Source: Cyanobacteria bacterium MAG CAR3_bin_5 (GTDB lineage: Bacteria; Cyanobacteriota; Cyanobacteriia; PCC-6307; Cyanobiaceae). Taken from it: 64,000 nucleotides of DNA. The notes beneath the pieces were generated by a model. That model was not told where the DNA came from, searched no databases, and saw nothing but the letters and a program-made list of their open reading frames with translations. How positions within the stretch are numbered: position 1 is the first letter of the stretch; every line of letters begins with the position of its first letter. Where the stretch lies: positions 1 through 64,000 of the forward strand of contig JAPOTR010000054.1 of the NCBI GenBank assembly GCA_026709085.1, read 5' to 3'. The position numbers and the translations under genes are program-made. Below, one piece after another: positions 1 through 64,000 of the stretch.

Positions 1-39
1 TCCCTTAACAACACACGACAATACCTTCCCGGACTTCCC

Positions 40-250
40 CTATTCTTCGTGGTGCCCTGCAGGGATGGTGACGCTGCTCACCCCCGCCGCCACTGCCACC
101 GTGCCCGATAACGCCGTGTAGTCCATCCCTACCTTGGCGCCACCCCCCACCGTGTAGGACAGACCGACGTTCGACGATGGTGCTGGAACCAGGTTCACCG
201 TCACGTTGTGGGTTCCCCCATCCTCCCTGACACTCCCGCTTGAGCGGGAA
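40..250 (-). pseudogene. Calx-beta domain fragment, decayed surface protein
   Basis: Read on the minus strand this stretch gives about 65 residues of a Calx-beta domain: a serine-rich lead, then EDGGTHNVTVNLVPAPSS, then DYTALSGTVAVAAG and VTIPAGHHEE before a stop at 40-42. Calx-beta repeats occur in long secreted or surface adhesin-like proteins and are abundant in sponge-associated Synechococcus (known for the family). No start codon, signal peptide or second repeat is readable next to it, and the upstream frame breaks near 250. I call it a remnant of a larger gene rather than a working protein. The domain identity rests on motif recognition only. Confidence 0.6.
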
Positions 251-1181
251 AGGATACGTCACTGTGCTGCTGTGGGTGAGCGGCGGGGGAGAAGAGGAGC
301 AGAGCCGCCAGGGGCGCTATTGCCCAGACCAGGGCGACTGTTCCGGCCTTCACGCTGTGGAGAGAGGAGAGTTCATGGGTCGTCTCCGGAGAGAGGATGG
401 GATTGAGGAAGGAGCCAGGGGTGGCAGGGCAGGTGCTGGCTGGGGAAGCACAGCAGATCACGTAGGGATAGGAGCAGTTGTGTGGCGCTGTCTGATGGAA
501 CCGGTTTCTGGAACTGAGCACTGGCGCTGGGCCTGATGCCTTCACTCTTAGCCCAATAATTCCTGAATCGTGCAATTCTTAACGTAACCAACTCGGGTTT
601 CAGATAAGGACACCAGGAAAAGTGCCGTTTTCCGCCTGAACAAGGCTGCCGGCCTTTGCAAAATCCTTTCACGACTGGCTTTACCGGCTTTTCATGGTGA
701 GAGGGCATCCCATGGGGCAGGGCAAAGGCTGGAAACCCTCAACAACAGGTCGCAGCAGGGGTTCCCTTCTCCTCTCAACCCTCTTCCCATCCGCCTTCCC
801 AAGGTCCCAAGCCAGGGCAGTTTCCGGCTGGTCTCCTCATCCATGACTCGGGTTTCCCCTAGCGCCCTTATCCAGAACTCAGGTTCCATTACGAACGAAT
901 GTCAAGCATTTGAGGATCAGAGGCTGTCACTTGACGGAAGCCCCCGCGGTCCCAGTCTCTTGCCCTGGTCCTCAATGCTGCACCGTGATCAGGAGACTGT
1001 TTGGGAACAGCGCCCTCCCCTGATGTGCCAGGAGAATTTGTCATTTCCGGGTCAGGGGGCACTGGCCAGAGCTTTTGGCGTGGTTGGTAGATGGAAGGAT
1101 GCTTCAAGCTCGGTTTTATCCAGGTCACTGCTCTTTGAGCCACTTAAGGAGGGGAGGATTCATGGAGGACGTAATGGTCCT
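251..1181. other. gene-poor stretch, no gene recognised
   Basis: Reading frames of up to 244 codons exist here, but none has a recognisable protein family, and the longest (plus strand, from 843) runs antisense into the carboxypeptidase gene. I see no tRNA, repeat array or convincing terminator. The stretch next to the Calx-beta remnant may be further decayed coding DNA. Confidence 0.4.
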
Positions 1182-2720
1182 TCATGCCGACGCGACGTTG
1201 AGATGGCAGGCCACCGCCAGAAGCTGGTCCAGCTTGGCTTCCAGATAGCGGAGAAAGGGGTCGGCGGACAGGGGGCGTCCCGTGACCTGCTGCACCAGTT
1301 GCTCGGCATTCACCTGCTGGCCCAGGGGATGGACATGGCGGCGGAGCCAACCCAGGAGTTCATGCTCCTCACCGGCAGCTACGCGGGCTTCGACGGGGCC
1401 GATTTCCGCTTCCATGGCCTCCGCCAACTGGGCGGAAATCAGGTGGCCCAGCGCATAGCTGGGGAAGTAGCCGAACAGGCCTTCGCTCCAATGCACGTCC
1501 TGCAAACAGCCCTCCCCCACATGGACGGGGGTGATGTCCAGATAGTCGGCCATACGGGCACGCCAGCGCTCCGGTAGCTCAGCCACAGGCAGTTGGCGCT
1601 CCAGCAGGTCCGCCTCCAGTTCATAGCGCAGCAGCACGTGGAGGCAGTAGCTCAACTCGCCGGCTTCCACGCGAATCAAGCCGGGATCCAGGGGATTCAT
1701 GGCCACCCAGAGACCGTCCCCATCTCCCCAAGGGGCAGCGCCCACCGCTTCTCCGAAGCGGGGCGCCCACACCCGGCTGAAGGCCCGCCCCCGGGCCACG
1801 CGGTTTTCCCAGAACAGGGATTGACTCTCATGGACCCCCATGGAGGTGGGGGCCGCCAGGGGAAAGCCGAACCAGGGGCTCTCCTGCCCCGGCAGTCCCT
1901 GGTCGTAGAGGCTGTGGCCCCACTCATGGGCCGTGGCCAGAAACGCACTGAGGGGTTGATGGACCAGGGTGCGGCTGGTGATGCGGAAATCCTCGGGTCC
2001 CAGGTTGGTGGAGAAGGGATGGGGGGAGCTGGCCAGCACACAGCGCCGCTCGTCAAAACCCCAGGATTCCAGCAACTGCCCACAGAGGGAGTGCTGCACC
2101 GCCTCATCCAGTCTCCACTGGGGCGCCGCCGGGCGGGACGTGCTCCGGACCCGCTCCACCAGCGCCGGCAACCGTTGCCGCAGGGGGGTGAACAACTGCT
2201 CCAGTCGTTGATGGCTGATGTCCGGCTCAAAGGGTTGGGCCAGGGTTTCCCAGGGGGAGCGGGGCTCCGCCAACTGGCGCGCCTGCTCCAGCCGCAGATG
2301 GATCAACGTTGCCAACGCCGGCGCAAAGGCGGGGAAGTCCCGGTTGCGTTTGGCCTCCTGCCAGAGGCTATAGCCCCGGGCCTGGGCTTCCGCCAGGGCA
2401 TTGACCAGGGCAGGGTCCAGGCGACATTGGCGCTCGTACTGCTGTCGCAACAGGGCCAGATTCCGCCGCCAGTCCCCCTGGTCCTCCGGGGGAAGCCGAT
2501 CCAGGTCTGCCTCGGCCGCCGCCAGCAACTCCCCATAGCGGCTGCTGGTTTGACGGCCATGGAGTTGTTGAGCCACCCAGGCCAACTGCTCCCCACGCCA
2601 GGCCGCTCCGGCTGGGGGCATGGCTGTGTTCTGGTCCCAGTACAGGCAACTGCTGATGCTGGCCAGCACATGGGTTTCCCGCTGATGGCGATGGAGTTGA
2701 TCAAAAGCTGCTGTGGACAA
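1182..2720 (-). CDS. Carboxypeptidase Taq (M32 family) metallopeptidase
   Basis: A 512-residue M32 zinc carboxypeptidase, close to the usual length of about 500. It removes C-terminal residues from peptides in the cytoplasm and probably serves peptide turnover. The zinc-binding HEWGH motif is at about residues 265-269, and the family's downstream HES motif (about 297-299), which supplies the third ligand, is present in GVHESQSLFWEN. The N-terminal YWDQNTAMP block is also typical of the family. The start at 2720 gives the expected N-terminus (MSTAAFDQLHRHQRE). The gene stands alone: gene-poor DNA lies on both sides and I see no operon partner. Confidence 0.93.
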   Translation of the reverse strand: MSTAAFDQLHRHQRETHVLASISSCLYWDQNTAMPPAGAAWRGEQLAWVAQQLHGRQTSSRYGELLAAAEADLDRLPPEDQGDWRRNLALLRQQYERQCRLDPALVNALAEAQARGYSLWQEAKRNRDFPAFAPALATLIHLRLEQARQLAEPRSPWETLAQPFEPDISHQRLEQLFTPLRQRLPALVERVRSTSRPAAPQWRLDEAVQHSLCGQLLESWGFDERRCVLASSPHPFSTNLGPEDFRITSRTLVHQPLSAFLATAHEWGHSLYDQGLPGQESPWFGFPLAAPTSMGVHESQSLFWENRVARGRAFSRVWAPRFGEAVGAAPWGDGDGLWVAMNPLDPGLIRVEAGELSYCLHVLLRYELEADLLERQLPVAELPERWRARMADYLDITPVHVGEGCLQDVHWSEGLFGYFPSYALGHLISAQLAEAMEAEIGPVEARVAAGEEHELLGWLRRHVHPLGQQVNAEQLVQQVTGRPLSADPFLRYLEAKLDQLLAVACHLNVASA

Positions 2721-3699
2721 GAACGGTGGCCAATGGAGATGAATCCTGTCTAACCCCGGATTCCCCCTTTCCCGGGAATGACGAAGAAGAGCGGATCAGG
2801 CCCCGCCTTGCCCTTCCGTCCGTCCCAATCGTCAAGCCACAGGGGGAGGGGGTAGAGAGCCGGTCAGCACAAGGATTCCGGGGGAGCCGGTTGTGTTACG
2901 GCGCTGTCAGAGAACCCACCGCGATAAACGTACGTTTGATTCAGGATTTCCCCGGTGGCCGTGAACCGCCGTGATGGGTTTGGCCGTTGCCCATGGGGAT
3001 CCCCTTACCGACGGCCCAACGCCTCGCCTGGCGGCTTGTGTGGAGTCATTCAACGATCCGATGGTACGGGATAGTTGGCAGTGGGCAATCACTCCAAGAT
3101 CTTCGAGGGTAGGGCATCAACCTTGTCTGGAAGCTCCTTCACGTCTTCCCGCTGGCGGGTCTCCATGGCCTTCAAGTCCGCTCGCGCTACGCCAAACAGG
3201 AACATTCCAAAGCCAAGGACAACCATTCAGTCAGGCTGGGGGAGAAACACTGGCATCGCAGTCATTCTGGCATTTCTGGGCTAGGTAGGTGCATCACTCC
3301 ATCCACCACCCGCTACCCATGGATTCTCTAGCCCCCCAGCGGGGAGAGCACGTCATGGTCAGACAAGAGACATCAGTAAGAGGTCCCCGGCAAGGGGTGA
3401 GCAGGGTAGGGCTTGGCATCTGCCCCGCTCCGTTGAGACCAGGGTGAGGATCCCATGGCCCCCTGGCTGGAGCAGGCCCCTACCCCAGGCACTGCCGCTG
3501 ACCATGGCCTGGCCGCCTCCAGCTTTTCGTTGTTGCCCAGCCAGTAGATTGCGGCGTCCGTATCGGTGGATTCCGAGTCGGTGTTTTCCCGTGGGCTGAT
3601 CGAGGCCGTTGAGCCGACGGCCTTGCTAACCCCGGTTATGGATAAGGCCAGGAGTTGGTGTGGCTGGTTGGGAAGGGGAAGTTGTCGAATTGGGGAAGG
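2721..3699. other. gene-poor stretch, no gene recognised
   Basis: Nearly 1 kb between the carboxypeptidase start and the beta-barrel remnant carries only short frames that match no family I know. A 21-base motif at 3626-3646 (TAACCCC then GTTATGGATAAG) recurs with one insertion and one mismatch at 16771-16792. The bases just upstream of 2720 presumably hold the carboxypeptidase promoter, but I cannot assign -35 and -10 boxes with confidence. Confidence 0.4.
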
Positions 3700-4024
3700 G
3701 GAAGGGGCGTCCAGCCCCAACCGGCGGCGGGAAGCGCTGCCCTCGGAACCTGCCAGCCCCTCCACGTCCTGGGTGGTGGTCATTGTCAATAGAGATCGGT
3801 GGTGGCGAGACTCACCCCCGCATCGCCCCCATCGATGAGCAGGCCATCGATCCCACGGCATCCATCTCCATGGCGGTGTGGGGCTCATGGTTCCTCTGGT
3901 CACAGTGGGTGTGAGGGACAGGTGCCCCAGCCATAACCTGCTGTGGCCCAGGCGGGGGTGAGGGCGTAGCGGCCGTAGGGGAAGATGCCGGTGGTGCTGA
4001 TGGCGCCGGCCCCACTGGTATCCC
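3700..4024 (-). pseudogene. autotransporter-like beta-barrel domain remnant
   Basis: Translating the minus strand across several frames recovers blocks that resemble one outer-membrane beta-barrel C-terminus: YGRYALTPAWATAGYGWG, then LSLTPTVTRGTM, then MEMDAVG, then GLLIDGGDAGVSLATT, then TTTQDVEGLAGSEGSASR and LGLD. Their order matches the barrel domains that follow Calx-beta repeats in sponge-symbiont Synechococcus surface proteins, from memory of that family. At least three frameshifts and an in-frame TGA separate the blocks, so the gene is dead. It abuts the 3' end of cysQ. Similarity may continue below 3700, but I cannot align it reliably. Confidence 0.5.
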
Positions 4025-4030
4025 CTTCTT

Positions 4031-4942
4031 CTAAAGCACGAAACCCGGATCAATGGCGGCCATGGCCGTCCGGGCGCGGGCTTCCAGTTGCTCTTGACAG
4101 GGGCCGTGGCTGGCAATCAGGCAGCCCCTCTGCCGTAGATCGCCGCTGTCGTAGGTGAGGAGGCGACCGTTCCCATGGCGGAAGCAGCCGCCGGCCGCCC
4201 GGAGCACCGCTTCCGGCGCCGCCATGTCCCAGTGTTTTGGTGCGGAGCGGCCCGAGAGGGAAACGTACACATCCGCTTCACCCCGCAGGATGGCGGCCAC
4301 CTTGCAGCCCACACTGCCCATGGAGCGACTGCCAGCCAGGCCCAGGCGGGGAATCAGGGCCTCCAGACGCTCGTCACGATGGTTGCGGCTGGCCATCAGG
4401 ATCAAGTCTTCACAGCGGTGGCGACCACTCAACCGGGCCGGGCGGCCTATGCCCTGACGATCTTCCCGCCAGCAACGGCCCTCCAGACCGAACCAGAGTT
4501 CCTCCCGCTCCGGCAGCATCACCAGCCCAAGCCGGGGGCGGCCCTTGTGCAACAGCGCCAAGTGAATGGCATAGTGGCCGGTCCCTTCCAGAAAATCCCT
4601 GGTGCCGTCCAGGGGATCCAGCAGCCAGACCCACTCCTGATCCAGGGGATGGTCCCGGTCGTCCTGGTGGGTGGTTTCCTCGCTCAGCATTCCCCAGGGG
4701 GCATGGGGCCAATTCCGGGTCAGGGCTTGGAGCACGTGGCCATGGACGGCCCGATCCGCAGCGCTCACCGGCCCGTCCCGCCCTTCCTCCACGGTCAACC
4801 CGGGGGGATAGCCGTAGGGAGGCTGCTGGCCACGGGCATAGGCCCGCAAAAGATCCGCGGCTTCCCAACCACTGCGCCGCAGCACGGCCATGAGGTGGTC
4901 CCCTTTCACGCCGGGGGGGGAAACAGCAGCAGGACTGTCCAT
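4031..4942 (-). CDS. cysQ: 3'(2'),5'-bisphosphate nucleotidase, CysQ-like inositol monophosphatase family
   Basis: This encodes a Mg-dependent phosphatase of the inositol monophosphatase superfamily, probably hydrolysing 3'-phosphoadenosine 5'-phosphate, a by-product of sulfate assimilation. The metal-binding DPLDGTRDF motif is clear, with the upstream EET acidic site in LSEETTHQDD and the C-terminal HWDMAAPEAVLRAAGG motif (W-D-x-A). I chose the ATG at 4942 (MDSPAAVSPPG) because it gives the N-terminus expected in cyanobacterial CysQ; an ATG at 4966 or 4891 is possible. The gene diverges from rsmI with essentially no spacer, so the two start regions overlap. Confidence 0.88.
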   Translation of the reverse strand: MDSPAAVSPPGVKGDHLMAVLRRSGWEAADLLRAYARGQQPPYGYPPGLTVEEGRDGPVSAADRAVHGHVLQALTRNWPHAPWGMLSEETTHQDDRDHPLDQEWVWLLDPLDGTRDFLEGTGHYAIHLALLHKGRPRLGLVMLPEREELWFGLEGRCWREDRQGIGRPARLSGRHRCEDLILMASRNHRDERLEALIPRLGLAGSRSMGSVGCKVAAILRGEADVYVSLSGRSAPKHWDMAAPEAVLRAAGGCFRHGNGRLLTYDSGDLRQRGCLIASHGPCQEQLEARARTAMAAIDPGFVL

Positions 4943-5852
4943 GATGGGAACACAGGCAGGCGCCATTGTGGAACAGCCCAGGGAAGAACCCCATGGCGGG
5001 GTGCTCTACGTGGTGGGTACGCCCATCGGCAACCGGGAGGATCTCAGCCCCCGCGCCCGCAGGGTACTGGAGCAGGCGGACGTGATTGCCTGTGAGGACA
5101 CCCGCCACAGCACCCGATTGCTGCAGGATCTCCCGGGCCATGGCCGGCTGATCAGCTTTCACTGTCACAACCGTTGCCAGCGGCAACCGCAGCTCCTGGC
5201 GTTGCTGACGGCGGGTCACAGCCTGGCCCTCATCAGTGATGCCGGTCTGCCCGGCATCAGCGACCCCGGCGAAGAGTTGGTGGCGGCAGCGCGCCGGGCA
5301 GGGCATGGGGTGGTGTGCATTCCTGGCCCCACCGCCTTTGTCACGGCCCTGGTGGGCAGTGGTCTGCCTTGTGGGCGGTTTGTGTTTGAAGGTTTTCTGC
5401 CGGCCCGGCCCGGCGCCCGTCGTCAACGTCTCCGACACATGGCGGCGGAACCCCGCACCGTGGTGTTCCATGAGGCCCCCCATCGGCTGTTGGCGCTGCT
5501 GGAGGACCTGTTGGAGTTGTGGGGTGATCGCCCCCTCCAGGTGGCGCGGGAATTGACCAAACACCATGAAGAGTTCGTTGGTCCCACCACGGCCATGGCC
5601 CTGGACCATTTCCGGGGCCGGGCGCCCCGGGGTGAATGTTGTGTTGTGGTAGGGGGCTGCCCGGAGCCGGAGACGTTGCCCTGGGACGGGGAGGCCCTGG
5701 CAACCCAGTTGCAGCAGTTGATCCGCAGGGACGGCCTCAGCCCCAGCCAGGCCGCCCGTGCCCTGGCCCAGCGCAGTGGCCACAGCCGACAGCGGCTCTA
5801 TGCCCTGCTGGTGCAACAGCGCCGTGGCGAGGAGCAGGGCCCTGGGCCATAG
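4941..5852 (+). CDS. rsmI: 16S rRNA (cytidine(1402)-2'-O)-methyltransferase
   Basis: RsmI uses S-adenosylmethionine to 2'-O-methylate C1402 in the decoding centre of 16S rRNA. The tetrapyrrole-methylase fold signatures are in place: VGTPIGN near the N-terminus, ACEDTRHS, the SDAGLPGISDPGEELV loop that binds cofactor, and a C-terminal helical part (LSPSQAARALAQRSG). Length of about 300 residues is in the usual range. The start is uncertain: ATG at 4941 or 4944, or a GTG at 4968 that would avoid overlap with cysQ. The small membrane protein gene follows 8 bases after the stop and may be co-transcribed. Confidence 0.93.
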   Translation: MMGTQAGAIVEQPREEPHGGVLYVVGTPIGNREDLSPRARRVLEQADVIACEDTRHSTRLLQDLPGHGRLISFHCHNRCQRQPQLLALLTAGHSLALISDAGLPGISDPGEELVAAARRAGHGVVCIPGPTAFVTALVGSGLPCGRFVFEGFLPARPGARRQRLRHMAAEPRTVVFHEAPHRLLALLEDLLELWGDRPLQVARELTKHHEEFVGPTTAMALDHFRGRAPRGECCVVVGGCPEPETLPWDGEALATQLQQLIRRDGLSPSQAARALAQRSGHSRQRLYALLVQQRRGEEQGPGP

Positions 5853-5860
5853 TGGTTGCC

Positions 5861-6115
5861 ATGGTCCATCGTTTTCTCCTGTTGGGCGCCGGCTGGGGTG
5901 TGGGCATCCTGATGCTCCTCAGTCTCAGTCTGGGGGCCCAGAACCTGGAACGCTCGTCGGAGCGCCTCAGTCTTGACCTGGGGTTGAATCGCACAACCAT
6001 CCCCTTGCCCAGCGGCGTGATCATCGGGGTGGGGCTGATTGTCGGTGTGGTGGCCGGCAGCAGTGCCACCGCCCTGCTGTGGCCGCGCTCCTCTTCCTCT
6101 GAAGAGGAGGAGTGA
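5861..6115 (+). CDS. small conserved cyanobacterial membrane protein
   Basis: An 84-residue protein with two hydrophobic segments, about residues 5-27 (LLLGAGWGVGILMLLSLSLG) and 50-72 (GVIIGVGLIVGVVAGSSATALL), ending in an acidic tail of serines and glutamates. I recognise no function. The hairpin-like two-helix layout and position directly after rsmI resemble small thylakoid or inner-membrane proteins conserved in marine picocyanobacteria, but that is inference. The ATG at 5861 is the first in-frame start after the rsmI stop. Confidence 0.7.
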   Translation: MVHRFLLLGAGWGVGILMLLSLSLGAQNLERSSERLSLDLGLNRTTIPLPSGVIIGVGLIVGVVAGSSATALLWPRSSSSEEEE

Positions 6116-6123
6116 GCGGAGGT

Positions 6124-6852
6124 TCAGGGCCGAGCCCCGGCAGTGCTGCCGGGCAGGGCATAGAGGGCGCCTTCCACCACCAAACGACTGATCCCTTGCG
6201 CCAGCAGGTGGGGTGCTGTCTTGCCCAGCAGCTTAGGGTCGGCCAGCTTGACAATCCTCTGGTTCCGCCGACACTGGCGCCGTGCCTGACGAACGTTGCT
6301 GAACAGGATCAGCCCTTGCCGCTGTTGTTCCTCCGTGTCCAGGGGGGCCAGGTGGTGGAGACTGCCCAAAGTCTGGGGCTGTAGCTCCACGCTGCGTTCC
6401 ACCAGGAGATAGAGGGGAGAAGGAAGCGTATTCACGTCCAGGTTGGCGGCCCGTGCCCCTTCTGCGCTCCGGCGGGTGGCCTTGCCGCTGCGCTGGCGGC
6501 TGGTGGCGGTCAGAGCGGTGGCGCCTTCTTCAACGGCCATATCATCGGCGCCCCCGTTCTCCACAAAGTCGTCGGCGTCTTCCCAGGGGAGGTTGCTGGC
6601 GCCGGTGAGGTTGTCCATGGGCTCATCCACGGCAACCGTATCCGCCCCTGCCGGGACGGGCCGGGCTGGTTTCTTGTAGTTGCGGGCCTTGCAGGTCTCC
6701 AGTTCTGCGGCGCTCAACCGGGACCGCACGATGCGCATCACCGTCCTGTCGCTACAGCCAAAGCGCTTGCCCACATCAGCACTGCTGCTGCCGGCGCGGT
6801 ACTGCTCCACGATCTGAGCTTTCTGGCGCTCTGTGAATCGACTGGGGGTCAT
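6124..6852 (-). CDS. cyanobacterial helix-turn-helix domain protein of unknown function
   Basis: A 242-residue protein. Its first 45 residues form a homeodomain-like helix-turn-helix of the transposase or resolvase type (RFTERQKAQIVEQYRAGSSS, then DVGKRFGCSDRTVMRIVR). A low-complexity acidic linker rich in A, D and E follows at about 65-115. The C-terminal half is arginine-rich (FSNVRQARRQCRRNQRIVK). It probably binds DNA, but I cannot name a target. The ATG at 6852 gives an N-terminus just before the first helix; 6879 is an alternative. It converges on the small membrane protein gene at 6115, leaving 8 bases between stops. Confidence 0.7.
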   Translation of the reverse strand: MTPSRFTERQKAQIVEQYRAGSSSADVGKRFGCSDRTVMRIVRSRLSAAELETCKARNYKKPARPVPAGADTVAVDEPMDNLTGASNLPWEDADDFVENGGADDMAVEEGATALTATSRQRSGKATRRSAEGARAANLDVNTLPSPLYLLVERSVELQPQTLGSLHHLAPLDTEEQQRQGLILFSNVRQARRQCRRNQRIVKLADPKLLGKTAPHLLAQGISRLVVEGALYALPGSTAGARP

Positions 6853-7068
6853 GGCCGATGGCAGGCAGGGCCTGGGCATAGGACATGCAGTCTAGGAGAT
6901 CCCCGACAGACAGGGAGGGGCGAAGACGATCATCTCCAGCAAACACCGCCACCAGGCAATTCCCGGCCTGCCTTACGGAACCGGGTCAAAGTTCATGAAC
7001 TGTCCCCATTGCGGGGTTCCACCCTCGCCCCTGGCATCATAGATGGGAGCAGAATCAGGACACAGTCC

Positions 7069-7377
7069 ATGGAACATCTTCCCCCGCGTCAGGCCTATCA
7101 GGTGCGCTGCACCCTCTCCTTCGGCGACATCTATGGCCAGGTTCTGCTCTGGATCATGGTCATCTTCATGAGCCTGGCCGCCGCCATGGCCCTCATGGGA
7201 TCCAGCCGTCCACTCTTCGCCTTGATTGCGGTGGGGCTGGTGTTGGTGCTCTCCCTCCCCTTCCTCCTGTTTGCCTTTGTCACCACGCTCCTCAACCACG
7301 TGGCTCTGGAGCCGCTGCCCCAGGCTGACACCACCTCGGCAGCCACCAAGGGGCAATCCCCCCGCAAGAAAGAATAG
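7069..7377 (+). CDS. small conserved cyanobacterial membrane protein
   Basis: A 102-residue protein with two adjacent hydrophobic segments, about residues 23-43 (LLWIMVIFMSLAAAMALMG) and 48-72 (LFALIAVGLVLVLSLPFLLF), and a polar, lysine-ending tail. It is probably an integral membrane protein of unknown function. The ATG at 7069 starts the conserved-looking MEHLPPRQAYQVRC; an earlier in-frame start at 7009 would add residues without family character. It lies 34 bases before moeA on the same strand and could be co-transcribed with it. Confidence 0.65.
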   Translation: MEHLPPRQAYQVRCTLSFGDIYGQVLLWIMVIFMSLAAAMALMGSSRPLFALIAVGLVLVLSLPFLLFAFVTTLLNHVALEPLPQADTTSAATKGQSPRKKE

Positions 7378-7411
7378 CCGCTGGATAACCTTCAACCAGG
7401 GAGTCGGTGGT

Positions 7412-8653
7412 GTGGAAGAGGCAAAACGAGGCTACACGCTGGAAGAAGCCCGCGCCCGGTTGTTGGATGCCCTGAGTCCCTTGCCAGGGCGGGACACATG
7501 CCCCTTGCACCAGTCCCGTGGGCGGGTGTTGGCGGCGCCCCTGGCGGCGCCGAGGGCGGTGCCCGGCTTCCGGGCCTCCAGTATGGATGGCTATGCCCTT
7601 CGCGCCGTTGATGGCCAGCCGGGCCGGTCCCTGCCTGTGGCGGGATGTTCAGCCGCCGGAGCGCCCTATGGCCGTCCCTTGCAACCGGGGCAGGCGGTGC
7701 GCATTTTCACAGGGGCGGTGGTGCCCGATGGCGCGGATGCGGTGGCGCCCCAGGAAGACGTCCGGTTGATGCAGGGGGACCTGCCCGATCCCGCCATCAC
7801 CCTGGAGGGCCCCATTCATCCGGGTCAGTGGATTCGCTCTCCCCAGGAGGAGGCTGCCCCGGGGGAGCCGCTGGCCAGCGTGGGGCAACGGCTCAGCAGT
7901 GTGGACGTGGCGCGGGCAGCGGGTTGTGGCCTGCGCACGGCCCAGGTTTACGCCCGTCCCCGGGTCGCCCTGTTGATCACGGGGTCGGAACTGCGCCCGG
8001 CCGGCCATCCCCTCGCCCCGGGAACCATTCATGACAGCAACGGCCCCCTGCTGCTGCTGCTGCTGGAGCAATTGGGTATTCCCGTCGTGGGTCGGGAATG
8101 GGTGGATGATGATCCTCAACGGTTGGAGAGGGCATTGCTGAAGCTGGCCGGCCGCAGTGACGTATTGATCAGCACAGGGGGGGTGTCTGTTGGCGACGAA
8201 GACCATGTGCGCCCCCTGCTGGAGCGGCTGGGGACATTGCAGTTTTGGCGACTGTTTCTCAAGCCGGGCCGTCCTTTTGCCACGGGGACCATGGCGGGCG
8301 CCCGGTTTTTTGGTCTCCCCGGCAACCCTGTCTCCGCTGCCGTCACCTTCCTGCAACTGGTCCGGCCCGCACTGCAGGTGCTGGAAGGGGCAACGCCGGA
8401 GCCCTGGCCGCGCCTGCGGGTCCGTCTCGCCACCCCGCTGCGGCGCCGGTCCGGTCGGCCGGAGTTAATCCGCGCCCGCCTGGGCATGGATCAGCAGGGG
8501 AACCCTCTGGCCACCCCTTGCGGCAATCAGAGTTCAGGCCGGCTGGCCTCCCTGCAGGGGGCTGATCTGTTGTTGGAGGTGGACGCATCCACCACGGCAC
8601 TGCCTGCGGGAGTCGCGGTGATGGCCCAACTGCTGCGGCTGCCGGTGCTGTAA
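7412..8653 (+). CDS. moeA: Molybdopterin molybdenumtransferase MoeA
   Basis: MoeA inserts molybdate into adenylated molybdopterin, the last step of molybdenum cofactor synthesis. Visible family motifs are ASSMDGYAL near the N-terminus, IFTGAVVPDGADAV, the MoCF-biosynthesis core with ISTGGVSVGDEDHV, and FGLPGNPVSA before the C-terminal beta-barrel domain. The GTG at 7412 gives 413 residues, a normal length; an upstream extension into the previous gene would be unnatural. A run of six CTG codons (around 8048-8066) encodes six leucines. The stop is immediately followed by the stop of the convergent SPFH gene. Confidence 0.95.
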   Translation: MEEAKRGYTLEEARARLLDALSPLPGRDTCPLHQSRGRVLAAPLAAPRAVPGFRASSMDGYALRAVDGQPGRSLPVAGCSAAGAPYGRPLQPGQAVRIFTGAVVPDGADAVAPQEDVRLMQGDLPDPAITLEGPIHPGQWIRSPQEEAAPGEPLASVGQRLSSVDVARAAGCGLRTAQVYARPRVALLITGSELRPAGHPLAPGTIHDSNGPLLLLLLEQLGIPVVGREWVDDDPQRLERALLKLAGRSDVLISTGGVSVGDEDHVRPLLERLGTLQFWRLFLKPGRPFATGTMAGARFFGLPGNPVSAAVTFLQLVRPALQVLEGATPEPWPRLRVRLATPLRRRSGRPELIRARLGMDQQGNPLATPCGNQSSGRLASLQGADLLLEVDASTTALPAGVAVMAQLLRLPVL

Positions 8654-9478
8654 TCAGGGCTGGGCATCCACAATCACAGGAATGGATTGACTCCCGGGGA
8701 AACTGGGCACAACGCTGGTGTTCCCGTCCCACTTGTCGAGAAAGAGCTTGTAGAGCACCTGTTCATCCAGGCTCTGGGACAGGGTCTGGAACTTCTTGGC
8801 CTCTTCCTCGGCAATGCGCACCTCCGTCTGGGCCCGCTGCAGCCGTTGCTCGGCAATCTGCTTCTCCTCAATGGCGGCGCGGTACTCCTCGGCAATCTGC
8901 AAGCCGGTCAGGTCCAGACCCTGCACGTCCACGTAACCAAAGCGGTTGAGTTCCGTGCGCACCTGCTCCTCCACCTTTTCCGAGATGTCGCCCCATTGGG
9001 AGGCAATGGTGACCAGGTCGTAGCGGGAGAACACGGACTTGAGGGCCTTCAGCAAGGAAGGCTGCACGATGCGGGGGTAGACATCCCCGTCAAAGGTGGC
9101 AATCTCGGCATAGACCCGTCCCACTTGCTCCGGCCTGAGGGCGTATTTGACCGTGGCCGTGGCTTCAATCACCTGCAGGTCTTTGGTCAGGCTGCCAAAC
9201 CGCTCCGGGCGCACCTGGGTTTTGACGTTGAAGCGGTGGGTGTTCTGCAGCAGAGGGAGCTTGAAATTGGGACCGGCGCCCCGGGGGGAGCCGGTCACGC
9301 GCCCCAGGGTGGTGATGACCGCCACAGTGCCGGCAGGAACGATGAACACCGTCTGACTCAACACCAGCAGAAACAGAAGGCTGCCGGCCATCAGAAACCA
9401 GGGGATGCCCGGGCCGCCGGATCCTCCTCCGTTGTCACCGCCTTTGCCCTTGGCGACGCGGCGAAATTCACTTTCCAT
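8654..9478 (-). CDS. SPFH/prohibitin family membrane-anchored protein
   Basis: A 274-residue protein with an N-terminal transmembrane segment (about residues 26-48, WFLMAGSLLFLLVLSQTVFI) followed by an SPFH (band 7) domain (VPAGTVAVITTLGRV, then PLLQNTHRFNVKTQV). A charged coiled-coil region follows (EEKQIAEQRLQRAQTEVRIA) that in prohibitins drives ring assembly. Cyanobacterial prohibitin-like proteins sit in the inner or thylakoid membrane and may work with FtsH-type proteases, but no such partner is adjacent here. The ATG at 9478 precedes a short basic N-terminus. Confidence 0.9.
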   Translation of the reverse strand: MESEFRRVAKGKGGDNGGGSGGPGIPWFLMAGSLLFLLVLSQTVFIVPAGTVAVITTLGRVTGSPRGAGPNFKLPLLQNTHRFNVKTQVRPERFGSLTKDLQVIEATATVKYALRPEQVGRVYAEIATFDGDVYPRIVQPSLLKALKSVFSRYDLVTIASQWGDISEKVEEQVRTELNRFGYVDVQGLDLTGLQIAEEYRAAIEEKQIAEQRLQRAQTEVRIAEEEAKKFQTLSQSLDEQVLYKLFLDKWDGNTSVVPSFPGSQSIPVIVDAQP

Positions 9479-9624
9479 GGCCGAGCAGGATACACATGTC
9501 CTTGAGAGACGTTACAACTCTCCGGGCCGGTATCGGTGATGGGCGCCACCCACTTGGCAGCCTTCTCAACCATCTGCTGTCTCACACACTCAACGGGTGT
9601 GACAGGCTTTAGGCTCGTTTTATC

Positions 9625-10656
9625 ATGCCCCCCTGGAAGCCCACCACCATGGTCCCCCGGCTGGCGCTGCTGGCTGGCGTCTGCGCAGGGCTGGGCTGGC
9701 TGGCGCTGGGACCGTTATCCACAACCTGGCAGTCCCGGGTATCCCAGGAGGAGCAGACGGCGGCGGATTTCGAACCCCTGCTGCTGCGGGCCGGAGCGGA
9801 CGGGAATTCATCGGGGGGCAGTCTTACGGCGGCGGGAATCAGAGCGGACCTGTCGTTCCGGGTGAGATCGGACGAGCATGACAGCGAGCAACAGCCGGTG
9901 CTCAGGCTATGGCCTGCCGCCGCCGTGGCGGAAACACCCGTCAGTCTTCTGACAGACACTCCGCTCCTGGAGCACGTCGGTTTGTCCGGCGGCACGGCCA
10001 ACGCCCTGATTCAGATTGTCGAACTGGACCTGGACAACGGCAGCCCTGAAGTGCTGTTCTCCCAATACAGCGGCGGCGCCCACTGCTGTGCCCTGATCAC
10101 CGTCTTCCGGGAGAACGACCAGGGGGCGTGGCAAACCATTGACGCGGGTGCGTTTGACGGGGACATCTTCGCCGCCACGGAGCCCGTACCAGGCCATGGC
10201 CACCTGCTGGCCACGGTGGACAATCGTTTCCTGTACCGCTTCTCTTCCTACGCAGGATCCAGCCCGCCACCCCAGTTTCTGGCGCTGCGGGGGGATCAGA
10301 TCGTTGACGTTAGCCACCAGACCCACCTGCGCCCTCTGTTTGAGGAGGACGCCCAGCGCCAGGCTCAGCGGCTGGCTGATCACCACGGTGGCGAGGTGAA
10401 CGGCCTGCTGGCCGGATATGCCGCCAGCCATGCCCGTGCGGATCGCATCGGGGAGGCGTGGCCTGTGGTGCTCCGACTCTATGACCGGGACAGCCGTTGG
10501 GGTCTGGAGTCCTACCCCGATGACTGCGAATACCACGGCCGCGACTGTGGCCAGGAGGCCGTGGTTCGTCACCCCAACTTTCCCGGCGCGTTGGCCGCGC
10601 TGCTGCGGGAAGCGGGCTACATTCCAGAAGATATGGTCCTGGCCCGTCAGCCTTGA
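9625..10656 (+). CDS. exported protein of unknown function
   Basis: A 343-residue protein with a hydrophobic N-terminal segment at about residues 9-28 (MVPRLALLAGVCAGLGWLAL) that looks like a signal peptide or anchor. The mature part has an IVELDLDNGSPEVLFSQYSG stretch typical of secreted beta-propeller or FG-GAP-like proteins, a GGAHCC pair of cysteines, and two more cysteines in DCEYHGRDCG that could form disulfides. I do not recognise a family with confidence. The start may be ATG at 9625 or the internal ATG at 9649. The DCC thiol oxidoreductase gene begins 9 bases after its stop. Confidence 0.7.
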   Translation: MPPWKPTTMVPRLALLAGVCAGLGWLALGPLSTTWQSRVSQEEQTAADFEPLLLRAGADGNSSGGSLTAAGIRADLSFRVRSDEHDSEQQPVLRLWPAAAVAETPVSLLTDTPLLEHVGLSGGTANALIQIVELDLDNGSPEVLFSQYSGGAHCCALITVFRENDQGAWQTIDAGAFDGDIFAATEPVPGHGHLLATVDNRFLYRFSSYAGSSPPPQFLALRGDQIVDVSHQTHLRPLFEEDAQRQAQRLADHHGGEVNGLLAGYAASHARADRIGEAWPVVLRLYDRDSRWGLESYPDDCEYHGRDCGQEAVVRHPNFPGALAALLREAGYIPEDMVLARQP

Positions 10657-10665
10657 ACCCGAACC

Positions 10666-11100
10666 TTGGCCCCACGACCCGCCCGCCTGCAACTGGTCTT
10701 TGACGGGGGCTGCCCCTTCTGCCGGTATTTTGCGGAATTGAGCGAGCTAAAGGGCGGGCTGCCCCAATTGGAGATCATCGACGGTCGCGCCAACAACCAG
10801 CTTCGTCGGGCGCTGAAGGCGCAGGGCTACCCTCTCTCCGAGGGAGCCGTGTTGATGGTGGAGCCGGACGGCGACACCCGCGGCGGCGTCGGAGAAATCC
10901 AAGTGTTCCACGGCCCGGCGGCAGTTGCCCTGCTGTGCGGTCAGTTGCGGCCTTCCCCGGGACTGCTGCGGCTGCTCAAAGCGGTGTTTGCCAGCCGGAA
11001 ACGGACGGACCGGTTCTACCCTCTGCTGCTGTGGTCCCGGCGTCTGGCTCTGGGTTGCCGTGGCCTACCCGTTGACCCCGATCACCATGATAGAGTGTAG
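10666..11100 (+). CDS. DCC family (DUF393) thiol-disulfide oxidoreductase-like protein
   Basis: A 144-residue protein that begins with the DCC signature FDGGCPFC, a CxxC pair at about residues 16 and 19, in a thioredoxin-like fold (family knowledge). Its role is unproven; family members are predicted redox proteins. The TTG at 10666 places the start 10 residues before the core strand. The preceding exported protein carries four cysteines, which suggests a redox link but does not show one. The 3' end overlaps the end of the truncated hicA on the other strand, so the last residues may have been altered when the AT-rich block arrived. Confidence 0.8.
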   Translation: MAPRPARLQLVFDGGCPFCRYFAELSELKGGLPQLEIIDGRANNQLRRALKAQGYPLSEGAVLMVEPDGDTRGGVGEIQVFHGPAAVALLCGQLRPSPGLLRLLKAVFASRKRTDRFYPLLLWSRRLALGCRGLPVDPDHHDRV

Positions 11101-11201
11101 ACTTGTTTCTGTTCGTCACAGTGTCTTCTCTTATCTTCGAGACCTTGTTTTTCGAGTATTGAAATAACTTCTCTTGCACGGAGAGTAGAAATTTCAGACA
11201 C
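11082..11201 (-). pseudogene. truncated HicA-like toxin
   Basis: Two bases after the hicB stop, a GTG opens 39 residues beginning SEISTLRAREVISILEKQG. This matches the N-terminal helix of HicA mRNA interferases, which cut mRNA and are neutralised by HicB. The expected continuation, with the catalytic histidine in a G-S-H context, is absent: the frame goes through EDKRRHCDEQKQVYTLSW and stops. The toxin is therefore about half normal length and most likely inactive. Base composition is AT-rich like hicB and unlike the flanking core genes. Confidence 0.6.
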
Positions 11202-11203
11202 AA

Positions 11204-11491
11204 TTAAACAGTATCATAAGTTTTATTATCTACAATATTATTTTTTATGATTACAAATACGTTTTCATTATTGAGAATAGAAATTACTTCCTTAAGATTC
11301 TCATTAAGTTGTTCTAAAGTTTCTCCTTGAGTAAATGCTCCTGGTATTGCCTCAATACGTCCAACATAAAAACCTGTATCTAAACATTTTGTTGTAGTAG
11401 CAATATAAATTCGAGAAGACAGTGAAGATTCATGCGGAATCCTCTTGCTGCTGATTGCTGAAAAGGGTCTCTGATTAGTGGTAGGCGCCAT
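11204..11491 (-). CDS. hicB: HicB family antitoxin
   Basis: The C-terminal part reads YIATTTKCLDTGFYVGRIEA, then IPGAFTQGETLEQLNENLKE, the partial RNase H-like fold of HicB antitoxins. HicB normally binds and inhibits HicA and often represses the shared promoter. The first 27 residues (MAPTTNQRPFSAISSK...) are unlike the family, so the true start may be internal or the 5' end may be a fusion to local sequence. The gene order hicB then hicA, with a 2-base gap, is a known arrangement, but hicA here is truncated. The coding DNA is clearly AT-rich against its surroundings. Confidence 0.75.
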   Translation of the reverse strand: MAPTTNQRPFSAISSKRIPHESSLSSRIYIATTTKCLDTGFYVGRIEAIPGAFTQGETLEQLNENLKEVISILNNENVFVIIKNNIVDNKTYDTV

Positions 11492-12022
11492 GGTTTCTAA
11501 GAGCCTGATAAAACTCAGATGGGATTTCCTGATGAGTTTACCCTGTCAGCACAGGCCATATCACTCCACCTATGCCACTAATTAAACCGCCACACTCAAC
11601 ATGGTCAGTTCCTTATCAGAGGTGCAGACTTGTGCAACTGGTCCCAGCGGAGCCGCCCAGGTCAGGTGGGACACCATGATATCCTGTCTGTCCGCTGCAT
11701 GAATCGGCTGCCAACGCCACAGGTTTTCGCGCCATGGGTTTTCCGGACAAGCCCTCTGGCATCCGTGGTAGGATCAACACTGATCCATCGCTCTGGCCAC
11801 GATGAATTCCTGTTCAGGCTCCCATGGCATCAGAAGAATGTCTTTGCCGTTGACAGCATTCTTGACAGCATTGTCCAGATACAGATGCCTGCAGCCAAAG
11901 AACCAACCCATGGCACTACTTGCCGAGGGAAGGCTTGCCCCGTTTGTGTGGTAGATGTGGATGCGGTGATGCCTCATTTGAGAAGCGCCCCCTAGCTGCC
12001 GACTCCCAATTCTCAAACTTGC
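11492..12022. other. intergenic stretch, no gene recognised
   Basis: About 530 bases between hicB and the glycosyltransferase with only short frames of no known family. Composition returns to near the genome average from about 11,600 before falling sharply at 12,020, so this looks like a spacer between two acquired blocks. It contains a 12-base tandem duplication at 11851-11872. Confidence 0.4.
11851..11872. repeat. 12-base tandem duplication
   Basis: The unit TGACAGCATTCT is followed at once by a second copy matching its first ten bases. It is in non-coding DNA and resembles the other short tandem duplications in this window. Confidence 0.7.
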
Positions 12023-13372
12023 ATGATGAATTATTTTGTCTTCGGATTTGAAGCTGCCAATGGCTCACGCCGTGGTATCTACCAAGTCTTGAAATCCCTT
12101 TATCAGGGGATGAAGGAGATCGCTCCTGAGCATGTTCAACTGATTTTTGCAGAATCTGATTCTATTTTTAATGAAAAAGACATTTCATATAAAAGTCTAA
12201 ATACTAAAAACAAGTCTTCAAAATACAGAAAGACTTTCTTAAAAAGAGTAAAAGGATTTCTCTTAAGACATTTAAAGAAAATCATAGGAATTGCACTAAG
12301 AAACTCTGCAGCACTACTTGATGTTATCTTTCTATCATTTCTTGATTCATTGGTTACATGGTTTATCGCTAATAATCCTTATACCAGTCAAATCAGAAAG
12401 ATGCTTCAACAGAAGATCCATCTTTGTAATTGGGCTTTGGGTAATAGCAGAGTCATTAGCTCCATTATAATTAGTCTGAGCTTACCTGCTGACTTCCAAG
12501 AGAAATCTTGGTTGATCTGCTCAAGTCCAACAATGGCATCTCGGCAACGGAACTATCGAATTGCAACATTTATACATGACCTTATTCTACTAGATTTTCC
12601 TGCCTATGATGAGTCTCGGTCAGCTTGGCTGCGAAGACTCAATTGTTCTTGTCAAAACAGTGACATCATTATTTGTGTTAGTCACACCACAGCAAAACGT
12701 CTTATTTCCTATAATCCACTTGTGAAGACAAAAATCAATGTGATTTACTCTAGTATTAGCGAAGTTCAAGTTCATCATGCGAGAGAGCTACAGTCAAGAT
12801 ACCTTTTGCCAATATCTTTCTGTTCAATAGGTTCAATTGAACCAAGGAAAAACTGGCCAGGAATTCTCCAAGCATTACTAAATACTGATGGACTTCCTCC
12901 TATTCAATTTACTTTTGTTGGTGGAGAGCCGACGATTAACAAGAATTTCCATAAGACACTGAGAAATTTAACTGACCAGGTTCATACAAGTACTTCCCAC
13001 TCAGTCATATTTGCAGGTCGTGTTAGTGCAGAGGAAAAATGTAAATATCTGCAACAGTCCGCTGCTTTTATCTACGTACCTTTCATGGAAGGAGGTGCTT
13101 TACCAATCATTGAAGCTCAATTAGCTGGTTGTCCAACCCTGATCAGCGATCTTCCTGTGTTTCGAGAGTTTATTGATGCTGAGAATAGCTATTTTGTAGA
13201 TCCCAATAAACCATCTTCAATCGGCGCAGCATTGCAAAGACTTTGCACAGATCTCAAGAACGGCAGGTGCGCCCCCCCCATGGACTCCCACCGTCTAGCT
13301 CCACTGGCATCCCCCACCCGCTTTGCCAAGGAGGTGATGGCTGCATTAGCAGCCGCTGATCTCAAGTCGTAA
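12023..13372 (+). CDS. GT4-type glycosyltransferase
   Basis: A 449-residue glycosyltransferase of the GT-B fold, probably moving a sugar in surface polysaccharide or O-antigen synthesis. The donor-binding half shows FCSIGSIEPRKNWPGILQAL (the family's nucleotide-sugar loop) and the E-x7-E region in MEGGALPIIEAQLAGCPTLI. An FIHDLILLDFP motif marks the acceptor half. Almost all the gene is AT-rich, but the last 35 codons or so (from about 13262) turn GC-rich after an 8-C run, as if a foreign gene body had been joined to a local 3' end. The methyltransferase downstream suggests a small polysaccharide cluster. Start could be 12023 or 12026. Confidence 0.87.
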   Translation: MMNYFVFGFEAANGSRRGIYQVLKSLYQGMKEIAPEHVQLIFAESDSIFNEKDISYKSLNTKNKSSKYRKTFLKRVKGFLLRHLKKIIGIALRNSAALLDVIFLSFLDSLVTWFIANNPYTSQIRKMLQQKIHLCNWALGNSRVISSIIISLSLPADFQEKSWLICSSPTMASRQRNYRIATFIHDLILLDFPAYDESRSAWLRRLNCSCQNSDIIICVSHTTAKRLISYNPLVKTKINVIYSSISEVQVHHARELQSRYLLPISFCSIGSIEPRKNWPGILQALLNTDGLPPIQFTFVGGEPTINKNFHKTLRNLTDQVHTSTSHSVIFAGRVSAEEKCKYLQQSAAFIYVPFMEGGALPIIEAQLAGCPTLISDLPVFREFIDAENSYFVDPNKPSSIGAALQRLCTDLKNGRCAPPMDSHRLAPLASPTRFAKEVMAALAAADLKS

Positions 13373-13636
13373 AATCAACGTCTTGTGTTCTGTGTCAAAT
13401 TCGATGTTAAGATAAATAACATTAGTTGGGCACATCGAAAATCAGACCCACCTTCTCTGTGGGATGCATTCTCACCATGAGAAACTCAGTTGTAGAGCGA
13501 GGTTCAAATGGGCGAGCAGGCTTTTTCAGGCAGGGGGACGGCAACTTTTCGTGAGCTTTCAGGACTCCCTTGACACTAGGGCACCCACCTATCTATGGCC
13601 TATGATTACTTGCCTTCGCACTCTGGAGCCTGATCA

Positions 13637-14668
13637 ATGTCCTCTCAGAAAACCCCTGCAAGTTCTTTGAGAAACGCTGTCCTAGAGCCTGCAATTACAA
13701 CCCCATTTACCCCCCCCCCCCACAGAAAGAGAAGGTTTTCCCTTGCAAAATTTAAGGAAAAACTCTTACAACTTTCCTCTCTTCAAGTAGCTAAGGAAAG
13801 AATCAAACAACACTTCTGGAATCTCAATCAATTAACCTTCAGGCAATACCTTGGCAACAATGAAATTCTGGTTCGAGTTAGAGAAGAAACCACAATGGGA
13901 GTGAGAGTAGGATTTCCTTTAATCCTTTTGGGCTGTGATACATCCATTACTCCATCTATTCTTTTGAATGGTATATGGGAGTCTCATTTAACGCCTCTTC
14001 TTAGCAGAAAAGTAAAGCCAGGAATGACTGTACTAGATATAGGTGCAAATATGGGCTACTACTCTGCGCTGTTTGCTTCAAAGGGTGCTTATGTCCATGC
14101 TTTTGAACCCAATCCTGTATTGCAAGGAGTATTGAGAAAAAACATTTATATGAATAGCGGAGTATCACAAACACCAAAATGTATTGTCAACCAATGTGCA
14201 GTTGGCAAACAGAAGGCACTGGTAACAATGCGATTCCCTTCCTGGTTGACAGGAGGCGCTAGCATGAAGAAAGATATAGAATATCAGAAAAAATTTCTTG
14301 ATCCGCATTATGAGTCTGTGAAGGTCAATCAGATTAGTTTAGATGAATATGTTGAGCAAAATAAATTAGAAGAAATTGATATTATAAAAATAGATATTGA
14401 AGGTTATGAAGAAGAAGCTTTGAGAGGTGCCACAAAACTGCTGACACGTTCACAAAATTTAATGCTATGTATGGAATATTCAAGAGATTGTTATTCAGAT
14501 TCTTTCCCGTCTTGGCTTTTCAGCTTATTCCCTAGAGGCTATTTACCAAAATATAGACAATCTATCGATGTTCAATTTCTGGAGGCTTATCAGAAAGGAG
14601 AAGTCTTCTCATCTATCGAAATTGATCTTCTTGATATTGTATTTACGAAAGGTCGTCGTTTTCCCTGA
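13637..14668 (+). CDS. FkbM family methyltransferase
   Basis: A 343-residue S-adenosylmethionine-dependent methyltransferase. The cofactor loop is VLDIGANMGYYSALFASKGA and the FkbM signature is IIKIDIEGYEEEALRGA. Members often methylate sugars on surface polysaccharides, which fits the upstream glycosyltransferase. The DNA is AT-rich. A run of twelve C residues lies 24-28 codons after the start, where it encodes prolines; gain or loss of one C would shut the gene off, so expression could be phase-variable. A later ATG after the tract is not obvious, so the upstream ATG at 13637 is the best start. Confidence 0.88.
   Translation: MSSQKTPASSLRNAVLEPAITTPFTPPPHRKRRFSLAKFKEKLLQLSSLQVAKERIKQHFWNLNQLTFRQYLGNNEILVRVREETTMGVRVGFPLILLGCDTSITPSILLNGIWESHLTPLLSRKVKPGMTVLDIGANMGYYSALFASKGAYVHAFEPNPVLQGVLRKNIYMNSGVSQTPKCIVNQCAVGKQKALVTMRFPSWLTGGASMKKDIEYQKKFLDPHYESVKVNQISLDEYVEQNKLEEIDIIKIDIEGYEEEALRGATKLLTRSQNLMLCMEYSRDCYSDSFPSWLFSLFPRGYLPKYRQSIDVQFLEAYQKGEVFSSIEIDLLDIVFTKGRRFP
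13710..13721 (+). repeat. homopolymeric tract of 12 C
   Basis: Twelve consecutive C bases lie within the first 30 codons of the FkbM methyltransferase gene. Tracts of this length are prone to slipped-strand mispairing and are classic on-off switches of surface-glycan genes in other bacteria. Here the reading frame is open with the length shown. Confidence 0.8.
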
Positions 14669-14740
14669 AGAAGTCAACGGTCACTCTCATGCCTGCCACC
14701 ATGGGAGCCTGGCCAGATTTTTCCTGTGGCCCCTATGGTC

Positions 14741-14997
14741 CGTGCGTGCTTCCGCGGAATGGGGGCTTCCGGCAGGGGTGAGAGAAGGAAGGAGGCACCC
14801 GTCTGCTTGAAAAGACCGGGTAATTGGTTCTGCGTCCAGAGCAGACGTCGTACATGGCCCTTGCGCCCGTGGTCCATGGAAAGAGTGTCCGGGATGGCCA
14901 GGCTGTTGGGATGCCCTGTCGCCACGGGATCCAGAAACACGACCCGATCAGGGTGCAGGGCCAGAGGCGAAGAGGGCAGCAATGGGTGGGGTGATCG
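14741..14997 (-). pseudogene. truncated 5' copy of the GT4 glycosyltransferase gene at 17114-18193
   Basis: The minus strand encodes FLDPVATGHPNSLAIPDTLS, then MDHGRKGHVRRLLWTQNQLP, then GASFLLSPLPEAPI. These blocks are nearly identical to residues 40-110 of the intact glycosyltransferase at 17114-18193. The copy has lost the segment for the N-terminal GVVTRALAKALNKDL region (about 60 bases) and everything beyond about codon 110. Similarity extends past the start into the upstream region: GGGCTACCTTAGCTGAGTAG at 15004-15023 is shared with 18212-18231. It separates the FkbM gene from the ATPase block. Confidence 0.85.
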
Positions 14998-15124
14998 ATT
15001 GGTGGGCTACCTTAGCTGAGTAGCATGGGGTGGGTAGCCCATGGATCTTCCCCGAGACTGACAAAATCAAGGACTGGGGTGCCTGGACACAGGCTCCTCC
15101 AGCAATGTGGTATGCTTTAGATTC

Positions 15125-16294
15125 ATGTCAGACAACGTCATGGGTGGCGAACTGCCACTACCCCTGCCAAGCCTCTCCATCTCCGGTTTCCGGGGATTTA
15201 CCAGCCTTTCAATCCCCCAGCTGGGCCGCGTGACCTTGTTGACGGGTCTTAACGGGGTTGGCAAGACGACGGTGCTGGATGCCATACGCATCTATGCTAC
15301 GGCCACACATGACACCCCCTGGCCCCTGGCTGCCCTGCTGGCAGAAAGACTGAGACAACAGGATGAATGGAGGGATGGTCTGGACGAGGATGGGGACAAG
15401 GTGCTTGTCGCGGACTACACTGGCCTGTTCCATGGCCGTAGCTTTCCCCCCGGGCAGCCCATCTCCATTGGCCTGAAGAATGACGAGAACAATGTCCAGC
15501 TTGATGTGTATCGGGCAGGAAGCTTGTCCAAGGAGGAGGAAGAAAAACTAATTCTCTCCCTCTCCCGCATAGAAGATACAGACATTCCGCCTCTTTTGGT
15601 TACCTTTAAACAGCATCCCAAGTATCTTTTACCTTGGATAAACAGCAGAGCATATATCAGTTTAGCAAGGCGCAAACGTTTTTTTGGAATGGTGGATGAC
15701 GATAACAAGCAGTCACCAGAGAGACTTAACTGTGTATCTATCGGTCCCAATTTACCAAATAACGAAGCTCTAGTTGAATTTATTGATAAAGTTGCTTTAA
15801 CTGAAGAAGATCATAAACCGAAAGAGGCTCTAGAGCTTATTCTTGATGATGAGATTTATGGTATTGCCGTGATTGGCAGAGATGAGAGGTCTCGATCTCG
15901 TGTTATGGTGAAGTTATCGGAGCAAGAACCTCGTGCTCCCCTGAAAAGTCTGGGTGACGGGGTGACGCGCTTTTTTGGGATTGCCGCAGCTTTGGTCAAG
16001 AGTCGAAATGGCATTCTCCTCATTGATGAGGTGGAGAATGGAATTCACTACTCTGTTCATGAAAAGCTCTGGAAGATGATTCTCGAAGCTGCCCATAAAT
16101 ATAATATCCAGGTAGTGGCAACGACCCATAGCCGGGACACAGTTGTTGGATTTGCAGATGCTGTAGATAATCTAGGAATGGAAGAGTCCAGTGTTATTGT
16201 GCGGATTGAGCGACATGGCAAGCAATTTCAAGCTGTGAAATATACTGGAGATAGAATTAAAACAGTATCTGAGTATGATATTGAGGTGAGATGA
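15125..16294 (+). CDS. AAA/ABC-type ATPase, OLD-like, possible defence ATPase
   Basis: A 389-residue SMC/ABC-like ATPase: Walker A in LTGLNGVGKTTVLDAI (about residues 35-50), an ABC-signature-like LKSLGDGVTR, Walker B GILLIDEVENGIH and a switch histidine in VVATTHSRDTV. This architecture is shared by OLD-family nucleases and by ATPases of defence systems such as Gabija, Septu and PARIS. It lacks its own TOPRIM domain; a TOPRIM-like gene follows 4 bases downstream, so the two were probably a two-component system. The first 400 bases are GC-rich and the rest AT-rich. ATG at 15125 is preferred to the GTG at 15107. Confidence 0.85.
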   Translation: MSDNVMGGELPLPLPSLSISGFRGFTSLSIPQLGRVTLLTGLNGVGKTTVLDAIRIYATATHDTPWPLAALLAERLRQQDEWRDGLDEDGDKVLVADYTGLFHGRSFPPGQPISIGLKNDENNVQLDVYRAGSLSKEEEEKLILSLSRIEDTDIPPLLVTFKQHPKYLLPWINSRAYISLARRKRFFGMVDDDNKQSPERLNCVSIGPNLPNNEALVEFIDKVALTEEDHKPKEALELILDDEIYGIAVIGRDERSRSRVMVKLSEQEPRAPLKSLGDGVTRFFGIAAALVKSRNGILLIDEVENGIHYSVHEKLWKMILEAAHKYNIQVVATTHSRDTVVGFADAVDNLGMEESSVIVRIERHGKQFQAVKYTGDRIKTVSEYDIEVR

Positions 16295-16298
16295 ATTT

Positions 16299-16753
16299 AT
16301 GATCCAACGTAATCCGCCAGAACGCATTCTACTTGTAGAAGGTTATGATGACAAGCATTTTGTCAAACATTTCTGCGGCAAGATCTTGGACGACAAATTA
16401 ATCTGTAAGTTTTGTGATGAACATAGGAGACATGAAAACCATAATGATAAATCAGTATTTTATGTTGCCAGTGGAGATAGGAAGACAGGTGGTTTTAATC
16501 AGATGATTGACAGAGCAATGGAAGAAATAACACAACAAGATAGGGAAGCACTAGGAATTATAGGAGATGCTAAGGAGGCTTTGACGTGGAGAAGCCTTAT
16601 AAAGTCTCGAAAGCACAAGTCTATGCATGGCTAGCGACAAGAAAGAAGCCAGGAAAAATGGGTGCGGCTATTTCCGCAGATGACGGCCTTGACTTTAATT
16701 CTGAACTAGCCCAGCGCTTTGCTCGATGGCTTGAAGAAATGTTCTGCTTCTAA
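16299..16753 (+). pseudogene. TOPRIM-like (DUF3226-type) protein, broken by deletion and frameshift
   Basis: The first part reads ILLVEGYDDKHFVKHF, a TOPRIM-type glutamate motif, then GIIGDAKEALTWRSLIKSR where DUF3226-type proteins have their D-x-D motif (here G-D-A). That frame stops at 16634. A second frame from 16586 reads YKVSKAQVYAWLATRKKPGK, then LAQRFARWLEEMFCF to a stop at 16753, which matches the expected C-terminus. The junction near 16586 lacks the usual middle segment, so an internal deletion has also shifted the frame. It follows the ATPase by 4 bases and was probably its nuclease or effector partner. Family name is from memory. Confidence 0.65.
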
Positions 16754-17113
16754 ATCAAGACATTACTGAGATAACCCCAAGTTATGGATAAGTGGGGAAG
16801 GGGGAGGGAGTCTTTGGTGGGGAGGTGGTGTATCGGGAGGCGTGTTGTGGGTTGTTGTTGCCTCTTTCCAGACTGTGCAGTGGGAGAGGGGGAGGCTCCC
16901 CAATGTGGGCAGAGCCTGATTTGGAAAAGTGGCCGCAAGTCCTCTCCTCCCATAACCCAGCTCACTCCTGACCCCGAATGTGAAGCGACTCTGAATGCAG
17001 TCTTCGGCTCCCCTGGTTCACCAGTTTCTCCTTGAGAAAGTTATCCCGCCATCCTCACCGTCAGTCTGTGGCACAAGTCCCGTGTGCAGAAATCGGCGCT
17101 CCAACGCCATCCT
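16754..17113. other. intergenic stretch, no gene recognised
   Basis: About 360 bases, G-rich on the plus strand. Only short frames of no known family are visible. It holds the second copy of an imperfect 21-22 base motif (16771-16792, compare 3626-3646). Composition is that of the core genome, unlike the AT-rich gene just upstream. Confidence 0.35.
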
Positions 17114-18193
17114 TCATGCCAACTCCTCCAGCAATGACTCCACCTGCCTGGCTGTGGCGTCCCAACTGAACCGGGCGGCTCTGCTGGGGCCAGCCTGACG
17201 GGCTTGGCGTTGAATCGTGCGATCCGACAAGACGGCAGCCATGGCCTCGGCAGCGTGGAAGGGGTTGGCTGGATCCACCAGCAGCCCGGCCGAGCCCACA
17301 ACTTCGGGCAACGCACCGGCCTTGCCGGCAATGACGGGGGCGCCACAAGCCATGGCCTCAAGAGCGGGCAGACCAAAGCCTTCCCAGAGGCTGAGCATCA
17401 GCAATGCCTGTGCTCTGTTCAGCAAGAGGAGTCGTTCCTGATCGCTCACCCAGGAGATCCACTGGCACTGACGAGCAATGCCCAGTTCAGTGGCCAGGCG
17501 CTTCAGTTTTGGCGTCAGCAGCCGGTGGGGAGAACCCACCAGTTTCAAGGTCAGGTCCGGGTGGCCCAGATGGGCAAAGGCGCGGAGAACGCCAAAGATG
17601 TTCTTGTTGTAGTCATGGCGGCCCAGCACCAGAAAAAAAGGCTGGCGGGGTTGATCCAGTGGACAGAGTTGGCCGGGGTCAAAGCCCAGGCGAACGACCA
17701 CCAGCTTGTGACGGGGAACCCGCAGCCAGCCATGGACCTCCCGCGCCGTAGCCTCCGAATTGCACAGCACCCGCTCGGCCTGGTGGAGAACAAGGGGAAC
17801 ATAGGTGAGGTGGTAGGCCAGAAGGGGGCCTGGTCTGGGGAAGCGCAGGGGGATCAGGTCATGGGCCAATACAATGGAGCGAATCCCTTTCCGCAGCACA
17901 GGCGCTTCCGGCAGAGGGGAGAGGAGGAAGGAGGCATCCGTTTGCCGAAGCAGGCCGGGCAATTGGTTCTGTGTCCACAGCAGGCGCCGCAGATGGCCCT
18001 TCCACCCATGGTCCATGGAAAGAGTCTTGGGGATGGCCAGACTGTTGGACCGGCCTGTCGCCACAGGATCCAGAAACATCACCAGATCCTTGTTCAGGGC
18101 CTTGGCCAGGGCGCGGGTCACCACGCCAATCCCTGTGGGCCGTTGCCCAAGGGGGCTGCCGTTGAACAGAGCCAGAGGCGGAGAGAACCGCAA
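17114..18193 (-). CDS. GT4-type glycosyltransferase (intact copy)
   Basis: A 359-residue retaining glycosyltransferase of family GT4. It has an N-terminal acceptor half with GQRPTGIGVVTRALAKAL and VLAHDLIPLRFPR, and a donor half with FFLVLGRHDYNKNIFGVLRA, WVSDQERLLLLNRAQALL and the E-x7-E site in LWEGFGLPALEAMACGAPVI. It probably adds a sugar such as mannose to a surface glycan. The gene is GC-rich like the core genome. Broken copies of its 5' end lie on both sides (14741-14997 and 19720-19893), each beside AT-rich inserts. The start at 18193 gives MRFSPPLALFNGSPLG, matched in the copy near 19893. Confidence 0.92.
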   Translation of the reverse strand: MRFSPPLALFNGSPLGQRPTGIGVVTRALAKALNKDLVMFLDPVATGRSNSLAIPKTLSMDHGWKGHLRRLLWTQNQLPGLLRQTDASFLLSPLPEAPVLRKGIRSIVLAHDLIPLRFPRPGPLLAYHLTYVPLVLHQAERVLCNSEATAREVHGWLRVPRHKLVVVRLGFDPGQLCPLDQPRQPFFLVLGRHDYNKNIFGVLRAFAHLGHPDLTLKLVGSPHRLLTPKLKRLATELGIARQCQWISWVSDQERLLLLNRAQALLMLSLWEGFGLPALEAMACGAPVIAGKAGALPEVVGSAGLLVDPANPFHAAEAMAAVLSDRTIQRQARQAGPSRAARFSWDATARQVESLLEELA

Positions 18194-18303
18194 TGGAGTG
18201 GGGTGATTGGTGAGGGCTACCTTAGCTGAGTAGTATGGACCCTGTGCCCCATAGATCCTTAAGACGGGACGGCAAACGGACCTCCTTCTCTGTTGATCTT
18301 CTT

Positions 18304-19668
18304 TTAATTTGATTTAATCTGGTAAGTTGCCAGTCTTGCATTACCTGTAAGTAAGTATTGAATCTTACGGTTCACACGATTTGGCATAACTTCAACAGCA
18401 CCAGCAGCGGTAAGCTCTTTCATTATAAGTGAAACATTGTCCATGTGCCAATTTTCTGATAATGATTTTTGGGTTTGCATTGAATCTGGATTATCTTTGG
18501 CCCAATTTACAATACGTTCCCAGTTCAGATCTCCAAGATTCTCTTCCAATTCTTCAGATTCTCTTTCACTCAGTTCTTTTATTATTGGCAAAAAGTCGTT
18601 CAAAGTAAATTGTAAAGGAGTAGTAATATCTGTATTTCTGAGCAACAAGGTTTGCATTCCATATTCTAAACTCTTTAACATACCTCGTAGATCGCCATTG
18701 AAAATTTTATACAAGCTATCTACTATAGAATTGTCAATGGGCTGATGAAAAGATTTATCAAGGTCAATTTGAAATGCTTGATAGCGACATTTAAGTAACT
18801 TATGTACATCTGATAATTCTAATTTCCTTAGATGTATAGTGGGGCTAAATACATTTTTAGTCTGACGATGGCGATTGATTACGGCGTTGATTGCAGACGT
18901 TGGCCCTACTACAATTAAATGTAAGCCATCTATCATTAAACCAGTGTCTCTAACGCTTCGCAAAAGATCTGCTGCCTTTTCTGCGTTTGCTTCGCTCAAG
19001 TTTTCAAGATTGTTTAGATGTAGGATTACACCTTCAGATCCATTGTCTAAAGCGCATTTAAGCAAATTTTTGATGATGTGACGTGCAGGTAAAGCTAATC
19101 CACCTATAGGATCAGAAATCGTCTCTGACCTACTAAATTCGACTCCAGTGCCCATAACTGTTCCACCTGCGCTTATGTTTTGCTGTCGTGTAACCTCTAC
19201 AAAATGGCGGGCATCTTTCATTTCCGGTTCACTTTTAAGATTCTTATTGCACATTAAGATAGCGTCATAGATACCAGCAATTAACTGTCCCAACAGAGCA
19301 TCACTACTATGCTCCGGCGTGATCGAGATCAAGTCATTTGCTACACAGTAATTTGCTTTCTTGGCTGCGGCTTTAACAGCTTGAACCAGAGTAGTTTTAC
19401 CTACACCAGGAAACCCGGCAACAGCTTGCCTGGAGCTATCACTACTGCCGATGGTAGAAAGTAATTGGCGTTGCTCTTTTTCTCTCCCTACGAACAGACT
19501 CAGTGACTTGGTGCTTGAACTTTCCTGAAGAGTATCTTGAAAATAAGGCGATGACTTTAAGCCAAAAATTGTCCAGAAATTGGGCAAGTTCATAGAAGTT
19601 AAGTTAGAGATAATGCTTTTTAAGTTTAGATCATAGGCTTCAGATTTTCCAGGGCTGTCCTGTGCCAC
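18304..19668 (-). CDS. Orc1/Cdc6-like P-loop ATPase with C-terminal winged helix
   Basis: A 454-residue protein. After FWTIFGLKSSPYF and LFVGREKEQRQLL comes a Walker A VAGFPGVGKTTL (about residues 82-94). The Walker B position is occupied by ILHLNNLENL (near residue 218), with Asn where the acidic residue usually lies. The C-terminus resembles a winged helix-turn-helix (TQKSLSENWHMDNVSLIMKE). Such stand-alone Cdc6-like ATPases occur on mobile elements and in defence islands; the role here is unknown. The gene is AT-rich between GC-rich glycosyltransferase sequences, indicating insertion. It could be transcribed with the downstream glycosyltransferase 110 bases away. Confidence 0.75.
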   Translation of the reverse strand: MAQDSPGKSEAYDLNLKSIISNLTSMNLPNFWTIFGLKSSPYFQDTLQESSSTKSLSLFVGREKEQRQLLSTIGSSDSSRQAVAGFPGVGKTTLVQAVKAAAKKANYCVANDLISITPEHSSDALLGQLIAGIYDAILMCNKNLKSEPEMKDARHFVEVTRQQNISAGGTVMGTGVEFSRSETISDPIGGLALPARHIIKNLLKCALDNGSEGVILHLNNLENLSEANAEKAADLLRSVRDTGLMIDGLHLIVVGPTSAINAVINRHRQTKNVFSPTIHLRKLELSDVHKLLKCRYQAFQIDLDKSFHQPIDNSIVDSLYKIFNGDLRGMLKSLEYGMQTLLLRNTDITTPLQFTLNDFLPIIKELSERESEELEENLGDLNWERIVNWAKDNPDSMQTQKSLSENWHMDNVSLIMKELTAAGAVEVMPNRVNRKIQYLLTGNARLATYQIKSN

Positions 19669-19719
19669 TAATCAAATTGTCACTCTTAGCATACGGAAGT
19701 TAAAGGGGAAAGACCTTAA

Positions 19720-19905
19720 AAAGAGTCTTGGGGATGGACAGACTGTCGGAGCGCCCTGTCGCCACAGGATCCAGAAACATCACCAGATCCTTGTTCAGGG
19801 CCTTGGCCAGGGCGCGGGTCACCACGCCAATCCCTGTGGGCCGTTGCCCAAGGGGGCTGCCGTTGAACAGAGCCAGAGGCGGAGAGGACCGCAATGGAGT
19901 GGGGT
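19720..19905 (-). pseudogene. 5' fragment of the GT4 glycosyltransferase gene, second copy
   Basis: These 186 bases match 18019-18204 with only a few differences. They encode the first 58 or so residues of the glycosyltransferase, including GQRPTGIGVVTRALAKALNK and DPVATGRSDSLSIPKT. The match breaks exactly at the codons after PKT, where AT-rich sequence from the Cdc6-like ATPase block begins. It is a truncated gene end left at the edge of an insert or rearrangement. Confidence 0.9.
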
Positions 19906-19945
19906 GGTGGCTGGAGTTGGTTACCCTAAAGGCAAGCCCCACAAA

Positions 19946-20036
19946 GGCAGTTACAGCTTCGGCGCCAACGTGCTGTTCGTCGTGCCCGGTAATGACCGCA
20001 GCCGCCGAGGCGGCCGCCCCTGGACCCCAGGCGTTT
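19946..20036 (+). pseudogene. fragment of the MacB-type permease gene
   Basis: This short stretch encodes FGANVLFVVPGNDRSRRGG in one frame and is close to base-for-base identical with codons 55-85 of the permease gene at 41400-42629 (minus strand there, about 42385-42475). It begins about 40 bases after the glycosyltransferase fragment and ends about 50 bases before tRNA-Val. It is non-functional and shows that local DNA has been copied or rearranged. Confidence 0.85.
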
Positions 20037-20086
20037 TGCAGCCACGCCTGAGCTTATCCAGGTTGATCCGGAATTCGGGTTGAGCA

Positions 20087-20158
20087 TGGTCGATACTGGA
20101 TTTGAACCAGTGACATCATCCGTGTGAAGGATGCGCTCTACCGCTGAGCTAATCGACC
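20087..20158 (-). tRNA. tRNA-Val (CAC)
   Basis: The minus strand folds as a full cloverleaf: acceptor GGTCGAT paired with ATCGACC, a D-arm with AGCTCAGCGGTAGAGC, an anticodon stem CATCC/GGATG around the loop TTCACAC (anticodon CAC, codon GUG), and a T-arm CTGG-TTCAAAT-CCAG. The discriminator base is A and CCA is not encoded. It lies beside the mosaic region ending at 20036, consistent with a tRNA acting as a recombination or integration point. Confidence 0.93.
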
Positions 20159-20230
20159 GAAGACGGTAACCAAACCAACGGGTTCATTCTACAACAGCCG
20201 GGGCCCCATGGCGGGCGGCGCCGCCGGGCT

Positions 20231-20590
20231 TCAATGATCACCGTGGGGGTGGCCGCCACGGGATGTGTGGGGCGTACTGCCGTGGTGGGGCTCCCTGGCG
20301 CCTGGGCCAAGACGCACAACCCCCATGCTCCCCGCATCGCTGCCCACAAACCAGACTCCCATGGTGCTGACCCCGGCCGTCAACACCCCCATGCCCACCA
20401 CCGAGCCGGTGATCACCCCCATGGCCACGGCGCCAAGGCTCACTACCCCCATGGGCACCACCCCGATGGCCACCACCCCCATGGGCACAATGCCGATGGA
20501 AATTACCCCCAGCGGGGCAACGCCGAAGGCGATCTTCTTGGGGCGGGAGCCGCAATGGGCCGGCTGCGATTCAGCGGGATTGGTGGTCAA
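20231..20590 (-). CDS. period-five glycine repeat protein, cyanobacterial, unknown function
   Basis: About 119 residues. After a polar lead (NPAESQPAHCGSRPKK) come some eleven tandem five-residue units of the form hydrophobic-G-V-x-x: FGVAP LGVIS IGIVP, then MGVVA IGVVP MGVVS, and on to MGVLT AGVST MGVWF. This regular period could build a right-handed beta-helix like pentapeptide repeats, but the sequence is not the classic A(D/N)LxX. The tail is proline- and histidine-rich. I recall similar proteins in marine Synechococcus with no known function. A TTG at 20590 is the likely start. The gene follows hisIE on the same strand, 34 bases after its stop. Confidence 0.6.
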   Translation of the reverse strand: MTTNPAESQPAHCGSRPKKIAFGVAPLGVISIGIVPMGVVAIGVVPMGVVSLGAVAMGVITGSVVGMGVLTAGVSTMGVWFVGSDAGSMGVVRLGPGAREPHHGSTPHTSRGGHPHGDH

Positions 20591-20624
20591 GGCGGCACTC
20601 TCGGGGAGACAGGGTTGGACCCGG

Positions 20625-21338
20625 TTAAGTCGATGGCAGGCTGGCCAGGCCAGGCCGGGGCTTGTGCCGGCGCCGAGCCAATTCCAGCAGAACCTGACGC
20701 CAGGATACGCCATGGTGGGCCAGGGCCACGAGCATGTGGTAGAGCACGTCGGCGGCTTCTCCACTGATGGCGTTGGCGTCGTCGTCCTTGCAGGCCATCA
20801 CGAATTCCGCCGATTCCTCACCGATTTTCTTGAGGATGCGGTTATCCCCGCCACGGAAGAGGGTGTTGGTGTAGCTGCCGGCCTCCGGCTGCCGGAGGCG
20901 CTGGGCAATCAGTTGATACAGTTCGGATACCGCGTCCACGGGTGGCGCCGGGGCGTGGGGACCACCGTCGGACGGGTGGGCGCCATGGCCGTAGAAGCAA
21001 CTGCGGGCGCCGGTGTGACAGGCCACGTCCCCCACCTGCTCCACCGTGAGCAACAACACGTCCTGATCGCAGTCGTAGCGCAACTGGCGCACCCGCTGAC
21101 GATGGCCGGAGGTGGCCCCTTTCCGCCAGAGTTCCTGGCGGGAGCGGCTCCAGTAGTGGGCCTCCCCGGTGGCCACGGTTTGCTCCAGGCTGAACCTGTT
21201 CATCCAGGCCACCATCAGCACGGCCCCATCCAGCCAGTCCTGGGCAACGGCGGGAATCAGGCCCGCAGCGTCAAACCGCAGTGTATCCAGGGGAGGGCAT
21301 TGCAGAGGCGGGTCGGGGGGGGCGGCAGGGTGAGTCAT
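20625..21338 (-). CDS. hisI: bifunctional phosphoribosyl-AMP cyclohydrolase / phosphoribosyl-ATP diphosphatase
   Basis: HisIE carries steps 2 and 3 of histidine synthesis on one chain. The cyclohydrolase half has [33 protein letters not shown] and the metal-binding cysteine/histidine set in [14 protein letters not shown] and [11 protein letters not shown]. The pyrophosphohydrolase half has [20 protein letters not shown] and the E-x2-E motif in [14 protein letters not shown], then [11 protein letters not shown]. Length of 237 residues is slightly above the common 210-220. The ATG at 21338 gives [13 protein letters not shown]. It diverges from the PTPS-like gene. Confidence 0.95.
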
Positions 21339-21409
21339 GGTCCGTTGTACCTTCGGTGATTGTCCCCCACAGGGGCAATCCCGGCCATGATCCCAACCCC
21401 TGCCCGGCC

Positions 21410-21877
21410 ATGGGTCGTCCTGTCTACACCTGCAGCAAAGCCTTCACGGATTTCCCCTGCTGCCACCGCCAGTGGCGTCACAAGGGGCATTGTCGCTTTG
21501 TCCATGGCTATAGCCGCTCCTTCGTCTTCTGGTTTGCCGCCACCCGCCTGGACGAGCACGGCTTTGTGGTGGATTTCTCCAGCTTGGGTCCCCTGCGCCG
21601 GCAGTTGACGGAGCACTTTGATCACACCTTCCTGGTGAATCGTGACGACCCTCTTCTGGCGGAGTGGCAACGGCTGCACCAGTTGGGGGCGCTGGATCTG
21701 CGGGTGCTGGAGAACGTGGGCATGGAGGCCACCGCCAGGCTGGTGTGGGAATGGGCCAACGCCCTGCTCTGGCAGCGGGATCAGGGGCGCTGCTGCTGCT
21801 GGAAAGCGGAGGCTCGGGAAAACGACGGCAACCGTGCTTACTATGAGACCTGTCCCGACTGGTATGGCAGTTCATGA
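21410..21877 (+). CDS. 6-pyruvoyl-tetrahydropterin synthase / QueD-like protein
   Basis: A 155-residue member of the PTPS/QueD (6-carboxytetrahydropterin synthase) fold. The catalytic Cys-x3-His region is visible at residues 28-32 ([12 protein letters not shown]), His19 lies in PCCHRQWRH and the FDHTFLVN motif holds the conserved Asp-His pair. The usual HGH zinc motif is HGY here, so one standard zinc ligand is replaced. I recall the same variant in other marine Synechococcus, so it may define a subgroup with a different reaction. The ATG at 21410 precedes [12 protein letters not shown]. pdxJ follows 33 bases downstream. Confidence 0.85.
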
Positions 21878-21910
21878 ACACGACCCGATGGGAGCATCAG
21901 CAGAAAGGTT

Positions 21911-22648
21911 ATGGCGAGCCTGGGCATCAATCTTGATCACGTCGCCACGGTGCGTCAGGCACGCCGCACCGTGGAACCCGACCCCGTTCAGTTGGCGGTT
22001 CTGGCCGAGTTGGGCGGCGCCGACGGCATCACCGTTCATCTGCGGGAGGACCGGCGCCACATTCAGGACCGGGACGTGGAACTGCTGCGCCACACCCTGG
22101 GCAGTCGTCTCAATCTGGAAATGGCCGCTACGGAAGCCATGGTGGCCACGGCCCTGCGGATACGCCCTCATCAGGTGACCCTGGTGCCTGAGCAGCGGGA
22201 GGAGGTCACTACGGAAGGGGGACTGGACGTGGTGCGTCAACTGCCGGTGCTGCGCCAGGCCGTGGAACGCCTCCAGGGGGAAGACATTCCCGTGAGCCTG
22301 TTTGTGGATCCGGAGGCGGACCAACTGCAAGCCTGCCGGGTTGCCGGAGCTTGGTGGGTGGAGTTGCACACCGGCGCCTACGCCAACGCCGCCAGTCCCG
22401 CTGCCGAACTGGCCCGCCTCCAGGCGGGGACCCGGCTGGCCCGGGCCCTGGGGCTGCGGGTGAACGCAGGCCATGGCCTTACCTACCAGAATGTGGAGCC
22501 CGTGGCCGCCATTGCCGCCATGGAGGAACTCAACATTGGCCATACCATTGTGGCGAGAGCCCTGGCCGTGGGCCTGACCACCGCTGTCCGCCAGATGAAG
22601 GAATTGATTCGGAATCCCCGTCCAAACCTGTTGCTCACCCGGAATTGA
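21911..22648 (+). CDS. pdxJ: Pyridoxine 5'-phosphate synthase
   Basis: PdxJ condenses 1-deoxyxylulose 5-phosphate with 3-amino-2-oxopropyl phosphate to give pyridoxine 5'-phosphate (vitamin B6). The TIM-barrel starts with [16 protein letters not shown], which includes the catalytic His, followed by [21 protein letters not shown] and the phosphate-binding [14 protein letters not shown] near the C-terminus. Length of 245 residues is typical. The stop overlaps the ycf54 start in TGATG, implying translational coupling. Confidence 0.96.
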
Positions 22649-22965
22649 TGCCCACCTACCATTATGTTGCCGCCAGTGAACGCTTCCTCTGCAAAGAGGA
22701 ACCCCTCGCCGAAGTGCTGCGGGAGCGGAGGGATCATTACAGGAAACAGGGCAAGACCGTTGATTTCTGGCTGGTTCGTCAGCCCTCCTTTCTGGAGGCG
22801 GAGCCTGTGAAGACCGGTGGCGCCGCCATTCCCCGTCCTGCAGCCGCCGTGGTCTCCACGGACGCCAAGTTCATCGACTTCATGAAACTGCGCCTGGAGT
22901 GGGTGGCCAGAGGGCAGTTTGAAGCCCCTACCCCGGCTGTTCCCGATCCCCTGGCCAGCCTCTGA
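22648..22965 (+). CDS. ycf54: Ycf54 (DUF2488), Mg-protoporphyrin monomethyl ester cyclase accessory protein
   Basis: A 105-residue protein matching Ycf54 over most of its length: [14 protein letters not shown], then EEPLAEVLRERRDHYRKQGK, then DFWLVRQPSFLEA and AAAVVSTDAKFIDFMKLRLE. Ycf54 is needed for the aerobic cyclase step of chlorophyll synthesis, where it stabilises the AcsF cyclase (established knowledge). It is specific to oxygenic phototrophs, so it is a good marker for the host. Its ATG overlaps the pdxJ stop by one base. Confidence 0.9.
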   Translation: MPTYHYVAASERFLCKEEPLAEVLRERRDHYRKQGKTVDFWLVRQPSFLEAEPVKTGGAAIPRPAAAVVSTDAKFIDFMKLRLEWVARGQFEAPTPAVPDPLASL

Positions 22966-23030
22966 GGTGAAGACCGTGCCGTCCAGGGCCGCAAACCGTG
23001 GGAACGCTGACCCCAGCCTGGGCAGAAACC

Positions 23031-23417
23031 ATGGGTTCGTCAGCGGAACGGGGGCTGGCCGCGGAGCAGCAGGTGGCGGCAGTGTTGATGGCCCAGGGCT
23101 GGGAGGTGCTGGAACATCGCTGGCGCTGCCGTCACGGGGAGATGGATTTGCTGTTGCACCAGCAGGGGCGATTGTTGATCGTGGAGGTGAAGTGCCGCAA
23201 CAGGGCCGGACTGGCCTTTGTGGATGGTCCCGGGAACTGCCTCGGTTGGCGACAGCAGCAGCGTCTGCACCGGGCCTTCGGCCTCTGGCTGCAGGCGGCG
23301 CCCCGGTGGAGCCATTGCGAGGTGGCCCTGGTCCTGGCGGTGGTGGTTGGGGATCGCATCTTCTGGAACGGCACGGGAGACGCCTTGGACGAATCTCCCC
23401 AACCATGGGATCCGTGA
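23031..23417 (+). CDS. yraN: YraN (UPF0102) family endonuclease-like protein
   Basis: A predicted PD-(D/E)xK fold nuclease-like protein of unknown substrate, about 128 residues from the ATG at 23031 (MGSSAERGLAAEQ); a GTG at 22998 would add 11. The core shows the family arrangement: GLAAEQQVAAVLMAQGWEVL, HGEMDLLLHQQG and LIVEVKCRN, giving the E...D...ExK site. The C-terminal part (CEVALVLAVVVGDRIFWNG) is typical. It lies within a run of plus-strand genes with rsmA next. Confidence 0.88.
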   Translation: MGSSAERGLAAEQQVAAVLMAQGWEVLEHRWRCRHGEMDLLLHQQGRLLIVEVKCRNRAGLAFVDGPGNCLGWRQQQRLHRAFGLWLQAAPRWSHCEVALVLAVVVGDRIFWNGTGDALDESPQPWDP

Positions 23418-23463
23418 ACCCGCCTCGGCAAATTGGCCCCGGCCCCGGCTCCGTGGCGGGTCC

Positions 23464-24321
23464 ATGGCCCTGAAGCCTGTCCCGGCCGGAGATGCGGGCC
23501 TCTACCCGCCCCGGCCCCGCAAACGCCTGGGCCAGCACTGGTTGCGGGATCAACGGGTGTTGCGGAGGATTGCGGCGGCCGCCCAGGTTGGTCCGGAAGA
23601 CCGGTTGCTGGAGATCGGCCCCGGTCGGGGCGCGCTGACGGCTCATTTGCTGGCTACCCCGGCTGCCGCCGTCCTGGCGGTGGAACTGGATCAACGGCTC
23701 ATGGCCGGCTTGCAGCGCCGCTTCGGGGCTGAGGAGCGGTTTTCCCTGCTCCATGGCGATGCCCTGGCATTGCTGGGGCAGCCCCTGGCCGGCAACCCCA
23801 ACAAGGTGGTGGCCAACATCCCCTACAACATCACCGGTCCCCTGTTGCAGGAACTCGTGGGCAGCCTGGCCCGGCCGCGCCAGCCCCCCTTCCAGCGGTT
23901 GGTTCTCCTGTTGCAGAAGGAGGTGGCGGATCGCGTCACGGCGTCGCCGGGTGGTCCTGCCTGTGGAGCCCTCACCATCCGCATGCAGCTCCTGGCAAAG
24001 GCGCAGACCGTCTGCACCGTGCCCCCAGCCTGTTTTTCCCCCCCTCCGCAGGTGGCCTCCGCGGTGGTGGCGCTCACCCCCTACCCGCCCCACCACCGCC
24101 GTTACGGGCCGGAGCAGGCTCCTCTGCTGGAGCGGCTGCTGCGGGTGGCCTACGGGGGGCGCCGCAAGATGCTCCGCAATACCTTGGGCGGCGCCTGGCC
24201 CATGCCCAGCCTGGAGCAGGCGGCCCGGCAGGCAGCCGTAGACCTGAGCCGGCGCCCCCAGGATCTCGCCCCTGATCAGTGGGTAGGCTTGAGTCAAGCG
24301 CTGGCGCTTCCCCGTCCATGA
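23464..24321 (+). CDS. rsmA: 16S rRNA (adenine(1518)-N6/adenine(1519)-N6)-dimethyltransferase
   Basis: RsmA (KsgA) dimethylates two adjacent adenines in the 3' end helix of 16S rRNA, a late step in 30S assembly. It starts with RKRLGQHWLRDQ, then the AdoMet loop LLEIGPGRGALTAHLL, the acidic strand AVELDQRLM and the catalytic NIPYNITGPLLQEL motif (NxPY). Length of 285 residues from the ATG at 23464 is normal. The stop overlaps the ispE start (ATGA), so the two are probably translated together. Confidence 0.96.
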   Translation: MALKPVPAGDAGLYPPRPRKRLGQHWLRDQRVLRRIAAAAQVGPEDRLLEIGPGRGALTAHLLATPAAAVLAVELDQRLMAGLQRRFGAEERFSLLHGDALALLGQPLAGNPNKVVANIPYNITGPLLQELVGSLARPRQPPFQRLVLLLQKEVADRVTASPGGPACGALTIRMQLLAKAQTVCTVPPACFSPPPQVASAVVALTPYPPHHRRYGPEQAPLLERLLRVAYGGRRKMLRNTLGGAWPMPSLEQAARQAAVDLSRRPQDLAPDQWVGLSQALALPRP

Positions 24322-25247
24322 CCTGCCTGAAGCTGGAGTCTCCAGCCAAAGTGAACCTGCATCTGGCCCTGCTGGGTCTGAGGGACGACAGCTTCCATGA
24401 ACTGGCCATCGTGATGCAGGCCATCGATTTCTGTGACGAGTTGACGCTGGAGCCCCACAGCGGCCTGCAACTCCACTGTGAAGGGTTGGAGGTGGCCAGT
24501 GATCACACCAATCTGGTGATGCAGGCGGCCCGGTTGTTGCAGAAGGCTTTCCCCGGCAAGGCGCCGGGGGCGCGGATGCGCCTGCGCAAGCGCATTCCCC
24601 TCAAGGCTGGGCTGGGGGGCGGCTCCAGCAATGGGGCAGCAGCGCTCATGGGCCTGAACCGGCTCTGGGGGCTGGGATTGTCCGCGGAAGAGCTGCAGGT
24701 GTACGGGGGCCAGCTTGGCTCCGACGTGCCCTTCTTCATTGGAGGCGGCACCCAAATGTGTTTTGGCCGGGGCGAGCGGCTGGAGCCCGTGGCCCGGCCC
24801 GGTGGCGGGGCGGTTCTGCTCAACAAACGGATGGATGTTTCCGTGCCTACGGCCTGGGCCTACGGCATCTGCCGGGAAGAGTTGGCCCGCGGTTATCTCA
24901 AGGGGGAGCAGGCTTTCTGCAGCGCCCGCCAGGCCTTGCGCCGCGGGGAGATGGTGGCGGCCCTCAGGCGGGGAGATCTCACCACGACGGGACACCTGCT
25001 GCTCAATCAAATGGAAGAAGTGGTGGCCGCCCAGATCCCTGCCGTGGCCCAGAACCTGGAGTTGCTGCGCCAGACTCCCGACTGTTGCGGGGTGTGCATG
25101 TCGGGATCGGGTCCCAGTGTGTTTGCCCTTTTTGCCACTGTGGAAGCGGCCCGGGCCGCCTGCCGAAGCCTGGCCGGCCGCCTCAAGACCAATGGAATCC
25201 AGGCCTGGGTCTGTGGTCTCCGGGAAGACGGGGTGCGCTTCTGCTGA
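24318..25247 (+). CDS. ispE: 4-diphosphocytidyl-2-C-methyl-D-erythritol kinase
   Basis: IspE phosphorylates CDP-methylerythritol in the MEP route to isoprenoids, needed for carotenoids, chlorophyll tails and quinones. It is a GHMP kinase: SPAKVNLHLALLGLRDDSFH at the N-terminus, the ATP loop PLKAGLGGGSSNGAAAL, GSDVPFFIGGGTQMCFGRGE and the C-terminal MSGSGPSVFALF motif. Length of 309 residues is typical. The ATG at 24318 overlaps the rsmA stop by four bases. Confidence 0.96.
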   Translation: MTCLKLESPAKVNLHLALLGLRDDSFHELAIVMQAIDFCDELTLEPHSGLQLHCEGLEVASDHTNLVMQAARLLQKAFPGKAPGARMRLRKRIPLKAGLGGGSSNGAAALMGLNRLWGLGLSAEELQVYGGQLGSDVPFFIGGGTQMCFGRGERLEPVARPGGGAVLLNKRMDVSVPTAWAYGICREELARGYLKGEQAFCSARQALRRGEMVAALRRGDLTTTGHLLLNQMEEVVAAQIPAVAQNLELLRQTPDCCGVCMSGSGPSVFALFATVEAARAACRSLAGRLKTNGIQAWVCGLREDGVRFC

Positions 25248-25255
25248 GACACTGG

Positions 25256-25278
25256 GCCGAGAACGAAGCCGAGAACGA
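25256..25278. repeat. 12-base tandem duplication
   Basis: The unit GCCGAGAACGAA is followed by GCCGAGAACGA. It lies in the spacer just after ispE and before the DUF3082 gene, overlapping the likely ribosome-binding region of the latter. Confidence 0.7.
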
Positions 25279-25287
25279 GCCACTGCC

Positions 25288-25602
25288 ATGAACCAACCCG
25301 CCCCCGCTCCCACAGATTCTTCCCCCCGTCCGCGCCACGGTCCCCTCCGCTATCTGGCGGGGGCCTTGAGCAGTGGCCTGTTTGCCGTGCTCGCCTGGCA
25401 GGCGGCCCGGGGGCTGGTGATCCACTTCACCCTCCATCCCCCCCACTACAGCAAGCCCATCGCCCAGAGCATCGCCGTGGGCCTCAAGACCATTCTCGTT
25501 GGCGCCAGCTTCCTGGCGGTCTTCAGCTTCAGCCTCATTGCCGTGGGGCTCTTTCTGTTGCTGGTGCAGGCGCTGCTGCCCAGCCATGAACGGCAAGCCT
25601 GA
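25288..25602 (+). CDS. DUF3082 family membrane protein
   Basis: A 104-residue protein with a proline-rich N-terminus and two hydrophobic segments, about residues 22-42 (YLAGALSSGLFAVLAWQAAR) and 68-95 (ILVGASFLAVFSFSLIAVGL). It matches my memory of DUF3082, a small cyanobacteria- and plastid-related membrane family of unknown function that is often found after ispE. The ATG at 25288 is the first start after ispE and gives a normal family length. Confidence 0.82.
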   Translation: MNQPAPAPTDSSPRPRHGPLRYLAGALSSGLFAVLAWQAARGLVIHFTLHPPHYSKPIAQSIAVGLKTILVGASFLAVFSFSLIAVGLFLLLVQALLPSHERQA

Positions 25603-25656
25603 TGCCATGTCCCCTCGCAACAATGCCGCTACCCTGGAACCAGAGATTGATTTGCC

Positions 25657-25752
25657 ATGACACCCCACGACCTGGGCCTGCTGGCCTTGCTCCTGAGCCC
25701 GGGACTGATGTTGTCGGTTCTGCTGCTCACCAGCTTCGCTGCCGGGGGCTGA
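25657..25752 (+). CDS. 31-residue single-helix membrane peptide
   Basis: An ATG at 25657 opens MTPHDLGLLALLLSPGLMLS, followed by VLLLTSFAAGG and a TGA. It is one hydrophobic helix with a short polar N-terminus, the size class of photosystem and cytochrome b6f small subunits, but it does not match PsaM, PsbX, PsbY, PetN or Psb30 as I know them. I recall a similar peptide upstream of pdhB in marine Synechococcus, so it is probably real. Function unknown. Confidence 0.55.
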   Translation: MTPHDLGLLALLLSPGLMLSVLLLTSFAAGG

Positions 25753-25846
25753 GCCGCATCCGCCCGGGGCATCAGCGTTCCCCGACCTGGGTTAGGGTCT
25801 AGGGGTTTTGTTTCAGGGCCTGCCGCGGGCGGGCATCCCCGGGGCT

Positions 25847-26830
25847 GTGGCAGAAACTCTTCTTTTCAATGCTCTCCGCGAAGCCATCGACGAGGAGATG
25901 GAGCGCGATCCCCACGTGCTGGTCATCGGGGAAGACGTGGGTCACTACGGCGGCTCCTACAAGGTCACCAAGGATTTGCACAAGAAATACGGAGATCTGC
26001 GGCTTCTGGATACCCCCATCGCGGAAAACAGCTTCACCGGCATGGCGGTGGGGGCAGCCATGACGGGCCTGCGGCCCATTGTGGAGGGCATGAACATGGG
26101 CTTTCTGCTCCTCGCCTTCAATCAGATTTCCAACAATATGGGGATGCTGCGCTACACCAGCGGCGGCAACTACACCATTCCCGTGGTGGTGCGGGGACCG
26201 GGGGGCGTGGGACGGCAACTGGGGGCGGAGCACAGTCAGCGGCTGGAGGCCTATTTCCATGCCGTGCCCGGCATCAGGATCGTGGCGTGCAGCACCCCCA
26301 CCAATGCCAAGGGTCTCCTCAAGGCCGCCATCCGCGACGACAACCCGGTGCTGTTTTTCGAGCACGTATTGCTCTATAACCTGAGCGAAGAACTGCCGGA
26401 AGGGCCGTACACCTGCGCCCTGGATCAGGCGGAGTTGGTGCGGGAGGGGAAGGATGTCACCCTGCTCACCTATTCCCGCATGCGCCACCACTGCACGAGG
26501 GCCGTGGAGCAACTCACGGCCCTGGGCCATGACCCGGAACTCATCGACCTGATCAGCCTCAAACCCTTTGACCTGGACACCATCAGCGCATCCATCCGCA
26601 AGACCCACCGGGTGGTGATTGTGGAGGAGTGCATGAAAACCGGCGGCATCGGCGCCGAACTGATTGCCCTGATCAGTGAGCATTGCTTCGACGAACTGGA
26701 TGCCCGACCGATTCGCCTCTCCTCCCAGGACATCCCCACCCCCTACAACGGCACCCTGGAAAATCACACCATCATTCAGCCCCGCCAGATTGTGGAAACC
26801 TGTCAGCAACTGATTCGAGGTCTCGTCTGA
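25847..26830 (+). CDS. pdhB: Pyruvate dehydrogenase E1 component subunit beta
   Basis: The beta subunit of pyruvate dehydrogenase E1, which with the alpha subunit uses thiamine diphosphate to decarboxylate pyruvate for acetyl-CoA. Motifs: [20 protein letters not shown], the cofactor-region [57 protein letters not shown] and the C-terminal [19 protein letters not shown]. The GTG at 25847 gives 327 residues starting [10 protein letters not shown], the usual start in cyanobacteria; a TTG at 25808 is less likely. No pdhA is in view, which is common in cyanobacteria. secD begins 1 base after its stop. Confidence 0.95.
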
Positions 26831-26831
26831 A

Positions 26832-28313
26832 ATGGTCCGTCAAGGATGGCTGCTCCCCGTAATCCTGGCCATGGTGCTGGCCGCGGCGGTGTTGCTGGGG
26901 AATCGGTCTCTCCAGTTGGGACTGGATCTGCAGGGGGGGCATCAACTCAGCGCCCGGGTCTTCGGCGCCGATCCCGAAACAGTCGTCACCGCCGATGATC
27001 TGGACGGGGTGAAGAACGTGATCCAGCGGCGCATCGACGGCCTCGGCCTTGCCCAGACCCAGATCCACACCGTGGGATCCGACCGCGTGGTGGTGCAACT
27101 GCCCACGGCCCATCCCCCCTGGGAGGGGGATGGGGAAGCCCAGACCGTGGTGGACAACACCTTGCAGCAGGTGGCCAACCAGATCACCGAAAAGGCGGTG
27201 CTCCAGTTCGGTGTGTTGCGCCCCGGCGAGGTGGATCGCTACGCAACCTTGGTGCAGGAACGGGGGAATGCACGGGTTGCGGTTGTCCTTGGCCAGCAGC
27301 AACTGGAACAGTTGCAGCGCAGCCGGGCCGGTTCCGAGGAACTCGGCGCCTTGCGGGAAGAACTGGAAGCGGCGCAAACGGCCCTCGACCAGTTGGAGTT
27401 GGACATTGGCGGGTTGTTTGACCTGCGTCCCCTCACCGGTGACGACCTGGTGCAAGTGGTGGCCGAACCCAACTTTGAATCCCAAGGGGAGTACTACCAA
27501 CTCAGCCTCACCTTCTCCGCCGCCGGCGCCCAGGCCTTCGCGGATCTCACCAAGGAGGTGGCCGCCGACTTTAACCTGCGACTGGCCATTCTTCTGGATG
27601 GTCGCTCCATCAGTGAAGCCACCGTGGGGCCGGAGTTCCGGGAGAACGGAATCACCGGCGGCGGCGCCCGGATTACCGGCGCCTTCACCCTGGAGCAGGC
27701 CCGCGGGTTGGAGGTGCAGCTTCGCGGCGGCTCTCTCCCCTATGACACCGAGATTGTGGAGCAGCGCACCGTGGGCGCCACCCTGGGATCCGACAATGTG
27801 CGCCGCAGCCTCACCGCCGCCCTGACGGGTCTGGCGCTGGTGAGTGGGTTGATGGTGATCGTCTATCGGCTGCCGGGTCTGGTGGCGGTTGCAACCCTGG
27901 CCATCTATGCCCTCTTGAATCTGGCGATCTACGCCCTGGTTCCGGTGGTGCTCACCCTGCCGGGAATCGCCGGCCTGATCTTGAGTTTCGGGATGGCCGT
28001 TGATGCCAACGTGCTCATCTTCGAGCGTATCCGGGAGGAATTGCGTTCCGGTCGCAAGCTCTACCAGGCGGTGGAGGCCGGCTTCAACCGGGCGTTCAAT
28101 TCCATCTTCGACGGCAGCGTCACCACCCTGATTAGCTGCCTGGCCCTGGGCTACCTGGGCAGTGGCCTGGTGCGCGGTTTTGCCATCACCCTGGGCATTG
28201 GCGTGGGCCTCAGCCTGTTCACCAGCCTGGTGTGCAGCAGGACACTCCTGAAAACCAGCCTCTTTCTGCATCCCGCCCTTCGCAAGATCCAGTACTTCCA
28301 ACCTGTGCGATGA
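26832..28313 (+). CDS. secD: Protein translocase subunit SecD
   Basis: SecD with SecF forms a membrane complex that uses the proton gradient to help release translocated proteins from SecYEG. The protein has an N-terminal transmembrane helix (about residues 7-24), the GLDLQGGHQLSARV motif, a periplasmic (or lumenal) P1-type domain of some 280 residues, and five C-terminal helices containing FGMAVDANVLIFERIREEL. Length of 493 is typical for cyanobacteria. Its stop overlaps the secF start by four bases. Confidence 0.96.
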   Translation: MVRQGWLLPVILAMVLAAAVLLGNRSLQLGLDLQGGHQLSARVFGADPETVVTADDLDGVKNVIQRRIDGLGLAQTQIHTVGSDRVVVQLPTAHPPWEGDGEAQTVVDNTLQQVANQITEKAVLQFGVLRPGEVDRYATLVQERGNARVAVVLGQQQLEQLQRSRAGSEELGALREELEAAQTALDQLELDIGGLFDLRPLTGDDLVQVVAEPNFESQGEYYQLSLTFSAAGAQAFADLTKEVAADFNLRLAILLDGRSISEATVGPEFRENGITGGGARITGAFTLEQARGLEVQLRGGSLPYDTEIVEQRTVGATLGSDNVRRSLTAALTGLALVSGLMVIVYRLPGLVAVATLAIYALLNLAIYALVPVVLTLPGIAGLILSFGMAVDANVLIFERIREELRSGRKLYQAVEAGFNRAFNSIFDGSVTTLISCLALGYLGSGLVRGFAITLGIGVGLSLFTSLVCSRTLLKTSLFLHPALRKIQYFQPVR

Positions 28314-29407
28314 CCTCCAGCGAGACCGTCCCCACACCCCCCGCAATCCCTTCGGCGCCAGCCCATGAAGCCGCCAGTTCCCAGGGGGCTTTCGCCAGGT
28401 TTCAAGCGAGCCGGTACCGCTGGAGGCTGCTGCTGCTCTCGGCCGTGATGGTGGCGCTATCCCTGCTGGGTTTCTGGGTCAATGTGAGGGATCCGCAAAT
28501 CGGCGCCCCGCTGCGGGCCGGGCTGGATTTCCGGGGCGGAACCAGCATCCAACTGGAACTGGCCTGCCATGATCCCGGACCCTGTGACGCCAGCGAGCGC
28601 TTGCAACTGCCGGTGGTGCGCTCCCTGCTGGCGGATTTGCCGCTGGAGCCAGCCGGAGACCGGCAGCCCGCACCGACCCCCGCCAGCTTCAACCTCCAGC
28701 TTCTCGACAACGGCGAGGGCGTTCTGCTGCGCTCCACCGCCCTGACCATTGCCCAGGCCCAAGCCATCGAGGAGCGGCTTACCACGGCGGAGTCCATCGC
28801 CCTGTTGCAGCGGGAGCGCACCCAGGTAGACACCATCGGACCGGCCCTTGGCGCCCAACTGCTGAATGCCGCGCTCCGGGCGCTGGCCGCCGCTTTTCTG
28901 GGGGTGGCCGGCTATATCGCCATCCGCTTTTCCCCCGTCAATGCCGTCCTGGCTCTGGGGGCGCTGGTGCATGACGTGGTAATCGTGGCGGGGCTGTTTG
29001 CCTGGTTGGGGCAATTGCTGGACGTGGAGGTGGGAAGCCTCTTTGCCGTGGCCCTGCTGACCCTGGCGGGCTATTCCGTCAACGACACCGTGGTGGTGTT
29101 CGACCGCATCCGGGAAACGGATCGTCTTCAACCCTACCTGGACATCACCGCCCGCATTGATCGCTCCGTTGCCGCCAGCCTGGTGCGTTCCCTCAACACT
29201 TCCATTACCACGGAACTGCCCGTTCTTGCCCTGGCCCTCTTCAGTGGCGGGGAACTGCGCTGGTTTGCCGTGGCCCTGGCCTTCGGCATCGGGGTGGGCA
29301 CCTATTCCTCCCTGTTCGTGGCCCCCCTGTGGCTGGGCCTGCTGAAGAAAGACCCAGTACGCAAGCCCGCTGTCGACGTCACCGGTTCAACATCCTCGTT
29401 TCCCTGA
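28310..29407 (+). CDS. secF: Protein translocase subunit SecF
   Basis: Partner of SecD. After a 45-residue polar lead there is a transmembrane helix (LLLLSAVMVALSLLGFWV), the GLDFRGGTSIQLEL motif, a short exported domain with a cysteine pair (ACHDPGPC) and five C-terminal helices with YSVNDTVVVFDRIRETDRL and SLNTSITTELPVLALALF. The ATG at 28310 lies in ATGA shared with the secD stop. Length of 365 is slightly long because of the N-terminal extension. Confidence 0.95.
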   Translation: MTSSETVPTPPAIPSAPAHEAASSQGAFARFQASRYRWRLLLLSAVMVALSLLGFWVNVRDPQIGAPLRAGLDFRGGTSIQLELACHDPGPCDASERLQLPVVRSLLADLPLEPAGDRQPAPTPASFNLQLLDNGEGVLLRSTALTIAQAQAIEERLTTAESIALLQRERTQVDTIGPALGAQLLNAALRALAAAFLGVAGYIAIRFSPVNAVLALGALVHDVVIVAGLFAWLGQLLDVEVGSLFAVALLTLAGYSVNDTVVVFDRIRETDRLQPYLDITARIDRSVAASLVRSLNTSITTELPVLALALFSGGELRWFAVALAFGIGVGTYSSLFVAPLWLGLLKKDPVRKPAVDVTGSTSSFP

Positions 29408-29414
29408 TCCTCCC

Positions 29415-29687
29415 TTGCGCGGCCTGCAACGTCTGATGCTTGTCCTGATGACCCTTTTGGCGCTGTTGCAGTTGGAGGGGGAGTTGGGTCTGTTGCTGGA
29501 TCATTTCACCTGGACCGCCATGGCCTACGGCCTCAGGGCCCACCCTTTGGCGGTGCTCAACCTTCTGGCTCTTCCCGTGCTGTGGCCGCGCCAGCCGCGC
29601 CGACGGGCAGCCAGCGGTCCATCACGTCGTGAATCAGCATCTCACGGGCCAACACCTGAGCCACCACCACCAGCGGCAAAGCCATAA
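29415..29687 (+). CDS. small cyanobacterial membrane protein, unknown
   Basis: About 90 residues from a TTG at 29415. Two hydrophobic stretches (LMLVLMTLLALLQLEGELGL and AVLNLLALPVLWP) flank HFTWTAMAYGLRAHP, and the tail is proline- and arginine-rich. It follows secF by 7 bases on the same strand. The last 130 bases overlap the 3' end of the convergent AI-2E transporter gene, so the tail could be shorter or the gene could be an artefact. I recall a similar short protein after secF in marine Synechococcus. Confidence 0.5.
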   Translation: MRGLQRLMLVLMTLLALLQLEGELGLLLDHFTWTAMAYGLRAHPLAVLNLLALPVLWPRQPRRRAASGPSRRESASHGPTPEPPPPAAKP

Positions 29688-30654
29688 GCAACCCCAGGGG
29701 ACCCAGAAGCACTGCGAACACAAACTGGGACAACAGGGTCAGGCCAGGCAAAAGCTTCACCTGCTTGTGCATCACCCAGGGGGTAATCAGGTAACTCTCC
29801 ACGTTCTGAATGACCAGATAAAGAACCACCACCGCCAGGGCCCGCCATGGGGAATCCAGCAGCGCCACGGAGGCGGGGAAAACGGTGCTGATGGTGGGGC
29901 CGATATTGGGAATCACGTTCAGCAGACCGGCCAACAGGGCATTGGCCACCACGGGCTTGATCCCCAGCACCGCCAGGCCGATTCCCGCCAATGCCGCCAC
30001 ACAGACGGAACTGATCAACAGACCCGTCATCCAGTTGCCCAGGGCGCTGTCACACTGGCTGAGCACCGTCTGCAGGCGGCGGCGATAGAAGCTGGGGGCC
30101 AGGCGGACGGCCAACGCCTGGTAGGACTGGGGCTGGGCCGCCAGCATCACCGCCAGGATCAGGACAAACACCACTTGCAACAACCCGCCCCCCAGATTTC
30201 CCACCAGGCCCAGCAAACCCTGCAGGCTCCTCTCCAGGGCGTTGCCAACACCCTCCCTGGTGCGAAACAGTTCAGTCAGGCTTTGGGGCAGATCCGAATC
30301 TTCGCCATCGCCATAGATATTGGCGATGACAGCGCGGTAGCTGTCATCGATGAGCTCCAGCAGGGTGTTCAGCGCCTGGGGCAGGTTCTCGATCAACTCC
30401 CGGAACTCCTTCACAAAAGGGGGCGCCAGCACCACGCTGCCCACCAGCACCGCCACGCTCAGGGCCAGCAGAACCACCAGCAACCCCCAGGACCGCCGCC
30501 AGCCGTAACAGCGCTGGATGGCCCGCACCGGCAGATTCAGGGCCACGGCCAGGACCACGGCGGCGAACAACACCAACAGCACCCCCCTCAGGTTCCAGAG
30601 GAGCACCAGGGCCGCCAGCAACGCCAGCAGGCCCAGCCACTGCCCGAAACCCAT
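29557..30654 (-). CDS. AI-2E family transporter (PerM-like permease)
   Basis: A 365-residue multi-spanning membrane protein of the PerM/AI-2E family. Members export small molecules or act as exchangers; the substrate here is unknown. Typical motifs: LLNVIPNIGPTISTVFPASV, then LYLVIQNVESYLITPWVM, and LPGLTLLSQFVFAVLLGPLG. The N-terminus has two helices (WLGLLALLAALVLLWNLRGV). I chose the ATG at 30654 because a perfect AGGAGG ends six bases before it; the in-frame ATG at 30660 touches that sequence and is unlikely. It follows psb28 with the ribosome site overlapping the psb28 stop. Confidence 0.88.
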   Translation of the reverse strand: MGFGQWLGLLALLAALVLLWNLRGVLLVLFAAVVLAVALNLPVRAIQRCYGWRRSWGLLVVLLALSVAVLVGSVVLAPPFVKEFRELIENLPQALNTLLELIDDSYRAVIANIYGDGEDSDLPQSLTELFRTREGVGNALERSLQGLLGLVGNLGGGLLQVVFVLILAVMLAAQPQSYQALAVRLAPSFYRRRLQTVLSQCDSALGNWMTGLLISSVCVAALAGIGLAVLGIKPVVANALLAGLLNVIPNIGPTISTVFPASVALLDSPWRALAVVVLYLVIQNVESYLITPWVMHKQVKLLPGLTLLSQFVFAVLLGPLGLLMALPLVVVAQVLAREMLIHDVMDRWLPVGAAGAATAREEPEG

Positions 30655-30660
30655 GGGCAT

Positions 30661-30666
30661 CCTCCT
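30661..30666 (-). promoter_or_regulatory. Shine-Dalgarno site of the AI-2E transporter, overlapping the psb28 stop
   Basis: On the minus strand the psb28 stop is TAG within AGCTAGGAGG; the AGGAGG lies six bases from the ATG at 30654. The overlap suggests that ribosomes ending psb28 start the transporter. Confidence 0.75.
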
Positions 30667-31000
30667 AGCTGCGGGCAAAGTCCAGGTTGGCGCGTTTGGC
30701 ATAGCGCTGGGCAAAACGCATGAACCGTTCAAACTCCTCTATTGTCTTCCATGTGTAGGTGGCTTCAATAGCGCTGGCGCGGCCGTTCACGAAGCGTCCC
30801 CTGACCTCCCGGCTCACCAGTTCTCCCTCCTCGTCCACGAGAAACATGCCGGTAATGGCGCTGGTCATCTCCTCCCCCAGGGCGTCCGGCTCCTCGAAGA
30901 CAAAAATGGCCTGACCCGTGACCCCATCCCGGGAGCGGGTCATGCGGATCTCCGGAATGACGGTCTCGTCAACGCCCCGGAAAAACTGGATGGCCGCCAT
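30665..31000 (-). CDS. psb28: Photosystem II reaction center Psb28 protein
   Basis: A 111-residue Psb28, a soluble protein that binds the CP47-side of photosystem II assembly intermediates and is absent from the mature complex. Family motifs run through it: [55 protein letters not shown] and the C-terminal [20 protein letters not shown]. Length and termini are typical. It is upstream of the AI-2E transporter on the same strand and 24 bases downstream of mnmH. Confidence 0.95.
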
Positions 31001-31024
31001 GGCAAGGTTCCCAAAGGGGGCACC

Positions 31025-32095
31025 CTACAAGCTGTGGCCCGGAAGCGTCGCTTCCATGGCCAGAAGCCGCTGGGCAACGGCTGGGGTGGACAGTCCTGCG
31101 CCCACCAGGGGAATCGGGGTGTGGGGACTGCGCGCCAGGCCGTGGGCATAGGTGCGGTCGTAGTAGTTGAGGATCACCTGACAGGCCAGGCGCAGGTTGC
31201 CCGCCGCAATGGCCGCCACCGCCTGTTGGGTCCGCTGGGGTCCCAGGCGTTTGCCGATGCGCCGGGTGGCCTCCATAAGCTCCGCCCGCGGCATGGCGCC
31301 GTAGGTGGCCAGCAGATGGTCCAGCCGCTCCTGCTCCGGCCGCTGCAACTCCACCAGGGGCGCCTGCTCCATCTGCCGGAACAACTCGGGGGGGATGCGA
31401 CAGCGACCCACCTGGACGCTCTCCGCCTCGATCCAGAGCACCCGGTGGGGGGAGACGGCCTGCAAGGTCATGGCGATGTCGTTTTCAAACTGCTCCGTGG
31501 TGGGCTGGCGTGGCTGACCCAGCCCCCCGAAACTGCTGCCCCGATGATGGGCCAACCCTTCCAGATCCAGCACTTGCGCTCCGGCGCGGCCCAGGGCATG
31601 GAGCACCTCCGTTTTGCCGCTGCCGGTGTGGCCCCCCAGCAGCACAACGGGGAGCGGCCGGGCCAGGGCATGGCGCAGCCAGCGCCGGAAGGACTTGTAG
31701 CCCCCCTCCAGGAGGATGCAAGGCAGGTTATAAGTCTCCAGAAGCCAGGCGGTGCTGCTGCTGCGCAGACCGCCCCGCCAGCAGTGCAGCCGCAGATTGG
31801 CCCCAGCCTTCCCGAGGGCCCCAGCCTTCCCGAGGGCCGCAGCCTGCTCCGCCAGGATCGCCAGCCGCGGCCCCACCAGTTCCAGTCCATGGCGCACCGC
31901 GGCGCGGCGGCCCTGGCGGGCATACAGGGCGCCCACCGCGGCCCGCTCCTCGTCACTGAACAGGGGAAGGTTGTGGGCTCCGGGGATATGGCCCCGGGCA
32001 AACTCTCCGGGGCTACGCACATCCAGCAAGGGACCACCTGCCTTCAGAAAGCAATCACAGGAGAGGGAACGGGCCATGGATTGCATTGTCCCCAC
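31025..32095 (-). CDS. mnmH: tRNA 2-selenouridine synthase (MnmH/SelU)
   Basis: MnmH replaces sulfur by selenium (through a geranylated intermediate) at the wobble 2-thiouridine of some tRNAs. It joins an N-terminal rhodanese domain (LLDVRSPGEFARGHIPGAHN, active Cys105 in HCWRGGLRS) to a P-loop domain with GGHTGSGKTEVL at about 154-165. Residues 88-99 are a perfect tandem repeat of ALGKAG, created by an 18-base duplication at 31803-31838, in the linker before the catalytic strand. No selD is in view. Start options are 32095 or the ATG at 32077. Confidence 0.93.
   Translation of the reverse strand: MGTMQSMARSLSCDCFLKAGGPLLDVRSPGEFARGHIPGAHNLPLFSDEERAAVGALYARQGRRAAVRHGLELVGPRLAILAEQAAALGKAGALGKAGANLRLHCWRGGLRSSSTAWLLETYNLPCILLEGGYKSFRRWLRHALARPLPVVLLGGHTGSGKTEVLHALGRAGAQVLDLEGLAHHRGSSFGGLGQPRQPTTEQFENDIAMTLQAVSPHRVLWIEAESVQVGRCRIPPELFRQMEQAPLVELQRPEQERLDHLLATYGAMPRAELMEATRRIGKRLGPQRTQQAVAAIAAGNLRLACQVILNYYDRTYAHGLARSPHTPIPLVGAGLSTPAVAQRLLAMEATLPGHSL
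31803..31838. repeat. 18-base perfect tandem duplication in mnmH
   Basis: CCAGCCTTCCCGAGGGCC is present twice in direct succession. It adds six residues in frame to the rhodanese domain of MnmH. Confidence 0.9.
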
Positions 32096-32137
32096 TGGCG
32101 GCCCCTACCATGGGGCCCGTAGCGTTTCTCTTCCAGG

Positions 32138-32866
32138 TTGACCGTGGACTCTGGTGGTTGTACGGCGGATTTCTCCTCTGCGCCGCTGCTGGAGGAGTTT
32201 CGTCAGGCCGGAGGCCGGCAACGGCAACGGCTTCTGAACACCGTGCTGGACCACGGCCGGCAACTGGTGGGGTTCATCCCCACGGCGTTGCAGGCCTACG
32301 ACCCGGAAGGGGACGACTGGGCTGCCGGCTGCCTGATTCAGTTGCTCATGGCCCATGGAGGGCCAATACGAGCGGAATTTCTCCTCCGCCATCCCCAGGG
32401 ATGGTTTGCCGCCCCCTCCGCCATGGGCCAGGACCACCAGCCCCTGCAGCAGGCTCTGGCCACAGAGGCTTTCGAAGAAGCGGACCGTCTCACCATGGCC
32501 AGCCTGCGGCAGATGGCCGGCCCCGCTGCAGTGGGCCGGGGGTATGTTTTTTTCTCCGAGGTGACCGCCCTGGCCACTACGGATCTGGACACCATTGATC
32601 GCCTCTGGGTTGCCTACTCCCGGGGGCGCTACGGCTTTTCCGTGCAGCGCCGCCTGCTGAAGGCCTGCGGGGGGCGTTGGCAGCAACTCTGGCCCCGCCT
32701 GGGGTGGAAACAGGATGGCGTCTGGACCCGCTACCCCAACCAGTTCACCTGGCGTCACACCGCGCCGGAGGGCCACATGCCCCTGGTGAATCAACTGCGG
32801 GGGGTGCGGCTGATGGATGCCTTGCTCAATCACCCGGCCATTACGGCTCGTTGTCCGGACGACTGA
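32138..32866 (+). CDS. gun4: GUN4 domain protein, Mg-chelatase activator
   Basis: A 242-residue protein with an N-terminal helical domain and a C-terminal GUN4 core (about residues 110-235). GUN4 binds protoporphyrins and stimulates magnesium chelatase at the entry to chlorophyll synthesis. Core signatures: AFEEADRLTMASLRQM, FFSEVTALATTDLDTIDRLW, VAYSRGRYGFSVQRRLLKAC and RLGWKQDGVWTRY, ending TAPEGHMPLV. The start is probably the TTG at 32138; a GTG a few codons later is possible. It converges on the DUF6439-like gene with a 26-base overlap. Confidence 0.92.
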   Translation: MTVDSGGCTADFSSAPLLEEFRQAGGRQRQRLLNTVLDHGRQLVGFIPTALQAYDPEGDDWAAGCLIQLLMAHGGPIRAEFLLRHPQGWFAAPSAMGQDHQPLQQALATEAFEEADRLTMASLRQMAGPAAVGRGYVFFSEVTALATTDLDTIDRLWVAYSRGRYGFSVQRRLLKACGGRWQQLWPRLGWKQDGVWTRYPNQFTWRHTAPEGHMPLVNQLRGVRLMDALLNHPAITARCPDD

Positions 32867-33134
32867 CGGGGGCCTGCTTGCGGTGGCGATCAGGGCAGCC
32901 TGGATCCTGCAGGTCACCCCGTAGCCAGTTCAGGGCCGTCTGGAGGGAGGCCATGGCGGCCTGGTCCTGGTGGTGGAGCAACTGATTCAATCCTGCCGCC
33001 ACCTGTTCCGCGGCGCGGTGGCGCCGGCTGCCTTTCAAGGCATGCCATTGGCGCTCGTTGATGCGCAGGGCATCCAGCAGGTCCCGGGCCAGGGGCCGGG
33101 CGGCGGGATTGAGGGGGTGACGGGTGACAGCCAT
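32841..33134 (-). CDS. conserved cyanobacterial protein (DUF6439-like)
   Basis: A 97-residue soluble protein, mostly helical in character: RPLARDLLDALRINERQWHA, then LKGSRRHRAAEQVAAGL, then ALNWLRGDLQDPGCPDRHR. The DPGCP end fits my memory of DUF6439, found in cyanobacteria with no assigned role. The name is from memory and should be treated as tentative. Its 3' end overlaps the end of gun4 on the other strand. Confidence 0.65.
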   Translation of the reverse strand: MAVTRHPLNPAARPLARDLLDALRINERQWHALKGSRRHRAAEQVAAGLNQLLHHQDQAAMASLQTALNWLRGDLQDPGCPDRHRKQAPVSRPDNEP

Positions 33135-33495
33135 GGGTATCCGGGAGGAGGGGCTGGGGAAGGATCAACTGTTGTCCCAGCATGGATCAACCGTTGCCCC
33201 TGTGGCCTTGTCAAGCCCTGGAACCACCCGTCGTCAGCACCGGCTCCATGGGACCCCGCCCCGGGCCCAGCGGCTGGTGCGCCTGGCTTGGGCGCTGGCC
33301 GCCTGCCAGCAACGGCTGGCGCCGGCCCATCGGCGGGGATCAGGCCTCCGGGCGCGACGCAACCGGCAGCGGCAGCGGTTGTTTCGATACCTTGCCCCGC
33401 CCCGGCCCTGGTCATGGTGGACCGGGGAGCGGTTCTGGTGGGGGCTGCGCTGGTTTGGCGCGGGGATGGCGGCGGCTCTGCTGGCGAGCCGATGA
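33133..33495 (+). CDS. hypothetical protein upstream of purL, 5' end uncertain
   Basis: The C-terminal part of this frame looks like a real protein: RLVRLAWALAACQQRL, a basic stretch RGSGLRARRNRQRQRLFRYL, then WWTGERFWWGLRWFGAGMAA, a likely membrane-associated end. The N-terminal part in this frame is less convincing. Another frame starting with ATG at 33182 gives MDQPLPLWPCQALEPP, which looks like a natural start, so there may be a frameshift around 33215-33245 or a non-ATG start near 33199. I recall a similar basic tryptophan-rich protein before purL in marine Synechococcus. Confidence 0.4.
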   Translation: MGIREEGLGKDQLLSQHGSTVAPVALSSPGTTRRQHRLHGTPPRAQRLVRLAWALAACQQRLAPAHRRGSGLRARRNRQRQRLFRYLAPPRPWSWWTGERFWWGLRWFGAGMAAALLASR

Positions 33496-33570
33496 AACGG
33501 CGCCCCGATTCTCCAAACCAGGCCCCATCCGCCAGACTCGGCAACATCGGGCCTTTTCTCCGCGCCGTCC

Positions 33571-35913
33571 ATGCCCCTGCCCCCACAGCCACCCTGCTCA
33601 CCGGTTGATCTTCAGCAGGAAGGCCTGAGCCCGGTTGAGTACGAGCAGATTGTGCAACGGCTGGGTCGTCATCCCAACCGCACCGAACTGGGCATGTTTG
33701 GCGTGATGTGGTCGGAGCACTGCTGCTACAAGAACTCCCGCCCCCTGCTGAAGCAGTTCCCCACCAGCGGCCCCCGCATCCTGGTGGGGCCCGGGGAAAA
33801 CGCCGGTGTGGTGGACCTGGGGCACAACCAGAGGCTGGTGTTCAAGATCGAGAGCCACAATCACCCCTCGGCCATTGAACCCTTCCAGGGGGCGGCCACG
33901 GGGGTGGGGGGCATTCTGCGGGACGTGTTCACCATGGGAGCCCGGCCCATCGCCCTGCTCAATGCCCTGCGCTTCGGTCCCCTGGAGGAGCCCCGCAACG
34001 GCTCCCTGCTGGAGGGGGTGGTGGCGGGCATTGCCCACTACGGCAACTGTGTGGGGGTGCCCACCGTGGCCGGTGAAGTGGCCTTTGATCCCTCCTACAG
34101 CGGCAATCCCCTGGTGAACGCCATGGCGGTGGGTCTGCTGGAGACCGACGCCGTTGTCACGTCGGCGGCCCGTGGCGTGGGCAATCCGGTGCTCTACGTG
34201 GGCAGCACCACGGGACGGGACGGGACGGGTGGGGCCAGCTTCGCCAGTGCCGAGTTGTCGGATCAATCCCCGGAAGACCGACCGGCGGTGCAGGTGGGCA
34301 ATCCGTTTTTCGAGAAATGTCTGATTGAAGCCTGTCTTGAGGCCTTCCGGAGTGGTGACGTGGTCGCCGCCCAGGACATGGGGGCCGCCGGCCTCACCTG
34401 CAGTTGCGCCGAGATGGCCGCCGCCGGTGGGGTGGGCATTGTTCTGGATCTGGATCGGGTGCCTGCTCGCGAGCAGGGCATGACCGCCTACGAGTACCTG
34501 CTCTCCGAGTCTCAGGAACGGATGCTCCTGGTGGTGCGGGCGGGGCGGGAAGACGCGGTGCTGGCCCATTTCCACCGCTGGGGTCTCCACGGGGCCGTGG
34601 TGGGCCGGGTGGAAGAGGAGCCTGTGGTGCGCATCCTGCACCATGGGGAGGTGGCGGCTTGCGTGCCGGCGGCGGCCCTGGCCCGTGACACTCCCGTAAT
34701 CCATCGCACCCCGCCGGAGGATGCTCCCGCAGCACTGTGTTCCGCCTGGGACTGGCGCCCCGGCCGTCTCCCCCCCGCAACCGCCGACGGCATCCGCACA
34801 CCCCAGGGGCAGCGAAGCTGGCTGCAGGTTCTGGAAACCATGCTGGATGATCCCACCATCGCCAGCAAGCGCTGGATCTGGCAGCAATACGACCACCAGG
34901 TTCAGGGCAACACGATTCTGGGGCCTGGGGCTGCCGATGCGGCGGTGATTCGTCTGCGTCCCCAACGGGGCCCTGAAGCCATGGCCTCCACCCACCGCGC
35001 CCTGGCGCTCACCGTGGACTGCAACAACCGCTGGGTGGCCCTGGATCCCCAGGAGGGGGGCAAGGCGGCCGTGGCGGAGGCGGCCCGCAACTTGAGTTGC
35101 GTTGGCGCCGAACCCCTGGCGGTCACCGATAATCTCAATTTCCCCTCCCCGGAAAACCCGGAAGGCTACTGGGCCCTGGCCAAGGCCTGCCAGGGGGTGG
35201 CGGAAGCCTGCCGCGCCCTGGGCACTCCGGTCACCGGCGGCAATGTTTCCCTCTACAACGAAACCCGCCAGGGGGACGGCGCCCCCCGTCCCATTCAGCC
35301 CACCCCGGTTATCGGCATGGTGGGCCTCATTGAAGACCATCGGACCACCGTGGCCATGGGCTGGCCTGCCGCGGATCAACAGATCTGGCTGCTGGGGATC
35401 CCCCTGACCACCGTCGATGAGCGGGTTTCCCTGGGGGGGAGCAGCTATCTGGCCGTCGTCCATGGGCAGACCACAGGGCGGCCTCCACGGCAGGACCTGG
35501 CGCTGGAGGCCGCCCTTCAGGGTCTGCTGCGGTCTCTGATCCGCGCCGGTGTGATCACTGCCGCCCATGACGCTGGGGAGGGGGGCTGGCTGGTGGCCCT
35601 GGTGGAGAGTTGTCTCAAGGGCCGGCGGGGGGCCTCTGTGCAACTGCCCGCCGCTACGGACCTGCGCCCGGACGCGCTGCTGTTTGCCGAAGGGGGAGCC
35701 CGGGTGCTGGTGAGCGCGCCCCAACAACAGGGTGACGCCCTGCAACAGGCCGCCGACCGCGCAGAGGTGCCGTGCCAACGGCTGGGGGTGGTGACGGCCA
35801 CCCCCAGCCTGCAGGTGGTGGTGGGACAGGAGCCATGGCTGACAGCGGATCTGGCCCACTTGGCGCGCATTGACGAGCAGGCCATTCCACGTCGAATCAA
35901 AAGCCGGACCTGA
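33571..35913 (+). CDS. purL: Phosphoribosylformylglycinamidine synthase subunit PurL
   Basis: PurL catalyses the ATP-dependent fourth step of purine synthesis, taking ammonia from PurQ. Length of 780 residues fits the small (PurS/PurQ-dependent) type. Motifs: [20 protein letters not shown], the substrate loop [40 protein letters not shown], and a second AIR-synthase-like half with [17 protein letters not shown] and [11 protein letters not shown]. The start at 33571 ([11 protein letters not shown]) overlaps no upstream gene. purF follows 47 bases after the stop, a usual cyanobacterial order. Confidence 0.96.
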
Positions 35914-35960
35914 GGCCGCCGGCATCCCCCTATCAGCCAGAATGGAAACAGCCCCTGAAC

Positions 35961-37475
35961 TTGGTGGTTTCACCGCTTCGGACCCTGACCAATCTTTCCT
36001 CCACCGTTCCGGATGTCAGCCTGCGGGTTGATCCCACCAACGACCGGCCACAGGAAGCCTGTGGCGTCTACGGGGTGCTGGCGCCAGGGCTGGACGTGGC
36101 CAATCTCACCTATTTCGGGCTCTATGCCCTGCAGCACCGGGGGCAGGAATCAGCAGGGATTGCGGTGTTTCAAGGGGAGCAGGTGCGCCTCCACAAGGAG
36201 ATGGGCCTGGTGAGCCAGGTGTTCGACCGGGACATTCTGGCCCGACTCCCCGGGGATCTGGCCGTTGGCCATACCCGCTATTCCACCACCGGGAGTAGTC
36301 ATGTCTGCAACGCCCAACCGGTGGTGCTGATGACCCGGTTGGGTCCCATGGCCATGGCCCATAACGGCAACTTGGTGAACACCGTGGAACTGAGCCGGTC
36401 CATGGCGGAACGGGGCAGGTCGTCTGTCTCCAGCACGGATTCCGAGCTCATTGCCCTGTTGATCCAGGAGGCGGTGGACGGTGGCGCGGACTGGACCGAA
36501 GCCCTGACCAGGGCAGCGTCCTGTTGCCGTGGCGCCTACAGTCTCGGCATCGGCACCCCGGCGGGTCTGTTTGCCCTGCGGGATCCCCATGGCATCCGTC
36601 CGCTGGTGTTTGGTCGCCTTGCGGATATGGAGCAGGACGGCTGGACCATCAGCAGTGAAACCTGTGGCCTGGACATTGTGGGGGCCGAGTTTCACGACAC
36701 CGTGGCGCCGGGGGAGTTGATCTGGTTCCGGCCCGGCGCCAGGGAACCGGACCGCCGCCGCTGGTGCGAGGCCACACCGCGGCTGTGTGTCTTCGAGATG
36801 ATCTACTTTGCCCGACCGGACAGCAACTTCTTCGAGGAGTCCCTCTACAGCTACCGGCGACGGCTGGGCGCCCTCCTGGCGGAGGAGTCGCCGGTAGACG
36901 CGGACTTGGTGATCGGCGTACCGGATTCCGGGATTCCTGCGGCCATCGGCTTTGCCGACGGCAGTGGCGTGCCCTATGCGGAAGGTCTGGTGAAAAACCG
37001 CTACGTGGGCCGCACCTTTATCCAGCCCGGCCAGGGGATGCGGGAAGCGGGCATCCGCCTCAAGCTCAACCCCCTGCCGGACGTGCTGGCCGATCAGCGT
37101 ATTGTGGTGGTGGACGACTCCATCGTGCGGGGCAGCACCAGCCGCAAAATTGTCAAGGCGTTGCGGGAGGCCGGGGCCCGGCAGGTGCATATGCGCATCA
37201 GTTCCCCACCCGTAACTCACCCCTGCTACTACGGCATCGATACGGACACCCAGGACCAGTTGGTGGCTTCCCGCCTTTCGTTGGCGCAGATTTGCGGACA
37301 TCTGGGGGTTGATTCCCTGGCCTATCTGAGTCAGGAGGGAATGCTACGGGCCACCCGGCAGCAGGATTATCCGTTTTGCACCGCCTGTTTTGACGGCCAG
37401 TACCCGATCCCGCCGAACGAGGAACTGGGCGCCGGCAAGCTGAGGCTGGAGTCCGATCAGGGTCCCCCGTCCTGA
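35961..37475 (+). CDS. purF: Amidophosphoribosyltransferase
   Basis: PurF commits PRPP to purine synthesis. After a propeptide-like leader of about 34 residues, the chain continues EACGVYGVLAPGLDVAN; cleavage there exposes the catalytic N-terminal cysteine of the Ntn-type glutaminase. GLYALQHRGQESAGIAVF and GHTRYSTTGSS follow. The phosphoribosyltransferase half has VVVDDSIVRGSTSRKIVKAL, the PRPP loop. The start is either TTG at 35961 or GTG at 35964. It ends 24 bases from the convergent thf1 gene. Confidence 0.95.
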   Translation: MVVSPLRTLTNLSSTVPDVSLRVDPTNDRPQEACGVYGVLAPGLDVANLTYFGLYALQHRGQESAGIAVFQGEQVRLHKEMGLVSQVFDRDILARLPGDLAVGHTRYSTTGSSHVCNAQPVVLMTRLGPMAMAHNGNLVNTVELSRSMAERGRSSVSSTDSELIALLIQEAVDGGADWTEALTRAASCCRGAYSLGIGTPAGLFALRDPHGIRPLVFGRLADMEQDGWTISSETCGLDIVGAEFHDTVAPGELIWFRPGAREPDRRRWCEATPRLCVFEMIYFARPDSNFFEESLYSYRRRLGALLAEESPVDADLVIGVPDSGIPAAIGFADGSGVPYAEGLVKNRYVGRTFIQPGQGMREAGIRLKLNPLPDVLADQRIVVVDDSIVRGSTSRKIVKALREAGARQVHMRISSPPVTHPCYYGIDTDTQDQLVASRLSLAQICGHLGVDSLAYLSQEGMLRATRQQDYPFCTACFDGQYPIPPNEELGAGKLRLESDQGPPS

Positions 37476-37499
37476 AGGTCGGTCAGGGCTCAGCCGGAC

Positions 37500-38273
37500 T
37501 CAACTGGAGGAACCGGAGGGTGTTGGCTCCAGGGAACCGTTGTCGGTATCGTCGGAGGACGGATCCGGAGAAGACGGACCAAGTGAGGCCGTACCGGCAG
37601 CGCTGGCCGCCTTCTCCTCCCGTTGCCGTTGGCGCCGCCGCTGCTCTGCCGCCACCGCCTCTTCCATGGCTTCCAGACCCTGGGCCATCTTCTCCAGATT
37701 GGCGCGGTAAAGGTCCATGTCCTTGCCGAAGCGCTCCTGGGCCAGACCCACGTCTGCGGCCAACTGTTTTGCCACCTTGGCCGCGGAGAGGGCGTCGTCG
37801 GGGTCAATGCCCACGGCCGCCTCAACCAAGGTCATGAGGCCAACAGCTTGCAGGCGGTTGTAATGAAAGCAGGGCTGTTGCACCCGCTCCAGAAACTGGC
37901 GCACCACCGCCGGGGTCCGGGGATTGTCGCTGGACCATTGCCGCACCCCCTCCCGCAGTTGGCCCGCCACGGCCGACCTGGCCTGGACCACTTCAGCGCG
38001 AACGGCGGCGGCATCCAGATCCACTGCCGAGCAGATGGCCTGGAAAATCTCCTCCTTCTGGCCATCGGGGCGATACCCCTGCATGAAGCTGTCGAAGGTC
38101 TGGCACAGGCCGGTGGCAAAGACGGCGTCTCGATGGAACTGTTTCTGGAAGAGCAGGAGATTGAGCTCCACCAGGAGTTCATCAACCACTTGACGATAGG
38201 CGGGGGCGATCACCCTGTCACAGTGGGCGTGGAAGGATCGCTTGGTATCCGAGATGGTGGGGCGCTCGCTCAC
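37500..38273 (-). CDS. thf1: Photosystem II biogenesis protein Thf1/Psb29
   Basis: A 257-residue Thf1 (Psb29, Psp29). It binds FtsH proteases at the thylakoid and is needed for photosystem II repair and thylakoid formation. Motifs: TISDTKRSFHAHCDRVIAPA, YRQVVDELLVELNLL, FATGLCQTFDSFMQGYRPDG and QKEEIFQAICSAVDLD. A coiled-coil segment (LEKMAQGLEAMEEAVAAEQ) leads into a low-complexity tail of serine, alanine and proline. ftsH lies about 1.1 kb away on the same strand, a plausible functional neighbour. clpP diverges from it across 112 bases. Confidence 0.93.
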   Translation of the reverse strand: MSERPTISDTKRSFHAHCDRVIAPAYRQVVDELLVELNLLLFQKQFHRDAVFATGLCQTFDSFMQGYRPDGQKEEIFQAICSAVDLDAAAVRAEVVQARSAVAGQLREGVRQWSSDNPRTPAVVRQFLERVQQPCFHYNRLQAVGLMTLVEAAVGIDPDDALSAAKVAKQLAADVGLAQERFGKDMDLYRANLEKMAQGLEAMEEAVAAEQRRRQRQREEKAASAAGTASLGPSSPDPSSDDTDNGSLEPTPSGSSS

Positions 38274-38385
38274 CCTGGTTCAGCTTGTTCGGCGCCGACC
38301 CTAGCGCCGCTGTGGGCGCTTTAGGGCGCCCCGCTCCGGGGTTGAGCCTTGTTAGAGTAGGCATCCACTAGCCAGTGCGCCTTTC

Positions 38386-38982
38386 ATGATCCCCACTGTG
38401 ATTGAAGATTCCGGTCGCGGGGAGCGGGCATTCGACATCTATTCGAGGCTCTTGCGGGAGCGCATCATTTTCCTGGGGGACGTGACGGCCGAATCGGCCA
38501 GGGCGGTGACGGCTCAGCTTCTGTTTCTGGAGGCGGACGATCCCGAGAAGGACATTTCCCTTTACATCGACTCCCCCGGCGGCGAGGTCTATAGCGGCCT
38601 CGGCATTTACGACACCATGCAGCACGTGAAGCCGGACGTGCAGACAGTCTGTGTGGGCAAGGCCATGTCCATGGGATCCTTCCTGCTGGCGGCCGGCGCG
38701 CCGGGTAAGCGCCTGGCCTTGCCCAATGCGCGGATCATGATCCACCAGGTGCTGGGAGGGGCCCAGGGCTCCGCCAGTGACATCGAGATTCAGGCCAGGG
38801 AAGCGATTTTCCTCAAGGATCGGCTCAATCACATGCTGGCGGAGGCCACCGGCCAGCCTTTGACCCAGATTGAGGAGGATACGGATCGTGATTCCTTCAT
38901 GTCCCCGGAAGAGGCGGTCAAGTACGGCTTGATTGACCAGGTGATGCGCCCCCCCGCCAGGAACGGGCGCACCGGTTCATAG
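38386..38982 (+). CDS. clpP: ATP-dependent Clp protease proteolytic subunit
   Basis: A serine protease subunit of the ClpP barrel, 198 residues. The catalytic triad is visible: Ser95 in [13 protein letters not shown], His120 in [10 protein letters not shown] and Asp169 in [10 protein letters not shown]. The N-terminal [20 protein letters not shown] is the standard axial-loop region. Cyanobacteria carry several clpP paralogues, and I cannot say which this is. ATG at 38386. The upstream 112 bases carry the promoter region shared with thf1; GTTAGAGTAG at 38350-38359 could include a -10 box. Confidence 0.94.
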
Positions 38983-39021
38983 CCGCCTCGCCCATCCCGG
39001 GCGGGTGGGAGAGGCCCGGCG

Positions 39022-39043
39022 GTCAATCCAGAAGTCAATCCAG
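39022..39043. repeat. 12-base tandem duplication at the end of the DUF7219-like gene
   Basis: GTCAATCCAGAA is followed by GTCAATCCAG. On the minus strand this repeats the final codons and stop of the gene at 39035, leaving two in-frame TGA codons 12 bases apart. Confidence 0.75.
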
Positions 39044-39316
39044 CAGGTCCCGCTTGCTGCGCTTGAGTTCTTTCCAGAGATCGTGGATGCAGCCGAAGGC
39101 CTGCTCCTGATTCATTTTGCCGCTGCCCTGCAGGGCCACCAGCAGCAGCACCTTATCGGCAAAGGCCTCCAGGTTCTGGTGAAAGACCAGACGCTTGGGG
39201 GTCCAGTCCATACCCTGATAGGAACTGAAGGCTTCCAACGGGTTGGTGGGACCAGGGCGCCCTTGGCGATCAAGGGGTTGCCCCGGTCTAAAAGAGGAAT
39301 GATCCGCCATATTCAA
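39035..39316 (-). CDS. conserved cyanobacterial protein (DUF7219-like)
   Basis: A 93-residue soluble protein. The conserved part is YQGMDWTPKRLVFHQNLEAF, then ADKVLLLVALQGSGKMNQEQ, then IHDLWKELKRSKRDLLD, which matches my memory of a small cyanobacterial family (DUF7219). Function unknown. The terminal codons are duplicated just beyond the stop. It lies downstream of ftsH on the same strand (57 bases) and could be in its transcript. Confidence 0.7.
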   Translation of the reverse strand: MNMADHSSFRPGQPLDRQGRPGPTNPLEAFSSYQGMDWTPKRLVFHQNLEAFADKVLLLVALQGSGKMNQEQAFGCIHDLWKELKRSKRDLLD

Positions 39317-39372
39317 TTGCTCGGAACACCATCAGTTGGCTTTCGCTCCACTGTGGCCCAGGGCGGCCAGGC

Positions 39373-41283
39373 CTAACCGGCCAGCAGGGGCGTAAAACGC
39401 ACTTTCCCGGGCAATGCAGTGTACTCGGCCACAATGCTGGTGAACTCGTCGCCACTGAGGCTTTCCCGCTCAATCAACACCTCCACCACCCTGTCCATGC
39501 ACTCGCGATGCCGACTGAGCAGGGCAACAGTGTCGTCATAAAGCTGGTGAACCAACTTGAACACCTGCTCATCCACGCTACGGGCGCTGGCGTTGGACAT
39601 TTCGCTGCGGATCATCAGGTCCCGACCCAGGAACACCTCCCGATCCTGACTGCTCAGGGAAATGGGACCCATCTCGCTCATGCCGAACTGGGTCACCATC
39701 TGCCGGGCAATGGCGGACACCTGTTGAAAATCGCCCCCGGCCCCCGTGGTGATCTCGGCCTGACCAAAGACAATCTGCTCGGCGGCGCGCCCCCCCAAAG
39801 CGCCCATGATGCGGGCCTTGAGTTGGGCCCGGGAGACCAGCTCCTGCTCCTCGTCAGGGGAAAACCAGGTGAGCCCCTGGGCCTGCCCCCGGGGAATGAG
39901 GGTGACCTTCTGCACGGGGTCATGGGCCTGGAGCAGGCTGCCCACCAGGGCATGGCCCACTTCGTGATAAGCGATCAGCCGTTTGCTGCGACCGTCGGTG
40001 AGGGGCTGACGCTCCATGCCGGCAATGACCCGATCCACGGCATCGTCCACCTCCGTCAGGCTGATGACCGACTTGCGGCGCCGGGCGGTGAGGATGGCGG
40101 CCTCGTTCAGCAGATTGGCCAGATCCGCGCCGGTGAATCCCGGTGTCCGCCGGGCGATGGACTCCAGGGAAAGATCCTCCGCCAGCTTCTTGTTGCGGGC
40201 ATGAACCTGCAGGATCGCCAGCCGCCCCTTGATGTCCGGGGCATCCACCATCACCTGGCGATCAAAGCGACCGGGCCGCAGGAGAGCGGAGTCCAGCACG
40301 TCGGGACGGTTGGTGGCCGCCAGCACAATGATGCCGGAATTTCCCTCGAAGCCGTCCATCTCCGTGAGGATCTGGTTGAGGGTCTGCTCCCGTTCGTCGT
40401 TGCCGCCCCCCATGCCGGCGCCCCGTTGACGACCAACAGCGTCAATCTCGTCAATGAAGATCAGGCAGGGGGAGTTGTCCTTGGCCTTCTTGAACAGATC
40501 CCGCACCCGGCTGGCGCCCACACCCACAAACATCTCCACGAACTCGGAGCCGGACAGGGAGAAAAACGGCACCTCGGCTTCCCCGGCGATGGCCTTGGCC
40601 AACAGGGTCTTGCCGGTGCCCGGCGGACCCACCAACAGGGCGCCTTTGGGGATGCGGGCCCCCACTGCGGTGAAGCGCTCCGGCGTCTTCAGGAAGGTGA
40701 CGATTTCCTTGAGGTCCTGCTTGGCCTCCTCCACACCGGCCACGTCGTCAAAGGTGACTCCGGTTTCCGCCTCCATCATGAAGCGGGCCTTGGACTTGCT
40801 GAATTGCATGGCCTGTCCCGGTCCACCGGGGAGGCCGTTGGAGCGCCGGGCCAGGAAAATCAGGGAGCCAATGAGCAACAGGGGCAGCAGCAGATTCCCC
40901 AGCACCCCCCACACCGGCGAGGATTGCCGTGGCGGATGAACGTCGAAGCTGATGCGTTTCTCCTTCAACTGATCCAGCAGATCCGGCGCCAGACCCGGCA
41001 AATCCACCCGCAGACGCTGGGGACGGTCAAAATCGGGGTCCGTGGTTTCCACAATGGCGGTGCGCCCTCCGTCAAATACGTCCACCGCCCGCACCCGGTC
41101 TTCCTGCAGGCTTTCCAGGAAGCGGCCGTAGGTCATGCGCCCGTTGGCCACGTTGCGGGATTCCACGGGGGGATTCGTGGCCACGTCCGTGGCGCTTTTA
41201 TTCCCGGCTGCCTGCCAGAGCAGTCCCAGGCCGATCACCAGGGGAAGCAACCAAAGGGCAATGATCCGCCAGCGCTTGTTCAT
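39373..41283 (-). CDS. ftsH: ATP-dependent zinc metalloprotease FtsH
   Basis: A membrane-anchored AAA protease of 636 residues. Two N-terminal helices (about residues 8-24 and 124-145) enclose the exported domain. The AAA domain has Walker [21 protein letters not shown] (about 219-226 for the loop), Walker [12 protein letters not shown], and the pore [18 protein letters not shown]. The zinc site is HEVGH at 440-444. In cyanobacteria FtsH complexes degrade damaged D1 during photosystem II repair, and thf1 nearby encodes a known FtsH partner. The ATG at 41283 ([11 protein letters not shown]) is chosen over an upstream start because it begins just before the first helix. Confidence 0.96.
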
Positions 41284-41399
41284 GGCTGTTTCCAGGAGTT
41301 TACACAACGTAAACGGCTCAGTCCCATGACTGCGGTGGCGACCATGAATCGGCAACACTTTCCTGTGTCACCTTGGTCTCCTTTCCACTCTCCGCCGCC

Positions 41400-42629
41400 T
41401 CATAGACGGCGCAGCGCCACGATGGGATCCAGTTGGGCGGCGCGGCGGGCCGGGATCACGCCAAAAAAGATCCCGATTCCCCCGGACAAGCCCACGGTAA
41501 ACAGGACGGTTCCGGGGCCTACAAAGGCTGGCAGGGGGGTGACGGCGGCCGCCAGGGCAACGGCGCCCAGGCCAAGGCCGCTGCCGACGACTCCCCCCAT
41601 GCCGGCCAGCACCGCGGCTTCAATCAGGAACTGGAGCAGCACGTCCTGGCGGCGAGCCCCCAGGGCCTTGCGCAAGCCCACCTCCGCGGTGCGTTCGCTC
41701 ACGGCCACCAGCATGATGTTCATGATGCCCACCCCCCCCACCAGCAGGGAAACGCCGCCAATGGATCCCAGCAGGATGGTGAGCCCTCCGGTGATGGTGG
41801 TGACGATGGCCGCAGCTTCCTTCTGGGTGCGCACAATGAAGTCGTCTTCCCCGAACCTGGGGATCTTGTGCCGCTGACGCAGGAGATTGGTGATCTGGAA
41901 GCTGGCGGCATTGATCTTGCTCTCGTCCCTGGCCTCCACGCTGATGAAGTTCAAGGAGACGCCGTAGGCGGGATCCCGGCCAGTGACCCGGTTCACCATG
42001 GTGGTCAAGGGGATATAGGCCACTTCATCCTGGTTTTCCCCAAAGAACGACCCCTTCTCCGCCATCACGCCAATCACCGTAAATCTGTTGTTGCCAATGC
42101 GGATGCGTTGGCCCAGAAGATCGGTGTTGGGGGAAAGACCGGTTGCCAGTGCCGATCCGAGGACCACCACCGACCGATTGCCCTCCAGATCCGCCTGGGT
42201 GATGAAGTGCCCCCGCTCCACGTCAAACTGGCGCACCGCCAGGAACGCGGGGGTGACGCCATACACGGGGATGTTGAGACTACTGCCACCCACCTGGATG
42301 ATCCGGTTGGAGGAAATCTGCGGCGCTACACGCCGCACACTGGGCGCCTGGCTGGCAATGGCCTCCGCGTCCTCCAGCACCAACGTCTGGGGTCTGGAGG
42401 CGCCACCTCGGCGGCTGCGGTCATTACCGGGCACGACAAACAGCACGTTGGCGCCGAGGCTTTGTAACTGCTCGTTGGCCAGCTTCTGGGCGCCCTGGCC
42501 GATGCCCACCAGGGTGATCACCGAGGCATTGCCGATGACGATGCCCAGGATGGTAAGCAGGCTGCGGAGGCGGCTGGCCTGCAGGGCGCTCCAGGCCATG
42601 GACCAGGTTTCTCGCCAGGGGAGGGGCAT
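41400..42629 (-). CDS. MacB-type ABC transporter permease (FtsX-like)
   Basis: A 409-residue permease of the MacB/FtsX class: an N-terminal helix (LRSLLTILGIVIGNASVITL), a large periplasmic MacB-PCD-like domain, and three C-terminal helices with LLVGGVGIMNIMLVAVSERT, EVGLRKALGARRQDVLLQFL and a final PARRAAQLDPIVALRRL. Such permeases use mechanotransmission for export of lipids, peptides or drugs. No ATP-binding subunit or membrane-fusion protein is adjacent. Codons 55-85 are also present as a dead fragment at 19946-20036. The ATG at 42629 gives a standard start (MPLPWRETWSMAWSAL). Confidence 0.92.
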   Translation of the reverse strand: MPLPWRETWSMAWSALQASRLRSLLTILGIVIGNASVITLVGIGQGAQKLANEQLQSLGANVLFVVPGNDRSRRGGASRPQTLVLEDAEAIASQAPSVRRVAPQISSNRIIQVGGSSLNIPVYGVTPAFLAVRQFDVERGHFITQADLEGNRSVVVLGSALATGLSPNTDLLGQRIRIGNNRFTVIGVMAEKGSFFGENQDEVAYIPLTTMVNRVTGRDPAYGVSLNFISVEARDESKINAASFQITNLLRQRHKIPRFGEDDFIVRTQKEAAAIVTTITGGLTILLGSIGGVSLLVGGVGIMNIMLVAVSERTAEVGLRKALGARRQDVLLQFLIEAAVLAGMGGVVGSGLGLGAVALAAAVTPLPAFVGPGTVLFTVGLSGGIGIFFGVIPARRAAQLDPIVALRRL

Positions 42630-42830
42630 GGGGCAACTTTAGGTTCGGAGAGGGTCTTGTATGCCCCATTACACACTGCCACCGCAGTGGCTGGAAGCCG
42701 CGAAAGCAGACCGCAGCAGGTTTCCGGTCGTCAGAGCACTCAACTTTCAATGAGCCTGCCGGAACCTACAATGAAATGAGACGTGGGGCAACTTCTTTTA
42801 CAAGGAGGAGGGACGTGGTTACGTATCTAA

Positions 42831-43262
42831 ATTGTCACCAAGGATGATAACCTGCAGGAAGGGGACGAGACCATCATCCTGACGCTGAATGACCACGAAG
42901 ACTATGACATGGGCAGGAGAAGAAGTACACGCTGACCATCACCGAGAGTGAAATTCAGACAGTGTCTCTTGCCCCTGTGAACTACGATCCTGATAAACAT
43001 TTCTCAGATACTGTGGATGAAGATGTGGTCGTGCATAACATGAAACTCTACCTGACGCCAGCGCCCACAAGCGACATTACCGTGAAGTATTTCTGGAGTT
43101 GTATTCCGGTCTACAACGGCAGCAAGGCCAGAAAAACATCAGAGCTAACGGCTGGCGACGACTACACACTCCCCAAAACGGTAACCGCCAGGAAGGGCTC
43201 GACGACGGCGAATATTCCCCTGACAATCACCGACGATAGCAACCCGGAACCTATCGAATCTC
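42831..43262 (+). pseudogene. Calx-beta repeat remnant (plus strand)
   Basis: Two Calx-beta-type blocks can be read. The first is VTKDDNLQEGDETIILTLND, which runs off frame near 42912. After a frameshift the text continues KKYTLTITESEIQTVSLAP, then a second domain with TAGDDYTLPKTVTARKGSTT, then ANIPLTITDDSNPEPIESLR. The pattern (ITDDS, EPIES, LTL) is the end of one repeat and the next. There is no start or signal peptide, and the frame beyond 43262 is antisense to another Calx-beta remnant. The parent was a secreted adhesin-like protein. Confidence 0.7.
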
Positions 43263-43360
43263 TCCGGCTGTACTGGGGCAGGGTTGGCGTGGATGGTGAA
43301 GACGGCAGTCTCCCCTTCCGTCACCCGCTTCAGGGTGCTGGAGAGGGCGAGCGTCGGGAC
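43256..43360 (-). pseudogene. Calx-beta repeat remnant (minus strand)
   Basis: The minus strand encodes VPTLALSSTLKRVTEGETAV, then FTIHANPAPVQPERFD, the typical beginning of a Calx-beta domain (TEGETAVFTIHANPAP). It meets the plus-strand remnant head to head near 43,260. Both are short and lack surrounding repeats. Confidence 0.6.
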
Positions 43361-43745
43361 AGTCTGCAGCCCCTGGGCAGAGTCGGCAGTTGGCGCTTGC
43401 CGCCACAGTGAAGCTGTTACCGGTCCCGTGGGGATTGGCGCCGCCGCCCACGTTGGCGCCGAGTCCGGGGACGCCGTCCCGGTCTTCAATCTTTGCCGGG
43501 GCAATCCATGGGGCATCACCTTGGGCAGTTGTGCAACGCCTCGCCAACTTGCCAAGGCGTCCTTGGCGGGGGTGGGAGGATAATAATTGAGTGATCAGGT
43601 GATGCACGGCTGGTGGCGCGGGCAGAGGGGTACACCACCCTGATCGGAACCGGCCCCTTCAGAACAGTAACATTCACTCCAGCAAGAGGCTGTTGTTGAG
43701 GATCTTCTCCATCCTTTCTTTCATATCCTTCACAAACTGAACACC
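43361..43745. other. spacer before addB, no gene recognised
   Basis: About 385 bases between the Calx-beta remnants and addB. The part to about 43,560 is GC-rich and may be more decayed surface-protein DNA (a GGGANPHGTGNSFTV string on the minus strand), but I cannot match it to a family. The last 150 bases are of mixed composition and must hold the addB promoter. Confidence 0.35.
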
Positions 43746-46700
43746 GTGCCGCCCGTGTTCCCCCTGTTTTCACCAAGCGCTTCGCCGCGGGTCTACGGCC
43801 TGCCGCCAGGGGTGGACTTCCCGGCAGCCTTGCTCAAGGGGTTGAGGGAGCGCCTCCGGGGCCAGCCACCGGAGGCCATGGCCCGGATTCAGTTGGTGGT
43901 GAATAGTCAGCGCATGGGACGGCGGCTGGAACAACTGCTTCACAGCGCCACACCGTGCCTGCTGCCCGCCATTGACCTGGTGACCACCTACCACGGCAAC
44001 GCGCCCCAGGCCCTGATGCTGCCCCCCGTCATTCCTGACCTGCGGCGGCGGTTGCAACTGGGTCAACTGGTTGGCAAGCTGCTGGATCAGCAGCCGGATC
44101 TGGCGCCCCGCACCTGCCGCTACCACCTGGCCGCAAGCCTGGCCCGCCTGATGGATGAACTCCAGGGCGAAGGCGTTGATCCCCAGACGATCAAGGATCT
44201 GGACGTGGGGGAACTCTCGGGCCACTGGCAGCGGTCCCAGGCGTTCCTCAACCTGGTGCAGGAGTATCTCCACACCATTGGCGGCCTGGATGCCCAGGCG
44301 CGACAGCGTCAGGCCATCGAGAGCCTGATTCTCCACTGGCAGAGCCATCCCCCTGGCCAGCCGGTGATTGTGGCAGGCTCCACGGGATCCCAGGGCGGCA
44401 CCCAGCTTTTGATGCAGGCCGTGGCCCGCCTGGATCAGGGGGCGGTGGTGTTGCCGGGGTTCGACTTTGACCTGCCCGCGGCGGTGTGGCCCCAACTGGA
44501 TCAAACCCGCTCCGCGGACGACCACCCCCAGCAGCGCTTTCATCACCTGCTGCAGGCCCTCCGGATGGACCCCCAGGCGGTGCAGCCCTGGGTGGAGATC
44601 CAGCCGGCGGCCCCGGCCCGCAACCGCCTGGTGTCGTTGGCGTTGCGACCGGCGCCGGTGACGGATGCCTGGCTGGCGGAAGGTCCGTCCCTGGGCCGCC
44701 TGGACACAGCTACGGAAGGACTGACCCTGCTGGAGGCCCCCGATCTGCGCCAGGAGGCCCTCACCATTGCCCTGCGGCTGCGCCATGCCCTAGAAGAAGG
44801 CCGGAAGGCCGCCGTGATGACGCCGGATCGGCGGCTGGCGCGCCATGTGAGTGCGGCGCTGGATCGCTGGGGCATTGTTGCCGACGACAGCGCGGGGCTG
44901 CCGTTGCAGTTGTCCCCACCGGGGCGATTCCTGCGCCAGGCGGCGCAACTCATGACCCGGCCCCTCACCACCGGTCGTCTGCTGAGCCTGCTCCAGCATC
45001 CCCTCTGCCATGCCGGTTCGAGGCGAACAACCCATCTCCGCCACAGCCGGGCCCTGGAACTCTGGTTGCGGAAAAAGGGCCATTCCCTCCCCGGGACCAC
45101 CGTGCTGCAAGCCTTCGCCCGCAGGTCCCGTCAGCAAACCCCTGACCACTCCCCCACCCCCACGGAGGCGGACTGGATCCACTGGCTCACCACTTGTCTG
45201 TCCGGCCTGCCGGAATCACCGGAGGATGAACAGCCGCTGAGGGAGTGGATCCGGCGGCTGCAAGAGGTGGCGTTGCGGTTGGCGGCCGGATGTGACGCCA
45301 ATGCCGACGGGACGGACCACGACAACAATCCCCTATGGAAGGAAGAGGCTGGACGGACGGTCCGGCAAGTGGTGGCCGCACTGGAACAGGAAGCCGCCGA
45401 GGGGGGTTCCATGGACGGCCTGGTCTTTGTGGAGTTGTTCCAGTCCCTGCTGTCCGGGAAAGCGGTGCGCAACCCGGATTTCCAGGCCGCCAGGGTGTCC
45501 GTCTGGAGCCCTTGGGAGGCCCGCTCCCATGATGCCCAACTCCTCATTCTCGGTGGCCTCAACGAAGGTTGTTGGCCGGAGACCCTGGCGCCGGACCCAT
45601 GGCTCAACCGCCCCATGCGGCGCCAGGCAGGATTGCCCCTACCGGAGCAGAAGCTGGGTCTGGCGGCCCATGACCTGCAACAGGCCATTGCCGCGCCCCA
45701 GGTGTGGCTGAGCCGCTCCACCCGCTCCAACGACGGGGAAACAGTGCCCTGCCGCTGGTTGAATCGTCTCACCAACCTGCTCCGGGGCTTGCCGGAACAG
45801 GGGGGGCGCCAGTGTTTGGAGGACATGAGCCAACGGGGGCGGCAATGGTTGAACTGGGCGCAAGAACTGGATGCGCCCACAACAGGGCTGGCGGCCGCGG
45901 CGCGCCCCTGCCCCGCCCCGCCGGTGGCGGCCCGCCCCCGGAAGCTGGGGGTCACGGAGATCCGCACCCTGGTGAAAGACCCCTACAGCATTTACGCCAG
46001 GCACGTGTTGCGTCTGGTCCCCCTCAATCCGCTTGAGCAAACCCCCGACGCCCTGTTGCGGGGCGTGGCCATCCACCGGGTGATGGAGAATTTCCTCCGC
46101 GCTATCCAGGGGGACCCTACAGCCCTCGCCTCCCACCGGCGCCATCGCACCCGGGCCACGTTCCTGCACATCGCCGAGGACACCCTCAGGGAAGCCGTGC
46201 CGTGGCCGGTGGTCCAGCGGCTCTGGCTGGCCCGCCTGGATCGTCTGGCGGACTGGTTTCTCAATACGGAGGTGGAACGCCAGCGACAGGGGCAGCCCTT
46301 CGCTTTCGAGGTGAGGGGTGAGACGTTGTTGGATTTACACCCGGAAGCCGGGCAATCGTTCCCGTTCGTGCTCAGCGCCGTTGCTGATCGCATTGACAAA
46401 GCCTCTGCAGGCTGGTTGATTTACGATTACAAAACCGGCGCCATCCCCAGCCTCAAGGAGCAGGAGAAAGCGGATAAACAACTGCTGCTGGAGATGATCA
46501 TGGTGGAGAAGGGCGCCTTCCAAGGCATCGGCCCCGGCCCTGCCCAGGGGGGAACGTTCATCGGCCTGGGAAGCAACCCTGTGGAAAAGCCTTTGACCCT
46601 GGAGAATGGTGGGCGTGATCAGGTCTTGACGCAAACCTTGGGGGAATTGCACACCTTGCTATGCACGTACCTGAACCCTGGAACCGGTTACCAGTCCCGC

Positions 46701-46805
46701 CGTCTGCTGCCTATGGACACGGCGTCCCCCGGCCCCTATGACCAGCTTGCCCGCTTTGGCGAATGGGACAGCGCCACGCCAGCCCACCCCCGGAAGATTT
46801 CATGA
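43746..46805 (+). CDS. addB: Double-strand break repair protein AddB, alphaproteobacterial type
   Basis: A 1019-residue subunit of the AddAB helicase-nuclease, which resects DNA ends for RecA loading and also degrades linear foreign DNA. The N-terminal part (SPRVYGLPPGVDFPAALLKG) and the internal VWSPWEARSHDAQLLILGGL with NEGCWPETLAPDPWLNRPMR follow the alphaproteobacterial AddB pattern. The C-terminal RecB-like nuclease domain has the site ADRIDKASAGWLIYDYKTG. Cyanobacteria of this group usually carry RecBCD, so transfer is likely, although GC content matches the host. GTG start at 43746. The stop overlaps the addA start (ATGA). Confidence 0.88.
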   Translation: MPPVFPLFSPSASPRVYGLPPGVDFPAALLKGLRERLRGQPPEAMARIQLVVNSQRMGRRLEQLLHSATPCLLPAIDLVTTYHGNAPQALMLPPVIPDLRRRLQLGQLVGKLLDQQPDLAPRTCRYHLAASLARLMDELQGEGVDPQTIKDLDVGELSGHWQRSQAFLNLVQEYLHTIGGLDAQARQRQAIESLILHWQSHPPGQPVIVAGSTGSQGGTQLLMQAVARLDQGAVVLPGFDFDLPAAVWPQLDQTRSADDHPQQRFHHLLQALRMDPQAVQPWVEIQPAAPARNRLVSLALRPAPVTDAWLAEGPSLGRLDTATEGLTLLEAPDLRQEALTIALRLRHALEEGRKAAVMTPDRRLARHVSAALDRWGIVADDSAGLPLQLSPPGRFLRQAAQLMTRPLTTGRLLSLLQHPLCHAGSRRTTHLRHSRALELWLRKKGHSLPGTTVLQAFARRSRQQTPDHSPTPTEADWIHWLTTCLSGLPESPEDEQPLREWIRRLQEVALRLAAGCDANADGTDHDNNPLWKEEAGRTVRQVVAALEQEAAEGGSMDGLVFVELFQSLLSGKAVRNPDFQAARVSVWSPWEARSHDAQLLILGGLNEGCWPETLAPDPWLNRPMRRQAGLPLPEQKLGLAAHDLQQAIAAPQVWLSRSTRSNDGETVPCRWLNRLTNLLRGLPEQGGRQCLEDMSQRGRQWLNWAQELDAPTTGLAAAARPCPAPPVAARPRKLGVTEIRTLVKDPYSIYARHVLRLVPLNPLEQTPDALLRGVAIHRVMENFLRAIQGDPTALASHRRHRTRATFLHIAEDTLREAVPWPVVQRLWLARLDRLADWFLNTEVERQRQGQPFAFEVRGETLLDLHPEAGQSFPFVLSAVADRIDKASAGWLIYDYKTGAIPSLKEQEKADKQLLLEMIMVEKGAFQGIGPGPAQGGTFIGLGSNPVEKPLTLENGGRDQVLTQTLGELHTLLCTYLNPGTGYQSRRLLPMDTASPGPYDQLARFGEWDSATPAHPRKIS

Positions 46806-49800
46806 GTCCGGATCCCGCCACTGAACGCCAGGTCCGGGCTTCCCGGCCAACACACTCCACCTGGCTGGCCGCCAATGCGGGCTCCGGCAAAACACGAGTG
46901 CTCACCAACCGGGTGGCGCGGCTGCTGCTCAGTGGCGCCCGCCCCGAACAGATTCTCTGCCTTGCCTACACCAAGGCGGCGGCGGCAGAGATGAAGAACC
47001 GACTGTTCCGCACGCTGGGGGGCTGGGCCATGCTGCCGGATGACGCCTTGCGCCGGGAACTGGAGGCCCTGGGGGAGACGGCGCTCACCCCCCGTCAACT
47101 GCGCCGGGCCCGCACCCTGTTTGCCTGTGCCATTGAAACCCCTGGCGGCCTCCAGATCCAGACCATCCACGCCTTCTGCGCCGGTCTGCTGCGCCGCTTC
47201 CCCCTGGAGGCCGGGGTTAGCCCCCAGTTCGTGGAAATGGACGATCACGCCGCGGCAAGACTGACCCGCCAGATCATCCAGGCCATGGCCGAGGGCCGAC
47301 ATGGACCCCTGCTGGATGGGTTTGCAGCCCAACTCAGTGGGGAAGACAGCCTGGGAAAGGTGATTTCCCAGGTGGTGAGCAACCGTGAGACGTTCCAGCA
47401 GCATCCCCTCCCATGGCCCCGATTGCTGGAGATCTTCTCCCTTCCCCCCACCATTACGGAACAAGCCCTGGTGGACCAGGTGTTTCTGCCGGGCGACCTG
47501 GAACTCCTGGTCCAACTCCGCACCCGGCTGCAAGGGAGCAGCGCGAGGGACCAGGGGGCGGCGCAGAAACTGGCGTCCCTGGCGGTGGCCAAACCGACCG
47601 TGGCGGACGTGGCGCTGCTGGAAGGCGTGCTGCTCACGGGGGCAACAGCCAGGACACCCCATGCCGCCAAAATCGGCGCATTCCCCACCAAGGCCCTCCG
47701 CAAAACCACGGCTTCCCTGATCCCCCCATTGGAAGAACTTATGGCGCGGGTTGAGCAGACGCGGCCCCGACGGCTGGCCCTGGCTGCCGCCCAGCGCTCC
47801 ATGGCGCTCCATGACTTCGCTGCGGCGTTTCTGCCCATCTATGCCCACGAAAAGCAACGACGGGGTTGGCTGGATTTCGACGACCTCATTCAACACTCCC
47901 GATTCCTTCTGCAGGACTCTTCCGTAGCGGATTGGGTGCTGTTCCGTCTGGATCGTGGCGTGGACCACGTTCTGGTGGACGAAGCGCAGGACACCAGCCC
48001 GGCCCAGTGGGACGTGATTGATCAACTCACCCGGGAATTCAGCAGTGGTGAAGGGGCTCGCAGTGGGCAACGCACCATCTTTGTGGTGGGAGATAAGAAG
48101 CAATCCATCTACTCTTTCCAGGGGGCCGACCCCAGGGCTTTCGACACCATGGCGGATGTATTCGGCAAGCGGCTGGAGGGGGCGAATCTGCACTTGCAGA
48201 AACTTCACCTGGAGTATTCCTTCCGTTCGGCTCCGGTGATCCTCCGGTTGGTGGATGCCGTGTTCGCGGGGCGGGAAGCCGCGGGGTTTTCTGCCCGGGA
48301 GCGCCATAAGGCTTTCAAGGAAGCCCTGCCGGGGCGGGTGGATCTATGGCCGTTGGCGCCCAGGACCACCGGGGCGGAGCAACCAACCTGGAGCGACGCC
48401 AGAGAATACACTCACCCCCGGCCTCCGGCCAAGGTGTTGGCTGAGCAGGTGGCCGCGTTCATCCATGGCCTCATTCACCGGGGGGAGACCATCCCCGTCA
48501 CCACCGGGGCTGACACCATCCGACGGCGCCCCGTTCGGCCCGAGGACATGCTGATTCTGGTGCAGCGCCGCTCTGAACTGTTTACAGAAATCATTGCCGC
48601 CTGCAAGGCCAAAGGGTTACCTATCGCCGGCAAGGATCGTCTCAAGGTGGCGGCTGAACTGGCAGTGAAAGATCTCATGGCGCTGCTCCGTTTCCTGGTC
48701 ACCCCGGCGGATGACCTGTCTCTGGCAGAAGCCTTGAAATCCCCCATCTTTGGCTGGAGTGAACAACAACTCTTTTCCCTGGCCCACCATCGCCCTCCGG
48801 GATGCTCCCTGGGGAAGGCGCTCCAGAACCAGGCTTCTCACCATCCCGACACCGTTGCCGTTCTGGAGGATCTGCGCAACAAAACCGACTATTTGCGCCC
48901 CTATGAGTTATTGGAACGCACGTTGACCCGTCACGGTGGACGTCAACGGCTCATGGGGCGGCTGGGGCCGGAGGCGGAAGAGGGCATTGATGCCCTGCTG
49001 GGCCAGGCCCTGACCTATGAAACCGCAGAAGTTCCCAGCCTCACGGGTTTTGTAGCCTGGGCCACCACGGATGCCTTCGAGGTGAAACGCCAACTCAGCG
49101 AAGCCAGTGACATGGTGCGGGTGATGACCGTGCATGGCGCCAAAGGCCTGGAGGCCCCCATTGTGATCCTGCCGGATACAATTGTTCAAAAGAAAGCCCC
49201 CGGTTCCGACCAGTTGGTCAGTACAGCCCGGGGCGCCTTGCTTTGGAATACAAAAGCTGGTGATCAACCTGATTGTCTTCGCCAAGCCGTGGCCCAGCAA
49301 CAGCAGAAAGATCAAGAGGAACACCTGCGGCTGCTTTATGTGGCCATGACCCGTGCCCAGACCTGGCTCATTGTGGCTGGCTCGGGTGAGATGAAAGGAG
49401 AGGCGGACAATTGGTATCAGCAAATCCATCAAGGAATCGGGCGAGTTGCTGATGCGGTGAGTGCCGGCGCGGTTCAGGGAATCACTATAGAAAACCATAC
49501 ACAACAGGAGAAAGAACATGGTCCCGGTGGAGAGATTGTGCGGCTCGGTTGTGGGGATTGGTCCGCCCCGCAGCAACAACAGGATGATCAAGGCTCCAGA
49601 CGGCAACAAGCCAGGGCGCCCGGCCATCTGTGGCAACCTCCCAAGCATCAGGAGCCCCTGGCCATGCCGGAGCCCATCAACCCATCCAGGCTGGACGGGG
49701 ACAAGGCCTTACCCGGTGTAGCCGGGATCGATCAGGACCTGGCCATGGCCCGGGGCACAGCCATTCACCGCCTGTTGGAAACATTGCCCCGCATTGCGCC

Positions 49801-50284
49801 GGCGCTGTGGCGGGATGTGGCTGCCCAACTGCTGCATCAATGCCTGCCTGACGATCACCAATTCGGTGAATCGGAACGGGACGGCATGATGCAGGAGGCG
49901 GTGAATGTGTTGAGCGCACCCGCCCTTGACCAGGTGTTTGCCGAAGACGCTCTGGCGGAAGTGAGCTTCAGCGTCGTTGTGGACGGCCAGCCGGATGGCA
50001 GGCCCATGCAGGGGATCATGGATCGGGTGCTGGTGGGCCCCGACACGGTGCTGGTGGTTGACTTCAAAACCAACGCCACCGTACCCGCAACCCCACAGGA
50101 TTGCCCGGAGGGCATCCTCCGCCAAATGGGCGCCTATCGCCAGGCCCTCGCCATCCTTTACCCGGATCATTCCGCCGAAGCCGCCGTCCTCTGGACCCGA
50201 ACCGCCACCATAATGCCGCTTCCCAACAGGCTTCTCCAAGACGCTTGGCAGCGCGATCAAGCCACCCGTTCCCCCGCCCTATGA
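46802..50284 (+). CDS. addA: Double-strand break repair helicase AddA, alphaproteobacterial type
   Basis: A 1160-residue UvrD-like helicase with a C-terminal nuclease domain, partner of AddB. Motifs in order: Walker A in WLAANAGSGKTRVLTNRVAR, IQTIHAFCAGLLRRFP, Walker B LVDEAQDTSPAQWDVI, GDKKQSIYSFQGADPRAF, VMTVHGAKGLEAPIVILPD (motif V) and LRLLYVAMTRAQTWLIVAG (motif VI). The nuclease site is GIMDRVLVGPDTVLVVDFKT with a trailing QMGAYRQAL. It is complete. The start at 46802 overlaps the addB stop. It converges on the methylase gene, with a 6-base overlap of the two stops. Confidence 0.92.
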   Translation: MSPDPATERQVRASRPTHSTWLAANAGSGKTRVLTNRVARLLLSGARPEQILCLAYTKAAAAEMKNRLFRTLGGWAMLPDDALRRELEALGETALTPRQLRRARTLFACAIETPGGLQIQTIHAFCAGLLRRFPLEAGVSPQFVEMDDHAAARLTRQIIQAMAEGRHGPLLDGFAAQLSGEDSLGKVISQVVSNRETFQQHPLPWPRLLEIFSLPPTITEQALVDQVFLPGDLELLVQLRTRLQGSSARDQGAAQKLASLAVAKPTVADVALLEGVLLTGATARTPHAAKIGAFPTKALRKTTASLIPPLEELMARVEQTRPRRLALAAAQRSMALHDFAAAFLPIYAHEKQRRGWLDFDDLIQHSRFLLQDSSVADWVLFRLDRGVDHVLVDEAQDTSPAQWDVIDQLTREFSSGEGARSGQRTIFVVGDKKQSIYSFQGADPRAFDTMADVFGKRLEGANLHLQKLHLEYSFRSAPVILRLVDAVFAGREAAGFSARERHKAFKEALPGRVDLWPLAPRTTGAEQPTWSDAREYTHPRPPAKVLAEQVAAFIHGLIHRGETIPVTTGADTIRRRPVRPEDMLILVQRRSELFTEIIAACKAKGLPIAGKDRLKVAAELAVKDLMALLRFLVTPADDLSLAEALKSPIFGWSEQQLFSLAHHRPPGCSLGKALQNQASHHPDTVAVLEDLRNKTDYLRPYELLERTLTRHGGRQRLMGRLGPEAEEGIDALLGQALTYETAEVPSLTGFVAWATTDAFEVKRQLSEASDMVRVMTVHGAKGLEAPIVILPDTIVQKKAPGSDQLVSTARGALLWNTKAGDQPDCLRQAVAQQQQKDQEEHLRLLYVAMTRAQTWLIVAGSGEMKGEADNWYQQIHQGIGRVADAVSAGAVQGITIENHTQQEKEHGPGGEIVRLGCGDWSAPQQQQDDQGSRRQQARAPGHLWQPPKHQEPLAMPEPINPSRLDGDKALPGVAGIDQDLAMARGTAIHRLLETLPRIAPALWRDVAAQLLHQCLPDDHQFGESERDGMMQEAVNVLSAPALDQVFAEDALAEVSFSVVVDGQPDGRPMQGIMDRVLVGPDTVLVVDFKTNATVPATPQDCPEGILRQMGAYRQALAILYPDHSAEAAVLWTRTATIMPLPNRLLQDAWQRDQATRSPAL

Positions 50285-53200
50285 TTGTGTTGCAGCCAGG
50301 GGCCAGCCGCCATGGGCGGCAATGGTGGAGTCAATGGTGGCCATGAGACGGGATGTTGCAGCCAGGGCGCCACAGATATGGCGGTAGTGGTCAATGTCTG
50401 CAAAGGAAAGACAACGACCCTTACGCTCCTTCAGCCACTTCTGGGCAGGGCGGTAGCCACCGATGGCGCAGTTCCAGGTTTCAGGAGATATGCCGTGGAA
50501 GCATTGTTCGGAATTGATCCACACCTGGCCGGGATGATTGTTTTGTGGTGGCGTATAGGATACTGTCTGAATACGATAATCACCGTGGTGGGGAAACGTG
50601 GGTGCTTCTTCGTATGTTTCCGTTTCAAGGCAATGGCAAGCAACCAACTGCCGGCCCAAGTCAACAAGGTCGGCAAAAAGAGCTTTGCTGCTGATGATCG
50701 GTAAGCTGGGGAAGTCCGATTTCAAATGGTCCTGGTAGCGCTGGCGATAGGCTGGGCTATGGAGGAGAGCATAGATGCTGTGCAGCACATCCTCCGGGCC
50801 AAAGCTGGCCATCAGATCCCCTGATCCATCGGGGATAAACGTCAGATTGAGAGCAGCGGCGCTGGCGTTGATAAAGTCTGGATTGAGGTTATGTTTTCTG
50901 GTTGAGCTGACTTGAACATCTTCTTTGGCCAAGTATTGATAGAGAGGGAAAAGGAGATTACCGCCCCGCCGGAAAAGATTAAGATCTGTTGGGTTGCGTG
51001 AGACAAACGCAACATCCCACTGCTTTGAACCGGTTACCTGGCCAGCACGACCGATGCAGAGAGCAAGATTTGCACCTGAGAACATATGCCTCATCACATG
51101 CTCGCGCCTGTTGACAGCAACATTACGATTAAATATGGTTATTCTCTTGTCAAACGGCCGATAAAGTATAGATCGAATCTGGCGCCGCCATAGTCCACTG
51201 GCCAGTTCCTCTTTGGCGCGCTCGTACTGCCATTGACTTTGTGAACACAGGCGCCAGATCCGCCGTGCTTCCTTTTCCGATGTTGTATTCAGAAAACGCT
51301 CCATCTTGTCAATCATCTCTTCAGGTGTCCAGGAAATGGCAAGTTGATCATGGGTGGTGACGATCCCTGTGGCTGCAGATGTGGTCGTAGAGGAAAAGAT
51401 ATTCACGATGGACCAGTATTTTTCGTATTCCTTGTTGATGGTTTGATTGCGCGGCACAAACAGATAGAGGGGGGCTTGGGGTGCTAACGGTGTCCATGGC
51501 GTGGTCTCCACGTCGTTGGCTGCAAGCCAGCCATATTTGTTGCCATCCTGGTCACCACCGGGGCCGGCTTCCCGCTCACCCCATAGCTCCCCATGAAACA
51601 CCCCTTTGCTCAGATTCCGAGCGTGGGCGCTTTTGCCATGCTTGACAAAGAAACCGATGGCAACCCCCTGTTGAATATCAAAAACATTCACATCCTTGCC
51701 ACCGTCGGGGGCTTGTTCCCGTCTTCTGGTGTTGCCGTGAAGGTCCAGGAGATAGATCTGATCAAAGGTCTCCATCAGACTGCGGCGCATCCCACGGAAG
51801 GTGGGATTGTCAAGATAGCTGTGATTGGTCACAAATGCCAGAATCCCCTCGCCGGTTTTCTCAATGCGCCATTGGGCAAAACGGATGAATTTTACGTAGT
51901 CGTCATTGAGCCACTTGGTGTTTCTCTCCTGTAGATCCTGACCGTCCATATGGAAATAGCTCCCCTTTGAGAAGTGATCACCCTGGCCTCTGAGCAGTTG
52001 ATTGATCCAGGGGTTCTTGTTGGCGGAGTGGCCCGAATAGGGTGGATTGCCAATCACCACCATCACGGGTTTTTCCCGCTTGATTCCATCGGCGCTGGCA
52101 GCTTCACGGGCAATGGCATGGGCCAGAAGGACCCCTTGCACCTGTTGATGGCCGCCTTCCAGGGTATTGGTGAGAAATACGTTCAGCCGTTGGCCATCCC
52201 CAAGCTGCAAGCCCTGGTGCTGATCCCCCAGTTCCAGGGCCAGCTTCAAGTGGGCAACGGCATAGGGGGCCATCAGCAGCTCAAAGCCAAACAGGCGGGG
52301 GAGCAGGTGCTGCTTTACGTACTCCGGCCAGGCGCCCGCCAGCCCTTGCCGCTCCAGAGTAGTGCGAATCTGAACAATCACCTCCCGTAGAAATGTTCCC
52401 GTCCCTACAGCGGGATCCAGAATGAACACACGGTGCTTCTGGCCGAGGCTCGGCATTTCCGCCAAACCGGAAGGTAAGCCAAACTGATTCCTGAGCAGCT
52501 TGTCCACACTGCGCACAATGTAGGATACTACCGGCTCAGGCGTATAATAGACGCCGCGAATTTCTTTTAGTTTTGGATCATAGGCTTTTAGAAAATCCTC
52601 ATAGAAATGCACCACTGGATCTTCCCGCTGACTCCGTTGTCCGAAATCCTCCAGCACTGCCGCCATATCGGCCTGGTCCAATAGACGGGCCAGATCGTCC
52701 ACAATCCAGGTTATGGATGGATCCAGACCAGGTCCGGCAATGCGGCCGAATACGTCTTGAAGAAATGGGGTGGTTGTACTAAACACCGCCGATTGACGAG
52801 TGAACGATATTCCTGCCGGATGGCCACAGCGGGCGGCAAACAGGCCATAGATTGTGGTTTGCGCTTGCAAGTCGGCAAAGTCTGCTGCGGATAGATTTGT
52901 GATCAAGACTTGGCGGTAGACCTGCCACAAGTCATGCAACGGTTCCGAGCCGTTCTCCTGTGCCAGGACGCGGGCCATGGTGTCCCGCAGAAGACGGGCC
53001 TTGGCGGCCATGGCGCGGGCCAGAGCCTCGGAATCACCAATGGCCGCCGGCGCCGCGTTCAGAAAATCCTGGAGAAGAGCGTTGATCCTGTCCAACGCCA
53101 CCGGGTCAAACCGGATGCCGCCATGGCTGTCCGCATATCCCAGGTCCACTTGCCCCTGCTCTTTCCCCTCCAGGTACCAACGGCACTCCAGATGGTTGGT

Positions 53201-53440
53201 CAGGATCACGTTGGCTAGACCATGGCGATAGGGTTCCAACGACCCGGTGGCTGCTGCCTCATCCAAGGGGATGGTGGTGTCTGTGCAGGCTACATAACCA
53301 ACAGTCACCCCGTCCCGCTCAACAATCAGATTCGGCGCACCACAAGCAACCTGCTTGGCTTGGTTGAGGACTCGCAGGTCCTTGCCCCCCATACGCTCCA
53401 GCAACTGCTGCAGTGCTGTCACAGCACCCTGGTTCAACAT
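50279..53440 (-). CDS. Type ISP-like N6-adenine DNA methylase with degenerate N-terminal nuclease module
   Basis: A 1053-residue protein. The methyltransferase core has VYYTPEPVVSYIVRSVDKLL, the AdoMet motif ILDPAVGTGTFLREVI and the catalytic NPPY in VVIGNPPYSGHS, then DVNVFDIQQGVAIGFFVK as in type ISP enzymes. The N-terminal 90 residues resemble their PD-(D/E)xK module, but where I expect PD and E-x-K the sequence has APNLIV and GYVACTDT, so cleavage is probably lost. The C-terminal target-recognition region ends PAQKWLKERKGRCLSFADID. It is the third gene of the cassette, 12 bases after the helicase stop. It may protect host DNA while the helicase and first protein act on foreign DNA. Confidence 0.85.
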   Translation of the reverse strand: MLNQGAVTALQQLLERMGGKDLRVLNQAKQVACGAPNLIVERDGVTVGYVACTDTTIPLDEAAATGSLEPYRHGLANVILTNHLECRWYLEGKEQGQVDLGYADSHGGIRFDPVALDRINALLQDFLNAAPAAIGDSEALARAMAAKARLLRDTMARVLAQENGSEPLHDLWQVYRQVLITNLSAADFADLQAQTTIYGLFAARCGHPAGISFTRQSAVFSTTTPFLQDVFGRIAGPGLDPSITWIVDDLARLLDQADMAAVLEDFGQRSQREDPVVHFYEDFLKAYDPKLKEIRGVYYTPEPVVSYIVRSVDKLLRNQFGLPSGLAEMPSLGQKHRVFILDPAVGTGTFLREVIVQIRTTLERQGLAGAWPEYVKQHLLPRLFGFELLMAPYAVAHLKLALELGDQHQGLQLGDGQRLNVFLTNTLEGGHQQVQGVLLAHAIAREAASADGIKREKPVMVVIGNPPYSGHSANKNPWINQLLRGQGDHFSKGSYFHMDGQDLQERNTKWLNDDYVKFIRFAQWRIEKTGEGILAFVTNHSYLDNPTFRGMRRSLMETFDQIYLLDLHGNTRRREQAPDGGKDVNVFDIQQGVAIGFFVKHGKSAHARNLSKGVFHGELWGEREAGPGGDQDGNKYGWLAANDVETTPWTPLAPQAPLYLFVPRNQTINKEYEKYWSIVNIFSSTTTSAATGIVTTHDQLAISWTPEEMIDKMERFLNTTSEKEARRIWRLCSQSQWQYERAKEELASGLWRRQIRSILYRPFDKRITIFNRNVAVNRREHVMRHMFSGANLALCIGRAGQVTGSKQWDVAFVSRNPTDLNLFRRGGNLLFPLYQYLAKEDVQVSSTRKHNLNPDFINASAAALNLTFIPDGSGDLMASFGPEDVLHSIYALLHSPAYRQRYQDHLKSDFPSLPIISSKALFADLVDLGRQLVACHCLETETYEEAPTFPHHGDYRIQTVSYTPPQNNHPGQVWINSEQCFHGISPETWNCAIGGYRPAQKWLKERKGRCLSFADIDHYRHICGALAATSRLMATIDSTIAAHGGWPLAATQS

Positions 53441-53452
53441 GGACGCTCACCT

Positions 53453-56400
53453 TTAACATTCACGGGGGCAGCGTCGAGACCGCGGTTGGCGTCGCGGCTG
53501 CTGCTGCCCCATCCACTGCCGGGTGCGGCCAGGACGACGCGATAGGTTAAAAGTATCCCAGCAGAGTACATTCTTTTTTGTCTGATACTCTGGATCAAGA
53601 GAGGAAGCGAACTCAGTCAAAAGTCCTTCGTTCAGACCCCAGCGCCATAATGGATGTCTAATAATAACCCAAGGACGCCGCGATCCTAGTCGAAAAGCAT
53701 AGATTTTATCAGAGCTATTAGGAATAGGATACTCTTTTCTACTATCAGATTTGTCTTCATTCCAGAGCTTCAGAGTGTCTTCTCGAAGTCTCAAGGCCGT
53801 CTCCGGCCACTGTTGCAGGGGCGACCAACTAAAATCACCATCAAGACCACATTGCCAGGAAGAATCCGTAAAAGATCGCAAGTAGGCAAGGCCCAGCCGC
53901 CAGTCCAGGAGACCATGGAGATTTTGATTATCGTAAGATTTCAGACAACGATAACAGGCTTCCTGACACTTGCTTTGATGGTTTTCTGTGGCCCATTCCT
54001 CAGCTTGATTGTTGAGAATATAACTCAACACCTTTAAGATGGGAGGCAAATCACCATGGCCAAGCCAATCGCTAAATCCAGCTCCATTAACATGCTCATC
54101 GACAATTTGAAGCATTGGAAGCTTTCCCTTTTCTTGGTGTCGGAATAGACGGGGTTCAACTGCCTGAAGGGAACGAAGCTCGATATCTAAATAGCGAGTA
54201 GCTGCGGAAATAAGAATCTCAGAAGCTGAAATTGCTGCAGCGCGGATTCCCTGCCAGTAATGTTTTCCTGACAAAGGCTTTGAGTTCGATTTAGATGAGT
54301 TTCTCTGTTCAAGATATGGAACATCTTCATCATCTCCGAGATAAGAAATAGCTAGATTCGAATTCATTTTTTGTGGCAAAAGATATAATCCGTCTGTGAC
54401 TCGTGGTGCAGCTAGATAAATTGATTTTTCAATAATCTCTTGAGATTTTGGAGAAGAAGTCTCATCATTAAGGATTTTTAATTTCTGAACGTCTGATAAG
54501 ATACGCTTATCAATGGCCTGAGCCTTAAGAGGTGATTCATTGGAGGAACTGCGGCCTTTGCTCATTACGCCATTCTGCCAAGATAGAGAAAATCCTTGTT
54601 TGCCAGTACCTTGATTGAGGCGATACACAATGGTAGAATCACTGGTGGTAAGAGATATCTTGGCTGTACGAACAGTTTTCTCTGGGTCATCATAACATTT
54701 TTCCTTCCAACTATCAGACTCAGGTGGCTTGCTATCTGCGCAGAGAGAGTTGCTAGAGCTACCTGGTAGGCGTTCGACTGATTTTGTCTGTGGCTTGAAG
54801 TCAGTACGGAACGCAGCAGGCTCCAGGCACCATTTAGGATGCCAATCGCGTAAAGGACTCTTATTTTGGCAACTGGGACACTCAATCACGCTCTCGTCTG
54901 CTTTGTCACCAATATCTTTCCAGGCCCAGCATTTCGGACATTGACCAAGCCTAAACAGGCGATCCCAAGGATTATCTGATAGGGTCTGCGGTTCAGGCTT
55001 ACCTCGATTACCAGAGAAACTAAAACCAATTCTAGGAGTTAAGCCAATACAGCGATGATCTTTTTTATCATGAATCAATACATTACCAGGAGCATACTCA
55101 TAGATCGCAACTTCTAGATCACGGCTAAGACTTTCTGTTGGCTCAGTACTATTTTTACTTTTGCCAAGCACAAGCTCGCGTACTCGAGTTGGTAAACCAT
55201 ACATGGGAAGAAGTCCATAGTTGGCTAAGTGAGCAGCTAGTCCAACAGTGTTTCCTCCAATTACTTCTTTATGTTCAACAATTTCCTGCCAAAGACTCTC
55301 ACTAGATCTAGATGATAGAGAATTATCAAAATTACTAGAATTTCCTCGTTTTATAGCATCAAGCGTGTGTTTAATCTTTATCTGAACATCAGAGAACTGA
55401 AGAGCTTCATGAAGCCACTGCTTCCACTTCTCTAATAGTTCTGTGTTTTTCAGTATAGCTGCTGGAATGAAGTCACCGTGAACGTCCACAGGCTTAACCA
55501 AGTCTCCCAACCAAAAACCTCCTGTCTCATCACGGTGGCTTTGTTCAAGCTGTCGAAAAGCTGCAACCAATTGATCTTTGCAGACTAAACGTTCAGCGAT
55601 ACGCGGCAGGCGTTTTACCAGAAAGGGTAGTGGTGGAGCATCTCCAGTGATGGCTTCAGGATGACGAAAATAGTGCAGGTCATGGCTACGAGAACGGCAA
55701 AGAGTGAGCACAAAGCAAAAGGCCTGACCACGGCGACCAGCACGCCCTACCCGCTGCTGGTAATTAAACCGTTGAGGAGGCATATTGGCTTGCACAATGG
55801 CTTCAAGGGGGCTAATATCAATTCCCACTTCCATGGTTGTGGTCACAGATAGCATCTCAATATCTTGGGGTTTGAGCGGATGACAATTCTGATCAGGCAG
55901 TTGGATACCTTTGAAATTCCGCTGCCTAGAAGCAGGATCAATGGTCTGTCCCGTCAACTCCTCACAGCGAAGCCGGAAGATGCCATTTTCTTGAGAACGG
56001 CTGCGGCCTAAACGACGAGCCAAGAAGTTATCGCGCTGTAAATCCTCACAACACCCTGTCTGGTTAGAAGGCAGCCGTGTGCCACAGCGTGTACAGACAT
56101 CTAAGCCTCGGTGCAAGTGAATTCTTCGACAATTATTGCAGCGCCAGTACGGATCACTATTCTTAGTAGTTCTAAAAGCTATTTTGTTAAGATCAATATA
56201 ATCAAAGTTTTCAGTATAGTAACCATAGCGACGCATTGTTTTTTGCATATCTGTGAAAAGATCTTTATGATCTTTATTCAGATTCTGTGCAAAGATTTGA
56301 ATTAGCTTAGCTAGATAAGAACGTCCTCTTGTTATTTCTGCTAATGTAATTTTCTTAGTTTTCTCATATCGAGAAGGAGTAAAACGGTAATTATCTGTAT

Positions 56401-59400
56401 AAATTCGCATCCATGATGCTGCTTTATCTAGTTCTATTAACTCTTCATTTAATTCTCTTTTATTAAAATCTTTAGGTAATTGTGGAAGTGGAATAGGATA
56501 AGCAAGACCAGTGGCCTCAAGAGCAAAATAGGTTTTGTTAAATACGATATCACCAATTCTTTCACAAACTTTATTTAAAAATTGTTTGCAAAGATCTTGA
56601 TACTCATCTTGATCTGTTGCTTGAGAATCTTCTAGAGACCATTGAAAATGATCATGATTCTCACTAAAAAATTCCCACCAATCAAAACTTCTAGAATCTG
56701 ATCTAGGTTGAGATAATTTTAATCTGTCAACTCCACGCTCACAAAATGGATGAATACCAAGTTTAATAAGCTCAGTAAGAAAGGATTTAACTTCTTTTTC
56801 TATAGACTCTAATTTTGGAGGCTCTAATTCAAGAATTGATCCTAAAGGAATGATTCGTAACGATTGCTGAAGATTCTTGGCTTCTAAATTTGTCTTTTTA
56901 CTTTTAAGAAAATCAACGTACTCTTCATCATTTTTATGGCGCATAATTTTATTTTCGTAATCTTCTATCTCATTTTGTAATCGTTCATTAGTTGGTTGAT
57001 TGCGTATAACTTTCAGAAGAGTCTCTCGCAACACATCACGGTGATGCAGTTGCTCAACACCCAAGGCTGTGCGAGCTGCTGCTTGGCGGCTATCTGAGAA
57101 GCTAACCAGGCGAGCCTTTCTACTATCTCCATCTTTAGCTAGCACACCATATAATTCACTGGCCAAGAGTTGGGTAACTCTTCCTAAACCTGAACGCTGA
57201 GACTGAAGAGGAGAAAACTGACTTAGTGGAGGCTGGTAGTTACCCCTTTTTACTCGCTTAGGTCCATAGTCAATTTCACAACGTGGACAGCGGCAAGGCA
57301 TATGGCTACCAGGACTTTTGTTAGTTACTCCTCTGTGCTTATTGCTTAGATCTCTTGTAAAAAGATATCCTGGCTGACGTAGTTTTTCGGAATCTTCTTC
57401 CTTAAATACTATTCCATTCCTAGGATCTATCCAGGATGGCTCCCATTTTTCCTGCTGATTTTCACTATCATTAGGAAGAATTTGCTTATTATCATCTTTT
57501 GGCCAAAATATCACATAACTATCATAGATATACTCCTCAAATCCATTGGAGATTGATAAATCAGGTAATGATTCTATATCTTCTTCATTTGGAAGTAATT
57601 CTGCAATAACATTATCTGTTGGATATTGTTTTTCGTCTGCGCGAACACCGCCAATAAAACATTCACCACAGCATTCGCAGCTCAGCAATTCAAACTGTCG
57701 TACTGAATGAATACTGCCATCACGATCCAGAGCATGGCGCGTTGTGCCAGTGCGCTCGACTGAGAGTTCCCCTTGCCAGCGTTGTGGCTTTTTCTCGGAG
57801 CGCCAAGCTGGGGGCACCACATCCACAAAGAGTCCTTGGGGAACTCTAAAGAAAGTGTGGAGGCGGAAACGGGGCACAGGCCAGAGTTTCTCCTGGCGCA
57901 ACTTGCGCAGTTTCTTACCTGTGTTACCACTATGGTCAGCAGCACTAACTACGGCAGTGAGGAGACGCATGTTGCGCTCAACTTTTAAAGGTGGCCAACC
58001 ATGATTTAGCCAACAACGCTCAAAAATCTCGTCAAGCGATGTTGCAACAACTGAATCATCATTGCGACAACAAGCTTTTTCAAAAGCACAGCCAACAGCA
58101 CTGGCCAACCACTCCCAACGCTCCTCCAAGCGATCCCAATTTGGAACGTGAAGTGCATCAAGAAATGCTGTAAGATCTTCTCGATAATTCTCAAAACCTG
58201 GCTCTGGCAGAATGTTATCCTCATTCTCATCTATTTTCCATGGCGTATCCTTCAAGACATCAATTGTCTTATCAAGATCAGTTGCATCAAATGAAAGATC
58301 AGGATGCTCTTCATCTTTAGCATACTTATCCTTGCCTGTAACAATAGCCTCAATCCAGTCTTCTCGGACAGATCCTCTGCCTAAGCCAAAATCGGCAAAG
58401 GCATCGTACAAGTAGTTCAGACTTACTTCCTTTCCACTGGCATCATTTTCATCAACAGGTAAAGAGGCGCTGGATGCCAACAAACGCAGTTGATGGTGAC
58501 GCTCAGGCTGGTCAAGACCCAAACGCACGAAGAGAAGGCGCAATAGATACATGAATTCGGTGCCTGCACTGCCCCGTTGCAGGTGAAGTTCATCGATTAC
58601 GAGTGTGAAGCGGTTGCGTGGATCATTCTCAAGCCATTCCCGTGTTTTCTCCAACATGCAGGCCTCCGTTTTCCGACTCAACATGGCGTTTAGCATACTG
58701 ATGTTGGTCACCAAAATATCGGGTGGAGACTCTTGCATGTCCCAGCGCGTAACCATCTCTGCACCATCCAACGCTGGAAAAGCAAAAGCTTTATCCTGAA
58801 TTTCTTTATCCTGAATTTCCTGAGAATGGCCAAGACCGACCTGTTGATCTGAAGAGATATTGGCTTCTCTGCGGATGGCCGACTCCAGATCGTCAAGTCT
58901 GGATAGCTCAATGATTACATTCTCAATACGGTTTTTTCTTGAATTGGCAACAGAATTTTTCCATTTGGAAAGTGTGCGGTTATCATCACAACCTTTAATC
59001 CTGTCTCTGAGCCTTTCTGCTCCCTCACCGTGACGGAGATTGCGTAGGGCTTTCTCATGTTCAAGTAAGTATGCAGGACCGCCTTTTGTTTTACCAGTGT
59101 AGCGACCAAAGAAGATGCGATTACCATTGAGATGTCGGTCAAGGGTATCCCGTGCATTTTGAGAATCCAACGCCATACGTAAGCGCGTCATCTGGTCTTC
59201 CACCAAAGCATTCATGGGATAGAGAATTAGAGCACGAATGGCTGCAGGGCGCTGTTCACCTTGTCTCTGTTCATGGTCTTTGTAATCATTCCACTGAAGG
59301 CCATTCTGAATACCTTCTTTAAGTTTATACTCCCCTTTGGGATTTCCCTTCGCCATAGGCTGACCATCCTTGCCACGCCACCAACGATTCTCTGAGCTAA

Positions 59401-59896
59401 GGTAGCCAGACTCTGGCCTGGGCCACCCTCCCTGATCACGAGTGGCCTCCTCAACGATTGATGCCAGAATCGGCAGTAGGAAGGCCTCGGTTTTCCCTGA
59501 CCCCGTGCCAGAGGTGACGATGCCAGCGTGACCATCACGCACCCCTCGTTTCAGCATTGTTACCTGATGGCTGTAGGGACGATAGAGGTCTCCACGCTCA
59601 TCACGGTCCATGAGGCCACAGCCGATCAGATCCACAAAGGCGCGTCGTGCTTTTAGCGACAGGCCTGCCAGAACCGCATCTTCCCCTTCCTCGGTCACGA
59701 GATCCTCGAAGCTGCGCCCATCTGTCTCCCAGGAAGGCAGTGGCTCAAGCAGTGGACTGGTACAGAGCGTACCAGTCTCCATGAGCAAACTTCGGCGCTC
59801 GTCCCTGATCTCTGCTGGCTCAAGCCTGGAGGCTGTGTCCAGGTAGCTGAGATAGAAGGCGCGGATGCGGGAGAAGGCGCCAATGGGATCATGCAT
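53453..59896 (-). CDS. Very large DEAD/DEAH-box helicase with zinc clusters and DUF1998-like C-terminus
   Basis: A 2147-residue SF2 helicase. Walker A is GIVTSGTGSGKTEAFLLP (about 125-142), motif II is LVIDELHLQRG (about 432-442), motif III LLASSASLP (about 472-480). The second motor half, with MEVGIDISPLEAIVQANMPP and NYQQRVGRAGRRGQ, appears only near residue 1350, so some 850 residues lie between. Cysteine pairs that could bind zinc occur near 738 (CECCGEC), 868 (CRCPRC), 1255 (CNNC with CTRC) and 1655 (CPKC with CPSC). A DUF1998-like CQEACYRCLKSYDNQNLHGL is near 1978. The ends are GC-rich, the middle strongly AT-rich. The start overlaps the upstream gene by 8 bases. Confidence 0.85.
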   Translation of the reverse strand: MHDPIGAFSRIRAFYLSYLDTASRLEPAEIRDERRSLLMETGTLCTSPLLEPLPSWETDGRSFEDLVTEEGEDAVLAGLSLKARRAFVDLIGCGLMDRDERGDLYRPYSHQVTMLKRGVRDGHAGIVTSGTGSGKTEAFLLPILASIVEEATRDQGGWPRPESGYLSSENRWWRGKDGQPMAKGNPKGEYKLKEGIQNGLQWNDYKDHEQRQGEQRPAAIRALILYPMNALVEDQMTRLRMALDSQNARDTLDRHLNGNRIFFGRYTGKTKGGPAYLLEHEKALRNLRHGEGAERLRDRIKGCDDNRTLSKWKNSVANSRKNRIENVIIELSRLDDLESAIRREANISSDQQVGLGHSQEIQDKEIQDKAFAFPALDGAEMVTRWDMQESPPDILVTNISMLNAMLSRKTEACMLEKTREWLENDPRNRFTLVIDELHLQRGSAGTEFMYLLRLLFVRLGLDQPERHHQLRLLASSASLPVDENDASGKEVSLNYLYDAFADFGLGRGSVREDWIEAIVTGKDKYAKDEEHPDLSFDATDLDKTIDVLKDTPWKIDENEDNILPEPGFENYREDLTAFLDALHVPNWDRLEERWEWLASAVGCAFEKACCRNDDSVVATSLDEIFERCWLNHGWPPLKVERNMRLLTAVVSAADHSGNTGKKLRKLRQEKLWPVPRFRLHTFFRVPQGLFVDVVPPAWRSEKKPQRWQGELSVERTGTTRHALDRDGSIHSVRQFELLSCECCGECFIGGVRADEKQYPTDNVIAELLPNEEDIESLPDLSISNGFEEYIYDSYVIFWPKDDNKQILPNDSENQQEKWEPSWIDPRNGIVFKEEDSEKLRQPGYLFTRDLSNKHRGVTNKSPGSHMPCRCPRCEIDYGPKRVKRGNYQPPLSQFSPLQSQRSGLGRVTQLLASELYGVLAKDGDSRKARLVSFSDSRQAAARTALGVEQLHHRDVLRETLLKVIRNQPTNERLQNEIEDYENKIMRHKNDEEYVDFLKSKKTNLEAKNLQQSLRIIPLGSILELEPPKLESIEKEVKSFLTELIKLGIHPFCERGVDRLKLSQPRSDSRSFDWWEFFSENHDHFQWSLEDSQATDQDEYQDLCKQFLNKVCERIGDIVFNKTYFALEATGLAYPIPLPQLPKDFNKRELNEELIELDKAASWMRIYTDNYRFTPSRYEKTKKITLAEITRGRSYLAKLIQIFAQNLNKDHKDLFTDMQKTMRRYGYYTENFDYIDLNKIAFRTTKNSDPYWRCNNCRRIHLHRGLDVCTRCGTRLPSNQTGCCEDLQRDNFLARRLGRSRSQENGIFRLRCEELTGQTIDPASRQRNFKGIQLPDQNCHPLKPQDIEMLSVTTTMEVGIDISPLEAIVQANMPPQRFNYQQRVGRAGRRGQAFCFVLTLCRSRSHDLHYFRHPEAITGDAPPLPFLVKRLPRIAERLVCKDQLVAAFRQLEQSHRDETGGFWLGDLVKPVDVHGDFIPAAILKNTELLEKWKQWLHEALQFSDVQIKIKHTLDAIKRGNSSNFDNSLSSRSSESLWQEIVEHKEVIGGNTVGLAAHLANYGLLPMYGLPTRVRELVLGKSKNSTEPTESLSRDLEVAIYEYAPGNVLIHDKKDHRCIGLTPRIGFSFSGNRGKPEPQTLSDNPWDRLFRLGQCPKCWAWKDIGDKADESVIECPSCQNKSPLRDWHPKWCLEPAAFRTDFKPQTKSVERLPGSSSNSLCADSKPPESDSWKEKCYDDPEKTVRTAKISLTTSDSTIVYRLNQGTGKQGFSLSWQNGVMSKGRSSSNESPLKAQAIDKRILSDVQKLKILNDETSSPKSQEIIEKSIYLAAPRVTDGLYLLPQKMNSNLAISYLGDDEDVPYLEQRNSSKSNSKPLSGKHYWQGIRAAAISASEILISAATRYLDIELRSLQAVEPRLFRHQEKGKLPMLQIVDEHVNGAGFSDWLGHGDLPPILKVLSYILNNQAEEWATENHQSKCQEACYRCLKSYDNQNLHGLLDWRLGLAYLRSFTDSSWQCGLDGDFSWSPLQQWPETALRLREDTLKLWNEDKSDSRKEYPIPNSSDKIYAFRLGSRRPWVIIRHPLWRWGLNEGLLTEFASSLDPEYQTKKNVLCWDTFNLSRRPGRTRQWMGQQQPRRQPRSRRCPREC
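58789..58818. repeat. 15-base perfect tandem duplication in the helicase gene
   Basis: CTTTATCCTGAATTT occurs twice in direct succession. On the coding strand it doubles the five residues EIQDK in frame near residue 360 of the helicase. Confidence 0.9.
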
Positions 59897-62714
59897 GGGG
59901 ACGGGGACTAGAATTGATCAAGGGGATTTCAGCCTCGTCTCGGATCATAGCACCTGTGTCTTGATCAAACCAATAGGAGTAGGTGTGCTGCTCCCGCCTG
60001 CTTGGTAGGGTAGGGCCTGGCAGTTGCCGCCCCTTCAGGGCTGCAAAGCGGCCAATCGGCAGGGGCAAGTAGGCGTCAGCATCGTAGAAACGCTCGATCA
60101 GTGGCCTCTGCCGATCAGGGAAGCCAAAGGGCCAGAGCCCGTTAGTGGCGCCATGGATGCAATGCAACGCAGCACGGTTCCGATGACAGGACACGAACGG
60201 GCCATATCCATCATCGGGACTGTGCCATCGAGTTTGTCCGAACCCGCGTTCCCGGCGAATTACCGCTTGGCTGGGACTGGCCCTATCGTCATCCTGAAAG
60301 CGCTGCCCCGGTGGCTGAGAGTAGTCCAGGTGGCTTTCCCTGCGGGCTCCACAAAGCTGCTCCTCATGGAAGTAGGTATCCCTGGCAGAGCGGGGCCAAT
60401 CCCGGCCATCACATGTTCTGGGTTCCACCATCCAAGGCGGGGCGCCGTCCAAATCTTCAACCCAGTCCTCCTGAGCTACCAAGGGCAGACCACTAAACTC
60501 AGCTAGCAAATATATCTCACCACAAAAACGCCAGCCGCGGGGTAACCAAGCGCAGGCTGGGTCTACAGGTTTGACGGCCATCTCAAGTTCCATAGCAAGG
60601 GCCAGCAACTTCTGCAAACCAGCAACGGATAGCAGGCCAACCACTTGCGCCCCCATCGGACTTGTTCGGACTAGACGGGGATCAATGGGCTGCAGATTCC
60701 ACTGCCCACTCTTCTCCAGTCCCTCCTCCAGCCATCCACCTTCACACCAGGCTCGCAGCAAGCCTTCATAAAACAGTGGCCACGGAGAGGACATCCCACC
60801 CAGTTGGCGATAGAGCTGCTGAAATTCCCGGCGCTTGATGCCCGGGCGACGCTGGAATACCGCACAGAGTGCGTCAAGTATCTGCTGTTCAAACTGTGGG
60901 TTAACCATTGAGTTACCATTGCTCAACAACTGCTTGGCTTTGTCTGTAGAAGTATGACCCAGGTCAAAATCTCCAGGCTTGGACATTTCCAAGTTGATGG
61001 GTCCCAGCTTGCAGCCCCAGTCTTCCCGATAAGCAATGGGCTGAGAGCGTTTAAGCTGTACGTAAGAAGAAATGTTCTTCAACTGAAACGTGCTCTCCTG
61101 ATCGGAGACGTCCGTAAAAGAAGCCACGATCCTTGCTGCTCCTGGCTGAAAAGCGGTTTTCTTCCGGCTGTCCTCTGATGGGTTCCATATCTCTGGATTG
61201 CCCTGGTCTGGGATGTAGGATATTGGAGACTCCTCTTGGGGGACAGAAAGGTTGATGGCCTGTGCTGGTTGTCTAAATTGCACGCGCACACTTGGCAAGC
61301 CCAGCCCCCTCGCCAAGAAACCACCTTGAACCCGGAGACCTCTCCTGAGGGTGAGCCTTGGAGGTGGATCTGTGTCATCTGGAGCCGCGCCAGATGTAGC
61401 AAATGTTTTGAGTTTCCTGGCAGTCGCATCAAAATCCCTGATGCAGATCCACCCTTCTTTCTCAAGATCGAAACTATCAATCTCTATCCCGCCGAATTTA
61501 TTTAGGAAAGCCTCACAGTTCTCTTCAAAGAGCACTACATGGCTGGGCCTTTGCTCCGCTGAAAGGCTCAGTAGCAGTCGCGGACAACGGAGGTCAGGAT
61601 CTAGTTCAAATGGCAGCAACCCCCGGTTGATTAGGGGATGGAGCCTGGTGATCGGGGACTTCTCACGGTCAATGGCAAGGCTACCCCCTTCAAAAGCAGC
61701 ATACTGAGGATCCAAATCGTTGGGAATCAGCAAGGGTTGTTCATTCAGTTTCTCACACCACCCCTTACCCGGCTCCTCATGCCAGCCATTCCGCTCAAGC
61801 TGGGGAATTCCATCTGCGAGAAGTAACACCCCCAGCAGATCACCGTATGAGCAAAGGATCAATGGCCCAAAACACAGAGCTTGATCCAGCGATTTACCGT
61901 TTACCGCTTGGAGATCCCGAATGACCCGATCAATGACCCGATCTAGGAATAAGCTGAACCCAGTTTCAGCATCAGGTTTCTTATTCAGTGCTTGTTGCCA
62001 CTTGTTGAGCTCTTTTTTGAAGTCCTTACTGAACTCCCTTTCAGCAAGAAGATCCCTAATCAACTGGGGGTCACTGGCCTTCAGAGACTTTCTATGGCGT
62101 TGTTGCAGATTACGAAGGTGTTTCTGCAGCAAACGACAGTCTGCTAAGCGCGGAAAGGACAACCACCAGGAATGGGAAATTTTGCTTCGATAAGCGTCGA
62201 TTGGAGGTAGCTTTAGCTGCCGGTGCCGTTCACCTTCAAAGATTCCTTCTATGGTCAGCCACTCGCTAAGTTTTCCCCAGGCTTCAGTCAAACGCCTGAG
62301 CCCCTGGTGATCCTGATGATCAAAAACTGCTTCATAGCGAGCATGAAACTTTCCCTCCTGATCAGGATCCGGGTAGCCGTGGGCAATGAGACAGGTAAGC
62401 CAAAGGAAGGCGAAGAACGGAGGTTCTTCCGGCGCTGATGGTGTGTAGTGCTTCATCTGATGATTCAGTGCAAAGTCGGCTGGTGTACGATTTCGCAACT
62501 GTGCCGGCCGCTCAAGTGCCTGTATCAGTTTCTCTGCCATGGTTCGCGGGTTGCTTTGACGGTCCCCTGTTAGTTCAAGAAGATCTTCCTCTGAGGCGCG
62601 CAAACCTTGATCCGGGGAAGCATCTGCATCAGCCACAAAACAGAACCGCAAGAGTTGCCAATTCCATGCTTGGACATCCCACTGATGCCAGGCTTGTTGT
62701 GGTGTGTAAGCCAT
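59889..62714 (-). CDS. Unrecognised 941-residue protein, first gene of the helicase-methylase cassette
   Basis: I do not recognise this protein. From the ATG at 62714 it begins MAYTPQQAWHQWDVQAWNWQ. I see no P-loop, no PD-(D/E)xK triad, no phospholipase D H-x-K motif, no membrane helix and no zinc cluster. The N-terminal half is rich in charged helices (LQKHLRNLQQRHRKSLKASD) and contains a 12-base in-frame duplication giving DRVIDRVI. The middle has a beta-rich PRLTLRRGLRVQGGFLARGL. The C-terminal third has IKRREFQQLYRQLGG, which may be a winged helix, and ends in a tryptophan-tyrosine-rich YSYWFDQDTGAMIRDE. Overlap with the helicase start implies coupled translation and a shared function. 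Confidence 0.75.
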   Translation of the reverse strand: MAYTPQQAWHQWDVQAWNWQLLRFCFVADADASPDQGLRASEEDLLELTGDRQSNPRTMAEKLIQALERPAQLRNRTPADFALNHQMKHYTPSAPEEPPFFAFLWLTCLIAHGYPDPDQEGKFHARYEAVFDHQDHQGLRRLTEAWGKLSEWLTIEGIFEGERHRQLKLPPIDAYRSKISHSWWLSFPRLADCRLLQKHLRNLQQRHRKSLKASDPQLIRDLLAEREFSKDFKKELNKWQQALNKKPDAETGFSLFLDRVIDRVIRDLQAVNGKSLDQALCFGPLILCSYGDLLGVLLLADGIPQLERNGWHEEPGKGWCEKLNEQPLLIPNDLDPQYAAFEGGSLAIDREKSPITRLHPLINRGLLPFELDPDLRCPRLLLSLSAEQRPSHVVLFEENCEAFLNKFGGIEIDSFDLEKEGWICIRDFDATARKLKTFATSGAAPDDTDPPPRLTLRRGLRVQGGFLARGLGLPSVRVQFRQPAQAINLSVPQEESPISYIPDQGNPEIWNPSEDSRKKTAFQPGAARIVASFTDVSDQESTFQLKNISSYVQLKRSQPIAYREDWGCKLGPINLEMSKPGDFDLGHTSTDKAKQLLSNGNSMVNPQFEQQILDALCAVFQRRPGIKRREFQQLYRQLGGMSSPWPLFYEGLLRAWCEGGWLEEGLEKSGQWNLQPIDPRLVRTSPMGAQVVGLLSVAGLQKLLALAMELEMAVKPVDPACAWLPRGWRFCGEIYLLAEFSGLPLVAQEDWVEDLDGAPPWMVEPRTCDGRDWPRSARDTYFHEEQLCGARRESHLDYSQPPGQRFQDDDRASPSQAVIRRERGFGQTRWHSPDDGYGPFVSCHRNRAALHCIHGATNGLWPFGFPDRQRPLIERFYDADAYLPLPIGRFAALKGRQLPGPTLPSRREQHTYSYWFDQDTGAMIRDEAEIPLINSSPRPHA
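61921..61944. repeat. 12-base near-perfect tandem duplication in the 941-residue protein gene
   Basis: ATGACCCGATCA is followed by ATGACCCGATCT. It encodes the doubled DRVI in frame. Confidence 0.75.
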
Positions 62715-62892
62715 AACGCTGCAGAAGGGGGATAAGGTCAGCTTAAGTCCAAGCTCTAGCCCTGGCGTCCCGCAGGATACGGGCCTTGATTGAGGACGTG
62801 CCACTCCAGCGCCATGGTCCAGCATGGGAAGAGTCTCTCACTGCCCTATGGTGCCACCCGTCCCATCTCAATCCGCGCCAGAGGCACCGGCC

Positions 62893-63567
62893 ATGGCGCT
62901 GCCACGGCGTCTGGTGGTGGCGGGCACGGATACGGGGGTGGGCAAAACCTTGATCTCGGCCCTGCTGGTGCGGGGCCTGGGAGCCCGCTACTGGAAACCC
63001 ATCCAGGCCGGTCTGCCGCCCCTGAGCGCCGAGCCCGGCGATAGCCGGCAGGTGCGGACCCTCAGCGGTTGCCCCGGCAGCGCCATCCTGCCGGAAGCCT
63101 ACAGTCTCCAACACCCCGCATCACCCCACTGGGCGGCCGAGCAGGAGGGAATCGTTCTGGAACGCCAGCGCCTCTGGCCACCGGATGAGGAGGAGCACGA
63201 GGCGTTGGTGGTGGAATTGGCAGGGGGGTTGATGGTGCCCGTCACCCCCCACCTGTTGCAGATTGACGTGATGGGGGAATGGGCGCTGCCGGTGGTGCTG
63301 GTGGCCCGGGCCGGCCTGGGCGCCATCAACCACACCCTGCTGAGTCTGGAGGCCCTGCGGCGGCGGCGCATCCCGGTGTTGGGGCTGGTGCTCAACGGGG
63401 AAGGCTTTGCCGATAACACCACCGTGCTGCCCAGGTTGGGTCGCACCCGCCTGCTGGGCCATGTGCCCCGCCTCCCCAAGCTGGATCCGATGGTGTTGGA
63501 CCGGGTGTGGCGCAGCAGCGGCATGGCAAGCTGGTGGCCGGCAACGGCATCCCCTCCCCATGGCTGA
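62893..63567 (+). CDS. bioD: Dethiobiotin synthetase
   Basis: BioD closes the ureido ring of dethiobiotin from 7,8-diaminononanoate, CO2 and ATP. The P-loop is [19 protein letters not shown] at the very N-terminus, followed by [11 protein letters not shown] (substrate lysine) and [12 protein letters not shown], the E-x-A-G-G motif. The ATG at 62893 ([15 protein letters not shown]) gives 224 residues, a usual size; upstream ATGs at 62824 and 62848 would add unlikely residues. The intergenic 178 bases to the divergent 941-residue protein gene hold both promoters. fumC starts inside its last codons. Confidence 0.92.
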
Positions 63568-64000
63568 CGATTCCTCCCGCCTGGAAACCGACAGCCTGGG
63601 GCCGGTCACCGTGGAGGCCCGGCGCTACTGGGGCGCCCAGACCCAGCGGGCCATTCGCAGCTTTGCCATCGGCCCGGACCGGATGCCCATGGCGATTATC
63701 CATGCCCTGGCCCGCATCAAGAAGGCGGCGGCCCTCAGCAATACCCGGCTTGGCGTACTGGATGAACAGCGCTGCGGCTGGATCGTGGCGGCCTGTGACG
63801 AGGTGTTGACCGGTCGGTTTGACGATCACTTCCCCCTGAGTGTGTGGCAGAGCGGCAGCGGCACCCAGACCAACATGAACGTGAACGAGGTGATTGCCAA
63901 TCGGGCTTCGGAACTGGGTGGCGGCCAACGGGGCCGGAAGCGGCCCGTCCATCCCAACGACCACGTGAACCGCTCCCAGTCCACCAACGACGTGTTCCCC
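63560..64000 (+). CDS. fumC: Class II fumarate hydratase, 5' part (runs off the window)
   Basis: The first 147 codons of fumarase C, which interconverts fumarate and malate. It opens with [20 protein letters not shown] and then [18 protein letters not shown]. The active-site region [20 protein letters not shown] and [17 protein letters not shown] is intact to the last base. The remaining two thirds lie beyond 64000. Its ATG overlaps the 3' end of bioD by eight bases. Confidence 0.95.

What the first reader, a model, noticed from the sequence alone, without database searches (positions are those of the whole stretch)
50279..62714. Three-gene cassette of unknown protein, giant helicase and ISP-like methylase: candidate undescribed defence system
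Seen: three minus-strand genes with an 8-base overlap and a 12-base gap, so almost certainly one transcript of about 12.4 kb. Known: DISARM pairs an N6-methylase with a helicase and a DUF1998 protein, and type ISP enzymes fuse methylase, nuclease and helicase. Inference: here the helicase and DUF1998-like parts are in one 2147-residue chain, the methylase is separate, and the first gene (941 residues) belongs to no family I know. DrmC (phospholipase D) and DrmD (SNF2) are missing. This could be a DISARM relative or a separate class.
Basis: partly seen in the sequence, partly recalled or inferred. Interest (0 to 1): 0.78.

Follow-up and report, generated by a model that had tools for sequence, protein, structure and literature searches.

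The report
Druantia defence beside a disarmed restriction enzyme
The three genes are a compact version of the known anti-phage system Druantia (DruF and DruE) followed by a restriction enzyme whose DNA-cutting part has been destroyed while its DNA-marking part is kept intact, which suggests, but does not prove, that a restriction enzyme has become the marking arm of another defence system.

Summary
In detail: three minus-strand genes at 50279-62714, with an 8-base overlap and a 12-base gap. The "undescribed system" reading is mostly wrong. The giant helicase is DruE (PADLOC DruE2, 1700 bits, full length). The 941-residue "unknown" is a divergent DruF; DruF homologues lie upstream of DruE in 73 of 80 DruE loci. 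The pair is a compact Druantia core without DruG, with the DruL part apparently fused to DruF. It is not DISARM.

The third gene is the new part. It is a type IIG/ISP-like enzyme (nuclease, adenine methylase, recognition domain), found beside DruE in 0 of 80 loci. Same-genus relatives carry it alone next to bioD, with intact nuclease residues (E, D, E, K). In the window all four are gone (one by deletion, D to N, E to A, K to T), while the methylase domain is under strong purifying selection (dN/dS about 0.08-0.10). The spacer between bioD and druF, here and in a relative, holds debris of the same methylase gene, so druFE landed in an occupied restriction slot.

Best reading: Druantia whose modification partner is a disarmed restriction enzyme. 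Functional coupling is inferred; coincidental juxtaposition remains a serious rival. New variant of a known kind.

The parts
59889..62714 (-). druF homologue, 941 aa, first gene of the operon; probably carries the DruL-equivalent region in its C-terminal third
   Evidence: PADLOC DruF2 N-terminal match E 4.6e-15; iterative HMM links it to the gene upstream of DruE in 73 of 80 loci; 76% identical orthologue upstream of DruE in G393; omega 0.31 against G393
53453..59896 (-). druE, 2147 aa YprA-type SF2 helicase of Druantia type II kind
   Evidence: PADLOC DruE2 1700 bits over residues 1-2130; solved relative 9wae, 1448 bits with profile A1
59486..59512 (-). DruE Walker A region SGTGSGKTE (residues 129-137)
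   Evidence: residues 130-137 invariant in alignment A1
58583..58594 (-). DruE motif II DELH (435-438)
55724..55756 (-). DruE motif VI QRVGRAGRRGQ (1381-1391)
53441..53452 (-). 12-base druE-methylase gap with AGGTGAG ribosome-binding-like motif
   Evidence: read directly
50279..53440 (-). type IIG/ISP-like restriction-modification gene, 1053 aa, nuclease dead, methylase intact
   Evidence: PADLOC PDLC03610 811 bits, Pfam Type_ISP_C E 2e-70, N6_Mtase E 1.6e-8
53081..53440 (-). remains of the N-terminal PD-(D/E)XK nuclease domain (residues 1-120); signature -NATS where relatives have EDEKQ
51461..52645 (-). adenine methylase domain (residues 266-660), motifs DPAVGTGTF (342) and GNPPYS (464) intact; dN/dS about 0.08-0.10
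50342..51373 (-). Type_ISP_C target-recognition domain (residues 690-1033)
62715..62826 (-). spacer between druF and bioD holding debris of an older copy of the methylase gene (start-codon region, and 62760-62789 matching codons 34-43 of G389's gene at about 28 of 30 bases)
46763..50284 (+). addA-like helicase-nuclease gene, boundary of the slot (shared with G387)
62824..63567 (+). bioD, other boundary of the slot, conserved in six same-genus relatives

Best explanation
The cassette is a compact Druantia anti-phage system (druF, apparently with the druL part fused, then druE) that was inserted into a restriction-modification slot between addA and bioD. It is now read together with a type IIG/ISP-like enzyme that has lost its nuclease but keeps its adenine methylase and recognition domain. 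Most likely mechanism: DruF recognises or licenses the target and recruits DruE; DruE, an ATP-driven SF2 helicase, loads on invading replication or recombination DNA and destroys or blocks it; the disarmed enzyme methylates its recognition sequence in host DNA and so acts as the self mark, or as the site-recognition arm, in the role expected of DruM in Druantia II and shown for PglX in BREX. Shown here: family identities, loss of all four nuclease residues in an otherwise constrained gene, slot history and gene order. Inferred: anti-phage function, the DruE/DruF division of labour, and any functional coupling of the methylase to DruEF.
For: DruE2 1700 bits and DruF2 hits; DruF upstream of DruE in 73 of 80 loci across many phyla; DruF and DruE under purifying selection against G393 (omega 0.31 and 0.16). 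Nuclease signature: 30 homologues read EDEKQ, the window reads -NATS, with flanking residues still alignable. Methylase omega 0.08 and 0.10 while nuclease identity falls to 60% (78% between the two intact relatives). A same-slot, same-genus active form exists without Dru genes in G392 and G390. 12-base spacing with an SD-like motif. Modification enzymes recur beside DruE: a C5 methylase-like frame within 10 kb in 49 of 80 loci, and in two nearer relatives outside the genus DruE and DruF bracket a full type I RM system. Precedents: PglX is MmeI-like without a nuclease domain (PMC11341690); in ARMADA the methylase motif is needed for defence (PMC12458937).
Against: The methylase sits beside DruE in this one genome only (0 of 80 other loci). 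Nuclease-less copies without Dru genes occur in the same slot in G388 and G389, and a decayed copy in G391, so nuclease loss needs no Druantia. A DruM2-like C5 methylase with its own restriction enzyme is encoded elsewhere in the genome and could mark DNA in trans. G393's contig ends inside druE, so whether the methylase follows there is unknown. No nuclease is evident in any of the three proteins, so the DNA-destroying step is unassigned.
Confidence: 0.6

Rival explanations
1. Coincidental neighbours: a complete two-gene Druantia system landed in a restriction hotspot next to an old restriction enzyme that was already losing its nuclease. The methylase is an orphan kept for its own reasons (gene regulation, protection against other RM systems) and has nothing to do with DruEF.
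For: The slot holds methylase genes in every state in the genus: intact (G390, G392), nuclease-less (G388, G389), debris (G387, G391). The association is seen once. Many DruE loci show no methylase within 10 kb (31 of 80 without a C5 methylase-like frame).
Against: 12-base spacing with an SD-like motif; the methylase domain is strongly constrained; modification genes recur beside DruE elsewhere.
Confidence: 0.33
2. DruEF uses cytosine methylation made in trans by the DruM2-like enzyme on another contig, as canonical Druantia II may do, and the adjacent adenine methylase is irrelevant.
For: G000:C55 carries a C5 methylase scoring 535 bits to DruM2, better than to any type II methylase model.
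Against: It forms a pair with a type II restriction enzyme (394 bits), and the same pair occurs in G387, in which no DruE was found; G393, which has DruFE, shows no such methylase, though it is only 73% complete.
Confidence: 0.1
3. A DISARM or ARMADA relative (adenine methylase plus YprA-type helicase).
For: Same broad composition: YprA-family helicase and adenine methylase; ARMADA also pairs them (PMC12458937).
Against: DrmA scores 27 bits against 1700 for DruE2; DrmB is not a separate gene; no SWI2/SNF2 (BrxHII/DrmD) helicase among the three genes; DruF homologues accompany DruE.
Confidence: 0.03
4. The methylase gene is a decaying pseudogene on the way out.
For: Its nuclease is dead, and decayed copies occupy the same slot in G387 and G391.
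Against: Full-length frame; methylase omega 0.08-0.10 and recognition domain omega 0.17 against two relatives; motifs intact.
Confidence: 0.07

Closest known systems
Druantia type II (DruM, DruF, DruG, DruE)
   Same: DruE2 over its whole length (1700 bits) and DruF upstream of DruE, with a modification methylase nearby
   Different: No DruG in the operon; the adjacent methylase is an adenine enzyme of type IIG/ISP kind instead of the cytosine methylase DruM, and lies downstream of DruE; DruF matches the PADLOC profile only in its N-terminal part
Druantia type IV (DruE, DruF, DruL; PMC8565338)
   Same: DruE + DruF without DruG or DruM; DruF plus DruL aligns as one protein with fused DruF-type proteins
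   Different: No separate DruL gene; DruE scores higher to DruE2 (1700 and 1556 bits) than to DruE4 (1144 bits); direct comparison of the picocyanobacterial DruF C-terminus with DruL alone is not significant
Type IIG / type ISP restriction-modification enzymes (e.g. LlaBIII, LlaGI)
   Same: Methylase and Type_ISP_C recognition domain; residual PD-(D/E)XK-like domain at the N-terminus
   Different: Nuclease residues lost; no helicase domain in the chain; sits in a helicase operon
BREX PglX (MmeI-like methylase without nuclease; PMC11341690)
   Same: Single-chain m6A methylase with recognition domain and no working nuclease, encoded with other defence genes
   Different: No BREX or PglX model is among its matches; no other BREX genes among the three
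ARMADA / DISARM
   Same: YprA-family helicase with an adenine methylase
   Different: No BrxHII-like helicase, no DrmB/DrmC; DrmA 27 bits only

Membership tests
Druantia (any type) | DruE-family helicase | tested here: met
   PADLOC DruE2 1700 bits, residues 1-2130 of 2147 on 1-1924 of 1928
Druantia type II | DruF | tested here: met
   PADLOC DruF2 E 4.6e-15 over residues 51-280 of the 978-aa frame; family link over most of its length by iterated HMM
Druantia type II | DruG | tested here: not met
   No DruG between DruF and DruE, whose frames overlap; in the own genome only a 20-bit hit in a frame with a stop
Druantia type II | DruM cytosine methylase in the operon | tested here: not met
   Adjacent methylase is of the adenine type; a DruM2-like enzyme exists on another contig beside a type II restriction enzyme
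Druantia type IV | DruL as a separate gene | tested here: not met
   No DruL gene in the operon; no DruL hit in the genome, though that search rang in no control genome; the equivalent region seems fused to DruF
Druantia type IV | DruL-equivalent region present | tested here: inconclusive
   hhalign 99.8% with the broad DruF C-terminal set A3, not significant with the six closest sequences alone
DISARM | DrmA helicase with separate DrmB (DUF1998) and DrmC | tested here: not met
   DrmA 27 bits; no DrmB or DrmC match among the families shown for the three proteins
ARMADA | BrxHII/RapA-like helicase plus PglX-like methylase beside the YprA helicase | tested here: not met
   No SWI2/SNF2-type helicase among the three proteins, and the operon is bounded by addA and bioD; no ARMADA-specific profile was on hand
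Active type IIG/ISP restriction enzyme | PD-(D/E)XK catalytic residues | tested here: not met
   -NATS in place of EDEKQ, the state of 30 homologues
Active type IIG/ISP restriction enzyme | Adenine methylase motifs I and IV | tested here: met
   DPAVGTGTF at 342, GNPPYS at 464
Druantia (any type) | Anti-phage activity | not testable with these tools
   Needs plaque assays

The most novel reading that the evidence does not exclude
A Druantia system has swapped its cytosine methylase for an adenine methylase made by disarming a type IIG/ISP restriction enzyme, so that a restriction enzyme has been caught in the act of becoming the modification and recognition arm of a helicase-based defence system; the DruF-DruE core would then be a module that accepts different modification partners (DruM, HsdMS, ISP-type methylase).
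Probability: 0.33. Interest if true: 0.68.

Novelty: new variant of a known kind. Interest (0 to 1): 0.46.

Why it matters
How Druantia types I, II and IV tell self from foreign DNA is, to my knowledge, not settled. If the methylase is coupled, this locus offers a clean test: an adenine methylase with an identifiable motif in place of DruM, with same-genus strains that carry the active restriction enzyme alone in the same place. It would also give an intermediate for the idea that BREX- and ARMADA-type methylases arose from restriction enzymes by loss of the nuclease. The finding that PADLOC's DruL corresponds to the C-terminal part of DruF would simplify the Druantia classification.

Tried and rejected
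DISARM and ARMADA membership (papers PMC12458937 and PMC8565338). A conserved three-gene cassette: no ISP-type methylase near DruE in 80 named loci nor in the other cyanobacterial DruE loci read. A nuclease hidden in DruF: AlphaFold2 models (mean pLDDT 80.6 whole, 80.2 C-terminal third) gave no confident fold match; weak beta-sandwich matches at residues 449-548 (best Z 7.9) and weak winged-helix matches near residues 605-695 (best Z 6.2), so its role rests on context. An active C-terminal nuclease in DruE: the region is present, but PMC12458937 describes it as an inactivated Vsr domain in types I and II; not tested independently. DruF in the PDB: none by sequence. A DruM partner in trans: found, but paired with its own restriction enzyme. 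Host dS near the slot (0.23-0.44) is lower than methylase dS against G392 and G390 (0.65-0.69), so methylase alleles have probably been exchanged between strains rather than purely inherited; whether the methylase arrived with druFE or was resident therefore stays open.
Full report
Observation. The 941-residue start at 62714 is the right one: the extra 37 codons of the open frame run through debris of another gene, and the G393 orthologue starts at the same Met. The druE stop and the methylase start are separated by AGGTGAGCGTCC. druE has 44.9% G+C, druF 53.6% and the methylase 54.8%, against 62.8% in addA and 69.0% in bioD, so the island looks foreign.

Identity of the helicase. PADLOC's DruE2 model matches residues 1-2130 with 1700 bits; DrmA gets 27 bits. 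Helicase motifs are intact. A solved relative exists (9wae, 1970 aa, 1448 bits with profile A1), so the fold is known.

Identity of the first gene. PADLOC DruF2 matches only its N-terminal part (E 4.6e-15). Starting from six picocyanobacterial sequences, iterated HMM searches join it to the gene upstream of DruE almost everywhere. In 80 named loci from many phyla a DruF homologue lies upstream on the same strand in 73; of the seven others, several are cut by contig ends and one has the gene downstream. PADLOC's DruL matches the C-terminal part of fused DruF-type proteins (DruF4 242 bits at 2-591 and DruL4 165 bits at 617-932 of one protein from a Flavobacteriales MAG), and the DruF C-terminal family matches DruL by profile comparison (99.8%), although the six closest sequences alone do not. 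DruL thus looks like the split-off C-terminal part of DruF, and the window protein like the fused form. Its AlphaFold2 model is helical at the N-terminus with an Ig-like sandwich and a winged-helix-like segment, all weak matches.

The third gene. It combines an N-terminal PD-(D/E)XK-type domain, an adenine methylase and a Type_ISP_C recognition domain. In 30 homologues the nuclease signature is E, D, E, K and a following Q (TEHSYR ... GAPD ... VECKD ... TEQLERY). In the window the first is removed by a deletion of about 26 residues and the others read N, A, T and S, while the flanking residues still align. The methylase motifs are intact. Against the two closest homologues (82% and 81%), omega in the methylase domain is 0.08 and 0.10 and in the recognition domain about 0.17; the nuclease region is 60% identical, against 78% between those two. 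This is loss of cutting with retention of marking, not general decay.

Slot history. In six same-genus genomes bioD is followed by the methylase gene, its debris, or druF. G392 and G390 have the methylase with an intact nuclease and no Dru genes between it and bioD. G388 and G389 have a copy without the nuclease domain. G391 has debris next to bioD, and G387 has debris next to addA. G393 has bioD, druF (76%) and druE (86% over 253 residues) to the end of the contig. The bioD-druF spacer of G393 still carries about the first 26 codons of the methylase gene (score 65 against a shuffle maximum of 34), and the window's spacer carries a match of about 28 of 30 bases to codons 34-43 of G389's gene (45 against 27). 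So druFE entered a slot already occupied by this restriction-modification family. dS of druF and druE against G393 (0.47, 0.45) is like that of host genes (bioD 0.40, bioA 0.43), consistent with presence since their common ancestor; methylase alleles are more diverged than host genes and have probably been exchanged.

Is the third gene a partner? For: 12-base spacing, selective loss of the nuclease, a constrained methylase, and the recurrent company DruE keeps with modification enzymes. A C5 methylase-like frame lies within 10 kb in 49 of 80 loci; in two nearer relatives outside the genus, G330 and G189, DruE and DruF bracket a whole type I RM system. Against: it is the only such case found, nuclease-less copies exist without Druantia, and a DruM2-like methylase exists in trans with its own restriction enzyme. 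I put functional coupling at about one half.

Mechanism. Work on Druantia III describes DruE as a helicase-nuclease effector engaging ssDNA-containing replication intermediates, with the partner protein as the likely sensor (PMC13192584). Types I and II have a predicted inactivated C-terminal Vsr domain (PMC12458937), so the destructive step here may be strand displacement or a host nuclease such as the neighbouring AddAB; this last point is inference. The methylase would mark host DNA at its motif, in the role PglX has in BREX (PMC11341690).

Classification. By PADLOC's published gene lists this is neither type II (no DruG, no operonic DruM) nor type IV (no separate DruL gene) (PMC8565338). 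It is best called a DruF-DruE Druantia of II/IV kind with an adenine methylase neighbour. Novelty lies in the partner and the disarmed nuclease, not in the system class.

Noticed in passing
L183:3195-4271, L141:7176-10004 (public genomes): PADLOC's DruL ('no domain annotations') is homologous to the C-terminal part of fused DruF proteins; Druantia IV may simply be a split-DruF form.
   Followed up: partly
L085, L088 (G330, G189): DruE and DruF, on opposite strands, bracket a complete type I RM system; next to DruE there is also a large helicase matching PADLOC PDC-S37/Hhe.
   Followed up: partly
L221/L119:11540-12802: A Cas4/RecB-like PD-(D/E)XK nuclease gene overlaps the end of druE in an uncultured cyanobacterium (G595), another possible partner swap.
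   Followed up: no
L246:5187-7302 (G000:C55): A cytosine methylase closest to DruM2 (535 bits) is paired with a type II restriction enzyme; DruM probably shares ancestry with this RM family.
   Followed up: partly
L228:3918-8149 (own contig, beyond the window end, past the bioA-like frame): Two adjacent minus-strand genes resembling a type III RM pair (ResIII helicase 889 aa, N6_N4 methylase 521 aa) about 1 kb beyond the bioA-like frame; the region around bioD looks like a defence hotspot.
   Followed up: partly
G386, G388, G389 (L189, L187, L188, L194, L195): Several same-genus genomes carry ISP-type methylases with no nuclease domain at all; nuclease loss is frequent in this genus.
   Followed up: partly
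window 12000-20000: A low-G+C stretch (about 44-49%) with an ATPase-like gene (15107-16294) followed by a short gene, possibly another mobile or defence island.
   Followed up: no
PDB 9wae and six further entries: Solved structures of a 1970-aa 'Helicase' closely related to this DruE exist; no paper describing them was found in the searched library.
   Followed up: no
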